This document shows positions 1 to 37,213 of a stretch of DNA of 37,213 nt, piece by piece. The DNA is taken from positions 1-37,213 of the IMG/VR virus record IMGVR_UViG_3300046327_000055. One strand, given 5' to 3'. The position numbers and the translations under genes were made by a program. Each line of letters starts with the position of its first letter. The stretch's first letter is position 1. The stretch comes from a virus. The notes beneath the pieces were generated by a model that was not told the DNA's origin, searched no databases, and saw only the letters and a program-made list of their open reading frames with translations.

Positions 1-3
1 GGC

Positions 4-16
4 ATGACCGTTCCCT
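4..16. repeat. 13-bp direct repeat, copy A (with 7537-7549)
   Basis: The 13-mer ATGACCGTTCCCT occurs here and again at 7537-7549. Both copies lie at or just past the stop codon of a minus-strand gene (20-901 and 7548-7733). Read on the minus strand this copy is AGGGAACGGTCAT and runs into an ATG (positions 5-3), so it may be the ribosome-binding leader of a further minus-strand gene starting at position 5 and leaving the window. At the second copy the following bases give no ATG. Function unknown. Confidence 0.4.
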
Positions 17-19
17 TTC

Positions 20-901
20 TTAAAAGTTAAATTTGCTGAGGATGCTGTCCACAGCTTTCTTTGTATCTTGGCGCACGTACTCGTTCTTGCGTAGCTCTTG
101 TGGAGTCACGCCTAACAACGCTTGCTCTAACTCTTTACGTGCTATCTCAAGGGTGGGGTCGCCTACCACATTGAGTGCCTTGGTCAAGTCGCACAGCTCC
201 AGCGCACCATCGACAAGAGAGTCGTGGAAGCGGCGTTGCTTAGCCTCGCCCTGCACGTAGTCAGTCGTGAGTCGATCAGACATACGCTTCATGTGCTCAC
301 CTAGACGAGCACGAATGTCACGCATAGCAGACTCGATACGTTCCTCTGCCATCTCATTGAGACGCGCCTTGAGTTCAGCTTGCGCCTCGTTGCCGATGTC
401 AACACGGAAGTCACCCGCAGTAGGCACAGGTAGGAAGCCGATACGGAAGGCGAACTTAGTCACCATCTCGTTGGCTGTCGGGTAGTCAGAGCGCTTGAAC
501 ATATCGCCCAACGACATAGCTTGCGCTGAAATCAACGTGGGGTAGATGGTCACAAACTCAGCGACAAGGCGCTCGAACTCCTCCTCGAATTGATTCATGC
601 GCTCGGTGAACGCAACGAAGTTCACAGTAGGTAACAGGCGTAGCCCCGAGTCAGACCAAGGTAGGGTGTGGTCATACACATACGTGCGAGCCCTACCCAC
701 CATCTGTTGAATGACATCGAGTTCTGTGCGACCTGCAAGCAGGTGCTTGTTGACGCGTGCCGCATCCTTGGCGGTAGCGTTCTTGGTTGCGACTACCTCG
801 TCTGTCGTTGACTTGTCTAGCTTGCGTGCTGTCCACACAGAAGCATTGAACTCCACCAACATAGCGCAGGTGTCGAGGTTGTAACGTGGTTGTGTTGTCA
901 T
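20..901 (-). CDS. DUF3150-like protein of a MoxR/VWA module
   Basis: This 293-residue soluble protein has no signal peptide or membrane segment. The central and C-terminal parts are helical and charged, with an Arg/Glu-rich stretch at about residues 175-215. Segments such as FNASVWTARK near the start and the FEEEFERLVAEF...YPTL block resemble the DUF3150 family, which is often found beside MoxR-like AAA+ ATPases and VWA proteins in phages and bacteria. The AAA+ and VWA genes lie upstream in the same run of minus-strand genes (1763-4093), which supports the assignment. The start at 901 has a purine-rich leader (AAAGAGAG). The molecular role is unknown; a structural partner of the ATPase is inference. 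Family assignment is from recall of sequence pattern, not a search. Confidence 0.6.
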   Translation of the reverse strand: MTTQPRYNLDTCAMLVEFNASVWTARKLDKSTTDEVVATKNATAKDAARVNKHLLAGRTELDVIQQMVGRARTYVYDHTLPWSDSGLRLLPTVNFVAFTERMNQFEEEFERLVAEFVTIYPTLISAQAMSLGDMFKRSDYPTANEMVTKFAFRIGFLPVPTAGDFRVDIGNEAQAELKARLNEMAEERIESAMRDIRARLGEHMKRMSDRLTTDYVQGEAKQRRFHDSLVDGALELCDLTKALNVVGDPTLEIARKELEQALLGVTPQELRKNEYVRQDTKKAVDSILSKFNF

Positions 902-917
902 GATTGACTCTCTTTCT

Positions 918-1277
918 TTAGTTTGGGTTTGATGCTTTGATACGCGCTAGGCGCAGGATGTTGAGTGCGGTGAAGGCGGGTGCGTGTCTATCTCTCACCA
1001 ACATCTCGTGGTACGCACCCCACAACACAGCGCGATCTTTCTTGTTAAGCATGTGTTCTTTCTGCTCGTCGTTAAGACTTATGCTTGGTACGCTGTATAT
1101 CTTGAAGTGGCTGCGCCCATTAGCTATCCACAACTTGATGTTCGAGTCGATGTGCTCGATGGTGTGCTCAGTCTTGCGCCACTTATCCTCACCATCCATA
1201 GCTTCGAGCAGTTCAAGCCCGAGCTCGCTCATGCCACGGCGCTTACGCGCACGCCACCAGTCTCTAAGTTTCTTCAT
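918..1277 (-). CDS. hypothetical protein
   Basis: This 119-residue protein is not recognised. It starts MKKLRDWWRARKRRGM, a strongly basic amphipathic N-terminus, followed by a mixed helical domain and a basic C-terminus. A clear Shine-Dalgarno (AAGGAG on the minus strand) lies a few bases before the start. Its start overlaps the end of the 74-residue gene upstream by 4 nt, and it sits 16 bp before the DUF3150-like gene, so it is probably co-transcribed with the AAA+/VWA genes. No domain or catalytic motif is visible. Confidence 0.6.
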   Translation of the reverse strand: MKKLRDWWRARKRRGMSELGLELLEAMDGEDKWRKTEHTIEHIDSNIKLWIANGRSHFKIYSVPSISLNDEQKEHMLNKKDRAVLWGAYHEMLVRDRHAPAFTALNILRLARIKASNPN

Positions 1278-1498
1278 TGCACTTCTCCTTTGTTAAATCT
1301 GAATAGGCACAGAACTTTGAGCGCATCCATATCGCCGCCCTCGTCTGTGCCGTCATGCGTTGCATATACCAGCGGTGTCCCATGCTTGAGCATGATGCTG
1401 ATAGTGTTCTTGTACGGCGTGAGGATGAACAGGTCTTCGTCACCGAGGATGGGCAACTTGACCAGATCAAGGTCTTGCCATTTAGTTTCTATCAACAT
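1274..1498 (-). CDS. small hypothetical protein
   Basis: This 74-residue ORF is not recognised. It overlaps the next gene (918-1277) by 4 nt and the previous one (1482-1766) by 17 nt, the packing expected of translationally coupled phage genes. A GGAGG sequence lies about 9 nt before the ATG, inside the end of the upstream gene. The product is acidic in its middle (THDGTDEGGD) with alternating hydrophobic residues suggestive of a small beta-rich fold. It lies between the VWA gene and the DUF3150-like gene. No function can be assigned. Confidence 0.5.
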   Translation of the reverse strand: MLIETKWQDLDLVKLPILGDEDLFILTPYKNTISIMLKHGTPLVYATHDGTDEGGDMDALKVLCLFRFNKGEVQ

Positions 1499-1766
1499 CT
1501 CTCTGTGCCTCCATTAGTTCAAGCATCACCACGATGTTGTCGAGAAACAAGCGGCGCTCAGCACGTGTGTGCGTCTCAAGTTCTTGAACGATCGCGGCGA
1601 TGGGGTTGCTTAGCGGGTACTGCGCGTCTTGCTTAGCAAACTGCCCCACAATAAAGAACCGTTGCGGTGCTTTGCGTAAGACAGCGTGGTCAAGATACTC
1701 GAACGGACCGCAGGGAACCTGCAAGTCCTCACGCACATCCATGTGGAATGTGACATCCCAAGTCAC
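1482..1766 (-). CDS. small hypothetical protein
   Basis: This 94-residue ORF is not recognised. It starts within the last codons of the VWA/metallopeptidase gene (4-nt overlap at 1763-1766), so translation is likely coupled. The N-terminal half has beta-type alternation (MTWDVTFHMDVRED); the C-terminal half is a helix rich in Glu and Arg. It may encode an accessory factor of the AAA+/VWA module because of its position, but nothing in the protein itself shows this. Confidence 0.5.
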   Translation of the reverse strand: MTWDVTFHMDVREDLQVPCGPFEYLDHAVLRKAPQRFFIVGQFAKQDAQYPLSNPIAAIVQELETHTRAERRLFLDNIVVMLELMEAQRDVDRN

Positions 1767-2956
1767 GGCACAATCCTTATCACCTTGCCTGTGTGTGGCA
1801 CGAAGTCGTCGTTGTCAACGACACCCCACAGCAGAGGATAGGGTGCTACCTTGTACTCGGACTCGATGTAGCCATCGGTCAACATGATGACTGCCTTGGG
1901 CTTGATCTCGTGCTCGGCTATGTACTCGGCAACGCACGACACAGTAGTGCCGCCACCACCCTTGGGCTTCATGAGCGTAGCGATGGACTCGTACTCATGC
2001 GGCTTGAACTCTTGGTCACCTGCTACCTCGGTGTCCCACCACAGGATGCGCACAGTCTCGGGTCGCACGTTAGCGCACACACGAGCAATCTCACCGAAGA
2101 TGATGGGGTACGCCCAGTGCATAGAGCCTGACGTGTCACACGCTACAACCAACTCGCCGATGGACTCGTCGAAGTGTGAAGGCATAACGAAACCCGAGGC
2201 AAGCATACGCTTGTTGGGTGGGCAGAAGCGTGAGTTCTCATCACCCTGACACACAGTCTGAATGAAGTCGAGCAACGCATCCTTCCAGTTGGTAGTACGC
2301 TCGGCGGCAGTACCGAACACGTCACGCCCACCCTTGCCGTCACCGCGCATCTTGCGTACAAGTAACTCACCCTGACGACTAGCGTCATCGACCATCTTCT
2401 CCAGTACCTTGCGCTCGTCAGGCGTCATGTTGCTAGTGTCGATGATGTGCTCGTCGAAGTCGCCACCCTCTTGGAAGCGTGGGTCATCGGGGTTCTGTTC
2501 CTTCTCCTTGAGTAAGTCTTGCAACACCTGCGGAAAGGACTTGCCCTCGTACTTCTTATCGACAAGCATCGGCTCGGTTGGTCGGTCAACGAACTTGAAC
2601 TCGGGGTCCATCTCCTCGATCAGTCCGTTGATGACGTAGTCCATAGCCACGTTGCAGATGCGGTTGCCGTGTGTCTTGCTGAGTTGCTCGTAGTAGGGCA
2701 GGACACAATGCTTGTATGCAACGTGACCATTCTCATGCAACACAAGGTAGCGCAACTGCTTGCGTGTCAGCGGTGCGATGAACGCTGAGCCATAGAACTT
2801 ATCCTTGCCGTTAGTACCTGCGGTGGGTACGTCATCCTTGACCTCGGACTTGCCCATACAGATATGACCTGAGAGCAGAGCGAACTTAGGGTGACGCATA
2901 CAGTCGATGTTGGCGGCTTGTACGCGTTGGTTGAGTGGTAATTTATCGAATGACAT
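1763..2956 (-). CDS. HExxH metallopeptidase-like / VWA-domain protein
   Basis: The 397-residue protein has two parts. Residues about 60-110 carry HENGH (74-78), an HExxH zinc motif, followed by NVAMDYVIN (102-110), the layout of the DUF2201 N-terminal putative metallopeptidase family. Residues about 265-397 form a von Willebrand A-like domain with an intact MIDAS: DTSGS at 274-278, a Gly-rich GGGGTT near 333-338, and LTDG at 359-362. A charged linker of about 100 residues joins them. Families of this type pair with MoxR-like AAA+ ATPases, and one is encoded immediately upstream (2966-4093, 9-bp gap). The usual model is that the ATPase remodels a target through the VWA adaptor. Target and peptidase activity are unknown. 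CobT is a distant functional analogue; this phage shows no cobalamin pathway genes. Confidence 0.83.
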   Translation of the reverse strand: MSFDKLPLNQRVQAANIDCMRHPKFALLSGHICMGKSEVKDDVPTAGTNGKDKFYGSAFIAPLTRKQLRYLVLHENGHVAYKHCVLPYYEQLSKTHGNRICNVAMDYVINGLIEEMDPEFKFVDRPTEPMLVDKKYEGKSFPQVLQDLLKEKEQNPDDPRFQEGGDFDEHIIDTSNMTPDERKVLEKMVDDASRQGELLVRKMRGDGKGGRDVFGTAAERTTNWKDALLDFIQTVCQGDENSRFCPPNKRMLASGFVMPSHFDESIGELVVACDTSGSMHWAYPIIFGEIARVCANVRPETVRILWWDTEVAGDQEFKPHEYESIATLMKPKGGGGTTVSCVAEYIAEHEIKPKAVIMLTDGYIESEYKVAPYPLLWGVVDNDDFVPHTGKVIRIVP

Positions 2957-2965
2957 GATGCCTCC

Positions 2966-4093
2966 TTACTTGGTAGAGAAGAAAACTTTGTGCTCTTGCA
3001 ACATCTTGCCGAAGCTGTTGATGGTTGCGAACATAGCGACACGCTGTGATGAAGCGATGGTGTTGCAGAAGATGGACTGCATCTCTGCACGCATGCGCCA
3101 CACATACTCAACGATTGCCTCTGCCTCGGTACGATCAGCCGCACGTGATACGAACTGGAAGACCTGCACGAGTTGAGCAGTAGGGTTGTCGGACATCGGT
3201 GCGTTCTTGGGGTCTTTGATGACTCTGTCATAGCTACAAATATCGCGGCCAAAACGTACAAAACTGCCAAGAGCTTCCGCAGTAGTAGCACCGAGCGTAC
3301 CGATCAACGCCGCCTCAAGGGTATCGTCATCGACAACACCATCGCATGAATCGAGAATGTCAGACGCCGCATTGAGGGAACGAGGCGAGGCATACGCGAG
3401 TTGCATACTGCGAGGGTTGAAGATGTAGCCGTTGTCCTTGCTCATGTCCTTGCCCTCATACTTACCACCCTTCTCGTAGTCGATGAATGAGTCGAAGACT
3501 TGAGGGTAGTTGTGACAGAAGGCAGTCACGTTGGCATTGATACCGCGAGGGATAGCGTAGTTGTTAATCCACTCATCGACAGTAGGCTTACGCATCTTGA
3601 CGAACACGAGGCGGTTACGCAAGTGAGCTTGGATGCTATCGCCTAGACCCTCGGTGCTGAGGTTGGTAGCGCAGAACACAACACTACCCTCGGGCATGTG
3701 GTAGTTACCAACGCGACGCTCGTAGATGATTGGGGCAAGCACGTTCTTGATGAACTGCGGAGCCTTGGCAATCTCGTCAAGCATCACGAGGATAGGTCGT
3801 GCGCCATTGATACCTAACTGGTTGACCTTTGATACACCGAAGCGTTCGTTAGGCAACTCACGTGACACGCCGTTCTCACGATCGAGGTCAGGCATCCATA
3901 CAGAACCATCGGACAACTGCGTGCAATCGACAGGGTCAACAGCGATATGGTTGGCGAACTTGGGTAGAGATTTGATAGCGTGAAAGAGTGCTGTCTTACC
4001 GATACCGTTCTCACCTTCTACGATGATGGTACGTTTGTCACCTGCGTTAGCGATGAGGTTTTGAACTTGAGTGAAAGAAAGATATTTGTTCAT
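2966..4093 (-). CDS. MoxR/CobS-like AAA+ ATPase
   Basis: This 375-residue ATPase has Walker A GENGIGKT (27-34), Walker B ILVMLDE (101-107), a sensor-1-like CATN (141-144) and a candidate arginine finger in HLRNRL (157-162). This is the order seen in MoxR-type AAA+ proteins and CobS. I place the start at 4093: a GGAG lies 8 nt upstream, and the ORF can be extended to 4138 only through the leader. It is the first gene after a sigma70-like promoter (4160-4188), with a perfect palindrome in the leader (4129-4149). It is followed by the HExxH/VWA gene, its expected partner. Role: ATP-driven remodelling of an unknown target. Function in the phage is inference. Confidence 0.85.
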   Translation of the reverse strand: MNKYLSFTQVQNLIANAGDKRTIIVEGENGIGKTALFHAIKSLPKFANHIAVDPVDCTQLSDGSVWMPDLDRENGVSRELPNERFGVSKVNQLGINGARPILVMLDEIAKAPQFIKNVLAPIIYERRVGNYHMPEGSVVFCATNLSTEGLGDSIQAHLRNRLVFVKMRKPTVDEWINNYAIPRGINANVTAFCHNYPQVFDSFIDYEKGGKYEGKDMSKDNGYIFNPRSMQLAYASPRSLNAASDILDSCDGVVDDDTLEAALIGTLGATTAEALGSFVRFGRDICSYDRVIKDPKNAPMSDNPTAQLVQVFQFVSRAADRTEAEAIVEYVWRMRAEMQSIFCNTIASSQRVAMFATINSFGKMLQEHKVFFSTK

Positions 4094-4109
4094 GATGAAA
4101 GCTCCAATA
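4091..4109. repeat. 19-bp leader repeat, copy A (with 10101-10119)
   Basis: The 19 bases from the start codon of the AAA+ gene back through its Shine-Dalgarno are identical to those before the gene at 9732-10103. On the minus strand both read TATTGGAGCTTTCATCATG. Both genes head their transcription units, so the leaders may be co-regulated or one may be a duplicate of the other. Confidence 0.7.
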
Positions 4110-4128
4110 GAAAGAAAAGATTGATGTG

Positions 4129-4149
4129 ATGCGGACACCTTGTCCGCAT
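4129..4149. promoter_or_regulatory. palindrome copy 1, operator-like
   Basis: Perfect inverted repeat ATGCGGACA-cct-TGTCCGCAT (9-bp arms, 3-nt centre). It lies 35 nt before the AAA+ start and about +5 to +25 relative to the start predicted from the promoter at 4160-4188, a position suited to a repressor or to an RNA hairpin in the leader. Five related copies are found elsewhere in the left arm. Confidence 0.7.
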
Positions 4150-4159
4150 CCGTTTGTTT

Positions 4160-4188
4160 AGTATAACAAGTTGTCCAGAGTTTGACAG
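4160..4188 (-). promoter_or_regulatory. sigma70-like promoter for AAA+/VWA operon
   Basis: On the minus strand: -35 CTGTCA (4188-4183), 17-bp spacer, -10 TATACT (4165-4160) preceded by TGT, giving an extended -10 TGTTATACT. It lies in the only sizeable gap (122 bp) between 4216-5202 and the AAA+ gene. Four of six -35 bases match consensus. Confidence 0.6.
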
Positions 4189-4215
4189 ATTATTTTTGCA
4201 TGATGATTCCTTTCT

Positions 4216-5202
4216 TTATGCCCATGTTGTGATGGTTGTGCGAGGGTATGCCCCATGCTCCATGAACTGCGGCTGTTCTACTGCCTCAGTCCCGCCGTTA
4301 GCACCCACTAACCTAAAGACCTTGTTGAGAATAGCTTTCTCGAAACACTTCTCTGTAATAGGTTTCTCTAAGTCTGAGGGTTTTGAGTGCGTCTGATTGG
4401 GTTGCGCGTAGCGATACGTTAAGTGAAAGCTACCCTGCTCATACCCACGCTTGGCAACGAGCGTGTCGTACACCTCTTGGCACAGGTCAAAGAAGTGGTC
4501 AACCCAATGTTGCTCAAGGTCATCGCCGCCCTCCCATATAGATTCGACAGCCATACGCTCGTTGTATGACGTGTGACCACCACCGAAGGGGCGACCCTTC
4601 TCATGCGTAGGCATGCAGTTGTCCGCGAACTCAGGCATACGCATCTGTGCAAGCATGATGAGACTGCTGAACTTATCCTTGATGCGCTTGCGTCGTGCCT
4701 TGTCCTCGGCACTTGACTTGTGCGTGAAGTGCGGTGCGTGTGATGACTTCTCCACTATGAGCAAGCCGTTGGCATCGAACGTCAGGTCAGCGCAGAACTT
4801 AGAACCCAAGTCGCTGAATACGTTGTTGCAATACAGCGGCACGATGACCTCCTTACCTGCCGTAGTAGTGCGGCGCATCGCTGACCATATACCGAGCACG
4901 CTCTGTTGAAAGCTACTGCTCGTGATACTGTTGTGCCCTGCGTACAGTACGCGGCGATGTCCGTTCTCGTCAGGCTTGTAGAACCTAGCCATTGCAGTTT
5001 GATACAAGCACACATCGTAGTAGTAACCATCGGCATGACGCTCGATGCGGTAATGCCTGTTACCCGATGCGCTTTTCTTGAGGCATCGCTCGTCTGATTG
5101 CCAGTTCTTGCAACGCTTGTGTTCCTTCCTGCTGTTGAAGTACTCGTCTGCCATCTTGTAGTTGTAGATGGATGCTGTGTTTCCTACTGTTCCGAATCCC
5201 AT
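4216..5202 (-). CDS. hypothetical protein
   Basis: This 328-residue soluble protein is not recognised. It is rich in aromatic and charged residues, with Cys at scattered positions (for example RCKNW, ERCLKK, DVCLYQ) that do not form an obvious zinc motif. The start at 5202 has a good AAGGAG Shine-Dalgarno. It is the last gene before the AAA+/VWA promoter and ends 28 bp upstream of the -35 element. No nuclease, polymerase or ATPase motif is visible. An early or auxiliary phage function is inferred only from its location in the left arm. Confidence 0.65.
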   Translation of the reverse strand: MGFGTVGNTASIYNYKMADEYFNSRKEHKRCKNWQSDERCLKKSASGNRHYRIERHADGYYYDVCLYQTAMARFYKPDENGHRRVLYAGHNSITSSSFQQSVLGIWSAMRRTTTAGKEVIVPLYCNNVFSDLGSKFCADLTFDANGLLIVEKSSHAPHFTHKSSAEDKARRKRIKDKFSSLIMLAQMRMPEFADNCMPTHEKGRPFGGGHTSYNERMAVESIWEGGDDLEQHWVDHFFDLCQEVYDTLVAKRGYEQGSFHLTYRYAQPNQTHSKPSDLEKPITEKCFEKAILNKVFRLVGANGGTEAVEQPQFMEHGAYPRTTITTWA

Positions 5203-5223
5203 GATTACTCTCCTTGTGGTTGA

Positions 5224-5595
5224 TTAAAAGTTTGTGACTAACTCGTGGCGTGTGGTGAGGTAGTCGTACAGGTCATGCCCATCGTGTATCTCCTCTGCCT
5301 CAAAAGTTTCTGCACCATCCTCACCTAGCGCAATGAAGCGGTAGCTGCCCATCTCTAACTCGTGTGCGTTGGTGTAGATGAACTTGTGCGCTTGCACATC
5401 GGCGTAGCTGTCGTACCACTTCACATCGTCTTGCCTGAACGTAATGACAGGGTCACGTGCATCGTTGTACTCGCACTCCTCGATAGCTTCGCGGACAAGT
5501 TTGTCCTCATTCGCCAACATCAACGTGACGTAGGCATCTCTCGTTTGTATGTCATCGAACTTGATGACGTATGCAACATCGCTTCTGTATCCCAT
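5224..5595 (-). CDS. conserved phage hypothetical (MGYRSDV type)
   Basis: The 123-residue product begins MGYRSDVAYVIKFDD, an opening I recognise from many small phage and plasmid proteins of unknown role. It is acidic and probably alpha/beta, with no catalytic motif. I choose the internal ATG at 5595, since the ORF can be opened upstream only into the preceding gene (5597-5866), which ends 1 bp away. It belongs to a run of closely packed minus-strand genes. Function unknown. Confidence 0.65.
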   Translation of the reverse strand: MGYRSDVAYVIKFDDIQTRDAYVTLMLANEDKLVREAIEECEYNDARDPVITFRQDDVKWYDSYADVQAHKFIYTNAHELEMGSYRFIALGEDGAETFEAEEIHDGHDLYDYLTTRHELVTNF

Positions 5596-5596
5596 T

Positions 5597-5866
5597 TCAT
5601 TTCTCCTTTGGTTTATAAAATCTGTTGTAGGCAGGTGCGTTCCACTCGTATGTAGAAAGAAACCCACCTCTGTCGGGCAACACCTCGCGCAGTGATGTCA
5701 CCATCTCTGTCAGCGTTCGGTCTATGCTGAGCGCTATCTCACGCGCCGATTGCAAGTGCTCAAGTGTTGCATCGGGATGACGCAACATCTCATACGACAG
5801 ATGCTCTGCTTTGCGTAGCTTCTCAGCTACTGACTTGAACCTTTCCCTCGCTTCTTTGACGTTCAT
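5597..5866 (-). CDS. small helical hypothetical protein
   Basis: This 89-residue protein is predicted almost entirely helical for its first 65 residues (heptad-like pattern in MNVKEARERFKSVAEKLRKA), ending in an aromatic tail (YEWNAPAYNRFY). It overlaps the preceding gene by 4 nt (ATGA at 5863-5866) and is followed after 1 bp by the next gene, so translation is likely coupled. Not recognised. Confidence 0.55.
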   Translation of the reverse strand: MNVKEARERFKSVAEKLRKAEHLSYEMLRHPDATLEHLQSAREIALSIDRTLTEMVTSLREVLPDRGGFLSTYEWNAPAYNRFYKPKEK

Positions 5867-6537
5867 AACATCTCCCCTTTCTCATTAAACAAATACTCGT
5901 TCGCACCTGCGAACTCAATCAAAGACTCCTCACTTACATAGTGGTCATACTCCTTCTCAAGTTTCTTGTATACGTCATCGGCGAAAGCCTTCGCTTGTGT
6001 CAGCGCCTCGTCACACCACTCATTGACGCGTTTCTCGTAGTCGAACGAACGCGAGAGCTGATAAACATTAGCGCCCTGCATCACGCCTTCGTTTAGTACC
6101 GCGTCATCGTCATCATCGAGACTGCCGAGCGCATCGTTCGGGTAGTCGCTCAAACTCATGCCGCCTGAGTGCATGTATCGGTAGTTGCGGTTGTGCACTT
6201 GGATGTATCTGTCCACCCATCCATCACGCCACAACTCAAGCAAGATGACGTCCTCGCCGAACCAAGGACTGTCCTCCTCCATGTGCGCCTCGACAAACTT
6301 AGGCAGATTGATACGCCCTGTCCAATGACAGCCGTCACCTTGCGAGGAGAACCCGCTGAACCTGATGTCCTCGATGTCGAAGCCTAGCTTGTCGCCGTCA
6401 TCCTTAGCATCGGTGTAGATGCTGTCCCACCATTCGTAGTCTGTCGCCCACTCGGTGAGTTTGGAGGTGGCTTTCTCTTTCGCCCTGCCTTCTAGTTCTT
6501 CGTACTTGTACGCGGTGATTGTGATTTCAGTTGGCAT
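5863..6537 (-). CDS. conserved phage protein with SGFSSQGDG motif
   Basis: The 224-residue protein has the pattern YKYEEL...KATSKLTEWATDYEWW followed by DIEDIRFSGFSSQGDG at residues about 55-70. It matches a family common in phages, sometimes labelled as part of a toxin-antitoxin stability system without proof. An acidic run (SLDDDDDAV) lies in the middle. The Shine-Dalgarno GAGGAG lies inside the small ORF 6527-6664, which overlaps it by 11 nt. Role unknown; the toxin-antitoxin label should not be relied on. Confidence 0.65.
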   Translation of the reverse strand: MPTEITITAYKYEELEGRAKEKATSKLTEWATDYEWWDSIYTDAKDDGDKLGFDIEDIRFSGFSSQGDGCHWTGRINLPKFVEAHMEEDSPWFGEDVILLELWRDGWVDRYIQVHNRNYRYMHSGGMSLSDYPNDALGSLDDDDDAVLNEGVMQGANVYQLSRSFDYEKRVNEWCDEALTQAKAFADDVYKKLEKEYDHYVSEESLIEFAGANEYLFNEKGEML

Positions 6538-6664
6538 GATTGCTCTCCTCGTGTGAAGCTACCCATTTTTTGTAGCGTAGTGTTAGGTCTGCGATTTCCT
6601 GTGGGTCACCGCGCTCAATACAGGCGATCAAGTCTTTCAACATAATCACCAACTCAAACGGCAT
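6527..6664 (-). CDS. 45-residue ORF bridging two genes
   Basis: A 45-residue ORF starts with ATG at 6664 (MPFELVIMLKDLIACIERGD) and ends at 6527. It fills the gap between 6654-7061 and 5863-6537, overlapping each by 11 nt, and its 3' end contains the Shine-Dalgarno of the next gene. This packing matches the rest of the operon and favours a real, coupled gene, although no strong ribosome-binding site precedes it. The product is helical and not recognised. Confidence 0.45.
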   Translation of the reverse strand: MPFELVIMLKDLIACIERGDPQEIADLTLRYKKWVASHEESNHAN

Positions 6665-7061
6665 CAATGTCATCTTCTTTCTCCTTCAGTTGTTGAGCTA
6701 GGTTCTCTAGCTCGTTGATTACATAGTCCAGCGTTTTGTATGTTCCGCGTTCTTCATCAATGGTTGTGTCTATGCCCATTGCTTTGTACTGCGCTGTCCT
6801 TGAAGGCACCAAGTCCATGTAGTGCCCACAGTCAAAGCCGAACTTGGTGTTGTCGTCATCCGTGTGAGAGAACGTCAGCCCACCATGAACAGTAAGCTCG
6901 GCATCGTTGTAATCCACACCATGTAGAGGGTGCGTTGCAGGAATGTAGATGTACCCGCACCAGTTACCCCTGTGCTCGTACCTTCTTGCCTCACACACAT
7001 ACCCATGAGACTCGAACAGGTGGTGGTCGGGTTCACTCTCCCAAGGTTTGTCTGTACTCAT
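6654..7061 (-). CDS. conserved phage hypothetical protein
   Basis: The 135-residue protein contains WCGYIYIPATHPLHGVDY, then ELTVHGGLTFS (about residues 56-66) and FGFDCGHYMD. I recognise this combination (CGYI..HPLHG, VHGGLT, FGFDC.H) from a widespread family of phage and bacterial proteins of unknown function. The conserved His, Cys and Asp residues could bind a metal, but this is not established. The C-terminus is a charged helix. It overlaps the upstream gene by 4 nt (7058-7061). Confidence 0.65.
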   Translation of the reverse strand: MSTDKPWESEPDHHLFESHGYVCEARRYEHRGNWCGYIYIPATHPLHGVDYNDAELTVHGGLTFSHTDDDNTKFGFDCGHYMDLVPSRTAQYKAMGIDTTIDEERGTYKTLDYVINELENLAQQLKEKEDDIDAV

Positions 7062-7480
7062 ATATTCCTCAACACTTCTTTGACCTTCTCCTCGAAGTCG
7101 AGTTCGTCAGTCACTATGTCCATCACCCTATCCTCAGTTACGTAGTCGCCATCGCTGAGAATCTCCACGACTGATCTGCGGATGGTGTCTGAGAAGTCGT
7201 GGTGTGAGATGTGTGTGGCTACTGTGTCGCTGATTTCGTCTCTGTCTATGTGTTCGTAGTCACGCTCGTGTTCGTCTACTGCCTCGTCTGCGATGTTGCG
7301 CATAAGTTGCTCGGTCTTTTCGTCGAGGAGCCGCATCGTGGCGTGGTTCTGAAATATGTCGTTGACCTTGCGCTCGACCAAGCCCTCGATGTGAAGGCTA
7401 AATTGGTCGATGAGGCTGTTGATGAAGTCGCGGGTTGGATTGACTGCGGGTGTTGCAGGGGTTGGTGTTGTGTCTGTCAT
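7058..7480 (-). CDS. acidic helical hypothetical protein
   Basis: This 140-residue acidic protein has a Thr/Pro-rich N-terminus (MTDTTPTPATPAVNPT) and a long helical remainder rich in Asp and Glu, including repeated DE/VTDELDFEEKVKE segments. The start at 7480 is chosen because GGAG lies 7 nt upstream; a longer form (to 7492) would place that site inside the gene. Palindrome copy 2 (7501-7517) lies 20 nt before the start. Not recognised; possibly a DNA-mimic or scaffold-like protein by acidity alone, which is weak evidence. Confidence 0.6.
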   Translation of the reverse strand: MTDTTPTPATPAVNPTRDFINSLIDQFSLHIEGLVERKVNDIFQNHATMRLLDEKTEQLMRNIADEAVDEHERDYEHIDRDEISDTVATHISHHDFSDTIRRSVVEILSDGDYVTEDRVMDIVTDELDFEEKVKEVLRNI

Positions 7481-7500
7481 GACGTGCTCCAAAAGTTAAT

Positions 7501-7517
7501 GCGGACAGGTTGTCCGC
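7501..7517. promoter_or_regulatory. palindrome copy 2
   Basis: GCGGACA-ggt-TGTCCGC, perfect 7-bp arms with a 3-nt centre, directly before the Shine-Dalgarno of gene 7058-7480 and about 30 nt past the stop of gene 7548-7733. The left flank (AT) matches copies 1 and 3; the right flank does not. No convincing promoter was seen beside it. Confidence 0.65.
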
Positions 7518-7536
7518 GAGGGGTGAAAAAAGAAGG

Positions 7537-7549
7537 ATGACCGTTCCCT
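7537..7549. repeat. 13-bp direct repeat, copy B (with 4-16)
   Basis: Second copy of ATGACCGTTCCCT. Here it overlaps the stop codon of gene 7548-7733. In contrast to copy A, it does not lead into an ATG on the minus strand. Confidence 0.4.
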
Positions 7550-7733
7550 AAAGAGAATGGGCGGGGGTGAGGCGTAGCTTGACGAGTACCGCTTGGGCAT
7601 AAATGGCGCAGGCGTGCTCGAACTCAGGTGAATTGGGCTCGATTCGCTCGGCTAAAACCTCGCCTAACAACGCCATGATGCCCTCGGCTTGGGCTAGAGC
7701 TTTCGCTCGTTGCTCGGGTGTGTGCTTGTTCAT
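7548..7733 (-). CDS. small hypothetical protein
   Basis: This 61-residue helical protein (MNKHTPEQRAKALAQAEGIM...) overlaps the gene upstream by 4 nt (7730-7733). Its length and helix pattern fit a small regulatory or accessory protein, but no helix-turn-helix or known motif is clear. Codon use and packing match the neighbours. Not recognised. Confidence 0.5.
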   Translation of the reverse strand: MNKHTPEQRAKALAQAEGIMALLGEVLAERIEPNSPEFEHACAIYAQAVLVKLRLTPAHSL

Positions 7734-7891
7734 GATGTCATGTCCTCTCGTGCCATTGGTCGCCCTGTCTGGTTCGCAAGCGTGAGTAGTAAGGCAGTCC
7801 CCAACTCGTCAAAGTCTTTGTCTGTCATACCTTCGGGCTGATGCAGGGTTGCGATGGTGTGGTCGTTGTCACGGATGATTACTGTTTTCAT
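7730..7891 (-). CDS. 53-residue hypothetical protein
   Basis: The likely product starts MKTVIIRDNDHTIATL at 7891, preceded by a clear AAAGGAG Shine-Dalgarno. A longer reading to 8017 would run through palindrome copy 3 and into the gene at 7939-9030, so I reject it. The protein looks like a small beta-alpha fold with an acidic centre (MTDKDFDEL). It is coupled to 7548-7733 by an ATGA overlap. Not recognised. Confidence 0.55.
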   Translation of the reverse strand: MKTVIIRDNDHTIATLHQPEGMTDKDFDELGTALLLTLANQTGRPMAREDMTS

Positions 7892-7909
7892 TTGCTTTCT
7901 CCTTTGTGC

Positions 7910-7932
7910 AATGCGGACACGGTGTCCGCATT
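7910..7932. promoter_or_regulatory. palindrome copy 3 (longest)
   Basis: Perfect 10-bp arms AATGCGGACA / TGTCCGCATT around the 3-nt centre cgg. It lies between the stop of gene 7939-9030 (6 nt away) and the start of 7730-7891 (about 19 nt away). It could be an operator, a processing hairpin or an mRNA end; no U-tract follows on either strand. Confidence 0.7.
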
Positions 7933-7938
7933 TGTTGC

Positions 7939-9030
7939 TCAGTCCAGACTGGATAGCCAGTCCGTGTCCGACACGCTCGGCTTGGCCGATGTGCCGTGTT
8001 GTGGTTGGTGTGACCATATACGTGCTGCCGCTTGTGCAGGGGTTGACGGCTTGGCCTGTGGTCTGCGTACTCGTGGGGTAAGTGTGCCGTTCGCCTCGGC
8101 CACGCGGCGGTCAAACGCGGCTTGCTGTTTAGCCAGCTTCTTCTCCACCCGTAGGGCCTCGGCCTCCTCTTTGCGTCTGCGGATGATGGCATTGGCCTCG
8201 TGGCTGTCAACCCGCCCCGCCACAATCAGGCTAAGCAAGCGGCGGTCACTGTACTGTTCGAGTTTGTTGCGCACCGCTTCACCCCCACCAAGCGCTAGGC
8301 GAACGGCGGGGCTTTCCACTGCGGCCAACGTGTTGTTCTTGGGCGGTATGGCGAGGGGTTTCATGGCGCGGTCTACGACTACTGGCACACGTGAGATGTT
8401 TTCGTGAAAGGGTACGGCATCCCACAAAGCGACCACTTCGCTGTACTCATGCTGCGTCACGAACTCAACCCAATGCGTGTGCGGCGGTGACCCCTCTACC
8501 TTGCTTGCCCCAATGCGTAGGCGGTTGCGTACCTGCTCCAGCACCGCCAAATACCCGTCAGCATAGGCAATGACCCCGTATCTGCTGGTGTACTCTGCGT
8601 GCTTCTTCTGTTGCCGCACCGCCACGAACTCAGGCGCTATGCCTTTGATGAGGGCTTTCCACTCGGCCTTCCACTTGGCCTGCCACTGCATCTTGGTGCT
8701 GCGCTTGCGGTTTAGAACCAAGTCTTGCTTGCGCTTCTTTATCAGGGACTCGGCCATGAGTGCCGTGATGTCCCCGTTTGCCAAGCGGTTGCGTATCTGC
8801 TTCTCGCTCAGTTGACTAAGCGGCTTGTCTCTCGGGCGGCAGTCCTTGCAACGTGCATCCAATGTCTGCACTCGATAGAACCCTGCGTACCCGTTGGCCT
8901 TGGTGTTGGCGCGGGGCAGTAGAACTTTGAACGCGGCAAGGGGTTTTACCTGCTTGCAGTGCGAACAATAGCCGTGTTTAGGGGCATGGTCATCGAAGGT
9001 TTCAACGAAGTCGTCAGGTTCTTTTTCCAT
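7939..9030 (-). CDS. zinc-ribbon hypothetical protein
   Basis: The 363-residue basic protein has an N-terminal CSHC...CKDC pair (first pair at about residues 22-25), the spacing of a treble-clef or zinc-ribbon finger, as in many phage HNH-related or DNA-binding proteins. No HNH catalytic triad follows that I can identify. The remainder is Lys/Arg/Ala-rich helix with a coiled region (RRRKEEAEALRVEKKLAKQQ) at about residues 285-305. The start at 9030 is ATG with GGAG 6 nt before; the upstream TTG at 9042 overlaps that site and is rejected. A nucleic-acid-binding role is inference. Confidence 0.65.
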   Translation of the reverse strand: MEKEPDDFVETFDDHAPKHGYCSHCKQVKPLAAFKVLLPRANTKANGYAGFYRVQTLDARCKDCRPRDKPLSQLSEKQIRNRLANGDITALMAESLIKKRKQDLVLNRKRSTKMQWQAKWKAEWKALIKGIAPEFVAVRQQKKHAEYTSRYGVIAYADGYLAVLEQVRNRLRIGASKVEGSPPHTHWVEFVTQHEYSEVVALWDAVPFHENISRVPVVVDRAMKPLAIPPKNNTLAAVESPAVRLALGGGEAVRNKLEQYSDRRLLSLIVAGRVDSHEANAIIRRRKEEAEALRVEKKLAKQQAAFDRRVAEANGTLTPRVRRPQAKPSTPAQAAARIWSHQPQHGTSAKPSVSDTDWLSSLD

Positions 9031-9061
9031 AGGGAACTCCAAAAAAGCTGTAATGCGTCCA

Positions 9062-9070
9062 ATATTAACA
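9062..9070 (-). promoter_or_regulatory. possible extended -10 promoter
   Basis: On the minus strand TGTTAATAT is an extended -10 like the TGTTATACT at 4160. No -35 match is seen at the right spacing. It would place transcription start near 9055, just before the Shine-Dalgarno of 7939-9030. Confidence 0.3.
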
Positions 9071-9402
9071 CGTGTTTGTCCAGACGTATGCTGTCCGTGC
9101 CGTGGGTAGTGGGCCTGTGGAAAGCCGCATAAACAAAGGGTTTGCGGTGCAACCCCCTCTTGGTGTCCATGCCAGAAAAAAAATACTTACTTCTTTGGCC
9201 GAGCCCACGGAAAAAACCATACCCACGTATATGTGAATATATATATCTAATAGAAAAAGTATTTATATATATAAGGGTGTTTTGGGGGGTTCCTGTGCCA
9301 CGCTAATAACCACGCGGGTTTCAGCCTACCTACTAGCTGACTAAGTTGGTTTATTAGTGGGTAAGTTGTTTTGTGTAACGTATTACAGAGAACCCCTTGA
9401 GT
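9071..9402. other. non-coding AT-rich gap
   Basis: No credible gene on either strand. Positions about 9226-9275 are almost pure A/T with alternating TA runs (ATATATATCTAATAG..., TATTTATATATATAAG), followed by a G-run (GGGGGG). It may hold promoter UP elements or an easily melted replication start, but no repeated initiator boxes are visible. Palindrome copy 4 follows directly. Confidence 0.5.
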
Positions 9403-9421
9403 TGCGGACAGTTTGTCCGCA
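9403..9421. promoter_or_regulatory. palindrome copy 4
   Basis: TGCGGACA-gtt-TGTCCGCA, perfect 8-bp arms, 6 nt past the stop codon of gene 9428-9616. Its centre is the reverse complement of that in copy 5 (9714-9730), so the two copies flank this gene as inverted versions of one sequence. Confidence 0.65.
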
Positions 9422-9427
9422 TCGGCA

Positions 9428-9616
9428 TCACTTGCACAGGCGGCGTTGGCTGATGGGTTTGACCCCGAGCTTGACCAGTTCCCATGTCATGTCCGCTTCT
9501 TCGGCGCGGCGGCGTGCCGCATCACGGCGTGTGTTGTTGCGTGCTATCTCTGCGAACTCGTCGCGGAGTACGCGCAGTTTGGCGAGGTGTATTTCTTTGA
9601 TTGATGTGTTCTTCAT
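9428..9616 (-). CDS. 62-residue basic helical protein
   Basis: The product starts MKNTSIKEIHLAKLRVLRDE and is helical and Arg-rich (NNTRRDAARRRAEEAD). The start at 9616 has GGAGAAC upstream; the longer form to 9721 would read through palindrome copy 5 and lacks support. The gene is flanked on both sides by palindrome copies 4 and 5. Basic charge suggests nucleic-acid binding; not recognised. Confidence 0.5.
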   Translation of the reverse strand: MKNTSIKEIHLAKLRVLRDEFAEIARNNTRRDAARRRAEEADMTWELVKLGVKPISQRRLCK

Positions 9617-9704
9617 GATAGTTCTCCAAAAGATGTTTGTGGTTGGTTTTGCGTGATTGACATGAATCGGAATAACGGCAAAGGCTCCCGCTCTCGCCGC
9701 TCCG

Positions 9705-9730
9705 AAAAAACTCGCGGACAAACTGTCCGC
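9705..9730 (-). terminator. palindrome copy 5 with U-tract, terminator-like
   Basis: GCGGACA/TGTCCGC with centre aac (plus strand), starting 1 nt past the stop of gene 9732-10103. On the minus strand it is followed by GAG and six T, so it could act as an intrinsic terminator. It is the only copy with a U-tract, so this is probably not the shared function of the family. Confidence 0.5.
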
Positions 9731-9731
9731 A

Positions 9732-10103
9732 TTAGATGCTCGCCAAGAAACGGCGTTGCTCTGCCTTGCTCAAAGTGCCGAACTTCTTAACGAGCGCGGC
9801 AACTGGGTCTGCCTTGTTTACCGTTGCGGCTTTGCTTGGCAGGTCTGCGCTAGGGAAACACACTTGCAAGACACGGTTCATAGCTTTCTCAGCCGCGCTG
9901 TCGCGTGGCAGCTTCTCGCCGCGCGCACCTTGCTCGATAGCCACGCCGTACTTCTCTGCCGCCCACTTCATCGCGAAGGGTTTAGCCATGGCGCGTGATG
10001 CAATGCCGAGTGCGAGCAGTCGCTCGGTGAAGTTCGCGGACTTGTTGTCCGCATCGGTGAACACTGCGTTGATGGCTTTGGTGTTGATTGTGAAAGTAGT
10101 CAT
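9732..10103 (-). CDS. first gene of the left operon, hypothetical
   Basis: This 123-residue protein starts MTTFTINTKAINAVFTDADN at 10103, with GGAGC upstream in a leader identical over 19 bp to that of the AAA+ gene. The middle is helical and basic; the C-terminus reads KKFGTLSKAEQRRFLASI. The same frame is open back to 10172 and beyond, giving an alternative N-terminus (MQQSHCCICM...) that would cover the terminator hairpin at 10119-10143. I prefer the short form because of its Shine-Dalgarno. It contains a degenerate palindrome (10036-10052) encoding DADNKSAN. Not recognised. Confidence 0.6.
   Translation of the reverse strand: MTTFTINTKAINAVFTDADNKSANFTERLLALGIASRAMAKPFAMKWAAEKYGVAIEQGARGEKLPRDSAAEKAMNRVLQVCFPSADLPSKAATVNKADPVAALVKKFGTLSKAEQRRFLASI
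10036..10052. promoter_or_regulatory. palindrome copy 6, degenerate and intragenic
   Basis: GCGGACt-tgt-TGTCCGC has the same 7-3-7 layout as the other copies with one mismatched pair. It lies inside gene 9732-10103, so it may be constrained by coding or be a coincidence. Included for completeness. Confidence 0.4.
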
Positions 10104-10119
10104 GATGAAAGCTCCAATA
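10101..10119. repeat. 19-bp leader repeat, copy B (with 4091-4109)
   Basis: Identical to the leader of the AAA+ gene (see 4091-4109). Here it follows directly after the U-tract of the terminator at 10119-10143. Confidence 0.7.
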
Positions 10120-10143
10120 AAAAAGCCTCGCAACTGGCGAGGC
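10119..10143 (-). terminator. leader terminator / attenuator of left operon
   Basis: On the minus strand GCCTCGC, a 5-nt loop and GCGAGGC are followed by six T, then the Shine-Dalgarno and ATG of gene 9732-10103. An intrinsic terminator between promoter and first gene suggests attenuation or antitermination. A weak upstream inverted repeat (10153-10169) could belong to an alternative fold. Confidence 0.65.
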
Positions 10144-10178
10144 ATACAGATACAACAATGGCTTTGTTGCATGGCTCT

Positions 10179-10187
10179 ATTGTAGCA
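10179..10187 (-). promoter_or_regulatory. extended -10 promoter of left operon
   Basis: Minus-strand TGCTACAAT is a perfect TGn plus TACAAT (five of six to TATAAT). The -35 region at 16-18 bp is poor (GGGGTT or GGGTTT), which extended -10 promoters tolerate. Transcription would start near 10172, upstream of the terminator at 10119-10143. Confidence 0.5.
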
Positions 10188-10606
10188 CAACACGTTGTGG
10201 AAACCCCTTGACATGGCAGAATGGCAAACGGCGAACCCCACCGTGGGGGTACCAACCCTTTATGGCGGCATGACTACGTGGTGACATGAACACTGTTCCA
10301 CACCCGCTCCCAGTACTTTGTAAAAACTTAGACAAAATTCCACTTACGTTATTCCCTTATTCAACTTCTTTTAATTTACGAACACCCTGCCAGCCCAGTA
10401 TTAAAGCCAATCCGGGAAAACTTTATTAACTTGCGGCATACCCCACCCCCAAAAATTTCTAGAAAATTTGGAAAAACCTCATGTCAAACGCTGTACACTG
10501 AGTGTGTTGGTGAAGGGTTGGGAGCTCCCGGCCGTCGAATATTGTTCTACCTCCGCTGTTCCGTCGGAGCCCGCGCTCAAAAATAAACGGAACCGCCAAC
10601 ACAAAT

Positions 10607-10637
10607 AAAAAAACCCCAGACCGCAAAGTCTGGGGTT
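10607..10637 (-). terminator. leftward intrinsic terminator in right-arm leader
   Basis: Perfect 10-bp stem AACCCCAGAC / GTCTGGGGTT with a 6-nt loop (10612-10637). The T-run lies on the minus strand (A-run at 10607-10613 on plus), so it stops leftward transcription; nothing like a U-tract follows on the plus strand. With TACACT on the minus strand at 10699-10694 it could end a short antisense RNA. Confidence 0.65.
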
Positions 10638-10669
10638 GAAAGAGTCCGGAAAGACTCGTAGGAGAAGCA

Positions 10670-10744
10670 ATGGCTTGCACCAGAGCGGAAGTGAGTGTAC
10701 ACTCGCACCCAGAATCACACAACACCCCGCTGATCCGGCGCTAA
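10670..10744 (+). CDS. possible 24-residue leader peptide
   Basis: ATG at 10670 is preceded by TAGGAG at 8-nt spacing and gives a 24-residue ORF (MACTRAEVSVHSHPESHNTP...) ending 1 nt before the AGGAG of the small terminase gene. The strong ribosome site and the position suggest a coupled leader peptide. The sequence is not recognised and the ORF could be chance. Confidence 0.35.
   Translation: MACTRAEVSVHSHPESHNTPLIRR
10693..10704. promoter_or_regulatory. palindrome with -10-like TACACT on both strands
   Basis: GAGTGTACACTC is a perfect 12-bp palindrome. On the plus strand TTGCAC, 17 bp, TACACT; on the minus strand TTGTGT, 17 bp, TACACT. The -35 matches are only three of six, so each promoter is weak on its own. 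TGTACACT also occurs at 10492-10499 and GTACACT at 19191-19197. Confidence 0.3.
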
Positions 10745-10756
10745 CAGGAGCTTTAG

Positions 10757-11362
10757 TTGTTTGAACATTTGGTGCAATTTGAACCGGGGAACACCGACCC
10801 GGAATTTGTAGAGCTCGATGACGCAGAGCCGGGTGAAGTCCTGTCTGCGCAACACAAGACCGTCGAGTGGCTAGAAGAACTGGGCGTGCGCCCAGATGAC
10901 GTGCAGGACAAAGAGCAGCAGACCGCTGCGGCACGTGAGGCGTTCGGGTCCCTGACCACCAACGCAGACAATCAAGATCAGTTGGCTGATCTTATTCAGA
11001 TTAAGACCCCGGAGGCCGTGCGCCACCTGACGGGTATGCTGGCCGCCTACGACTGGGAGTTCGTGCAGCAGGCCAAAGAGATTCGCGGCTACGCCGTGGC
11101 ACAGTTGATCGAGGAAACCAAGTCCTCCAACGCCAACATCCGACTCAAAGCCTTGGGCCTTCTAGGAAAGGTAACCGAGGTTGGCTTATTTACGGACAAG
11201 ATCGAGGTAAAGAAAACCGAACTGTCCGATGCCGAGATCGACGCCAAGATCAAAGAGAAGCTCAACCGCTTCATGGGCGTCATTGACGTGGTCGATGTAA
11301 GCGACGTGTCAGAAAACTCTAACGATGAACCTAAACAGCCTGACCAGTCTGACGAAGCCTGA
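10757..11362 (+). CDS. terS: terminase small subunit
   Basis: The 201-residue protein is acidic at both ends, with a helical centre (about residues 75-150). Its C-terminal segment, KKTELSDAEIDAKIKEKLNR at about 153-172, is typical of small-terminase-like proteins that bind packaging sites and feed DNA to the large subunit. It overlaps the large terminase by 38 nt in another frame. The start is TTG at 10757: a stop codon lies immediately upstream in frame, AGGAG is 6 nt away, and the next in-frame Met is deep inside. DNA binding at a packaging site is family knowledge; no site is identified here. Confidence 0.75.
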   Translation: MFEHLVQFEPGNTDPEFVELDDAEPGEVLSAQHKTVEWLEELGVRPDDVQDKEQQTAAAREAFGSLTTNADNQDQLADLIQIKTPEAVRHLTGMLAAYDWEFVQQAKEIRGYAVAQLIEETKSSNANIRLKALGLLGKVTEVGLFTDKIEVKKTELSDAEIDAKIKEKLNRFMGVIDVVDVSDVSENSNDEPKQPDQSDEA

Positions 11363-12866
11363 GCTCGCGGCTCTGCAAAAGGCACTCCCCACCATGACGG
11401 TGGCGGAGAAGATCGAGCTTTTCGACATGCTTGAGGTGCGCGAGCGCCGCGCCAGCCTGAAGGCGGCCAGTTCCGGCATGCTGGGGTTCGCCAACGCGGT
11501 GTACCCGGGGTTCAAAGTGGGGCCTCACCACCGCAAGCTGGCCAGAATCTTCGAGGACGTGATCGCCGGCAAGAAAAAGCGCGTCATCATCAACATCGCG
11601 CCGCGTATGGGCAAGTCGGAGTTCAGCTCCTACCTGTTCCCAGCCTACTTTTTGGGCAAATTCCCCGAGAAGAAGATCATCATGGGCACCCACACCGCTG
11701 GTTTGTCTGAGGATTTCGGCCGCCGGGTGCGGAACTTGATTGATTCGGAGGAGTATGCTGAAGTTTTCCCCACAACAAACGTGGCTGCGGATCAGAAAGC
11801 AGCTGGTAAATGGAGCACAAGCGCTGGTGGTCAGTACTATGCTGCTGGTGTCGGCGGTGCTCTTGCTGGGCGTGGTGCTGATTTGTTCGTTATTGACGAT
11901 CCTCATTCAGAACAGGACGTAAAGACCAACTCGCGGCTCGCGTTCGACACGGCGTGGTCGTGGTTCCAGACTGGTCCGTTGCAGCGTTTGATGCCGGGCG
12001 GTGCGATCATCGTCATCATGACCCGTTGGTCCCTTTTGGACCTGACTGGCCGTCTGATTGACTACCAGACCAAGAATCCCGAGGCCGTGCCATGGGAGAT
12101 CGTGGAGCTGCCGGCGATTTTGAACGAGGACACCGAGGAAGAGAAGTCCTTGTGGCCCGAGCAGTGGCCACTGCATGCGCTGAAGCAGGCGAAAGCGTCG
12201 ATGGACCCTCAGTACTGGAACGCCCAGTACATGCAGCAGCCCACGTCCAACAATGCAGCGATCGTCTCAAGAAAATCATGGCGAATCTGGACGGCCGACG
12301 AGCCGCCACGGTGCGACTACATCATTCAGAGCTGGGATACGGCCTTTGAAGCCAAGACTCGGTCCGACTATTCCGCGTGCACAACGTGGGGCGTCTGGTA
12401 CAACGAGGAGGAAGGCAACGCACCGCAGTTGATCCTGTTGGACGCGTTCAAGGACCGCATGGAGTTCCCAGAATTGAAGACCGTGGCGCTCAAACACTAC
12501 CGTGAGTGGGAGCCTGACGCGTTCGTGATCGAGAAGAAAGCCGCCGGCGCACCGCTCATCCAAGAACTGCGCAACATGGGCATCTTCGTCCAAGAATTTA
12601 CACCGAGCCGCGGAAACGATAAGATTGTGCGTATGAACGCTGTGGCCGACCTCTTTAGTTCAGGTAAAGTCTGGGCACCCGACACGCGCTGGGCGCGTGA
12701 AGTGATTGAAGAAGTCGCATCGTTCCCGAACGGCGAGCATGATGACTACGTGGATACGACATCTCAGGCTCTGCTGCGCTTCCGCCAAGGCGGCTTCATT
12801 CCATTGGATAGCGACGAGAAAGACGATCCCGTCATCTTCAAACGCAAATCACACGCATACTATTAA
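11325..12866 (+). CDS. terL: terminase large subunit
   Basis: The 513-residue packaging motor has an N-terminal ATPase and C-terminal nuclease. Walker A is IAPRMGKSE (91-99), Walker B LFVIDDP (187-193) and the coupling motif MTRW (232-235). The RNase H-like nuclease has acidic residues in SWDTA (D338), VIEKKA (E403) and EHDDYVDT (D473/D474). All key residues are present and the length is usual, so it should be active. Its start overlaps the small subunit by 38 nt. It pumps DNA through the portal encoded 8 bp downstream and cuts the concatemer. Confidence 0.95.
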   Translation: MNLNSLTSLTKPELAALQKALPTMTVAEKIELFDMLEVRERRASLKAASSGMLGFANAVYPGFKVGPHHRKLARIFEDVIAGKKKRVIINIAPRMGKSEFSSYLFPAYFLGKFPEKKIIMGTHTAGLSEDFGRRVRNLIDSEEYAEVFPTTNVAADQKAAGKWSTSAGGQYYAAGVGGALAGRGADLFVIDDPHSEQDVKTNSRLAFDTAWSWFQTGPLQRLMPGGAIIVIMTRWSLLDLTGRLIDYQTKNPEAVPWEIVELPAILNEDTEEEKSLWPEQWPLHALKQAKASMDPQYWNAQYMQQPTSNNAAIVSRKSWRIWTADEPPRCDYIIQSWDTAFEAKTRSDYSACTTWGVWYNEEEGNAPQLILLDAFKDRMEFPELKTVALKHYREWEPDAFVIEKKAAGAPLIQELRNMGIFVQEFTPSRGNDKIVRMNAVADLFSSGKVWAPDTRWAREVIEEVASFPNGEHDDYVDTTSQALLRFRQGGFIPLDSDEKDDPVIFKRKSHAYY

Positions 12867-12874
12867 GGACCACC

Positions 12875-15490
12875 ATGGCCATCGACAAATCCCTGTACCA
12901 AGCCCCCATGGGCATTGACGCCCTCGCGCAAGAAGAAGAACCGATTGAAATCGAGATCGTTGATCCTGAAGCGGTCAAAATCGGCATCGACGGTTTGGAG
13001 ATCGACCTGATCCCGGCCGAAGATGATGGGGACGAGGGCTTCGACGACAACCTCGCCGAGTACATGGACGAAGGTGCCTTGCAATCACTGGCGGGGGACC
13101 TGTCTAGCGCGATCGACCAAGACAAGGCAAGCCGCAAGGATTGGGAGAAGGCCTACACCGAGGGTTTAAAGCTTCTGGGACTTCAGTACGAGGAACGCAC
13201 AGAGCCTTGGAATGGGGCCTCCGGTGTGTTCCACCCCATGATTACAGAGGCTGTGGTGCGCTTCCAAAGCGAGACGATCACAGAGATGTTCCCAGCCCAA
13301 GGGCCGGTGCGCACAAAGATTCTGGGCAAGGACACGCCTGAGAAACAAGAAGCTGCCGACCGCGTCGAGACAGACATGAACTACGAGTTGACTGAGGTCA
13401 TGCGCGAGTTCCGTCCAGAGCAAGAACGCATGTTGTGGTCACTGCCGGCCACTGGCTCAGCTTTCAAGAAGGTGTACTACGACCCGAACCTCGGCCGTCA
13501 AGTGTCGATGTTTGTGCCAGCCGAGGACATCATCTTGCCGTACGGCACAACCGACTTGGATACTTGCTACCGCTTGACGCACGTGATGCGCAAGACAGAG
13601 AACGACATCCGCAAGTTGCAGTTGGCCGGCTTTTATCTCGACATCGAGTTGGGCGAGGCTACCAAAGAACAAACCGACATCCAGAAAGCCAAGGACAAAG
13701 AGACAGGCTTCAGCGACATCGACGACGATCGCTACACGCTCTTGGAAATCCACGTGGACTTGGACCTCGAAGGTTACGAAGACACCGACGGTGACGGAGA
13801 AGAGACAGGCATCGCGTTGCCGTACGTGGTGACCATGGTGAAAGGTACGAACGACATCTTGGCCATCCGCCGCAACTGGAAGGAAGACGATGAACTCCGA
13901 CTCAAGCGCCAGCACTTCGTGCACTATCAGTACATCCCGGGCTTTGGTGCCTACGGGTTCGGCTTATTTCACCTCATTGGGGGTTTCGCCAAATCAGCCA
14001 CATCTATCATGCGTCAGCTTGTGGACGCTGGCACTCTCTCCAACTTGCCGGGTGGACTCAAGTCACGGGGACTTCGCATCAAAGGTGATGACACTCCGAT
14101 CGCCCCCGGCGAGTGGCGTGATGTAGACGTCGGCTCAGGCAACATGCGCGATAGCATCTTGCCTCTGCCTTACAAAGAGCCATCGGCCGTGTTGGCAAGT
14201 CTGCTCGACAAGATCGTGGAAGAAGGCCGTCGCTTCGCAGCTACTGCGGACATGAAGGTGTCGGACATGAGCTCCAACGCGCCAGTGGGCACGACCCTCG
14301 CGCTGCTAGAGCGTCAGTTGAAGGTGATGACTGCGGTGCAGGCCCGTCTGCACTTCAGCTTCAAGCAAGAGTTGCGCTTGCTGGCTTGCATCATCAAGGA
14401 CTACACAGACCCTGACTACGACTTCGAGCCAGAACAAGGCACACGTCAAGCCAAGGCAGAGGACTACAACTACGTCGACATCATCCCAGTGAGCGACCCG
14501 AATGCTGCGACCATGTCTCAGCGCGTGGTGCAGTACCAAGCTGTGATTCAGATGGCCCAGATGGCTCCGGACATCTACGACCTGCCGCAGCTGCATCGCC
14601 GCATGCTTGAGGTGCTGGGCGTGAAGAACGCAGACAAGATTCTGCCTTTGCCAGAAGACCTCAAGCCGATCGACCCCGTGTCAGAGAACATGGAGGTGCT
14701 CAAGTGCGAGCCGGTCAAGGCGTTCATGTATCAGGACCACGAGTCGCACATCAAGGTGCACATGTCGATGTTGCAGGACCCCTCGGTTGCGCAGCTCATC
14801 GGCCAGAACCCCAAAGCTCAGCAGATTCAAGCAGCGCTCATGGCGCACGTGGCCGAGCACGTTGGCTTCTCTTACCGCCAAAAGATCGAGCAGCAGTTGG
14901 GCATGCCCTTGCCACCCGAGGACGAGAAGCTCCCACCACAGATCGAGGTGGCGTTGTCAGGCATGATGGCGCAGGCCGCTCAGCAAGTGTTGCAACAGAG
15001 CCAAGCGCAAGCCGCTCAGCAGCAAGCACAGCAGCAAGCCCAAGACCCAGTGGTGCAGATGCAGCAGCAAGAGTTGCAGCTCAAAGGCCGCGAAGTGGCG
15101 GTCAAGGAAGCCAAGCTCAAGCTCGACGAGATGAAGATCACTGGCGACCAACAGCTTGCCGGCATGAAGGTGGGTGCCCAGATCAAGGACAGCCAAGCCA
15201 AGCTGGCTTCACAAGAGCAGCAAGCGGGCGTCAAGATGGGTATCGACATCGCCAAGGCGCAGCACGATATGTCCACGTCAGACGTGCAGATCAACGAGCA
15301 GCGTCAGCAACAAGACATCGCGGCAGCCCGCGCACAGCAACAAATGGCTGCCCAGCAACACGTGCAAAACTTGACGCATAAAGAGCAAGTGCACGCACAG
15401 AACTTGAAGCACCAACGTGCGCAAGCAAAAGCTCGACAAGAGCTGACAAAGAAGCCGGAAAACAACTCAAAGGAGAAAACTGACAAATGA
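12875..15490 (+). CDS. portal protein with long Gln-rich tail
   Basis: The 871-residue protein follows the large terminase after 8 bp, the normal place for the portal. The acidic N-terminus leads into a body with segments usual in podophage portals (for example WNGASGVFHPMITEAVVRFQ near 110 and the HLIGGFAKSATSIMRQLVDA helix near 365). From about residue 690 the chain becomes a Gln/Ala/Lys-rich coiled coil to its end, longer than in many portals and comparable to barrel-forming tails. It is the ring through which DNA passes, and it joins head to neck. The stop overlaps the next start (ATGA at 15487-15490). Confidence 0.88.
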   Translation: MAIDKSLYQAPMGIDALAQEEEPIEIEIVDPEAVKIGIDGLEIDLIPAEDDGDEGFDDNLAEYMDEGALQSLAGDLSSAIDQDKASRKDWEKAYTEGLKLLGLQYEERTEPWNGASGVFHPMITEAVVRFQSETITEMFPAQGPVRTKILGKDTPEKQEAADRVETDMNYELTEVMREFRPEQERMLWSLPATGSAFKKVYYDPNLGRQVSMFVPAEDIILPYGTTDLDTCYRLTHVMRKTENDIRKLQLAGFYLDIELGEATKEQTDIQKAKDKETGFSDIDDDRYTLLEIHVDLDLEGYEDTDGDGEETGIALPYVVTMVKGTNDILAIRRNWKEDDELRLKRQHFVHYQYIPGFGAYGFGLFHLIGGFAKSATSIMRQLVDAGTLSNLPGGLKSRGLRIKGDDTPIAPGEWRDVDVGSGNMRDSILPLPYKEPSAVLASLLDKIVEEGRRFAATADMKVSDMSSNAPVGTTLALLERQLKVMTAVQARLHFSFKQELRLLACIIKDYTDPDYDFEPEQGTRQAKAEDYNYVDIIPVSDPNAATMSQRVVQYQAVIQMAQMAPDIYDLPQLHRRMLEVLGVKNADKILPLPEDLKPIDPVSENMEVLKCEPVKAFMYQDHESHIKVHMSMLQDPSVAQLIGQNPKAQQIQAALMAHVAEHVGFSYRQKIEQQLGMPLPPEDEKLPPQIEVALSGMMAQAAQQVLQQSQAQAAQQQAQQQAQDPVVQMQQQELQLKGREVAVKEAKLKLDEMKITGDQQLAGMKVGAQIKDSQAKLASQEQQAGVKMGIDIAKAQHDMSTSDVQINEQRQQQDIAAARAQQQMAAQQHVQNLTHKEQVHAQNLKHQRAQAKARQELTKKPENNSKEKTDK

Positions 15491-15684
15491 TCCAAGACTT
15501 CGCACGCGTATTGCGCGAAAAAATACGCACCGACATGAACAACTATGCTGACGACCTCGCAGACGGGGTTTGTCAGGATTTTGCTCAGTATCAAAAACTC
15601 TGCGGGATGATTCAGGGTCTCGCCCAAGCAGAGCGTTACTTACTTGACCTTGTAGAGAAAGTGGAGAAAGCAAATGACGACTGA
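15487..15684 (+). CDS. small hypothetical protein
   Basis: This 65-residue helical protein (MIQDFARVLREKIRTDMNNY...) overlaps the portal stop by 4 nt and the co-chaperonin start by 11 nt, so it is clearly part of the coupled head operon. Heptad-like spacing near the C-terminus (LAQAERYLLDLVEKVEKA) suggests a short coiled coil. Similar small helical ORFs follow the portal in other podophages, but I do not know their role. Confidence 0.65.
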   Translation: MIQDFARVLREKIRTDMNNYADDLADGVCQDFAQYQKLCGMIQGLAQAERYLLDLVEKVEKANDD

Positions 15685-16123
15685 AACCGAAGCAGGATTG
15701 ATCCTGCCACCAAGCATTGTCCTACCCAAACACATTCAGCCGGCCGACAAGCCAGATGAAGGTGCGGACAACGAAACCAAAGCAGGTGCGCTGCCGACCC
15801 CAACAGGTTGGAAGTTGCTGTGCGTAGTACCAGAAGTCGATGAAAAGATCGCTGGCACGTCGCTCGATCTCGTGAGAGACCATGCTTCCATGCAGCAAGA
15901 AAACCACGCCACAACCGTGTTGTTCGTGCTCCGCGTTGGCCCAGACGCGTACAAAGACACTGCCAAGTTCCCTAACGGTGCTTGGTGTAAAGAGGGTGAC
16001 TTTGTGCTCGTGCGTACGTATTCCGGTACGCGTTTCAAGATTTTCGGAAAAGAGTTCCGCCTGATTAACGACGATCAAGTGGATGCTGTTGTGCAAGACC
16101 CTCGCGGCTTAACCCGCGCATAA
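15674..16123 (+). CDS. GroES-like co-chaperonin
   Basis: The 149-residue protein has a disordered N-terminus (about 40 residues) followed by a Cpn10-like domain. GWKLLCVVPEVDEKIAGT corresponds to the first GroES strand and loop; VLRVGPDAYKD to the VLAVGNG region; WCKEGDFVLVRTYSGTRFKI to the VKVGDIVIF strand; and EFRLINDDQVDAVV to the C-terminal EEVLIMSESDILAIV. The loop between residues about 58 and 78 replaces the mobile loop. It would cap host GroEL during folding of the capsid or another phage protein, as phage T4 Gp31 does. It lies between portal and scaffold, the head-assembly context expected. Activity is inference. Confidence 0.8.
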   Translation: MTTETEAGLILPPSIVLPKHIQPADKPDEGADNETKAGALPTPTGWKLLCVVPEVDEKIAGTSLDLVRDHASMQQENHATTVLFVLRVGPDAYKDTAKFPNGAWCKEGDFVLVRTYSGTRFKIFGKEFRLINDDQVDAVVQDPRGLTRA

Positions 16124-16132
16124 GGAGTAACG

Positions 16133-17080
16133 ATGACGGATGAATATAAATTCCCCGACGAGATCGCAGAAAACAAAGTCGAAATCGAAGCCGATGACGG
16201 CGTTGAAATAGAGATCGTCGATGACACGCCTGAAAAGGACCGTGGCCGTAAACCTTTGGACCGCGAGGTCGCAGACCCAACCGATGAAGAGATCGACAAG
16301 TACACACGTGGTGCACAAGATCGAATCAAGGAGCTCACGCATGCCCGTCATGATGAGCGACGTGCCAAAGAAGCTACTCTGCGCGAGAAGCAAGAGCTTG
16401 AGCGTCTTACACAACAGTTGTTGGAGGAGAATAAAAAGCTCCGCCAAAACGTCAACCACGGCACAGAACAGTACGTGGCGCAGCACAAGGCGCTGGCTGA
16501 GAACGAGCTTGAGAAAGCACGTCGCGACTACAAAGCGGCACAAGAGTCTTTCGACTCCGATGCTATCTTGGCTGCTCAAGAAGCCCTCCTCGAAGCCAAA
16601 ATGAAAATGGAAGCGACGAAAAATTTTCGTCCAACCCCTTTACAAGTTGACGAAGATGAGATACAAACTACCCATCGCGAACCCCATCGCGAACCCCAAC
16701 GCGTACAACCGGACGAAAAAACCTTGCGCTGGCAAGCCAAAAACCAGTGGTTCGGAAGCAGTGGGTTCGAAGAAGTTACCAGCTACGCACTAGGGCTGCA
16801 CCAAAAGCTAGTGAACTCGGGGACCGACCCACGGTCTAACGAGTACTTCGAGCAGATTGATGCTCGCGTGAAGTCAAAGTTTCCCGAAGTTTTCGGGGAA
16901 GTAGACAAGCCTTCGCACGGTGAGTCTCCAAGAAAACCTGCTTCAGTCGTAGCCCCTGCCACAAGATCGTCGGGGGCTAAAAAAGTCCAACTGACGACAA
17001 CCCAGCTCGCGCTGGCTAAGAAATTTGGATTGACCCCGCAGCAATATGCGCTGCAAGTAGCAAAATTGGAGAATCAATAA
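16133..17080 (+). CDS. scaffold-like protein
   Basis: The 315-residue protein is acidic at the N-terminus, with a strong coiled coil at about residues 55-165 and a charged linker containing a short repeat (HREPHREPQ near 195). The C-terminus is a basic helix (TTTQLALAKKFGLTPQQYAL...). This composition, and its place two genes before the capsid, fit a scaffolding protein that shapes the procapsid and is then released. No protease domain is seen. The stop overlaps the next ATG by 1 nt (17080). Confidence 0.7.
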   Translation: MTDEYKFPDEIAENKVEIEADDGVEIEIVDDTPEKDRGRKPLDREVADPTDEEIDKYTRGAQDRIKELTHARHDERRAKEATLREKQELERLTQQLLEENKKLRQNVNHGTEQYVAQHKALAENELEKARRDYKAAQESFDSDAILAAQEALLEAKMKMEATKNFRPTPLQVDEDEIQTTHREPHREPQRVQPDEKTLRWQAKNQWFGSSGFEEVTSYALGLHQKLVNSGTDPRSNEYFEQIDARVKSKFPEVFGEVDKPSHGESPRKPASVVAPATRSSGAKKVQLTTTQLALAKKFGLTPQQYALQVAKLENQ

Positions 17081-17532
17081 TGGCTAATAACCGTACACCC
17101 CGTGATCTCGTGTCACGCGAAACCAATGTCCGTGCTGTATACGTACCGCCGACATCTCTGCCAGACCCAACTCCTGAACCCGGGTTCTTGTATCGCTGGA
17201 TTGCGACACACGTTCTAGGACAGGCTGACCCAACCAACGTGTCTCGCAAGATGCGCGAAGGCTGGGAACCGGTGAAGGCAGAGGACCATCCAGAACTGCA
17301 ACTGTTTGGTAATGAGAAGACTGGGAACGTGGAAATTGGTGGCCTCATGCTCTGCAAGATGACCGTCGAACAAGCGCAAGCCCGTGACGATTATTACAAC
17401 AAGCAAGCGCAGAACCAGATGGATTCAGTGGACAACCACTTCATGCGAAACAATGATCCCCGCATGCCTCTGTTCAGCGACCGCAAGTCAACGACCAGTC
17501 GCGGTGGTGGTTTTGGTTCAGGTTCAAAGTAA
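17080..17532 (+). CDS. head-associated hypothetical protein
   Basis: The 150-residue protein has a Pro-rich N-terminal region, then FLYRWIATHVLGQADPTNVS (about 36-55) and a REGWEPVKAEDHPE block. It ends in a Gly/Ser-rich tail (TSRGGGFGSGSK). This pattern recurs in environmental podophages between scaffold and capsid. Role unknown; a minor head protein is inferred from position and translational coupling to the scaffold. Confidence 0.65.
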   Translation: MANNRTPRDLVSRETNVRAVYVPPTSLPDPTPEPGFLYRWIATHVLGQADPTNVSRKMREGWEPVKAEDHPELQLFGNEKTGNVEIGGLMLCKMTVEQAQARDDYYNKQAQNQMDSVDNHFMRNNDPRMPLFSDRKSTTSRGGGFGSGSK

Positions 17533-17547
17533 CTTAGGAGTCCTTAA

Positions 17548-18165
17548 ATGGCATCTACCGCTTCTCCCTACGGCCTCCGTGCCGTAAACGAGTTGGGTGG
17601 TCTACCTTATGCTGGTAGCACTCGCTCATTTCTGATTACGCCTGCTGGCTACGCCAACAACATTTTCAACGGCAGCGTTGTTTTTGTTGGTGACGACGGC
17701 TATTTGCAGCTCGTGACAGGTACTGGCGCTGACGCCACGACTAACTCATTCCCCGGCAACGGTACCTTGACTGGTGCAGTTGGCGTGTTCGTGGGTTGCT
17801 CGTATGTCAACGCTCAAGGCCAAACAATCTTCTCTCAGTACTACCCAGCTAACGCTGTGAACGCTACTGCGTTTGTGATTGACGACGACCGCACCGTGTT
17901 CCAAGTTCAAGCAGCTGGTGTTATCAGCCAAACTGAATTGGGCAACAACGTGTACTTGGCTAACGCCCAGTCCACAAGCACTGGTTCGACCACCAACGGC
18001 AACAGCAACGTGGCTGTGAACGCTACTGCTATCACTACTACCGCTGCTTTCCGCATCGTTGGTTTCGTGAACAGCACAACTTCACAAGTTGGCGACGCAT
18101 ACACCGACATCTTGGTGAAGTTCAACCCCGGCTACCACAGCTATTCCAACGCCGTTGGTCTGTAA
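17548..18165 (+). CDS. head structural protein, decoration-like
   Basis: The 205-residue protein starts MASTASPYGLRAVNELGG. It is rich in Gly, Thr, Asn and Val with beta alternation and almost no charged helix, typical of virion surface proteins. Its start follows AGGAGTCC, and the capsid gene starts 12 bp later, so both share a transcript that ends at the terminator at 19135. A decoration or cement role is inferred; it could also be a second capsid-shell protein. Confidence 0.65.
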   Translation: MASTASPYGLRAVNELGGLPYAGSTRSFLITPAGYANNIFNGSVVFVGDDGYLQLVTGTGADATTNSFPGNGTLTGAVGVFVGCSYVNAQGQTIFSQYYPANAVNATAFVIDDDRTVFQVQAAGVISQTELGNNVYLANAQSTSTGSTTNGNSNVAVNATAITTTAAFRIVGFVNSTTSQVGDAYTDILVKFNPGYHSYSNAVGL

Positions 18166-18177
18166 GGAGTAATTTAA

Positions 18178-19107
18178 ATGGCTATTTCACGCGCACAACT
18201 GCTCAAAGAATTGCTGCCCGGCCTGAACGCTTTGTTCGGCATGGAGTACGCACGCTACGGCGAAGAGCACAAGGAAATCTACGAAACAGAGAAATCTGAG
18301 CGTAGCTTCGAAGAAGAAACCAAGTTGGCCGGCTTCGGTGCAGCTCCTGTTAAGAACGAAGGTTCTGCCATTGCTTATGACAATGCGCAAGAAGCGTTCA
18401 CAGCACGCTACAACCACGAAACCATCGCCTTGGGCTTCTCGATCACCGAAGAAGCTGTTGAAGACAACTTGTACGACAGCCTGTCTGCTCGCTATACCAA
18501 GTCTTTGGCTCGCGCTATGGCTTATACCAAGCAAGTGAAAGCTGCATCCGTTATCAACAACGGTTTCAGCGGCAGCTATCTTGGCGGCGACGGCGTGTCT
18601 TTGTTCGGCGTCAGCTCTGGCGGCTCACGTGTTGGTCACCCACTGGTTAACGGTGCAGTGAACTACAACAGCCCAACTACTGCTGTTGACTTGAACGAAA
18701 CTTCATTGGAAAACGCTGTGATTCAGATCGCTGCGTGGACCGACGAACGCGGTTTGTTGATCGCTGCTAAGCCAGTCAAGATGGTGATCCCACCAGCTTT
18801 GATGTTCACGGCTAAGCGTTTGCTCGACACCGAGTTGCGCGTTTCTACTGCTGATAACGACATCAACGCTATCAAGCAAATGGGCGCTATCCCCGGTGGC
18901 TACACCGTCAACCACTTCTTGACCGACAGCAATGCTTGGTTCTTGACGACTGACGTGCCAAACGGCTTGAAGCACTTCGAGCGTTCGCCTCTCACCAATT
19001 CTATGGACGGAGACTTCGATACGGGCAACGTTCGCTACAAAGCACGCGAGCGCTATTCCTTTGGTTGGTCGGATCCGCTCGGAATGTGGGGCTCCGCAGG
19101 TGCATAA
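18178..19107 (+). CDS. major capsid protein
   Basis: The 309-residue protein has an N-terminal helix, then SERSFEEETKLAGFGAAPVK (about 40-60, E-loop-like) and HETIALGFSITEEAVEDN. The tail end, PLTNSMDGDFDTGNVRYKARERYSFGWSDPLGMW, has the pattern of gpT-like HK97-fold capsids. It builds the icosahedral shell. A strong ribosome site (AAGGAGTAATTTAA) precedes it, and a strong terminator follows 27 bp after the stop. Position after the scaffold supports the call. I cannot rule out a shared shell with 17548-18165. Confidence 0.85.
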   Translation: MAISRAQLLKELLPGLNALFGMEYARYGEEHKEIYETEKSERSFEEETKLAGFGAAPVKNEGSAIAYDNAQEAFTARYNHETIALGFSITEEAVEDNLYDSLSARYTKSLARAMAYTKQVKAASVINNGFSGSYLGGDGVSLFGVSSGGSRVGHPLVNGAVNYNSPTTAVDLNETSLENAVIQIAAWTDERGLLIAAKPVKMVIPPALMFTAKRLLDTELRVSTADNDINAIKQMGAIPGGYTVNHFLTDSNAWFLTTDVPNGLKHFERSPLTNSMDGDFDTGNVRYKARERYSFGWSDPLGMWGSAGA

Positions 19108-19134
19108 CCTGCAAACCCACTAACCATGCGGTTT

Positions 19135-19166
19135 ACAAAGGGGCTTCGGCCCCTTTGTTTTATTTT
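19135..19166 (+). terminator. intrinsic terminator after capsid
   Basis: ACAAAGGGGC, loop TTCG, GCCCCTTTGT (perfect 10-bp stem, 19135-19158), followed by TTTATTTT. It separates the head operon from the downstream genes. Confidence 0.9.
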
Positions 19167-19188
19167 GTTGTGTTACTTTTTAAGTTTA

Positions 19189-19197
19189 TGGTACACT
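19189..19197 (+). promoter_or_regulatory. possible extended -10 promoter
   Basis: TGGTACACT is an extended -10 (TACACT, four of six). The -35 at 17 bp is poor (GTGTTA), with TTGTGT 19 bp away. It lies just after the terminator and before the endonuclease gene. ATGGTACA is repeated after that gene at 19940. Confidence 0.35.
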
Positions 19198-19219
19198 TAC
19201 CCCGCACAAGGAGAGTTTC

Positions 19220-19936
19220 ATGGCCCGTGGTATTTACAAGATCATCAACATCGTCAACAACAAGTTCTACGTCGGCAGCGCCGTGGACTTAAAGCGTCGC
19301 AAAACGCGCCACTTCTCAGAGCTGCGCACAGGTAAGCACAACAACCGCCACTTACAGGCGGCATGGGTGAAGTACGGCGAGCAGGCTTTTGTATTTGTGG
19401 TTGTTGAAGAGCTACAACCCGACGCAGACTTGCTGGCTGCCGAGAATGTCTGGCTCCGAGAGCATGTGGGTAAGGATTACTGCTACAACATTGGTGTTGA
19501 TGCCACGGCCCCCATGTTAGGTATGGGTGGAGAAGCGAGCCCGACGTGGGGGTACAAACACTCTGAAATAAGTCTTAAAAAAATTGGTATCGCATCAAAA
19601 GCGCGAGTGCAATCGGAAGAAGAAAAGGTGAAGCGTCGTATCACCATGCGCGGTAAGCCACAACCCGCAGCGGTCCGAGCCAAGATCAGCGCTACGTTGT
19701 CAGGCGAAGGCAATTTCTGGTACGGCAAGAAACGTCCAGACCACGGAGCTAAGGTAGCGCGGGCAGTACAGGTGATCGACAGCAAAGGAAACACGGAGAC
19801 ATTCAACAGCATCACGGTGCTGCGCGAAGAACTCCAGCTCAAGCCGCCCACAGTCAACCGAGCGCTCAAGTCGGGGCAACCGATCAGTCGCGGCCCGTTG
19901 CAAGGTTGGGTGTTCAAATATGTTGACCTCACGTAA
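19220..19936 (+). CDS. GIY-YIG homing endonuclease 1
   Basis: The 238-residue protein has GIY at residues 4-6, YVG at 17-19, the conserved Arg near 26-27 and a Glu in AAENVW (E75), the GIY-YIG catalytic set. It is followed by NUMOD3-like basic motifs (PTWGYKHSEISLKKIG, FWYGKKRPDH) and a C-terminal helix-turn-helix-like segment (FNSITVLREELQLKPPTVNRAL) typical of intron-encoded endonuclease repeats. It is free-standing between capsid and the next structural gene and is not inside an intron that I can see. SegA-type enzymes are the closest functional analogue. AAGGAGAG precedes the ATG. Confidence 0.88.
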   Translation: MARGIYKIINIVNNKFYVGSAVDLKRRKTRHFSELRTGKHNNRHLQAAWVKYGEQAFVFVVVEELQPDADLLAAENVWLREHVGKDYCYNIGVDATAPMLGMGGEASPTWGYKHSEISLKKIGIASKARVQSEEEKVKRRITMRGKPQPAAVRAKISATLSGEGNFWYGKKRPDHGAKVARAVQVIDSKGNTETFNSITVLREELQLKPPTVNRALKSGQPISRGPLQGWVFKYVDLT

Positions 19937-20044
19937 AATCCATGGTACAAACTACACACCAAGACAACCCCGGCGTATCTGACAGCTTTCTTGGAGCTGA
20001 CGACATGCAGACAGATGCGCCTAACTTGCATGTAAGGAAAACAC

Positions 20045-20446
20045 ATGGCTAATACCACTTTCAGCGGCCCAGTACGGTCGCAAAACGGCTTCCAATCAAT
20101 CACCATTAACAGCACCACTGGCGTCGAAACCGTAGATTCCGCTTTCGGTAACGCTGTTGTGTTGAACACACAGTCTTTGTCTGGCGCGGGCGCAGTCAAC
20201 GTGACTTCTGCTTTCACTGCTTTGACAACCACAGGTTCAGCCCAAGCACTGACTTTGGCCAACGGTTCTGCCGGCGAAGTCAAGATCATCACTCACGTGG
20301 TCGACGGCGGTTCTGCTGTGTTGACCCCCACCACAAAAATTGGTTTCTCGACCATCACGTTCACTGGCGTTGGCGAGTCTGCCATGTTGGTGTACACCGC
20401 TGCTGGCTGGGCAATCGTTTCTCTGAACGGCGCTGTTGCAGCTTAA
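20045..20446 (+). CDS. structural protein, beta-rich
   Basis: The 133-residue protein starts MANTTFSGPVRSQNGFQS and is Ala/Thr/Gly/Val-rich with few charged residues, the composition of phage fibres and decoration proteins. It resembles short proteins found near capsid genes in environmental phages. Its leader (AAGGAAAACAC) follows the endonuclease gene by 108 bp with no gene between. A hairpin follows its stop. Virion location is inferred. Confidence 0.6.
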   Translation: MANTTFSGPVRSQNGFQSITINSTTGVETVDSAFGNAVVLNTQSLSGAGAVNVTSAFTALTTTGSAQALTLANGSAGEVKIITHVVDGGSAVLTPTTKIGFSTITFTGVGESAMLVYTAAGWAIVSLNGAVAA

Positions 20447-20454
20447 TTGATCTC

Positions 20455-20470
20455 GGGGGCTTCGGCCCCC
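20455..20470 (+). terminator. GC-rich hairpin without U-tract
   Basis: GGGGGC-TTCG-GCCCCC, a very stable tetraloop hairpin 9 nt after a stop codon. No U-tract follows; it may slow polymerase or protect the mRNA 3' end rather than end transcription. Confidence 0.4.
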
Positions 20471-20490
20471 ACTAAACAAGGAGAATCAAT

Positions 20491-20778
20491 ATGATGCAAG
20501 GTGACGTAAGTGCCAAGCACGTAAACGCTTCAGGCACAGTTTATGGCCAGCGTACGCGTGTGAAGGGCTTTTCTATCTGCGCTACAGCAAGCGCTGCTGG
20601 CACGTTGCTGTTGAAAAACGGCGGCTCGAGCGGCACGACTTTGATTGAGATCGACATCCCGTCCAACTCAAACCCAAACTCGTTCTACGTGGCCATCCCA
20701 CAACAAGGTGTTTTGTTTACAACGGACGTTTACGCCACGTTGACGAACATTGCCAGCGTGACTGTGTTCTACGGCTAA
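20491..20778 (+). CDS. small beta-rich structural protein
   Basis: This 95-residue protein (MMQGDVSAKHVNASGTVYGQ...) has beta alternation and a Gly/Ser turn pattern (LLLKNGGSSGTTLIEIDIPS). It looks like a small virion surface or decoration protein of the type found after capsids in related phages. It is preceded by AAGGAGAATCAAT. Exact role unknown. Confidence 0.6.
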   Translation: MMQGDVSAKHVNASGTVYGQRTRVKGFSICATASAAGTLLLKNGGSSGTTLIEIDIPSNSNPNSFYVAIPQQGVLFTTDVYATLTNIASVTVFYG

Positions 20779-20781
20779 GCC

Positions 20782-21024
20782 ATGGATAACAGTATTTGGA
20801 ACGTCGTACTCTCTGTAGGGCTAGGCTTTGTGGGGTGGGTTTTGAAGGACAAGTCAGATGAAATCAAACGCGTCACGATCCTCCTCAATCGCACCCGCGA
20901 AGAAGTCGCGAAAGAGTACGTCACTAAAGTCGAAGTCCATGCCGACATCAACCGCGTCTTGGACCGGCTTGATCGACTGGATGAAAAACTGGACCGGCTT
21001 ATGGAAGACCGGCACAGTAAGTAA
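20782..21024 (+). CDS. small membrane-anchored coiled-coil protein
   Basis: This 80-residue protein has an N-terminal hydrophobic segment (residues about 5-22, WNVVLSVGLGFVGWVL) and then a charged coiled coil with heptads (INRVLDRLDRLDEKLDRLME). This is the layout of spanin or holin-like accessory proteins, but it lies far from the lysis block, so a structural role is equally possible. Start 4 bp after the previous stop. Confidence 0.55.
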   Translation: MDNSIWNVVLSVGLGFVGWVLKDKSDEIKRVTILLNRTREEVAKEYVTKVEVHADINRVLDRLDRLDEKLDRLMEDRHSK

Positions 21025-21073
21025 GATTTCCCCAACCGTGGCGAAAGCCACAAAACCACCAAAGGTGAACAAC

Positions 21074-21247
21074 ATGGCAACAAAGAACAACGGCATTACT
21101 AAGGCCAAAATGGGTTCAGTGAAAACAGCAGCCCCAAGCAAAGACGGCGTGGCTACCAAGGGTAAAACCAAGGGCAAGCAGATCGTCATGAAGGGCGGCA
21201 AACCGCTCGGCATGTGCGGTGGCGGCATGGCCAAAGGCAAGAAGTAA
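21074..21247 (+). CDS. small basic Gly/Lys-rich protein
   Basis: The 57-residue product (MATKNNGITKAKMGSVKTAA...) ends in a Gly/Met/Lys tail (MKGGKPLGMCGGGMAKGKK). I take the ATG at 21074, preceded by AAAGGTGAAC, rather than the longer frame from 20858, which overlaps the coiled-coil gene. Strong positive charge suggests DNA or acidic-surface binding within the virion; this is inference. Not recognised beyond recurring in similar phages. Confidence 0.5.
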   Translation: MATKNNGITKAKMGSVKTAAPSKDGVATKGKTKGKQIVMKGGKPLGMCGGGMAKGKK

Positions 21248-21252
21248 TTGCC

Positions 21253-21618
21253 ATGATGGGCAGCCGTGGTATGGGGGCCATCTCCCCCTCTAAGATGCCG
21301 AAAGGCAAGAAGATCACCCGCAAGGATGATCCGAACGAGGTCGAGATGTTCGCCGAAGGCGGCAAAGTAAAGTCGCCTGCATGGCAGCGCAAAGAAGGCA
21401 AGAACCCCAACGGCGGCTTGAACGCCAAGGGGCGTGCCGCGTACAACAAAGCGAACCCCGGCAAACCCGGTCTGAAGGCTCCACAGCCAGAAGGCGGCTC
21501 TCGTCGCGATTCGTTTTGCGCACGCATGAAAGGCATGAAGGCCAAGCTGACTTCTGAGAAGACAGCCAAGGACCCTGACAGCCGCATCAACAAGAGCCTT
21601 CGGGCATGGAAATGCTAA
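21253..21618 (+). CDS. basic phage protein, DUF6321-like
   Basis: The 121-residue protein has a basic N-terminus and a core from about residue 35, SPAWQRKEGKNPNGGLNAKG, then AAYNKANPGKPGLKAP, RRDSFCARMKGMKAKL and SRINKSLRAWKC. This matches my memory of DUF6321 proteins in podophages and cyanophages; function is unknown. The first ATG of an ATG-ATG pair at 21253 is chosen; a longer form from 21214 overlaps the previous gene. The stop is followed directly by the next ATG. Confidence 0.6.
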   Translation: MMGSRGMGAISPSKMPKGKKITRKDDPNEVEMFAEGGKVKSPAWQRKEGKNPNGGLNAKGRAAYNKANPGKPGLKAPQPEGGSRRDSFCARMKGMKAKLTSEKTAKDPDSRINKSLRAWKC

Positions 21619-22542
21619 ATGGCAAACACCTCTGGAACCACTGGATTCAACCTTGACTTGACCGAACTGGTCGAAGAGGCGTTCGAGCGCGTGGGCTCGG
21701 AGTTGCGCACCGGCTACGATCTGAAGACTGCTCGCCGCAGTCTCAACCTTTTGTTCGCCGACTGGGCGAACCGTGGCGTGAACATGTGGACGTTCGAGCA
21801 AGGGACCATTGATTTGATCCAAGGCCAGAACACCTATGCTCTGCCCAACGACACTGTTGACCTGCTCGAACACGTGATTCGCACGCAGGCCAACCAGACA
21901 GCCAACCAAGCTGACCTGACCATTACGCGTATTAGTGTTTCCACTTACGCCACACTCCCAAACAAATTGCAACAAGCCCGCCCAATTCAGGTGTGGGTGC
22001 AGCGTTTGGACGGTCAACAATCAGCCACTGGAGGCACACTTGCATCAACAATCACGTCGACAGATACCGAGCTTACTGTTACCGACGCCTCTGGACTTCC
22101 GTCAACCGGTTTCATCAAGATTGACTCCGAGTACATTCAGTACGGCTACATCACGGGCAACACTCTGTACAACTGCTTCCGTGGTCAGAACAACACAACC
22201 GCAGCAGCCCACACAGCTAGCGCAACAATCTACTGGGCCAAGCTCCCAGCAGTGACCGTGTGGCCAACACCTGACGGCGCTCAGAGCTATCAGTTCGTGT
22301 ACTGGCGCATGCGCCGCGTGCAAGACGCCGGCGGCGGTGTAAACGTCATGGACGTGCCTTTCCGTTTCGTGCCCTGCATGACCGCAGGTCTGTCGTACTA
22401 CTTGGCGCTCAAAGTCCCCGGTGGGCTGGAGCGTTTGCAAGTGCTCAAGCAGCAGTACGACGAGGCTTGGGAGATTGCCGCCGGCGAAGATCAAGAGAAA
22501 GCCGCGGTGCGCTTTGTGCCGCGTCAGATGTTCATCAACTAA
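21619..22542 (+). CDS. head-tail connector / neck protein
   Basis: The 307-residue protein opens with helices (LDLTELVEEAFERVGSELRT, then ARRSLNLLFADWANRGVNMW at about 40-60), followed by QGQNTYALPNDTVDLLEHVI. This opening is typical of podophage adaptor or connector proteins that bind the portal. An inserted beta-rich segment (about 130-215, including TELTVTDASGLPSTGFIKID) looks like an immunoglobulin-like or fibre-binding module. It ends WEIAAGEDQEKAAVRFVPRQ. Likely a ring below the portal; which of the two candidates (this and 23377-24072) is the adaptor proper is unclear. Confidence 0.68.
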   Translation: MANTSGTTGFNLDLTELVEEAFERVGSELRTGYDLKTARRSLNLLFADWANRGVNMWTFEQGTIDLIQGQNTYALPNDTVDLLEHVIRTQANQTANQADLTITRISVSTYATLPNKLQQARPIQVWVQRLDGQQSATGGTLASTITSTDTELTVTDASGLPSTGFIKIDSEYIQYGYITGNTLYNCFRGQNNTTAAAHTASATIYWAKLPAVTVWPTPDGAQSYQFVYWRMRRVQDAGGGVNVMDVPFRFVPCMTAGLSYYLALKVPGGLERLQVLKQQYDEAWEIAAGEDQEKAAVRFVPRQMFIN

Positions 22543-22970
22543 TGGGCAATCGGTTCTCCTCCGGCAAAAACAGCATCGCCGAGTGCGATCGCTGTGGCTT
22601 CCGCTTTAAGCTGACAGAACTCAAACGTGAGGTCGTTAAGACCAAGAACTATGAGCTGTTGGTGTGCGGCCCTTGCTGGGACCCCGACCACCCTCAGTTG
22701 CAACTGGGTATGTACCCTGTTGATGATCCTCAAGGGGTGCGCAACCCGCGCCCTGATCGCAGCTACGTGTCGTCTGGTACGACAGGCTTGCAGATTCTGT
22801 TGGGCAACGGCCCGACCATCGAAGAGCAGGGCTATCAAGGCGAAGGCAGTCGCAACTTACAATGGGGATGGAACCCTGTTGGCGGCTCCAGCTTTTTTGA
22901 TGACGCACTCACGCCAAACAACTTGGCATTGAGCGTGGAAATTGGTACAGTTACCGTAACAACGACGTAA
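22542..22970 (+). CDS. zinc-ribbon structural-block protein
   Basis: This 142-residue protein starts MGNRFSSGKNSIAECDRCGF. CDRC (15-18) and CGPC (about 42-45) form a CxxC...CxxC zinc-ribbon pair. The remainder is Gly/Pro-rich with a PVDDPQGVRNPRPDRSYV segment. The start overlaps the previous stop by 1 nt; a longer frame to 22467 overlaps the connector gene and is rejected. I recognise the layout from other environmental podophages but not its role; a small neck-associated protein is plausible. Confidence 0.62.
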   Translation: MGNRFSSGKNSIAECDRCGFRFKLTELKREVVKTKNYELLVCGPCWDPDHPQLQLGMYPVDDPQGVRNPRPDRSYVSSGTTGLQILLGNGPTIEEQGYQGEGSRNLQWGWNPVGGSSFFDDALTPNNLALSVEIGTVTVTTT

Positions 22971-22979
22971 GGAGCCGAC

Positions 22980-23171
22980 ATGGCAAAAATGGACAAGGCC
23001 GATCTGGCCCAAGACAAGAAAATGATTAAGGCTGCTGTTGGTAAGCATGAGAAAAACATGCACCCCGGCAAGACCCCAACCAAACTCCGTGCTGGCGGTA
23101 AGACCAACAGCGACATGCTCAAGATGGGTCGTGGTTTGGCGAAGATCGCCAACCAAAAGTCGAAAGGCTAA
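22980..23171 (+). CDS. small Lys-rich protein
   Basis: This 63-residue very basic protein (MAKMDKADLAQDKKMIKAAV...) has the HEKNMHPGKTPTKLRAGGKT pattern seen in similar phages. It is preceded by AAGGAGCCGAC. Positive charge suggests contact with DNA or with acidic virion proteins, but role is unknown. It is followed after 2 bp by another small gene. Confidence 0.6.
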   Translation: MAKMDKADLAQDKKMIKAAVGKHEKNMHPGKTPTKLRAGGKTNSDMLKMGRGLAKIANQKSKG

Positions 23172-23173
23172 TC

Positions 23174-23374
23174 ATGGCTACCTACAAACAACCTAAGTCT
23201 GCTCCTATCAAGGAAGCCGGTACTGCCGACAACAAGCAGTACTTGAAAGACATGAACCAGTCGATTGCCAACAGCCACAGCAACGACTACAAGGGCACCA
23301 AGACTTCGGGTATCAAAATCCGCGGTACTGGCGCTGCAACTAAGGGCTTGTACGCCCGCGGACCAATGGCCTAA
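23174..23374 (+). CDS. small hypothetical protein
   Basis: This 66-residue protein (MATYKQPKSAPIKEAGTADN...) is polar, basic and probably extended, ending GAATKGLYARGPMA. It is two bases from its neighbours on both sides, so it belongs to the structural transcript. It resembles short proteins at this place in related phages; function unknown. Confidence 0.55.
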   Translation: MATYKQPKSAPIKEAGTADNKQYLKDMNQSIANSHSNDYKGTKTSGIKIRGTGAATKGLYARGPMA

Positions 23375-23376
23375 GC

Positions 23377-24072
23377 ATGACGTACGACGAACTGGTAACG
23401 GCGGTTACTGACTACACTGAGAACACCGTACCCACGGTGGACATGAACACGTTCATCACTCAGGCAGAGCAGCGCATTTACAACTCCGTCCAGTTCCCCT
23501 CGTTGCGCAAAAACGTGACGGGGTACACGACTGCGTCCAACAAGTACTTGTCTTGCCCATCCGACTTTCTGGCGACGTATTCGATCGCTGTGGTTGATGC
23601 AGATGGCAATTACGAGTACATGTTGAACAAGGACGTGAACTTCATTCGTCAAGCTTACCCAAAGCCAACGGACACAGCGTTTCCTAAGTACTACGCCCTG
23701 TTTGGCCCGACCACGACAAACGACGCTTCTCCTGTCATTACAGACGAGCTGTCGTTCATTCTTGGTCCAACGCCAGATGCTGAGTACACAGTCGAGCTGC
23801 ACTATTACTACTACCCTGAGTCGATCACGGTTGCTGCGGATGGCCACACTTGGCTGGGCGACAACTTCGACTCCGTGCTGTTGTATGGCACCTTGGTTGA
23901 GGCCTACACTTACATGAAGGGCGAGGCCGACATGATGTCGTTGTACAACGCCAAGTACCAAGAAGCGTTGGCGTTGGCTAAGCGTCTGGGCGACGGTCTG
24001 GAGCGTAGCGATGCGTACCGTAGCGGCCAGTTCAGAATGCCTGCACTGCCGCAGAATAACGGGGTCAAGTAA
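23377..24072 (+). CDS. adaptor / tail-tubular-A-like protein
   Basis: The 231-residue protein starts MTYDELVTAVTDYTENTVPT and has a MNTFITQAEQRIYNSVQFPSL helix (about 24-44), beta strands in the middle and a C-terminal helix pair (ALAKRLGDGLERSDAYRSGQ). This order fits the podophage adaptor family (T7 gp11-like or SU10 adaptor-like) that links portal to tail hub. The stop overlaps the next ATG by 1 nt. Assignment is by pattern memory. Confidence 0.7.
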   Translation: MTYDELVTAVTDYTENTVPTVDMNTFITQAEQRIYNSVQFPSLRKNVTGYTTASNKYLSCPSDFLATYSIAVVDADGNYEYMLNKDVNFIRQAYPKPTDTAFPKYYALFGPTTTNDASPVITDELSFILGPTPDAEYTVELHYYYYPESITVAADGHTWLGDNFDSVLLYGTLVEAYTYMKGEADMMSLYNAKYQEALALAKRLGDGLERSDAYRSGQFRMPALPQNNGVK

Positions 24073-24497
24073 TGGCTATCGCTCAGGGTGCAACAAACAC
24101 ATTCAAGATCGGGTTGCTGGACGGCAGCTACGATTTTGCCGCAGGCAATTTCAAGATCGCTCTGTACACAGGCGCGGCCTCGATTGGCCCAGAAACAACT
24201 GCGTACACAACGTCAGGTGAAGTGGTAGCCACAGGCTACACGGCCGGCGGTGAAGCACTGACAGTCACACAGGTGCCGACAATCGGAACGCAAAACGGCC
24301 CGGCCACGGCCTACTTGTCGTTTTCCAATGTGGAGTGGACTGCTGCGCTTAGCGCCCGCGGCGCGTTGATCTATGACGCTGACTCGCTCGCTTCTGTTTG
24401 TGTGCTGGACTTCGGTGCAGACAAGACCTCGACAACAACTTTCACGGTGCAGTTCCCTGCTGCCACCAACACAGCGGCCATCATCCGCATTGCATAA
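24072..24497 (+). CDS. structural protein
   Basis: This 141-residue beta-rich protein (MAIAQGATNTFKIGLLDGSY...) has FKIALYTGAASIGPETTAYT near 27-46 and ends in a strand series (TTTFTVQFPAATNTAAIIRI). This pattern is common in tail-fibre or baseplate regions of environmental phages. It begins the fibre block. The exact site in the virion is unknown. Confidence 0.62.
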   Translation: MAIAQGATNTFKIGLLDGSYDFAAGNFKIALYTGAASIGPETTAYTTSGEVVATGYTAGGEALTVTQVPTIGTQNGPATAYLSFSNVEWTAALSARGALIYDADSLASVCVLDFGADKTSTTTFTVQFPAATNTAAIIRIA

Positions 24498-24507
24498 GGA
24501 GCAATAA

Positions 24508-25029
24508 ATGTCTAACGAATCAGCAAAAGCTGGCGGTATTTTTACCGTTCAGTGTCACGACAAAGACGGCAACCTCAAGTGGGAAGCCAAAGAGCACAAC
24601 CTCGTTGTGAACGAAGGTCTCCAGTTCATGAACGCTAAGACGTTCACAGGCTCTAGCTACACCGCTGCTTGGTACTTGGGCCTGTACGGTGCCGGCGCAT
24701 CGAACACTCCTGCTGCTGCCGACACAATGGCGTCTCACGCTGGTTGGACCGAAGTCACGGCTTACAGCCAAGCAACTCGCCCTGCCTGCACCTTCGGCAC
24801 CCCAACAACTGCTGACCCATCTGTGGCCACCAACTCGGCTTCCGCAGCCACGTTCAGCATCAACGCCACAACTACTGTGGGCGGTGCGTTCTTGACTACG
24901 GATAACACAAAGGGCGGCACGAGCGGCACCTTGTTCTCTGCTGCTGACTTCCAGTCTCCCGGCGATCGCGCAGTGGTGTCCGGCGACACCTTGTCTGTGA
25001 CTTACACCTTCAGCCTCGACGCTGTTTAA
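24508..25029 (+). CDS. structural protein
   Basis: This 173-residue protein starts with a strand pair (GGIFTVQCHDKDGNLKWEAK), then HNLVVNEGLQFMNAKTFTGS and a long beta-rich Thr/Ala/Ser region. The N-terminal part resembles a phage family in which a short beta domain carries an extended C-terminus. It is preceded by AGGAGCAATAA. Fibre or surface protein is inferred from composition and neighbours. Confidence 0.62.
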   Translation: MSNESAKAGGIFTVQCHDKDGNLKWEAKEHNLVVNEGLQFMNAKTFTGSSYTAAWYLGLYGAGASNTPAAADTMASHAGWTEVTAYSQATRPACTFGTPTTADPSVATNSASAATFSINATTTVGGAFLTTDNTKGGTSGTLFSAADFQSPGDRAVVSGDTLSVTYTFSLDAV

Positions 25030-25038
25030 GGATAAAAC

Positions 25039-25926
25039 ATGGCGTTCGTTCTTGCGGACCGTGTTCGGGAAACGACGACCACAACAGGCACCGGTACAGT
25101 AACGCTGGCCGGGGCTGTTTTAGGCTTCCAGACTTTCACTGCGATCGGTAACGGGAACACCACCTACTACACAATCGCGGGACAAGGCACGACTGAGTGG
25201 GAAGTCGGTATCGGCACCTACACATCATCTGGTACAACCCTTTCTCGCACAACCGTTTTAGCGTCTAGCAACGCAGGTTCTTTGGTGAACTTCTCTGCTG
25301 GCACGAAAGACGTGTTCTGTGACTACCCTGCTGGCAAAGCTGTCAACTACGACACCGCGGGTGTTGTGGCGCTTGGTTCTGGCTCGCAGCTTTCCGGTGC
25401 GGTCAACCCAATTGTGTCGATGTCCAAATCGACCAACGGCTACGTGCAGTCATACGTGTACAACGCCAACACTGGTATCAGTGCTTCGGCCGACTTCACA
25501 GCGTACGCCAACAACAGCACCGATGCGCATGGTTGGGCAGACGTGGGCTTCACAGGCTCAAACTACGCCGACACAACCTACACCGTCACAGGCCCGAACG
25601 AGGCATACCTGTTTGGCTCTGCACTGAACAGCACCTACACAGGCAACTTGGTTTACGCAACTGACTCTACAGGGTCAGCCAACGCACACCAGTTCTACGT
25701 GGGCGGCTTCACGCAGGCCAAGACAGCATGGAAAGCACAGGTTGACTCGACCGGCCTCAAAGCCACTCAGGTCAACGCTACGAACGGTTTGATCGTGAAC
25801 TCGATGACGGTCTCAGCAAACTACACGATCGCCACTGGCGACAGTGCTATGAGCGTTGGCCCGATTACGGTTGCGTCTGGCGTGTCTGTCACAGTGTCAA
25901 GCGGATCGCGCTGGGTTGTACTTTAA
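25039..25926 (+). CDS. tail-fibre-type protein with GPIT C-terminus
   Basis: The 295-residue protein has an N-terminal domain (ADRVRETTTTTGTGTVTLAG...) common in phage tail proteins and a middle beta region. Its C-terminal segment is SVGPITVASGVSVTVSSGSRW. The same segment type ends the protein at 26772-27332 (SVGPITIAEGVEITVTTGQS). This ending recurs in environmental phage fibres and may be a trimerisation or capping module. A 1-nt overlap couples it to the repeat protein downstream. Confidence 0.68.
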   Translation: MAFVLADRVRETTTTTGTGTVTLAGAVLGFQTFTAIGNGNTTYYTIAGQGTTEWEVGIGTYTSSGTTLSRTTVLASSNAGSLVNFSAGTKDVFCDYPAGKAVNYDTAGVVALGSGSQLSGAVNPIVSMSKSTNGYVQSYVYNANTGISASADFTAYANNSTDAHGWADVGFTGSNYADTTYTVTGPNEAYLFGSALNSTYTGNLVYATDSTGSANAHQFYVGGFTQAKTAWKAQVDSTGLKATQVNATNGLIVNSMTVSANYTIATGDSAMSVGPITVASGVSVTVSSGSRWVVL

Positions 25927-26768
25927 TGTTTGGGGCCTACTCGTTTTCTGCTGCACCTTTCTCGTCAATGGCGGGGGCCTTTGTTCAGGCTTCTGTCAGC
26001 GAGACTGCGACCGCAGCCGACAGCGTGTTAGCCGCAGCAACTTTCAAGTCCGCCTTCGTTGACACAGCGACAGGCTCCGACACAACTCGTGCTTTTGCAA
26101 CATTCACACCTCGAGTGTCTGAGACCGCAACAGGTTCGGACACCGTGAGCAGCTTGTCTAGTTTCCGTGTTGCTGTGGCAGAGACTGCGACAGGTTCGGA
26201 TACAACATCTGCCCGAGCTACATTCGGCGTTGCTTTTGCGGACTCTGCTACCGGCAGCGATGCTACGGCAGCCTTGGCGAACTTCGCGGTTCTGTTTGCG
26301 GACAGCGCCACTGGTTCAGACGCAGTCGAGGCTGCACCAAACTACTCCGTACGAATCGCGGAAACAGCCACAGCTTCGGACACTTACGCCGGCAGCTTCG
26401 CGTACCTTGCATACATTTTGGAAGCAGCAACAGCTTCAGAGACAGACGTTGCCCAGTTGTTACTCGACGCTTCGGTGGTTGAGGCGGCTACAGGTTCCGA
26501 TGCGGTGGTCACCCCTGTTACGTTTGCCGTGAGCGTGGAGGAGTCAGCCACAGCTTCTGACGAGTTCGTTGCGGTGCTGGCTTTCGTGGCGTTCATCATC
26601 GAAGGCGCTACAGGTACAGACGTTGACGCAGGCCGTTTGCTCTGGGCTGTAATCAATGACGCGCAGAACGCAGGGTGGACAACAATCAATGACAACACTG
26701 GCACAACATGGCAAAATATCAACACCGCAGCCACACCCGGCTGGCGTGTTGTGCCGACTCAGGAGTAA
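25926..26768 (+). CDS. tandem 20-residue repeat fibre protein
   Basis: The 280-residue protein has 21 opening residues (MFGAYSFSAAPFSSMAGAFV...), then eleven consecutive repeats of exactly 20 residues (22-241), each with the core E/D-x-A-T-G/A-S-D and an aromatic or hydrophobic residue near position 19. A 39-residue Trp/Asn/Thr-rich end follows. Exact periodicity points to a beta-solenoid or repetitive fibre shaft. The ATG overlaps the previous stop by 1 nt. Similar ATGSD or ATASD repeats occur in environmental phage proteins. Virion location is inferred. Confidence 0.68.
   Translation: MFGAYSFSAAPFSSMAGAFVQASVSETATAADSVLAAATFKSAFVDTATGSDTTRAFATFTPRVSETATGSDTVSSLSSFRVAVAETATGSDTTSARATFGVAFADSATGSDATAALANFAVLFADSATGSDAVEAAPNYSVRIAETATASDTYAGSFAYLAYILEAATASETDVAQLLLDASVVEAATGSDAVVTPVTFAVSVEESATASDEFVAVLAFVAFIIEGATGTDVDAGRLLWAVINDAQNAGWTTINDNTGTTWQNINTAATPGWRVVPTQE
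25989..26648 (+). repeat. 11 x 60-bp tandem coding repeat
   Basis: Eleven in-frame 60-bp units encode the 20-residue repeats of the protein at 25926-26768. The unit is kept at 60 bp throughout; amino acids at the core (A-T-x-S-D) are conserved while the rest and the codons vary, so the array is old and under selection at the protein level. Confidence 0.85.
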
Positions 26769-26771
26769 AAC

Positions 26772-27332
26772 GTGACAACAGCCTATACCACTAACTTAGG
26801 TCTTGCGCTCCCCGTACAGGGCGAGCTGTCAGGCACATGGGGCGACGTCGTCAACGAAGAGATCACCGAGCTGTTGGATTCGGCTATCTCAGGCACCACA
26901 GAGATTACCGTTGATGCAGACATCACGTTGACAGACACGTCCGGCGCAGCCAACGAGGCACGTCAGCAGATTATTTTGTGGACAGCCTCCGGCACAGTCA
27001 CACGCTACATCACAGCGCCAGCACGCAGCAAGACGTACACCGTCATCAACGCAAGCGCCACACAGTCGATCGTGCTGCGCGGCACAGGCCCAACAACCGG
27101 CGTCATTTTTGCTGCTGGCGAGACTGCTGTTGCAGCTTGGGACGGCTCGGACTTCGTTAAGATCGCAGGTGGCGGTGCAGAAGCCGGTGGTGTAATTCAG
27201 GTCAATAAAGACACAGCGACTGTCAGCTACACACTGCCAGCTGGCAGCAACGGCTTCTCAGTAGGCCCCATCACAATTGCCGAAGGCGTCGAGATCACGG
27301 TTACTACTGGCCAGTCTTGGGTCATCATCTAA
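26772..27332 (+). CDS. tail-fibre-type protein
   Basis: This 186-residue protein has NLGLALPVQGELSGTWGDVV (about 8-27), an opening recurring in phage fibre and surface proteins (LP..G..SGTWGD.VN). The middle is beta-rich with ITAPARSKTYTVINASATQS and the end is SVGPITIAEGVEITVTTGQS, the same ending as in 25039-25926. Preceded by GGAG. A fibre or fibre-attachment role is inferred. Confidence 0.68.
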   Translation: MTTAYTTNLGLALPVQGELSGTWGDVVNEEITELLDSAISGTTEITVDADITLTDTSGAANEARQQIILWTASGTVTRYITAPARSKTYTVINASATQSIVLRGTGPTTGVIFAAGETAVAAWDGSDFVKIAGGGAEAGGVIQVNKDTATVSYTLPAGSNGFSVGPITIAEGVEITVTTGQSWVII

Positions 27333-27342
27333 GGAATAAAGC

Positions 27343-27990
27343 ATGAGCACAATTAGCGCATCAACCACATCGACAACCGCATATAAAGTCACTGCGGACA
27401 CTACAGGCACGCTCGTCTTCCAGACAGGTGCTTCGCCAACTACAGCTTTGACAATCAGTTCCGCGCAGGTGGCTACTTTTGCACAAGCTCCTGTGTTGCC
27501 TTCTGCATCTATTCCTCAAGCTGCGTTGGCTGCTGGCGTGGCTGGTAATGGCCCTTCATTTAGTGCGTCTGTAAGCGCGGCACAGTTAGTCTCAAACGCT
27601 ACATTTACAAAAGTCGCGTGTAATTCAGAAGCGTGGGACACAGCATCTTGTTACGATAATGCGACCAACTATCGTTTTACGCCAAATGTTGCTGGCTATT
27701 ACCTTTTAACAGGATATGGTCAGATTTCGGCGGGTTCAACTTTGACCCGCATCATCACAAGTTTTTATAAAAACGGTTCAACAATTGGTAGACAAAACGA
27801 CCTATACCCGCCAGCTACAGCCTCTCCATCTTGGTTTCTAAACAGTTCCGCTTATGTGTACTTAAACGGCTCAACGGACTACGTTGAAATGTACGTTTAC
27901 ATACAAGGTACAGCAACAAACTCGTTGTATGTTGGAGCAAATGATGCAAACACGTTTTATTTTCAAGGCGCAATGGTAAGGGCAGCATGA
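27343..27990 (+). CDS. C1q-like domain protein
   Basis: The 215-residue protein has a Ser/Thr-rich N-terminal region and, from about residue 80, a jelly-roll pattern like C1q/TNF domains: PSFSASVSAAQLVSNATFTK, then NYRFTPNVAGYYLLTGYGQI, ITSFYKNGSTIG, and TDYVEMYVYIQG, ending YFQGAMVR. Such trimeric heads are used by phages for receptor binding. Lower GC and codon choice in its second half differ from the neighbours, which could reflect domain exchange. It overlaps the next gene by 4 nt. Confidence 0.7.
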   Translation: MSTISASTTSTTAYKVTADTTGTLVFQTGASPTTALTISSAQVATFAQAPVLPSASIPQAALAAGVAGNGPSFSASVSAAQLVSNATFTKVACNSEAWDTASCYDNATNYRFTPNVAGYYLLTGYGQISAGSTLTRIITSFYKNGSTIGRQNDLYPPATASPSWFLNSSAYVYLNGSTDYVEMYVYIQGTATNSLYVGANDANTFYFQGAMVRAA

Positions 27991-28160
27991 TGACACTCTA
28001 CGAAAAAATCAAAGCAATCCACCCTGAGCTGCAAGACGCAGACTTCTTGGACACCATCCGCTTGCAAAACGACAGCGATGGTCGCGGTGACTACATTAAA
28101 GAGTGGAACCACCCAACATTGGCTCGCCCAACAGAAGAACAACTTGAAGGAGCCGCATAA
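27987..28160 (+). CDS. small XkdW-like protein
   Basis: The 57-residue ORF starts at ATG 27987, overlapping the C1q-like gene stop by 4 nt, and ends at 28160, where the next ATG begins. MTLYEKIKAIHPELQDADFL followed by IRLQNDSDGRGDYIKEWNHP resembles the XkdW or tail-fibre-assembly-like small proteins that lie beside fibre genes. Tight coupling on both sides supports it being real. Function (possible fibre chaperone) is not established. Confidence 0.62.
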   Translation: MMTLYEKIKAIHPELQDADFLDTIRLQNDSDGRGDYIKEWNHPTLARPTEEQLEGAA

Positions 28161-29248
28161 TGGCATCGACAATCATCCTCAGCGACAACGGCGCAAGCAG
28201 CGGGTCTGCTGGCGTAAAAAGCACAGGCGGCAATGACGGCGTATTGATTCTGCAAACCACTACTGCTGGTGGTGCGGCTACGAATGCTGTTTACATCGAC
28301 GCGACTCAGAAAGTTGGATTTGGCACAACCTCCCCTAGTGGCGTGGTCAGCACTGCGGTTGCAGACGGCGCTGCAAGTGCTTTGTACTTAGAGCGTACAG
28401 GAGGCTCACCCTCAACACTGTCTGTCACATTTGCAAACGCTTACGCAAACCTGTTTGCTTCTGGCGTGATGGCACTGCATACGGCTGGCTCACAACGTCT
28501 AGCTATAGACACAAGCGGTAACATTACCTCAAGTACATCTGAGGCGTACCTTTATTTCACTTCTAATTATTCTGTTGGCGCAAATACACGGGCTTCTATC
28601 CGCACAGTTGGTGCTGGTGGCGGGTCTGGCTACGGCGGTGATTTACGTTTTTCAACCCGAAAGTCCGACAACACTTGGAACGCTGACGCAGTAACTATCG
28701 CATACAACGGCGACTTTTTGGTGGGTGCTACAAGCGGTTTCACATCGTCAAAAGCATATTTTGTTTCTGGTACTAATGGTTATTGGGGTTCTCTTTCTAA
28801 GGGAACTGACTACGTTAAGTCTTCTATGGCAACAGGCAGTTCAGCCTACATGGATTTCTTTTACTACAACAACACCACTGCGTCTTACGCTGGTTACATT
28901 TCGATTGCCGCAGGTGTTACAACTTACGCCACATCATCCGATGCCAGATTGAAGGAAAACATTGTTGATGCGCCAAGCGCCTTGGAGTCAGTGAATAACA
29001 TTCAAGTACGTTCATTTGATTGGAAAAACGGCGTTGGCTCGGTGGAGTACGGTGTTATTGCCCAAGAACTTTACGAAGTAGCGCCAGAGGGTGTGTCCGT
29101 TGGTAAAGATAAAGAAGACGGCGAGATGGAAATTGCATGGGGCTTTGACGGTTCAAAACTTGTACCGCGCCTCATTAAAGCCATCCAAGAACAACAAGCC
29201 CTAATCACAACACTCACTGAGCGCATCACTGCGTTGGAGGCTAAATAA
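28160..29248 (+). CDS. tail fibre with S74 chaperone 1
   Basis: This 362-residue fibre has a beta-rich shaft (about 1-255) and a C-terminal intramolecular chaperone of the peptidase S74 type. The motif SDARLKENI begins at S260, with catalytic Ser260 and Lys265, so self-cleavage before S260 would release 103 residues. The chaperone ends in a coiled coil (ALITTLTERITALEAK). The fibre trimerises around it and is freed by cleavage. Host binding is inferred. The next gene, a homing endonuclease, starts immediately after the stop. Confidence 0.85.
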   Translation: MASTIILSDNGASSGSAGVKSTGGNDGVLILQTTTAGGAATNAVYIDATQKVGFGTTSPSGVVSTAVADGAASALYLERTGGSPSTLSVTFANAYANLFASGVMALHTAGSQRLAIDTSGNITSSTSEAYLYFTSNYSVGANTRASIRTVGAGGGSGYGGDLRFSTRKSDNTWNADAVTIAYNGDFLVGATSGFTSSKAYFVSGTNGYWGSLSKGTDYVKSSMATGSSAYMDFFYYNNTTASYAGYISIAAGVTTYATSSDARLKENIVDAPSALESVNNIQVRSFDWKNGVGSVEYGVIAQELYEVAPEGVSVGKDKEDGEMEIAWGFDGSKLVPRLIKAIQEQQALITTLTERITALEAK

Positions 29249-29920
29249 ATGACAGTCACGAGCGTCTATTGGATTAGATGTGCCGACCATACCGACCTGA
29301 TGACTCAGGGGTATGTTGGCGTGTCCAAAGACGCTAGTGCCCGTTTTGAGCAACACTTCAAGCGTGGGCAAAACCGCCACCTCAAGTTTGCAATCAAGAA
29401 GCATGGCTGGGATAACTTGGTTAAGACTCAGATTCTGATCGCGGACGAAGATTACTGCCTCGACATCGAGCGCAAGCTGCGTCCTGCTGACGGCATTGGC
29501 TGGAACATTGTGGCTGGTGGGGGCAAGCCGCCTTTGGCAGTTGGGAACAAGTTCAAACTTGGAATACCAGCTTGGAACAAGGGCTTGAAGATGTCAGCCG
29601 AGACGCGAGAGAGGGTCAGCAAGGCCGCGAAAGAGCAGTGGACTAGGCTTGGTATGCGTGAGCTGCTTTCAGGCGCCAAGAAGGGTAAGCCATCGCCTCG
29701 TAAGGGTGCAACACACAGCCCTGAGTCGATTGAGAAGATGCGTTTGTCGCACACTGGCAAACCGTCAAAGAAAAAAGGTAAGCTGTTGACTGATGAGCAG
29801 AAGGCAAATCTGTCATTGCTACTGAAAAAGAATCCGTGGACTTGTCCACATTGTCAAACTGTTGGGTACAACAAAGGCGCTGGCAATCGTTGGCACTTCG
29901 ATAACTGCAAGGAAAAATAA
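29249..29920 (+). CDS. GIY-YIG homing endonuclease 2
   Basis: This 223-residue protein has a divergent GIY-YIG core: VYW at residues 6-8, YVG at 22-24, Arg32 and a Glu in LDIERK (E74). It is followed by NUMOD3-like repeats (GIPAWNKGLKMSAETRE, KKGKPSPRKGATHS, SHTGKPSKKKGK) and a C-terminal zinc-finger-like CPHC...HFDNC. It is a free-standing gene lodged between two S74 fibre genes, directly abutting both. It probably targets one of them. It differs in length and sequence from endonuclease 1, so the two are not recent copies. Confidence 0.82.
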   Translation: MTVTSVYWIRCADHTDLMTQGYVGVSKDASARFEQHFKRGQNRHLKFAIKKHGWDNLVKTQILIADEDYCLDIERKLRPADGIGWNIVAGGGKPPLAVGNKFKLGIPAWNKGLKMSAETRERVSKAAKEQWTRLGMRELLSGAKKGKPSPRKGATHSPESIEKMRLSHTGKPSKKKGKLLTDEQKANLSLLLKKNPWTCPHCQTVGYNKGAGNRWHFDNCKEK

Positions 29921-29922
29921 TT

Positions 29923-30945
29923 ATGGCACTCGTCCTCAACGGAACCACGGGAATCACCAGCGTCAACGGTTCGGCGGCAGCGCCATCCGTAACCGGTACT
30001 GACACAGACACAGGCATTGTCTACGGCACGAACACCTTGTCATTGGCAACGGGTGGCGTTTCGGCTATGACCATCAACGCTTCAAGTAGAGTTTTTATTG
30101 GCACATCCTCAGCAATTACGCCATCCGACCCTTTAAAAATGCAAATAGTTGGTGGCAACGTGGCTGTTGATAGCGGCGCTGGTGGTCAAACTTTGACCCT
30201 AGTTTCAAACGACACAACATCATCCACCAACAAAGGTGCAGCCATCGGCTTGGGCGGCTATGCCACTGATACAGCAGCCTATGTAATGTTTGGTGCTATT
30301 GCAGGTCGCTACCAAGGTACGGGCAATAACGGTTACTTGCAGTTCTCCACGTTAGATAGCGGCGGTACGATGGCAGAACGCGCCCGTATCGACTCCGGTG
30401 GTAAATTTTTTGTAGGATGCACAACACTTCCAGCTGCGGCCAGAACAAAAGGTGTTGCTATAAATTCAAATTCAACTGGTGGCATCCAGATTTATCAAAC
30501 AATTGGATATTCTGATTGGGCAATCAGCTCAACAAGCGGTTCAATCTGTTATTTTTATTCAGATAATGGGTCTGCATTGGTTTATGCAGGAGCTATTTCC
30601 GTAAACGGAAACGTAACTACATACGGCTCAGTCTCAGACTATCGTTTGAAAGAAAATGTGCAGCCAATGCAAGGAGCTTTGGACAAAGTGATGTTGTTAA
30701 ACCCTGTTACATATTCTTTTAAAGAAGGCGGTCAGGAGTCGCAGGGCTTTATTGCCCACGAGCTTCAAGCTGTTGTTCCTGACGCAGTAACAGGCGAAAA
30801 AGATGCTGTTAAAGAAGATGGAAGCCCTGACTATCAACAAGTTGACACCAGCTTCTTGGTTGCTACTCTGACAGCAGCCATCCAAGAACAGCAAGCCCTC
30901 ATCGAACAGCTCCGCGCTGACGTTGAAGCTCTGAAAGCAGCATAA
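29923..30945 (+). CDS. tail fibre with S74 chaperone 2
   Basis: This 340-residue fibre has a shaft beginning MALVLNGTTGITSVNGSAAA and an S74 chaperone beginning at SDYRLKENV (S238, Lys243). Again 103 residues follow from the Ser. The end is a coiled coil (ALIEQLRADVEALKA). The shaft is different from that of 28160-29248 beyond general beta-rich composition, while the chaperone pattern is shared. The second shaft half has lower GC than its neighbours. Preceded by AAGGAAAAATAATT. Confidence 0.85.
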   Translation: MALVLNGTTGITSVNGSAAAPSVTGTDTDTGIVYGTNTLSLATGGVSAMTINASSRVFIGTSSAITPSDPLKMQIVGGNVAVDSGAGGQTLTLVSNDTTSSTNKGAAIGLGGYATDTAAYVMFGAIAGRYQGTGNNGYLQFSTLDSGGTMAERARIDSGGKFFVGCTTLPAAARTKGVAINSNSTGGIQIYQTIGYSDWAISSTSGSICYFYSDNGSALVYAGAISVNGNVTTYGSVSDYRLKENVQPMQGALDKVMLLNPVTYSFKEGGQESQGFIAHELQAVVPDAVTGEKDAVKEDGSPDYQQVDTSFLVATLTAAIQEQQALIEQLRADVEALKAA

Positions 30946-30951
30946 CGGGAA

Positions 30952-30973
30952 GCCGCCACCCGACCTTGGCGGC
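30952..30973 (+). other. hairpin after fibre 2
   Basis: GCCGCCA, 8-nt loop, TGGCGGC. No U-tract, so termination is doubtful; it may be an mRNA end or processing site between the fibre and lysis blocks. Confidence 0.35.
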
Positions 30974-30989
30974 AATCAAAGGAAAACAC

Positions 30990-31202
30990 ATGAGTAACAA
31001 CACAAAATCTCAAGTGGTCATTGATGGCGTCGAGTACGACGTAAGCACATTCACAGACCAACAAAAAGCACTGCTGGACCACACGGCTGACTTGGAGCGC
31101 AAGGTCGCTTCGGCTCGCTTTAATTTGGACCAGTTGCAAGTCGGTCGTGATGCGTTTTTGAACATGCTCAAACAAGCGTTGGCCGAAAAGCCTGCGGAGT
31201 AA
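30990..31202 (+). CDS. DUF6447-like small protein
   Basis: The 70-residue product starts MSNNTKSQVVIDGVEYDVST at 30990 (AAAGGAAAACAC upstream) rather than at 30966. VVIDGVEYDVS then a helix pair (TDQQKALLDHTADLERKVAS...) matches my memory of DUF6447 proteins, which often lie near tail or lysis genes in phages; role unknown. Its end, with a GGAG, may provide the ribosome site for the next gene. Confidence 0.6.
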   Translation: MSNNTKSQVVIDGVEYDVSTFTDQQKALLDHTADLERKVASARFNLDQLQVGRDAFLNMLKQALAEKPAE

Positions 31203-31229
31203 ACCATTGACCCAATCAGCCTCCTCCTT

Positions 31230-31934
31230 ATGGCGCAAAGCGCAGTCGGTGCTATCCGCGCTGGCTGTCAAATGCTCTCCGAGGGGAAGGCTGAATTGGG
31301 CAAGTTCAAAAAGCAAGTTGAAGGCGGCGTGGCTGACGCTAAAGCCATATACAAAGAAGTTGTTGGTATCTGGGGGTGGTTACAGGGGCTGTTCGGCAAA
31401 AAGCCAGAGCCTAAGCCCACTGCGGTCGTTGCGCCTGCTACGCCAGTACACACTCCTAGCAAGAAAGCTAAGCGCGAACCTGAGCCCGAACTAAGCTACG
31501 AGGAGTTTCAAGCGCGTGCAGTGCACGAGATTTGCGAGAATTTGAAGGTCTACTTTGAGGCGATACGACAGCTCAAAGCACACTGCCGGGAACTTGAAGA
31601 AGAGGCTCTGACCACAGAGCGAGTTGCCGATAGTGCGATTGATCGTATTGAAATGCAGTGGCAAATGAAGGAGCTGAACAAACAGCTCAAGCAGGCCATG
31701 ATTTGGGGAACGCCAGAAGAGCTGGGGCTTGGTGCTATGTACCAAGAGTTCCTTGAGAAGTACGATGAGATCTTAGAGGAGCAAGATGTTGCTCGTGAGT
31801 TAAAACTCAAGAAAGAACGAGACAACGCATGGCGACACGCCCACCGCAAAGAAATCCTAACGGCCAAGCTGGTGTACGCAGTGGCGGTAACGCTGGGGCT
31901 TCTCGAAATGATTGGACTGTTTTTCACTCTATGA
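31230..31934 (+). CDS. coiled-coil protein with C-terminal membrane segment
   Basis: This 234-residue protein has an amphipathic N-terminus, a WGWLQGLFG segment near 48-56, a Pro-rich linker, a long charged coiled coil (about 85-210) and a C-terminal hydrophobic stretch (KLVYAVAVTLGLLEMIGLFF) that could span the inner membrane. It heads the lysis block and overlaps the next gene by 4 nt. ATG 31230 lacks a Shine-Dalgarno. An in-frame ATT at 31206 has GGAG 6 nt upstream and would add IDPISLLL, an opening I recall from relatives. The true start may therefore be 31206. Role unknown. Confidence 0.65.
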   Translation: MAQSAVGAIRAGCQMLSEGKAELGKFKKQVEGGVADAKAIYKEVVGIWGWLQGLFGKKPEPKPTAVVAPATPVHTPSKKAKREPEPELSYEEFQARAVHEICENLKVYFEAIRQLKAHCRELEEEALTTERVADSAIDRIEMQWQMKELNKQLKQAMIWGTPEELGLGAMYQEFLEKYDEILEEQDVARELKLKKERDNAWRHAHRKEILTAKLVYAVAVTLGLLEMIGLFFTL

Positions 31935-32104
31935 GGGAGTTCTGGTTCTGGGTTGCCATCGTTACGCTCATCATCTTCGGGTTGATGGGGTTGTCTTTCT
32001 TGGTTGCGTACCAGAGCAAACAGTTGAAGAAGGCCGAGGCGCTGATTGTGCGGCTCGAAGAGAAAGATCGTAAGCACAAACTTTTGAAAGACAAGGAAGA
32101 ATAA
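31931..32104 (+). CDS. small membrane/coiled-coil protein, spanin- or holin-like
   Basis: The 57-residue product starts at the ATGA overlap (31931). It has one hydrophobic segment (residues about 4-26, FWFWVAIVTLIIFGLMGLSF) and then a charged helix (QSKQLKKAEALIVRLEEKDR...). This resembles the inner-membrane spanin class or a small holin. It precedes a larger holin-like gene, overlapping its ATG by 1 nt. No lipoprotein partner was found. Confidence 0.62.
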   Translation: MREFWFWVAIVTLIIFGLMGLSFLVAYQSKQLKKAEALIVRLEEKDRKHKLLKDKEE

Positions 32105-32607
32105 TGTTACCAATCGTCGCAGGCATCGTAGCCAACCTCATCAACAACGGGATGCACAAGGTCGCCGACCAAGTGATCGAAAAGGGCGTGGACGCCGTAC
32201 AGCAAAAGCTGGGTATTGAGCTCAAGCCAGAAGGCGAAGCAACGCCTGAGTACAACGCCAAGCTGCAAGAGGAAGCAAACCGCCACTCTGAGTTCATGGC
32301 CGAGCTTGACGAGAAATCTACCCAGCGTGCTACGGACATGCAGATGGCAGCGCTGCTGTCCTCTGACCAATTTGTGCGACGCTTTCTCTACTACTATGCT
32401 TGGTTCTGGGGCGTCTTTGCCTGCTCGTACTTCTTTGCTGTGTCGTTCCTGCCGGTTGAGAACCGCAACCGCGACTTCGTTAACATCATCTTGGGCTTCT
32501 TGATCGGTACGACAATTCCCGCCATCATCGCTTTCTTCTACGGTCAGGCTAACAAAGCCCGCGAAGACACCATGAAGCAGATGAAAGATTTAAAGGACGG
32601 CAAATGA
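32104..32607 (+). CDS. holin-like protein
   Basis: The 167-residue protein has an N-terminal amphipathic region, a charged middle, and two hydrophobic segments (about 94-115 and 125-147) separated by a short charged turn (VENRNRDF). The C-terminus is charged (KAREDTMKQMKDLKDGK). It sits directly before the endolysin with a 4-nt overlap, which supports a holin that permeabilises the inner membrane. Family name uncertain; topology and context are the evidence. Confidence 0.68.
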   Translation: MLPIVAGIVANLINNGMHKVADQVIEKGVDAVQQKLGIELKPEGEATPEYNAKLQEEANRHSEFMAELDEKSTQRATDMQMAALLSSDQFVRRFLYYYAWFWGVFACSYFFAVSFLPVENRNRDFVNIILGFLIGTTIPAIIAFFYGQANKAREDTMKQMKDLKDGK

Positions 32608-33260
32608 TCCCAACCATCGCTGACCTGCAAGCTGCCAAAATTAAAGACCCGGCCAAGTGGCTGGACGCTGTAGGCGCAACCTGCGTAGAGTTCAAGATCG
32701 ACACGCCACAACGCGTTGCCGCGTTCCTAGCGCAGACTAGCCACGAGTCCGGCGGCTACACCATGTTGAGCGAGAACCTCAACTACAAAGCCGCTACGCT
32801 TGCCGCGTGCTGGCCCAACCGCTTCGCTGTTCTTGGTCCTGACAAAAAGCCGATCAAAGAGAACGGTAAGTTAGTGCCCACTGCCGTGGCAAACAGCATA
32901 GCCGGTAAGCCGGAGTTCATCGCCAACTTGGTTTACTCGTCACGTATGGGCAACGGCCCGGCCGAGTCTGGTGAGGGTTGGAAGTACCGCGGCCGCGGGT
33001 TGAAGCAACTCACAGGCAAGGACAACTACACCCGATGTGGGACAGCCCTCGGCATCGACCTTGTGGCCAACCCGGACCTGTTGTTGGAGCCGCTCTATGC
33101 TGCGCGTTCTGCGGGCTGGTTCTGGCAAGCAAACAACCTGTCTGCGTTCGCCGACGTTGGCGACATCAAGGGTATGACCAAGAAAATCAATGGTGGTTAC
33201 ATCGGCCTTGAAGCCCGACAAGCGCTATATGATGCGTGCTATGGACAGTGCCGAGCCTAA
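32604..33260 (+). CDS. GH19-type endolysin
   Basis: The 218-residue enzyme has AAFLAQTSHESGGY (about 39-52) with Glu48 as the expected catalytic acid, then YKAATLAACWPNRF. KYRGRGLKQLTGKDNY matches the GH19 chitinase/lysozyme signature, and the end is KINGGYIGLEARQALY. GH19 endolysins cut the glycan strands of peptidoglycan. No signal peptide is seen, consistent with export through a holin. It overlaps the holin-like gene by 4 nt. Catalytic residues assigned by motif. Confidence 0.88.
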   Translation: MIPTIADLQAAKIKDPAKWLDAVGATCVEFKIDTPQRVAAFLAQTSHESGGYTMLSENLNYKAATLAACWPNRFAVLGPDKKPIKENGKLVPTAVANSIAGKPEFIANLVYSSRMGNGPAESGEGWKYRGRGLKQLTGKDNYTRCGTALGIDLVANPDLLLEPLYAARSAGWFWQANNLSAFADVGDIKGMTKKINGGYIGLEARQALYDACYGQCRA

Positions 33261-33276
33261 GTGAGAAAATCCCGCC

Positions 33277-35370
33277 ATGCCTTTACAGAAAATCCTCTTT
33301 AAGCCCGGTGTAAACCGCGAGAATACCCGCTACACCACTGAGGGTGGTTGGTACGACTGCGACAAAGTGCGCTTTCGTCAAGGCACGCCGGAGAAAATTG
33401 GCGGGTGGAACCGTATCTCCACGGCTACGTTCTTGGGTACCTGCCGTTCGTTGTGGAACTGGATCACGCTAGGTGCGTTGAACCTTATCGGCGTAGGCAC
33501 AAACCAGAAGTTCTACATCGAGCAAGGCGGCCTCTACAACGACATCACACCGCTGCGCTCGGCCGTCACGCTGACAAACCCTTTTGCTGCAACGGCTGGC
33601 TCACGCACAATCACGGTTACAGACACGGACCATGGGTGCATCACAGGCGACTACGTTACATACTCTGGTGCTACAGGTCTTGGCGGGCTTGTTACAGCTT
33701 CGGTGCTGAACCGTGAGTATCGCGTCACGTTCATTGATGTCAACACGTACACATTCGAGGCCACCGTTGTGGCTAACGTCTCAGACGTAGGCGGTGGCGG
33801 CACTGTCTACACCATGTACCAGATCAACACTGGCCCTGAGTACGTTCAGCCTTTGACGGGTTGGGGTGCGGGGCCATGGGGTTCCGGTGCTTGGGGTGTT
33901 GGTACAGCCGAGGGCGACTCGTTGCGCTTGTGGAGCCAGTACAACTTCGGTGAAGACTGCATCTTTGGCCCACGCGGCGGCGGTATCTATTACTGGGACG
34001 CAACGATTGGCGTGCGAGGCCAGAACGTGACAATCACCGTGGCCAGCCCTGCCGTGGTCAGTTCTCCCGTAGCTTTTGCTAACGACACCGCGATCACTCT
34101 ACGCACAACCAGCGCACTGCCAACCGGCCTCACGCCCGGCACGATCTACTACGTCATCAACACCACCGGCACGACATTTAACCTGTCCTTGACCCCCGGC
34201 GGTTCTGCAATCAACACCACAGGCACGCAGTCTGGCACCCAGTCAATTTCCCCCCGCGCCATCAATATCGCCGACTTGGCCGGAGCCAACGAAACTCCGA
34301 TCGTCCAGAACTTCATAATTGTGTCGGACACAAGCCGTTTCACCTTTGCAATGGGCACCAACCCGTTGTTTGAGACAGCGCAGGACCCGATGCTTATTCG
34401 CTGGTCTGACCAAGAATCTTTGACCGAGTGGTCGCCTGCCGTCACGAACCAAGCAGGTGATGTGCGCTTGTCTCACGGTTCAGAGATCGTCACCGCCTTG
34501 CAGACCCGCCAAGAGATTTTGGTTTGGACTGACTCCGCGCTGTACTCGTTGCAATACTTAGGCCCTCCTTACGTGTGGGGTAACCAGCTGCTTGGCGACA
34601 ACGTCTCCATCGTGAGCCAGAACGCCGTGTCTCTGGCTTCAGGCGTCACCTACTGGATGGGCATCGACAAGTTCTACAAATACGACGGCCGCGTGCAGAC
34701 GTTGCGTTGCGACTTGCGCCAGTACATTTTCAGCGACATCAACTCCTTCCAGTACGAACAGGTTTGTTCGGGCACCAACGAGGGTTTCAACGAGGTGTGG
34801 TGGTTCTACTGCTCCGCCAACTCGGACGTCAACGACAAGTATGTGGTGTACAACTACGCCGAGGACATTTGGTACTACGGCACCATGGGGCGCACTGCTT
34901 GGCTCGACACGTCTTTGCGCGACTACCCGATTGCCGCGACCTACGAGAACAACATTGTGGACCATGAGAGTGGGTTGAACAACAACGAGACCGGCACGCC
35001 CACGGCGATTGAGTCCTATATCACCTCGTCAGAATTTGATATTGGTGATGGTCACAACTTCGGTTTCGTCTGGCGCATCATCCCCGACATCACTTTCCGC
35101 GGATCAACCGCTACCAACCCCGCCGCGACCATGTATTTGTACCCATTGCAAAACTCAGGCTCGGGTTACAACGACCCAACGTCGGAAGGTGGCGTCAACT
35201 ACGGCAACGTGGTGCGCACAAGCGTGGTCCCGATCGAACAGTTCACTGGGCAAATCTACACCCGCGTGCGCGGTCGTCAGATGGCGTTTAAGGTGGTCTC
35301 AAATCAGTTGGACACAGCGTGGCAGCTCGGTGCCCCTCGTATCGACATTAAGCAGGACGGACGTCGTTAA
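33277..35370 (+). CDS. tail hub / tail-tubular-B-like protein
   Basis: The 697-residue protein starts MPLQKILFKPGVNRENTRYT, then GGWYDCDKVRFRQGTPEKIGG, the opening of podophage hub or DNA-stabilisation proteins (P22 gp10-like / T7 gp12-like). It is beta-rich throughout. Residues about 95-170 resemble an FCCH-type insertion (TVTDTDHGCITGDYVTY...), and about 270-325 carry a second beta module of the ALPTGLTPGTIYYVINTTGT type, both common in phage tail proteins. It would form the nozzle below the adaptor ring and plug the packaged DNA. The stop overlaps the next ATG by 1 nt. Confidence 0.75.
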   Translation: MPLQKILFKPGVNRENTRYTTEGGWYDCDKVRFRQGTPEKIGGWNRISTATFLGTCRSLWNWITLGALNLIGVGTNQKFYIEQGGLYNDITPLRSAVTLTNPFAATAGSRTITVTDTDHGCITGDYVTYSGATGLGGLVTASVLNREYRVTFIDVNTYTFEATVVANVSDVGGGGTVYTMYQINTGPEYVQPLTGWGAGPWGSGAWGVGTAEGDSLRLWSQYNFGEDCIFGPRGGGIYYWDATIGVRGQNVTITVASPAVVSSPVAFANDTAITLRTTSALPTGLTPGTIYYVINTTGTTFNLSLTPGGSAINTTGTQSGTQSISPRAINIADLAGANETPIVQNFIIVSDTSRFTFAMGTNPLFETAQDPMLIRWSDQESLTEWSPAVTNQAGDVRLSHGSEIVTALQTRQEILVWTDSALYSLQYLGPPYVWGNQLLGDNVSIVSQNAVSLASGVTYWMGIDKFYKYDGRVQTLRCDLRQYIFSDINSFQYEQVCSGTNEGFNEVWWFYCSANSDVNDKYVVYNYAEDIWYYGTMGRTAWLDTSLRDYPIAATYENNIVDHESGLNNNETGTPTAIESYITSSEFDIGDGHNFGFVWRIIPDITFRGSTATNPAATMYLYPLQNSGSGYNDPTSEGGVNYGNVVRTSVVPIEQFTGQIYTRVRGRQMAFKVVSNQLDTAWQLGAPRIDIKQDGRR

Positions 35371-35633
35371 TGGCACAACAGAACGTAACCCCACCGAACT
35401 TACCGCTGGCCCCGAACGCCTACGAAGCGCGTTACCAAGAGCAGTTCAACAACGTGCTGCGCTTGTTCTTCAATCAACTGACAAACCCGGGTCCTATCGG
35501 CGGTACTGCTTTATTTTTGGACTTGACATACCTTCCAACGGATGCCGATTTCGCAGACCTTCGTTCTGGTGATGTGTACTACGACACGTCTGGCGGTGTG
35601 GCCACCAGCTACCCTTTGCGCATCAAAGCGTAA
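35370..35633 (+). CDS. small structural-block protein
   Basis: This 87-residue protein (MAQQNVTPPNLPLAPNAYEA...) has a helix (RYQEQFNNVLRLFFNQL, about 21-37) and then a beta-rich end (SGDVYYDTSGGVATSYPLRI). It recurs beside hub genes in related podophages. It may be a tail accessory or neck-fibre component. The start overlaps the hub gene by 1 nt. Confidence 0.6.
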   Translation: MAQQNVTPPNLPLAPNAYEARYQEQFNNVLRLFFNQLTNPGPIGGTALFLDLTYLPTDADFADLRSGDVYYDTSGGVATSYPLRIKA

Positions 35634-35662
35634 TTGCCGTATAGCACTCCCCATGATAGACT
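35634..35662 (+). promoter_or_regulatory. possible promoter before internal-virion gene
   Basis: TTGCCG (35634-35639), 17-bp spacer, TAGACT (35657-35662) preceded by TGA, giving extended -10 TGATAGACT. The 55-bp gap before the next ATG is one of the few in the right arm. The gene has a purine-rich leader (AAGAGGCAAAA). Confidence 0.4.
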
Positions 35663-35688
35663 TGATTAACCCCATTTAAGAGGCAAAA

Positions 35689-37213
35689 ATGAGCCTACAC
35701 CAACTCGCACAAAACATGGCTGCTCAAGGCCGCGGCCCTGACACAATGCTCATGCACGTAGCCCCTGACGAAGTGGCTAAACTGCAAAATGCTGCGCATA
35801 CGCAAGGCAAGTCTTTGACGATCAACCCGTCTACAGGTTTGCCGGAAGCTTTCGGTCTTAGTGACTTGAACCCCTTCAAAGAAGGCAGCGCGACAAACAA
35901 GGTTGTCTCCAGCCCGATCGGGCAACTCGCAATGGGTGCTGCGCTCGGCCCCGCAGGCTACGGTTTGTCTGCCGGCATGGCCGGTTTGGCTGTTGGCGGT
36001 ATTGGCGCTCTGGCCTCGGGTAACTTGAAGAGCGGTCTGGCCGCGGGCATGACTGCGTTTGGTGGTGCAAGTATTGCCGGCACATTGGCCGGTGCTGGTG
36101 GTTTGGGCGAAGCTGCTATCGGCGGCGAAGCAAGAGCCGCAACACTCATGAACGGCGGCTCCGAAGCCGCTGCTGCACAGAACGCTACAGATGCGGTGTC
36201 CAATGCGTCTGTTTGGGACAAGGCAGCCGCAGGCGGTGGTTCGGCATGGAACGATCCTAAAGGTGCCCTGTCTGCCCTCGGCGGCGGTAGTGCGCTCAAA
36301 GGTGCCGGTATTGCTAGTATGGCCGCGCTGCCGTTGTTGCAACAAGCCGCACAACCAAAAGCTGTTGAAATCCCAAAGACTTCACCGGGCATGATCCGCC
36401 CCTACACATTCCAGCGCCAAGTGCAGATGCCAACGGACGCAGTGGGCGCTAACTATGACGAAAACCCGAACGTCAGTTCACGCGAGCGCAACTGGTTGTC
36501 CGACTCCTACACGGCAGGCACACCTTACGAATCTCCCGGTCCAGAATACAAAAAAATGGCAATGGGCGGCGACGTGCAAGGCGACCCCAACGAGCAAGAT
36601 ATTCCCAGCTTCGACCCCGTCGTGCGCATGGCGTCTGGCGGCACGACCTACAGCAACGGCCAGTACAGCTTGCCCGAAGGGTTGGAAACGCTCTACGGCA
36701 ACATGCCGCGATACACGTACGACCCGATCACAGGTTTGTACGCGTTGATCCCACAAAAGAAAGCAGCGGACGCCGTCAATACGGCAACCCCAACAGACTC
36801 GTTCACACGCAACTTCACTGGCGACGGCGGTGGTGGCGATGCTGCCGCAAGTTCGGACTCTTCTTCAGACAGCTCCGACGGTACTGTTGGCGCAGCGGTA
36901 AGTGACGCTGGTATTAGCGCAGATAGTGCGCCTGCCGTATCCAATGCTGTTTCAATGGGCAACGTCACAGCCACAGCGATTGGGGCAATTAGCGACGACA
37001 GCACGGATTCAGACACGGATTCAGATGCTACTTCTGACTCCACTTCCGACGCAGACTCGGACAGCTCCAGCGATTCCAGCTCGGACGGTAGTGCATCAAG
37101 CGACGGTTCTTCAGACGGTAGCGCTTCCGGCGATGGTGCTGCTGGTTCAGGTGATGGCGGTGCTGCTGGCTCAGGCGATGGTGGTGCCGGTGGTTCAGGC
37201 GATGGCGGCGGCT
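35689..37213 (+). CDS. internal-virion-like protein, cut by window end
   Basis: An open frame runs from ATG 35689 to the window end (508 codons, no stop). It begins MSLHQLAQNMAAQGRGPDTM, with LMHVAPDEVAKLQNAA and TINPSTGLPEAFGL. A hydrophobic Gly/Ala stretch (about residues 75-145) could insert in a membrane. From about residue 380 it becomes Ser/Asp/Gly-rich low complexity (TDSDTDSDATSDS..., GDGGAAGSGDGG...). It resembles large proteins after the hub in environmental podophages that may be ejected with the DNA. No transglycosylase motif is visible in this part. Confidence 0.62.
   Translation, partial: MSLHQLAQNMAAQGRGPDTMLMHVAPDEVAKLQNAAHTQGKSLTINPSTGLPEAFGLSDLNPFKEGSATNKVVSSPIGQLAMGAALGPAGYGLSAGMAGLAVGGIGALASGNLKSGLAAGMTAFGGASIAGTLAGAGGLGEAAIGGEARAATLMNGGSEAAAAQNATDAVSNASVWDKAAAGGGSAWNDPKGALSALGGGSALKGAGIASMAALPLLQQAAQPKAVEIPKTSPGMIRPYTFQRQVQMPTDAVGANYDENPNVSSRERNWLSDSYTAGTPYESPGPEYKKMAMGGDVQGDPNEQDIPSFDPVVRMASGGTTYSNGQYSLPEGLETLYGNMPRYTYDPITGLYALIPQKKAADAVNTATPTDSFTRNFTGDGGGGDAAASSDSSSDSSDGTVGAAVSDAGISADSAPAVSNAVSMGNVTATAIGAISDDSTDSDTDSDATSDSTSDADSDSSSDSSSDGSASSDGSSDGSASGDGAAGSGDGGAAGSGDGGAGGSGDGGG

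Follow-up and report, generated by a model that had tools for sequence, protein, structure and literature searches.

An operon in a 37,213-nucleotide virus sequence (IMG/VR record IMGVR_UViG_3300046327_000055, the whole of which is called the window here) encodes an AAA+ ATPase, a putative zincin–VWA protein and a DUF3150-like protein, which probably build a ring-shaped, ATP-driven machine that grips and then dismantles or reshapes a protein complex. On balance, we favor the reading of this operon as a MoxR/midasin-type remodeling machine at work around the time phage replication begins. The first two genes of the operon belong to a pair already known from phages but not explained, the core genes gp24 and gp25 of N4, while DUF3150 as a kept third partner of the phage AAA+/VWA pair appears undescribed; DUF3150 was not mentioned in the literature searched.

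Organization of the Operon

The operon lies on the minus strand; its genes abut or overlap, and ribosome-binding sites are present at most junctions.

4216..5202, minus strand: upstream ORF, 328 aa; position conserved, fast-evolving (median 35% identity)
4160..4188, minus strand: conserved promoter with an inverted-repeat −35 region, CTGTCAAACTCTGGACAACTTGTTATACT, upstream of the AAA+ gene
4128..4150, no strand assigned: palindrome GATGCGGACA-AGG-TGTCCGCATC (minus-strand reading), between the promoter and the AAA+ start
2966..4093, minus strand: AAA+ ATPase, 375 aa, MoxR/midasin-like; relative of N4 gp24 (phrog_1297); ATG at 4093
1763..2956, minus strand: zincin–VWA protein, 397 aa, DUF2201_N + DUF2201; relative of N4 gp25 (phrog_1314)
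1482..1766, minus strand: small ORF, 94 aa; not conserved (relative found in 0/142 lineage loci)
1274..1498, minus strand: small ORF, 74 aa; sporadic (8/142 lineage loci)
918..1277, minus strand: small ORF, 119 aa; sporadic family (24/142 lineage loci, median 39% identity)
20..901, minus strand: DUF3150-like protein, 293 aa; the module's third conserved partner

This layout agrees with the first-pass annotation, which had described an intact AAA+ gene, a VWA protein with HENGH and MIDAS motifs and a DUF3150-like protein, the last two separated by three small genes, in one promoter-led unit. Relatives conserve the promoter site, 4188-4160(-), ahead of the operon, and its motif, as defined in this analysis, has no other occurrence in 554 kb, although a generic sigma-70 scan fell below chance (4 sites found vs 7.8 expected). 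The conserved promoter stands between the 328-aa ORF and the AAA+ gene, and that ORF probably does not belong to the machine.

The replication block of relatives starts with the trio, which is followed downstream by genes for DNA polymerase A, a PD-(D/E)XK exonuclease, an SNF2 helicase and a primase-helicase. In LUZ7, gp24 and gp25 likewise adjoin a helicase and a DNA polymerase.

The AAA+ ATPase

Over residues 5-353, the ATPase matched the phrog_1297 ATPase profile at 2.2e-42. Residues characteristic of an active AAA+ protein (G32, K33, D106, the sensor-1 residue N144, R161 and R238) were invariant in the AAA+ alignment; the two nucleotide-binding motifs map as follows.

3992..4015, minus strand: Walker A GENGIGKT, residues 27-34; G32 and K33 invariant
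3773..3778, minus strand: Walker B acidic pair D106-E107 (LDE); D106 invariant

When the AAA+ profile was compared with the PDB, the best matches were midasin AAA modules, aligned over the whole AAA core; the best single module scored 37 bits (E 1.8e-8), with a ClpC match hardly below it at 35 bits. The midasin alignment continues through the region of the helix-2 insert (beta hairpin) without a large gap, and the profile also matched CbbQ (4.6e-5). The window sequence taken singly matched no AAA protein in the PDB, and Pfam AAA_5 remained below cut-off. A VWA partner was co-encoded in all loci with enough flank. The MoxR-like AAA+/VWA remodeling pair initially proposed is supported.

The Putative Zincin–VWA Protein

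Two Pfam domains were found above cut-off in the second protein, the DUF2201_N metallopeptidase (2.7e-6) and the VWA-like DUF2201 (1.1e-12), and the match to phrog_1314 reached 1.1e-64. Its putative metal sites are listed below.

2723..2737, minus strand: HENGH, residues 74-78, start of HExxHxxxxH; H74, E75, H78 and H83 invariant in 20 sequences
2123..2137, minus strand: MIDAS motif DTSGS, residues 274-278; D, S and S invariant
1946-1948 and 1874-1876, minus strand: T337 and D361, respectively, which complete the MIDAS; both invariant

The residues of HExxHxxxxH, NxAxDxxxN and the MIDAS were invariant in 20 relatives, the zincin and MIDAS residues down to about 22% identity. Judging from these motifs, the protein is a putative zincin metallopeptidase joined to a VWA domain. 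The label HExxH first given to it understates a motif that comprises HExxHxxxxH plus NxAxDxxxN, all invariant.

An AlphaFold2 model (pLDDT 70.5) contains helices at residues 64-82 and 97-115. The top PDB match of this model in Foldseek was the human MDN1-MIDAS domain complexed with NLE1-UBL (E 1.9e-4); NorD of NorQD was also matched (0.036), and the viral structural matches included ORF892, a VWA protein of an Acidianus virus. VIA-align superposed residues 264-396 on VWA/I domains with Z about 12 and rmsd about 2.8 over about 130 aligned residues. The fold search was filled by VWA-domain matches, so that the N-terminal, zincin half was barely sampled; by sequence, this half gave weak matches only (MJ1213 and HtpX), located at the HExxH helix.

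The DUF3150-Like Protein

Against DUF3150 (PF11348), the window protein scored 23.3 bits, below the gathering cut-off of 24.9, whereas two close relatives passed (26.1 and 27.1 bits) and other relatives failed. The AlphaFold2 model (pLDDT 49) was too poor for a fold search, and a PDB profile search for the fold returned helical chance matches only.

Linkage and Conservation of the Trio

The trio stays clustered across a lineage of ~65-kb freshwater phages, from which most of the linkage data come, despite flips in gene order. Both partners were present in 70/70 DUF3150-seeded loci having 2.5 kb or more of upstream sequence, in two gene orders, and the individual members were found in 124-135 of the 142 lineage loci. 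The three genes do travel together. The corresponding counts for the three small ORFs were 24, 8 and 0, and in relatives unrelated other small ORFs occupy the same gap. Because they are not conserved, the small genes are, as far as sequence comparison can tell, unlikely to be the adaptors that the first-pass annotation had suggested.

Median identities were 60-78% for the trio (76-78% for AAA+ and DUF3150), 78-96% for terminase and 35-52% for neighboring genes; the conservation of the trio thus approaches that of terminase. Planktothrix phage Pag-Yong1, whose capsid protein and terminase are 73% and 47% identical to those of the window, retains the trio (25-29% identity) in a neighborhood where hardly another gene can be recognized.

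The trio is not obligatory, since the schitoviruses N4, LUZ7, Presley and VBP47 and phage KpS8 have the AAA+ and VWA genes without a detectable DUF3150 (a search for a hidden one in these five gave nothing at E below 1), and on a Manganitrophus plasmid DUF3150 accompanies an ordinary AAA protein, with no VWA partner detected. Among other IMG/VR phage groups, a search for DUF3150 of the Pag-Yong1, Simplicispira or IncC type returned one contig only (L175), encoding AAA and DUF3150 and ending before any VWA could appear. A class-wide genome survey matched 1 of 185 genomes, namely, the query genome.

Comparison with Known Systems

Among the closest known counterparts are gp24 and gp25 of N4 (Schitoviridae), which have the same architecture as the window pair, with an AAA+ protein and a zincin–VWA protein carrying DUF2201_N + DUF2201. 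They are adjacent or nearly so, are middle genes and lie near replication genes, but their identity to the window proteins is 20-29% and no DUF3150 partner was detected.

Midasin/Rea1, a single giant polypeptide of ribosome biogenesis that combines an AAA ring with a MIDAS VWA domain, came out on top both in the Foldseek search with the VWA protein and in the PDB profile search with the AAA+ protein; to our knowledge, it has no zincin domain and no DUF3150. NorQ-NorD, CbbQ-CbbO, RavA-ViaA and CobS-CobT resemble the window in having a separate MoxR-clade AAA+ and a VWA protein, but they differ in the families of their VWA partners and substrates, and we know of no zincin/DUF3150 combination in them.

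On plasmids, the IncC cluster of pAR060302 comprises AAA (AAA_5 + CbbQ_C), ssb, bet, exo, DUF3150 and a CobT-like VWA gene. Here the same three roles occur among recombination genes, with a strong DUF3150 (E 4e-91), but the AAA+ and VWA proteins are of other subfamilies and direct comparison of profiles gives a weak match to the window trio. Burkholderiales plasmids carry all three families of the window by sequence (21-35% identity), in the order AAA-DUF3150-VWA and adjoining PRTRC and conjugation genes. The MoxR-vWA ternary conflict systems of Kaur et al. 2020 (PMC7159879) also combine MoxR, vWA and a dedicated third protein, but this is a VMAP, FtsH or beta-propeller protein rather than DUF3150.

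Proposed Mode of Action

Gene content, invariant motifs, co-inheritance, promoter conservation and the replication-block neighborhood are direct observations, to which related machines add the likely mechanics. By this analogy, the AAA+ protein would form a hexameric ring on which the zincin–VWA protein docks; the Mg2+ MIDAS site would grip an acidic peptide on the target, and ATP hydrolysis would pull or twist it. The solved finger-in-pore mechanism of NorQD (PMC13036017) and the general MoxR-vWA model (PMC7159879) are precedents.

Going further, we infer that the HExxHxxxxH domain might clip the captured protein or else be a metal-dependent docking domain, and that DUF3150 might be a dedicated helical third subunit, possibly binding substrate or nucleic acid. 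The unit would be transcribed from its own promoter. Since the trio has this promoter and heads the replication genes, its most likely job would be to displace a protein complex of host or phage, or to render it inactive, as phage DNA replication sets in.

A more specific version, which we consider less likely, is a new ATP-dependent, protease-like machine of mobile elements, common to phages and conjugative plasmids. Its midasin-like ring would deliver the MIDAS-captured target to the zincin site of the same VWA subunit, with DUF3150 as specificity factor, and would clear or reset DNA-bound protein complexes of host or element when replication or recombination begins.

Alternative Explanations

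Counterdefense or host takeover, with the ATPase feeding a host defense or regulatory protein to the zincin domain for destruction, seems rather unlikely, even though the module occurs on phages and plasmids and hardly elsewhere (as the class-wide survey indicates), the zincin residues are invariant and, in Pag-Yong1, the second gene downstream of the VWA gene is annotated as anti-CRISPR AcrVA2. Core status and the slow evolution of AAA+ and DUF3150 are unlike fast-evolving counterdefense genes, and matches to defense models were no better than the P-loop background. A known anti-phage defense system was rejected on the same searches, with no match beyond the P-loop.

A chaperone role in virion or tail assembly, comparable to that of p618/p892, the AAA+/VWA pair of Acidianus two-tailed virus, seems unlikely to us. 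PMC7159879 cites a published case of a MoxR-VWA pair taking part in the tail assembly of an archaeal virus, and ORF892 of this virus was among the structural matches. Because the trio heads the replication genes, however, its place makes a role in the replication phase or in host takeover more likely than one in virion assembly; the structural block is on the opposite strand, N4 gp24 and gp25 are middle genes (PMC4193335), and conjugative plasmids, which lack virions, carry the module as well.

A CobST-like cobaltochelatase, raising cobalamin supply by hijacking the host CobN, is very improbable. Such a role has been proposed for viral CobST of archaeal tailed viruses and cyanophages (PMC8651126; PMC9503304), and the same architecture is found in IncC plasmids, whose VWA protein matches the Pfam CobT model. 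The window VWA protein, however, matches DUF2201_N/DUF2201 and not CobT, its AAA+ protein has no CobS-type match, and the conserved zincin site and DUF3150 subunit are not parts of CobNST. In line with the cobalamin genes reported missing at first, neither CobN (PF02514) nor the ribonucleotide reductase large chain was found in the window or in ten relatives (phage genomes), which argues against a chelatase role.

Finally, gene order is often kept in phage lineages, but chance neighbors without joint function can be practically dismissed, given the single conserved promoter, order flips without loss, the same three genes on plasmids and a Pag-Yong1 trio that outlasted almost complete neighborhood turnover.

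On the remodeling-machine reading, N4 gp24/gp25, so far listed as core phage genes without an assigned function, would belong to a zincin-containing machine of the midasin/NorQD type, and DUF3150 would be a fixed third partner in phages and plasmids. The pair thereby becomes open to biochemical testing, for which N4 grown in laboratory E. coli offers a convenient model of AAA+ and VWA. One member of that pair goes under a misleading name: the "HNH endonuclease" of the phrog_1314 and N4 gp25 records is contradicted by the DUF2201_N + DUF2201 domains.

Organization and linkage of the operon

At the left end of the window, a linear virus fragment of 37,213 bases, the genes for an AAA+ ATPase, a zincin-VWA protein and a DUF3150-like protein share one minus-strand operon with tight junctions (short overlaps or ribosome-binding sites):

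4188-4160, minus: promoter pattern, sole occurrence in the window
4093-2966, minus: AAA+ gene, first in transcription order, near the left end
2956-1763, minus: VWA gene, second
1766-1482, 1498-1274 and 1277-918, minus: three small ORFs between the VWA and DUF3150-like genes
901-20, minus: DUF3150-like gene, last, at the left end
11325-12866, plus: terminase, among the virion genes

The virion genes (terminase, portal, major capsid protein and others) occupy the plus strand from about 10.7 kb on; amid them, two ORFs (19220-19936 and 29249-29920) resemble GIY-YIG-type homing endonucleases by eye. Since the genomes of relatives measure about 62-66 kb, roughly 28 kb is absent from the fragment. 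The late genes of one 65.7-kb relative (L172) include a 2638-aa protein with the large polyvalent protein domain LPD38 (10059-17972, minus).

Across 142 loci of the lineage, with some contigs retrieved twice, we could detect the AAA+ gene in 124, the VWA gene in 135 and the DUF3150 gene in 134, many gaps being contig ends. Both partners were present in all 70 DUF3150-seeded loci having at least 2.5 kb upstream. Gene order was VWA-AAA-DUF3150 in 73 loci and AAA-VWA-DUF3150 in 46, over a span of 2.3-5.3 kb. Because these loci mostly represent one lineage (terminase 78-96% identical), the distant cases are more telling. In the Planktothrix phage Pag-Yong1, whose capsid protein and terminase match those of the window at 73% and 47%, nothing in the trio neighbourhood was recognisable except the trio itself (25-29%) and a single small ORF. 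The order AAA-DUF3150-VWA occurs on Burkholderiales plasmids and contigs, at 21-35% identity. The exceptions were N4, LUZ7, Presley, VBP47 and KpS8, all with AAA+ and VWA genes, in which DUF3150 was undetected, and a Candidatus Manganitrophus plasmid (L070:5854-9127), where DUF3150 adjoins genes for an ordinary AAA ATPase, DUF1257 and DUF2997, and no VWA partner was detected. These exceptions apart, the three genes do travel together in the loci compared, as the first-pass annotation's reading requires.

Two genes downstream of its VWA gene, Pag-Yong1 carries a gene annotated as the anti-CRISPR AcrVA2 (L004:9124-10164), which matched nothing in Pfam and was without relatives among the window-lineage loci compared.

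The suggestion that the small genes may encode adaptors found no support: the 94-aa, 74-aa and 119-aa ORFs were detected in 0, 8 and 24 of the 142 loci, respectively, and elsewhere the gap is filled by other, unrelated small ORFs. They behave like passing accessory genes.

Promoter and palindromes

A generic promoter scan of the window was uninformative. Comparison of relatives revealed an element, TTGTCAA-N4-TTGACA-(5-10)-TATAMT, that recurs upstream of the first trio gene, whichever gene is first. It was present in 36 of 47 distinct relatives, a count that is partly by construction, the pattern having been defined after seeing examples; the informative half is its absence (0 occurrences) elsewhere in the 554 kb of those loci. 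An inverted repeat, TTGTCAA-N4-TTGACAA, overlaps the -35 region (window 4160-4188, minus; equivalents in three other loci, L007, L032 and L059) and resembles an operator.

Between the promoter and the start codon sits a further, separate palindrome. The window holds five exact copies of GCGGACA-NNN-TGTCCGC and one with a single mismatch (4131-10052; 0.23 expected), confined to the early minus-strand region. Of 65 distinct relatives, 56 have a palindrome of similar geometry but varying sequence ahead of the leading trio gene, versus 6% of random windows; such palindromes possibly form an operator or 5' UTR hairpin system.

The three proteins

The VWA protein belongs to phrog_1314 (1.1e-64), the family of N4 gp25, and carries both DUF2201_N (putative metallopeptidase) and DUF2201 (VWA-like) above the Pfam cut-offs. 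N4 gp25 (L073:3165-4307) has the same pair (3e-87 and 1e-46); therefore, the name "HNH endonuclease" given to gp25 and phrog_1314 in RefSeq and PHROGs is wrong. In an alignment of 20 sequences, with identity down to 22-24%, residues H74, E75, H78, H83, N102, A104, D106 and N110 were invariant, as were the MIDAS residues D274, S276, S278, T337 and D361. At the sequence level, such conservation is what a functional zincin-like metal site and a functional MIDAS would show.

The first Foldseek match of the AlphaFold2 model (pLDDT 70) was the human MDN1-MIDAS domain complexed with NLE1-UBL (1.9e-4); NorD of the NorQD complex was also among the matches, and viral matches included Acidianus two-tailed virus ORF892. 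A second structural alignment of residues 264-396 (Z about 12, rmsd about 2.8 over about 130 residues, against VWA/integrin I domains) shows a VWA fold in the model, without preference for one VWA family.

The AAA+ protein matches phrog_1297 (2.2e-42), the family of N4 gp24, and likely belongs to the MoxR/midasin clade. With a profile of 19 sequences, the best PDB match was midasin (3.2e-28 as the sum of six modules; 37 bits and 1.8e-8 for the best one alone), followed by Clp proteins (35 bits) and CbbQ (4.6e-5). Midasin aligned along the full AAA core, Clp over part of it.

The window DUF3150-like protein scored slightly below the Pfam cut-off, and two relatives above it. Its AlphaFold2 model, mostly helical, was too poor (pLDDT 49) to say anything of the fold. 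The protein may be the subunit that binds the target or nucleic acid.

Relation to known systems and possible mechanism

The IncC plasmid pAR060302 has a cluster of AAA, ssb, bet, exo, DUF3150 and VWA genes but, unlike the window, its AAA+ is CbbQ-type and its VWA CobT-type. As its profiles matched those of the window trio weakly when compared directly, we treat this set as analogous, linked mainly through PF11348. A chelatase role had been discounted for want of cobalamin genes, and this absence was borne out: neither CobN nor ribonucleotide reductase was found in the window or ten relatives.

In NorQD, a finger of the VWA protein reaches into the AAA+ ring, and ATP hydrolysis makes it twist and stretch (PMC13036017); in the general MoxR-vWA model, the MIDAS captures a peptide and a forced rearrangement follows (PMC7159879). 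By analogy, the phage AAA+ would form a ring whose action reaches the captured target through the VWA protein. What is special about the phage machine is its zincin domain, which might cut the target or be a structural metal site. Downstream of DUF3150, relatives encode DNA polymerase A, a PD-(D/E)XK exonuclease, an SNF2-type helicase and a primase-helicase-like protein. That the operon opens the replication block suggests that its products act on a complex of the host or the phage when replication starts. The target, cleavage by the zincin domain and the role of DUF3150 are what we infer here.

Earlier papers report gp24 and gp25 as part of the N4-like core, with function unknown (PMC4193335, PMC2784036, PMC7650795); transcription of the pair falls in the middle class in N4 (PMC4193335), and in LUZ7 the pair adjoins helicase and DNA polymerase genes. 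The AAA+/VWA pair was already known; as far as the literature searched shows, with no mention of DUF3150 found there, what is new is the three-part form with DUF3150, its phage and plasmid occurrence and the conserved promoter.

Trio genes also lie on short contigs binned in a Polymorphobacter MAG (L150) and a Chthoniobacterales MAG (L151), with DUF3150 75% and 56% identical, respectively; these may be a hint of the host or mis-binned phage contigs.
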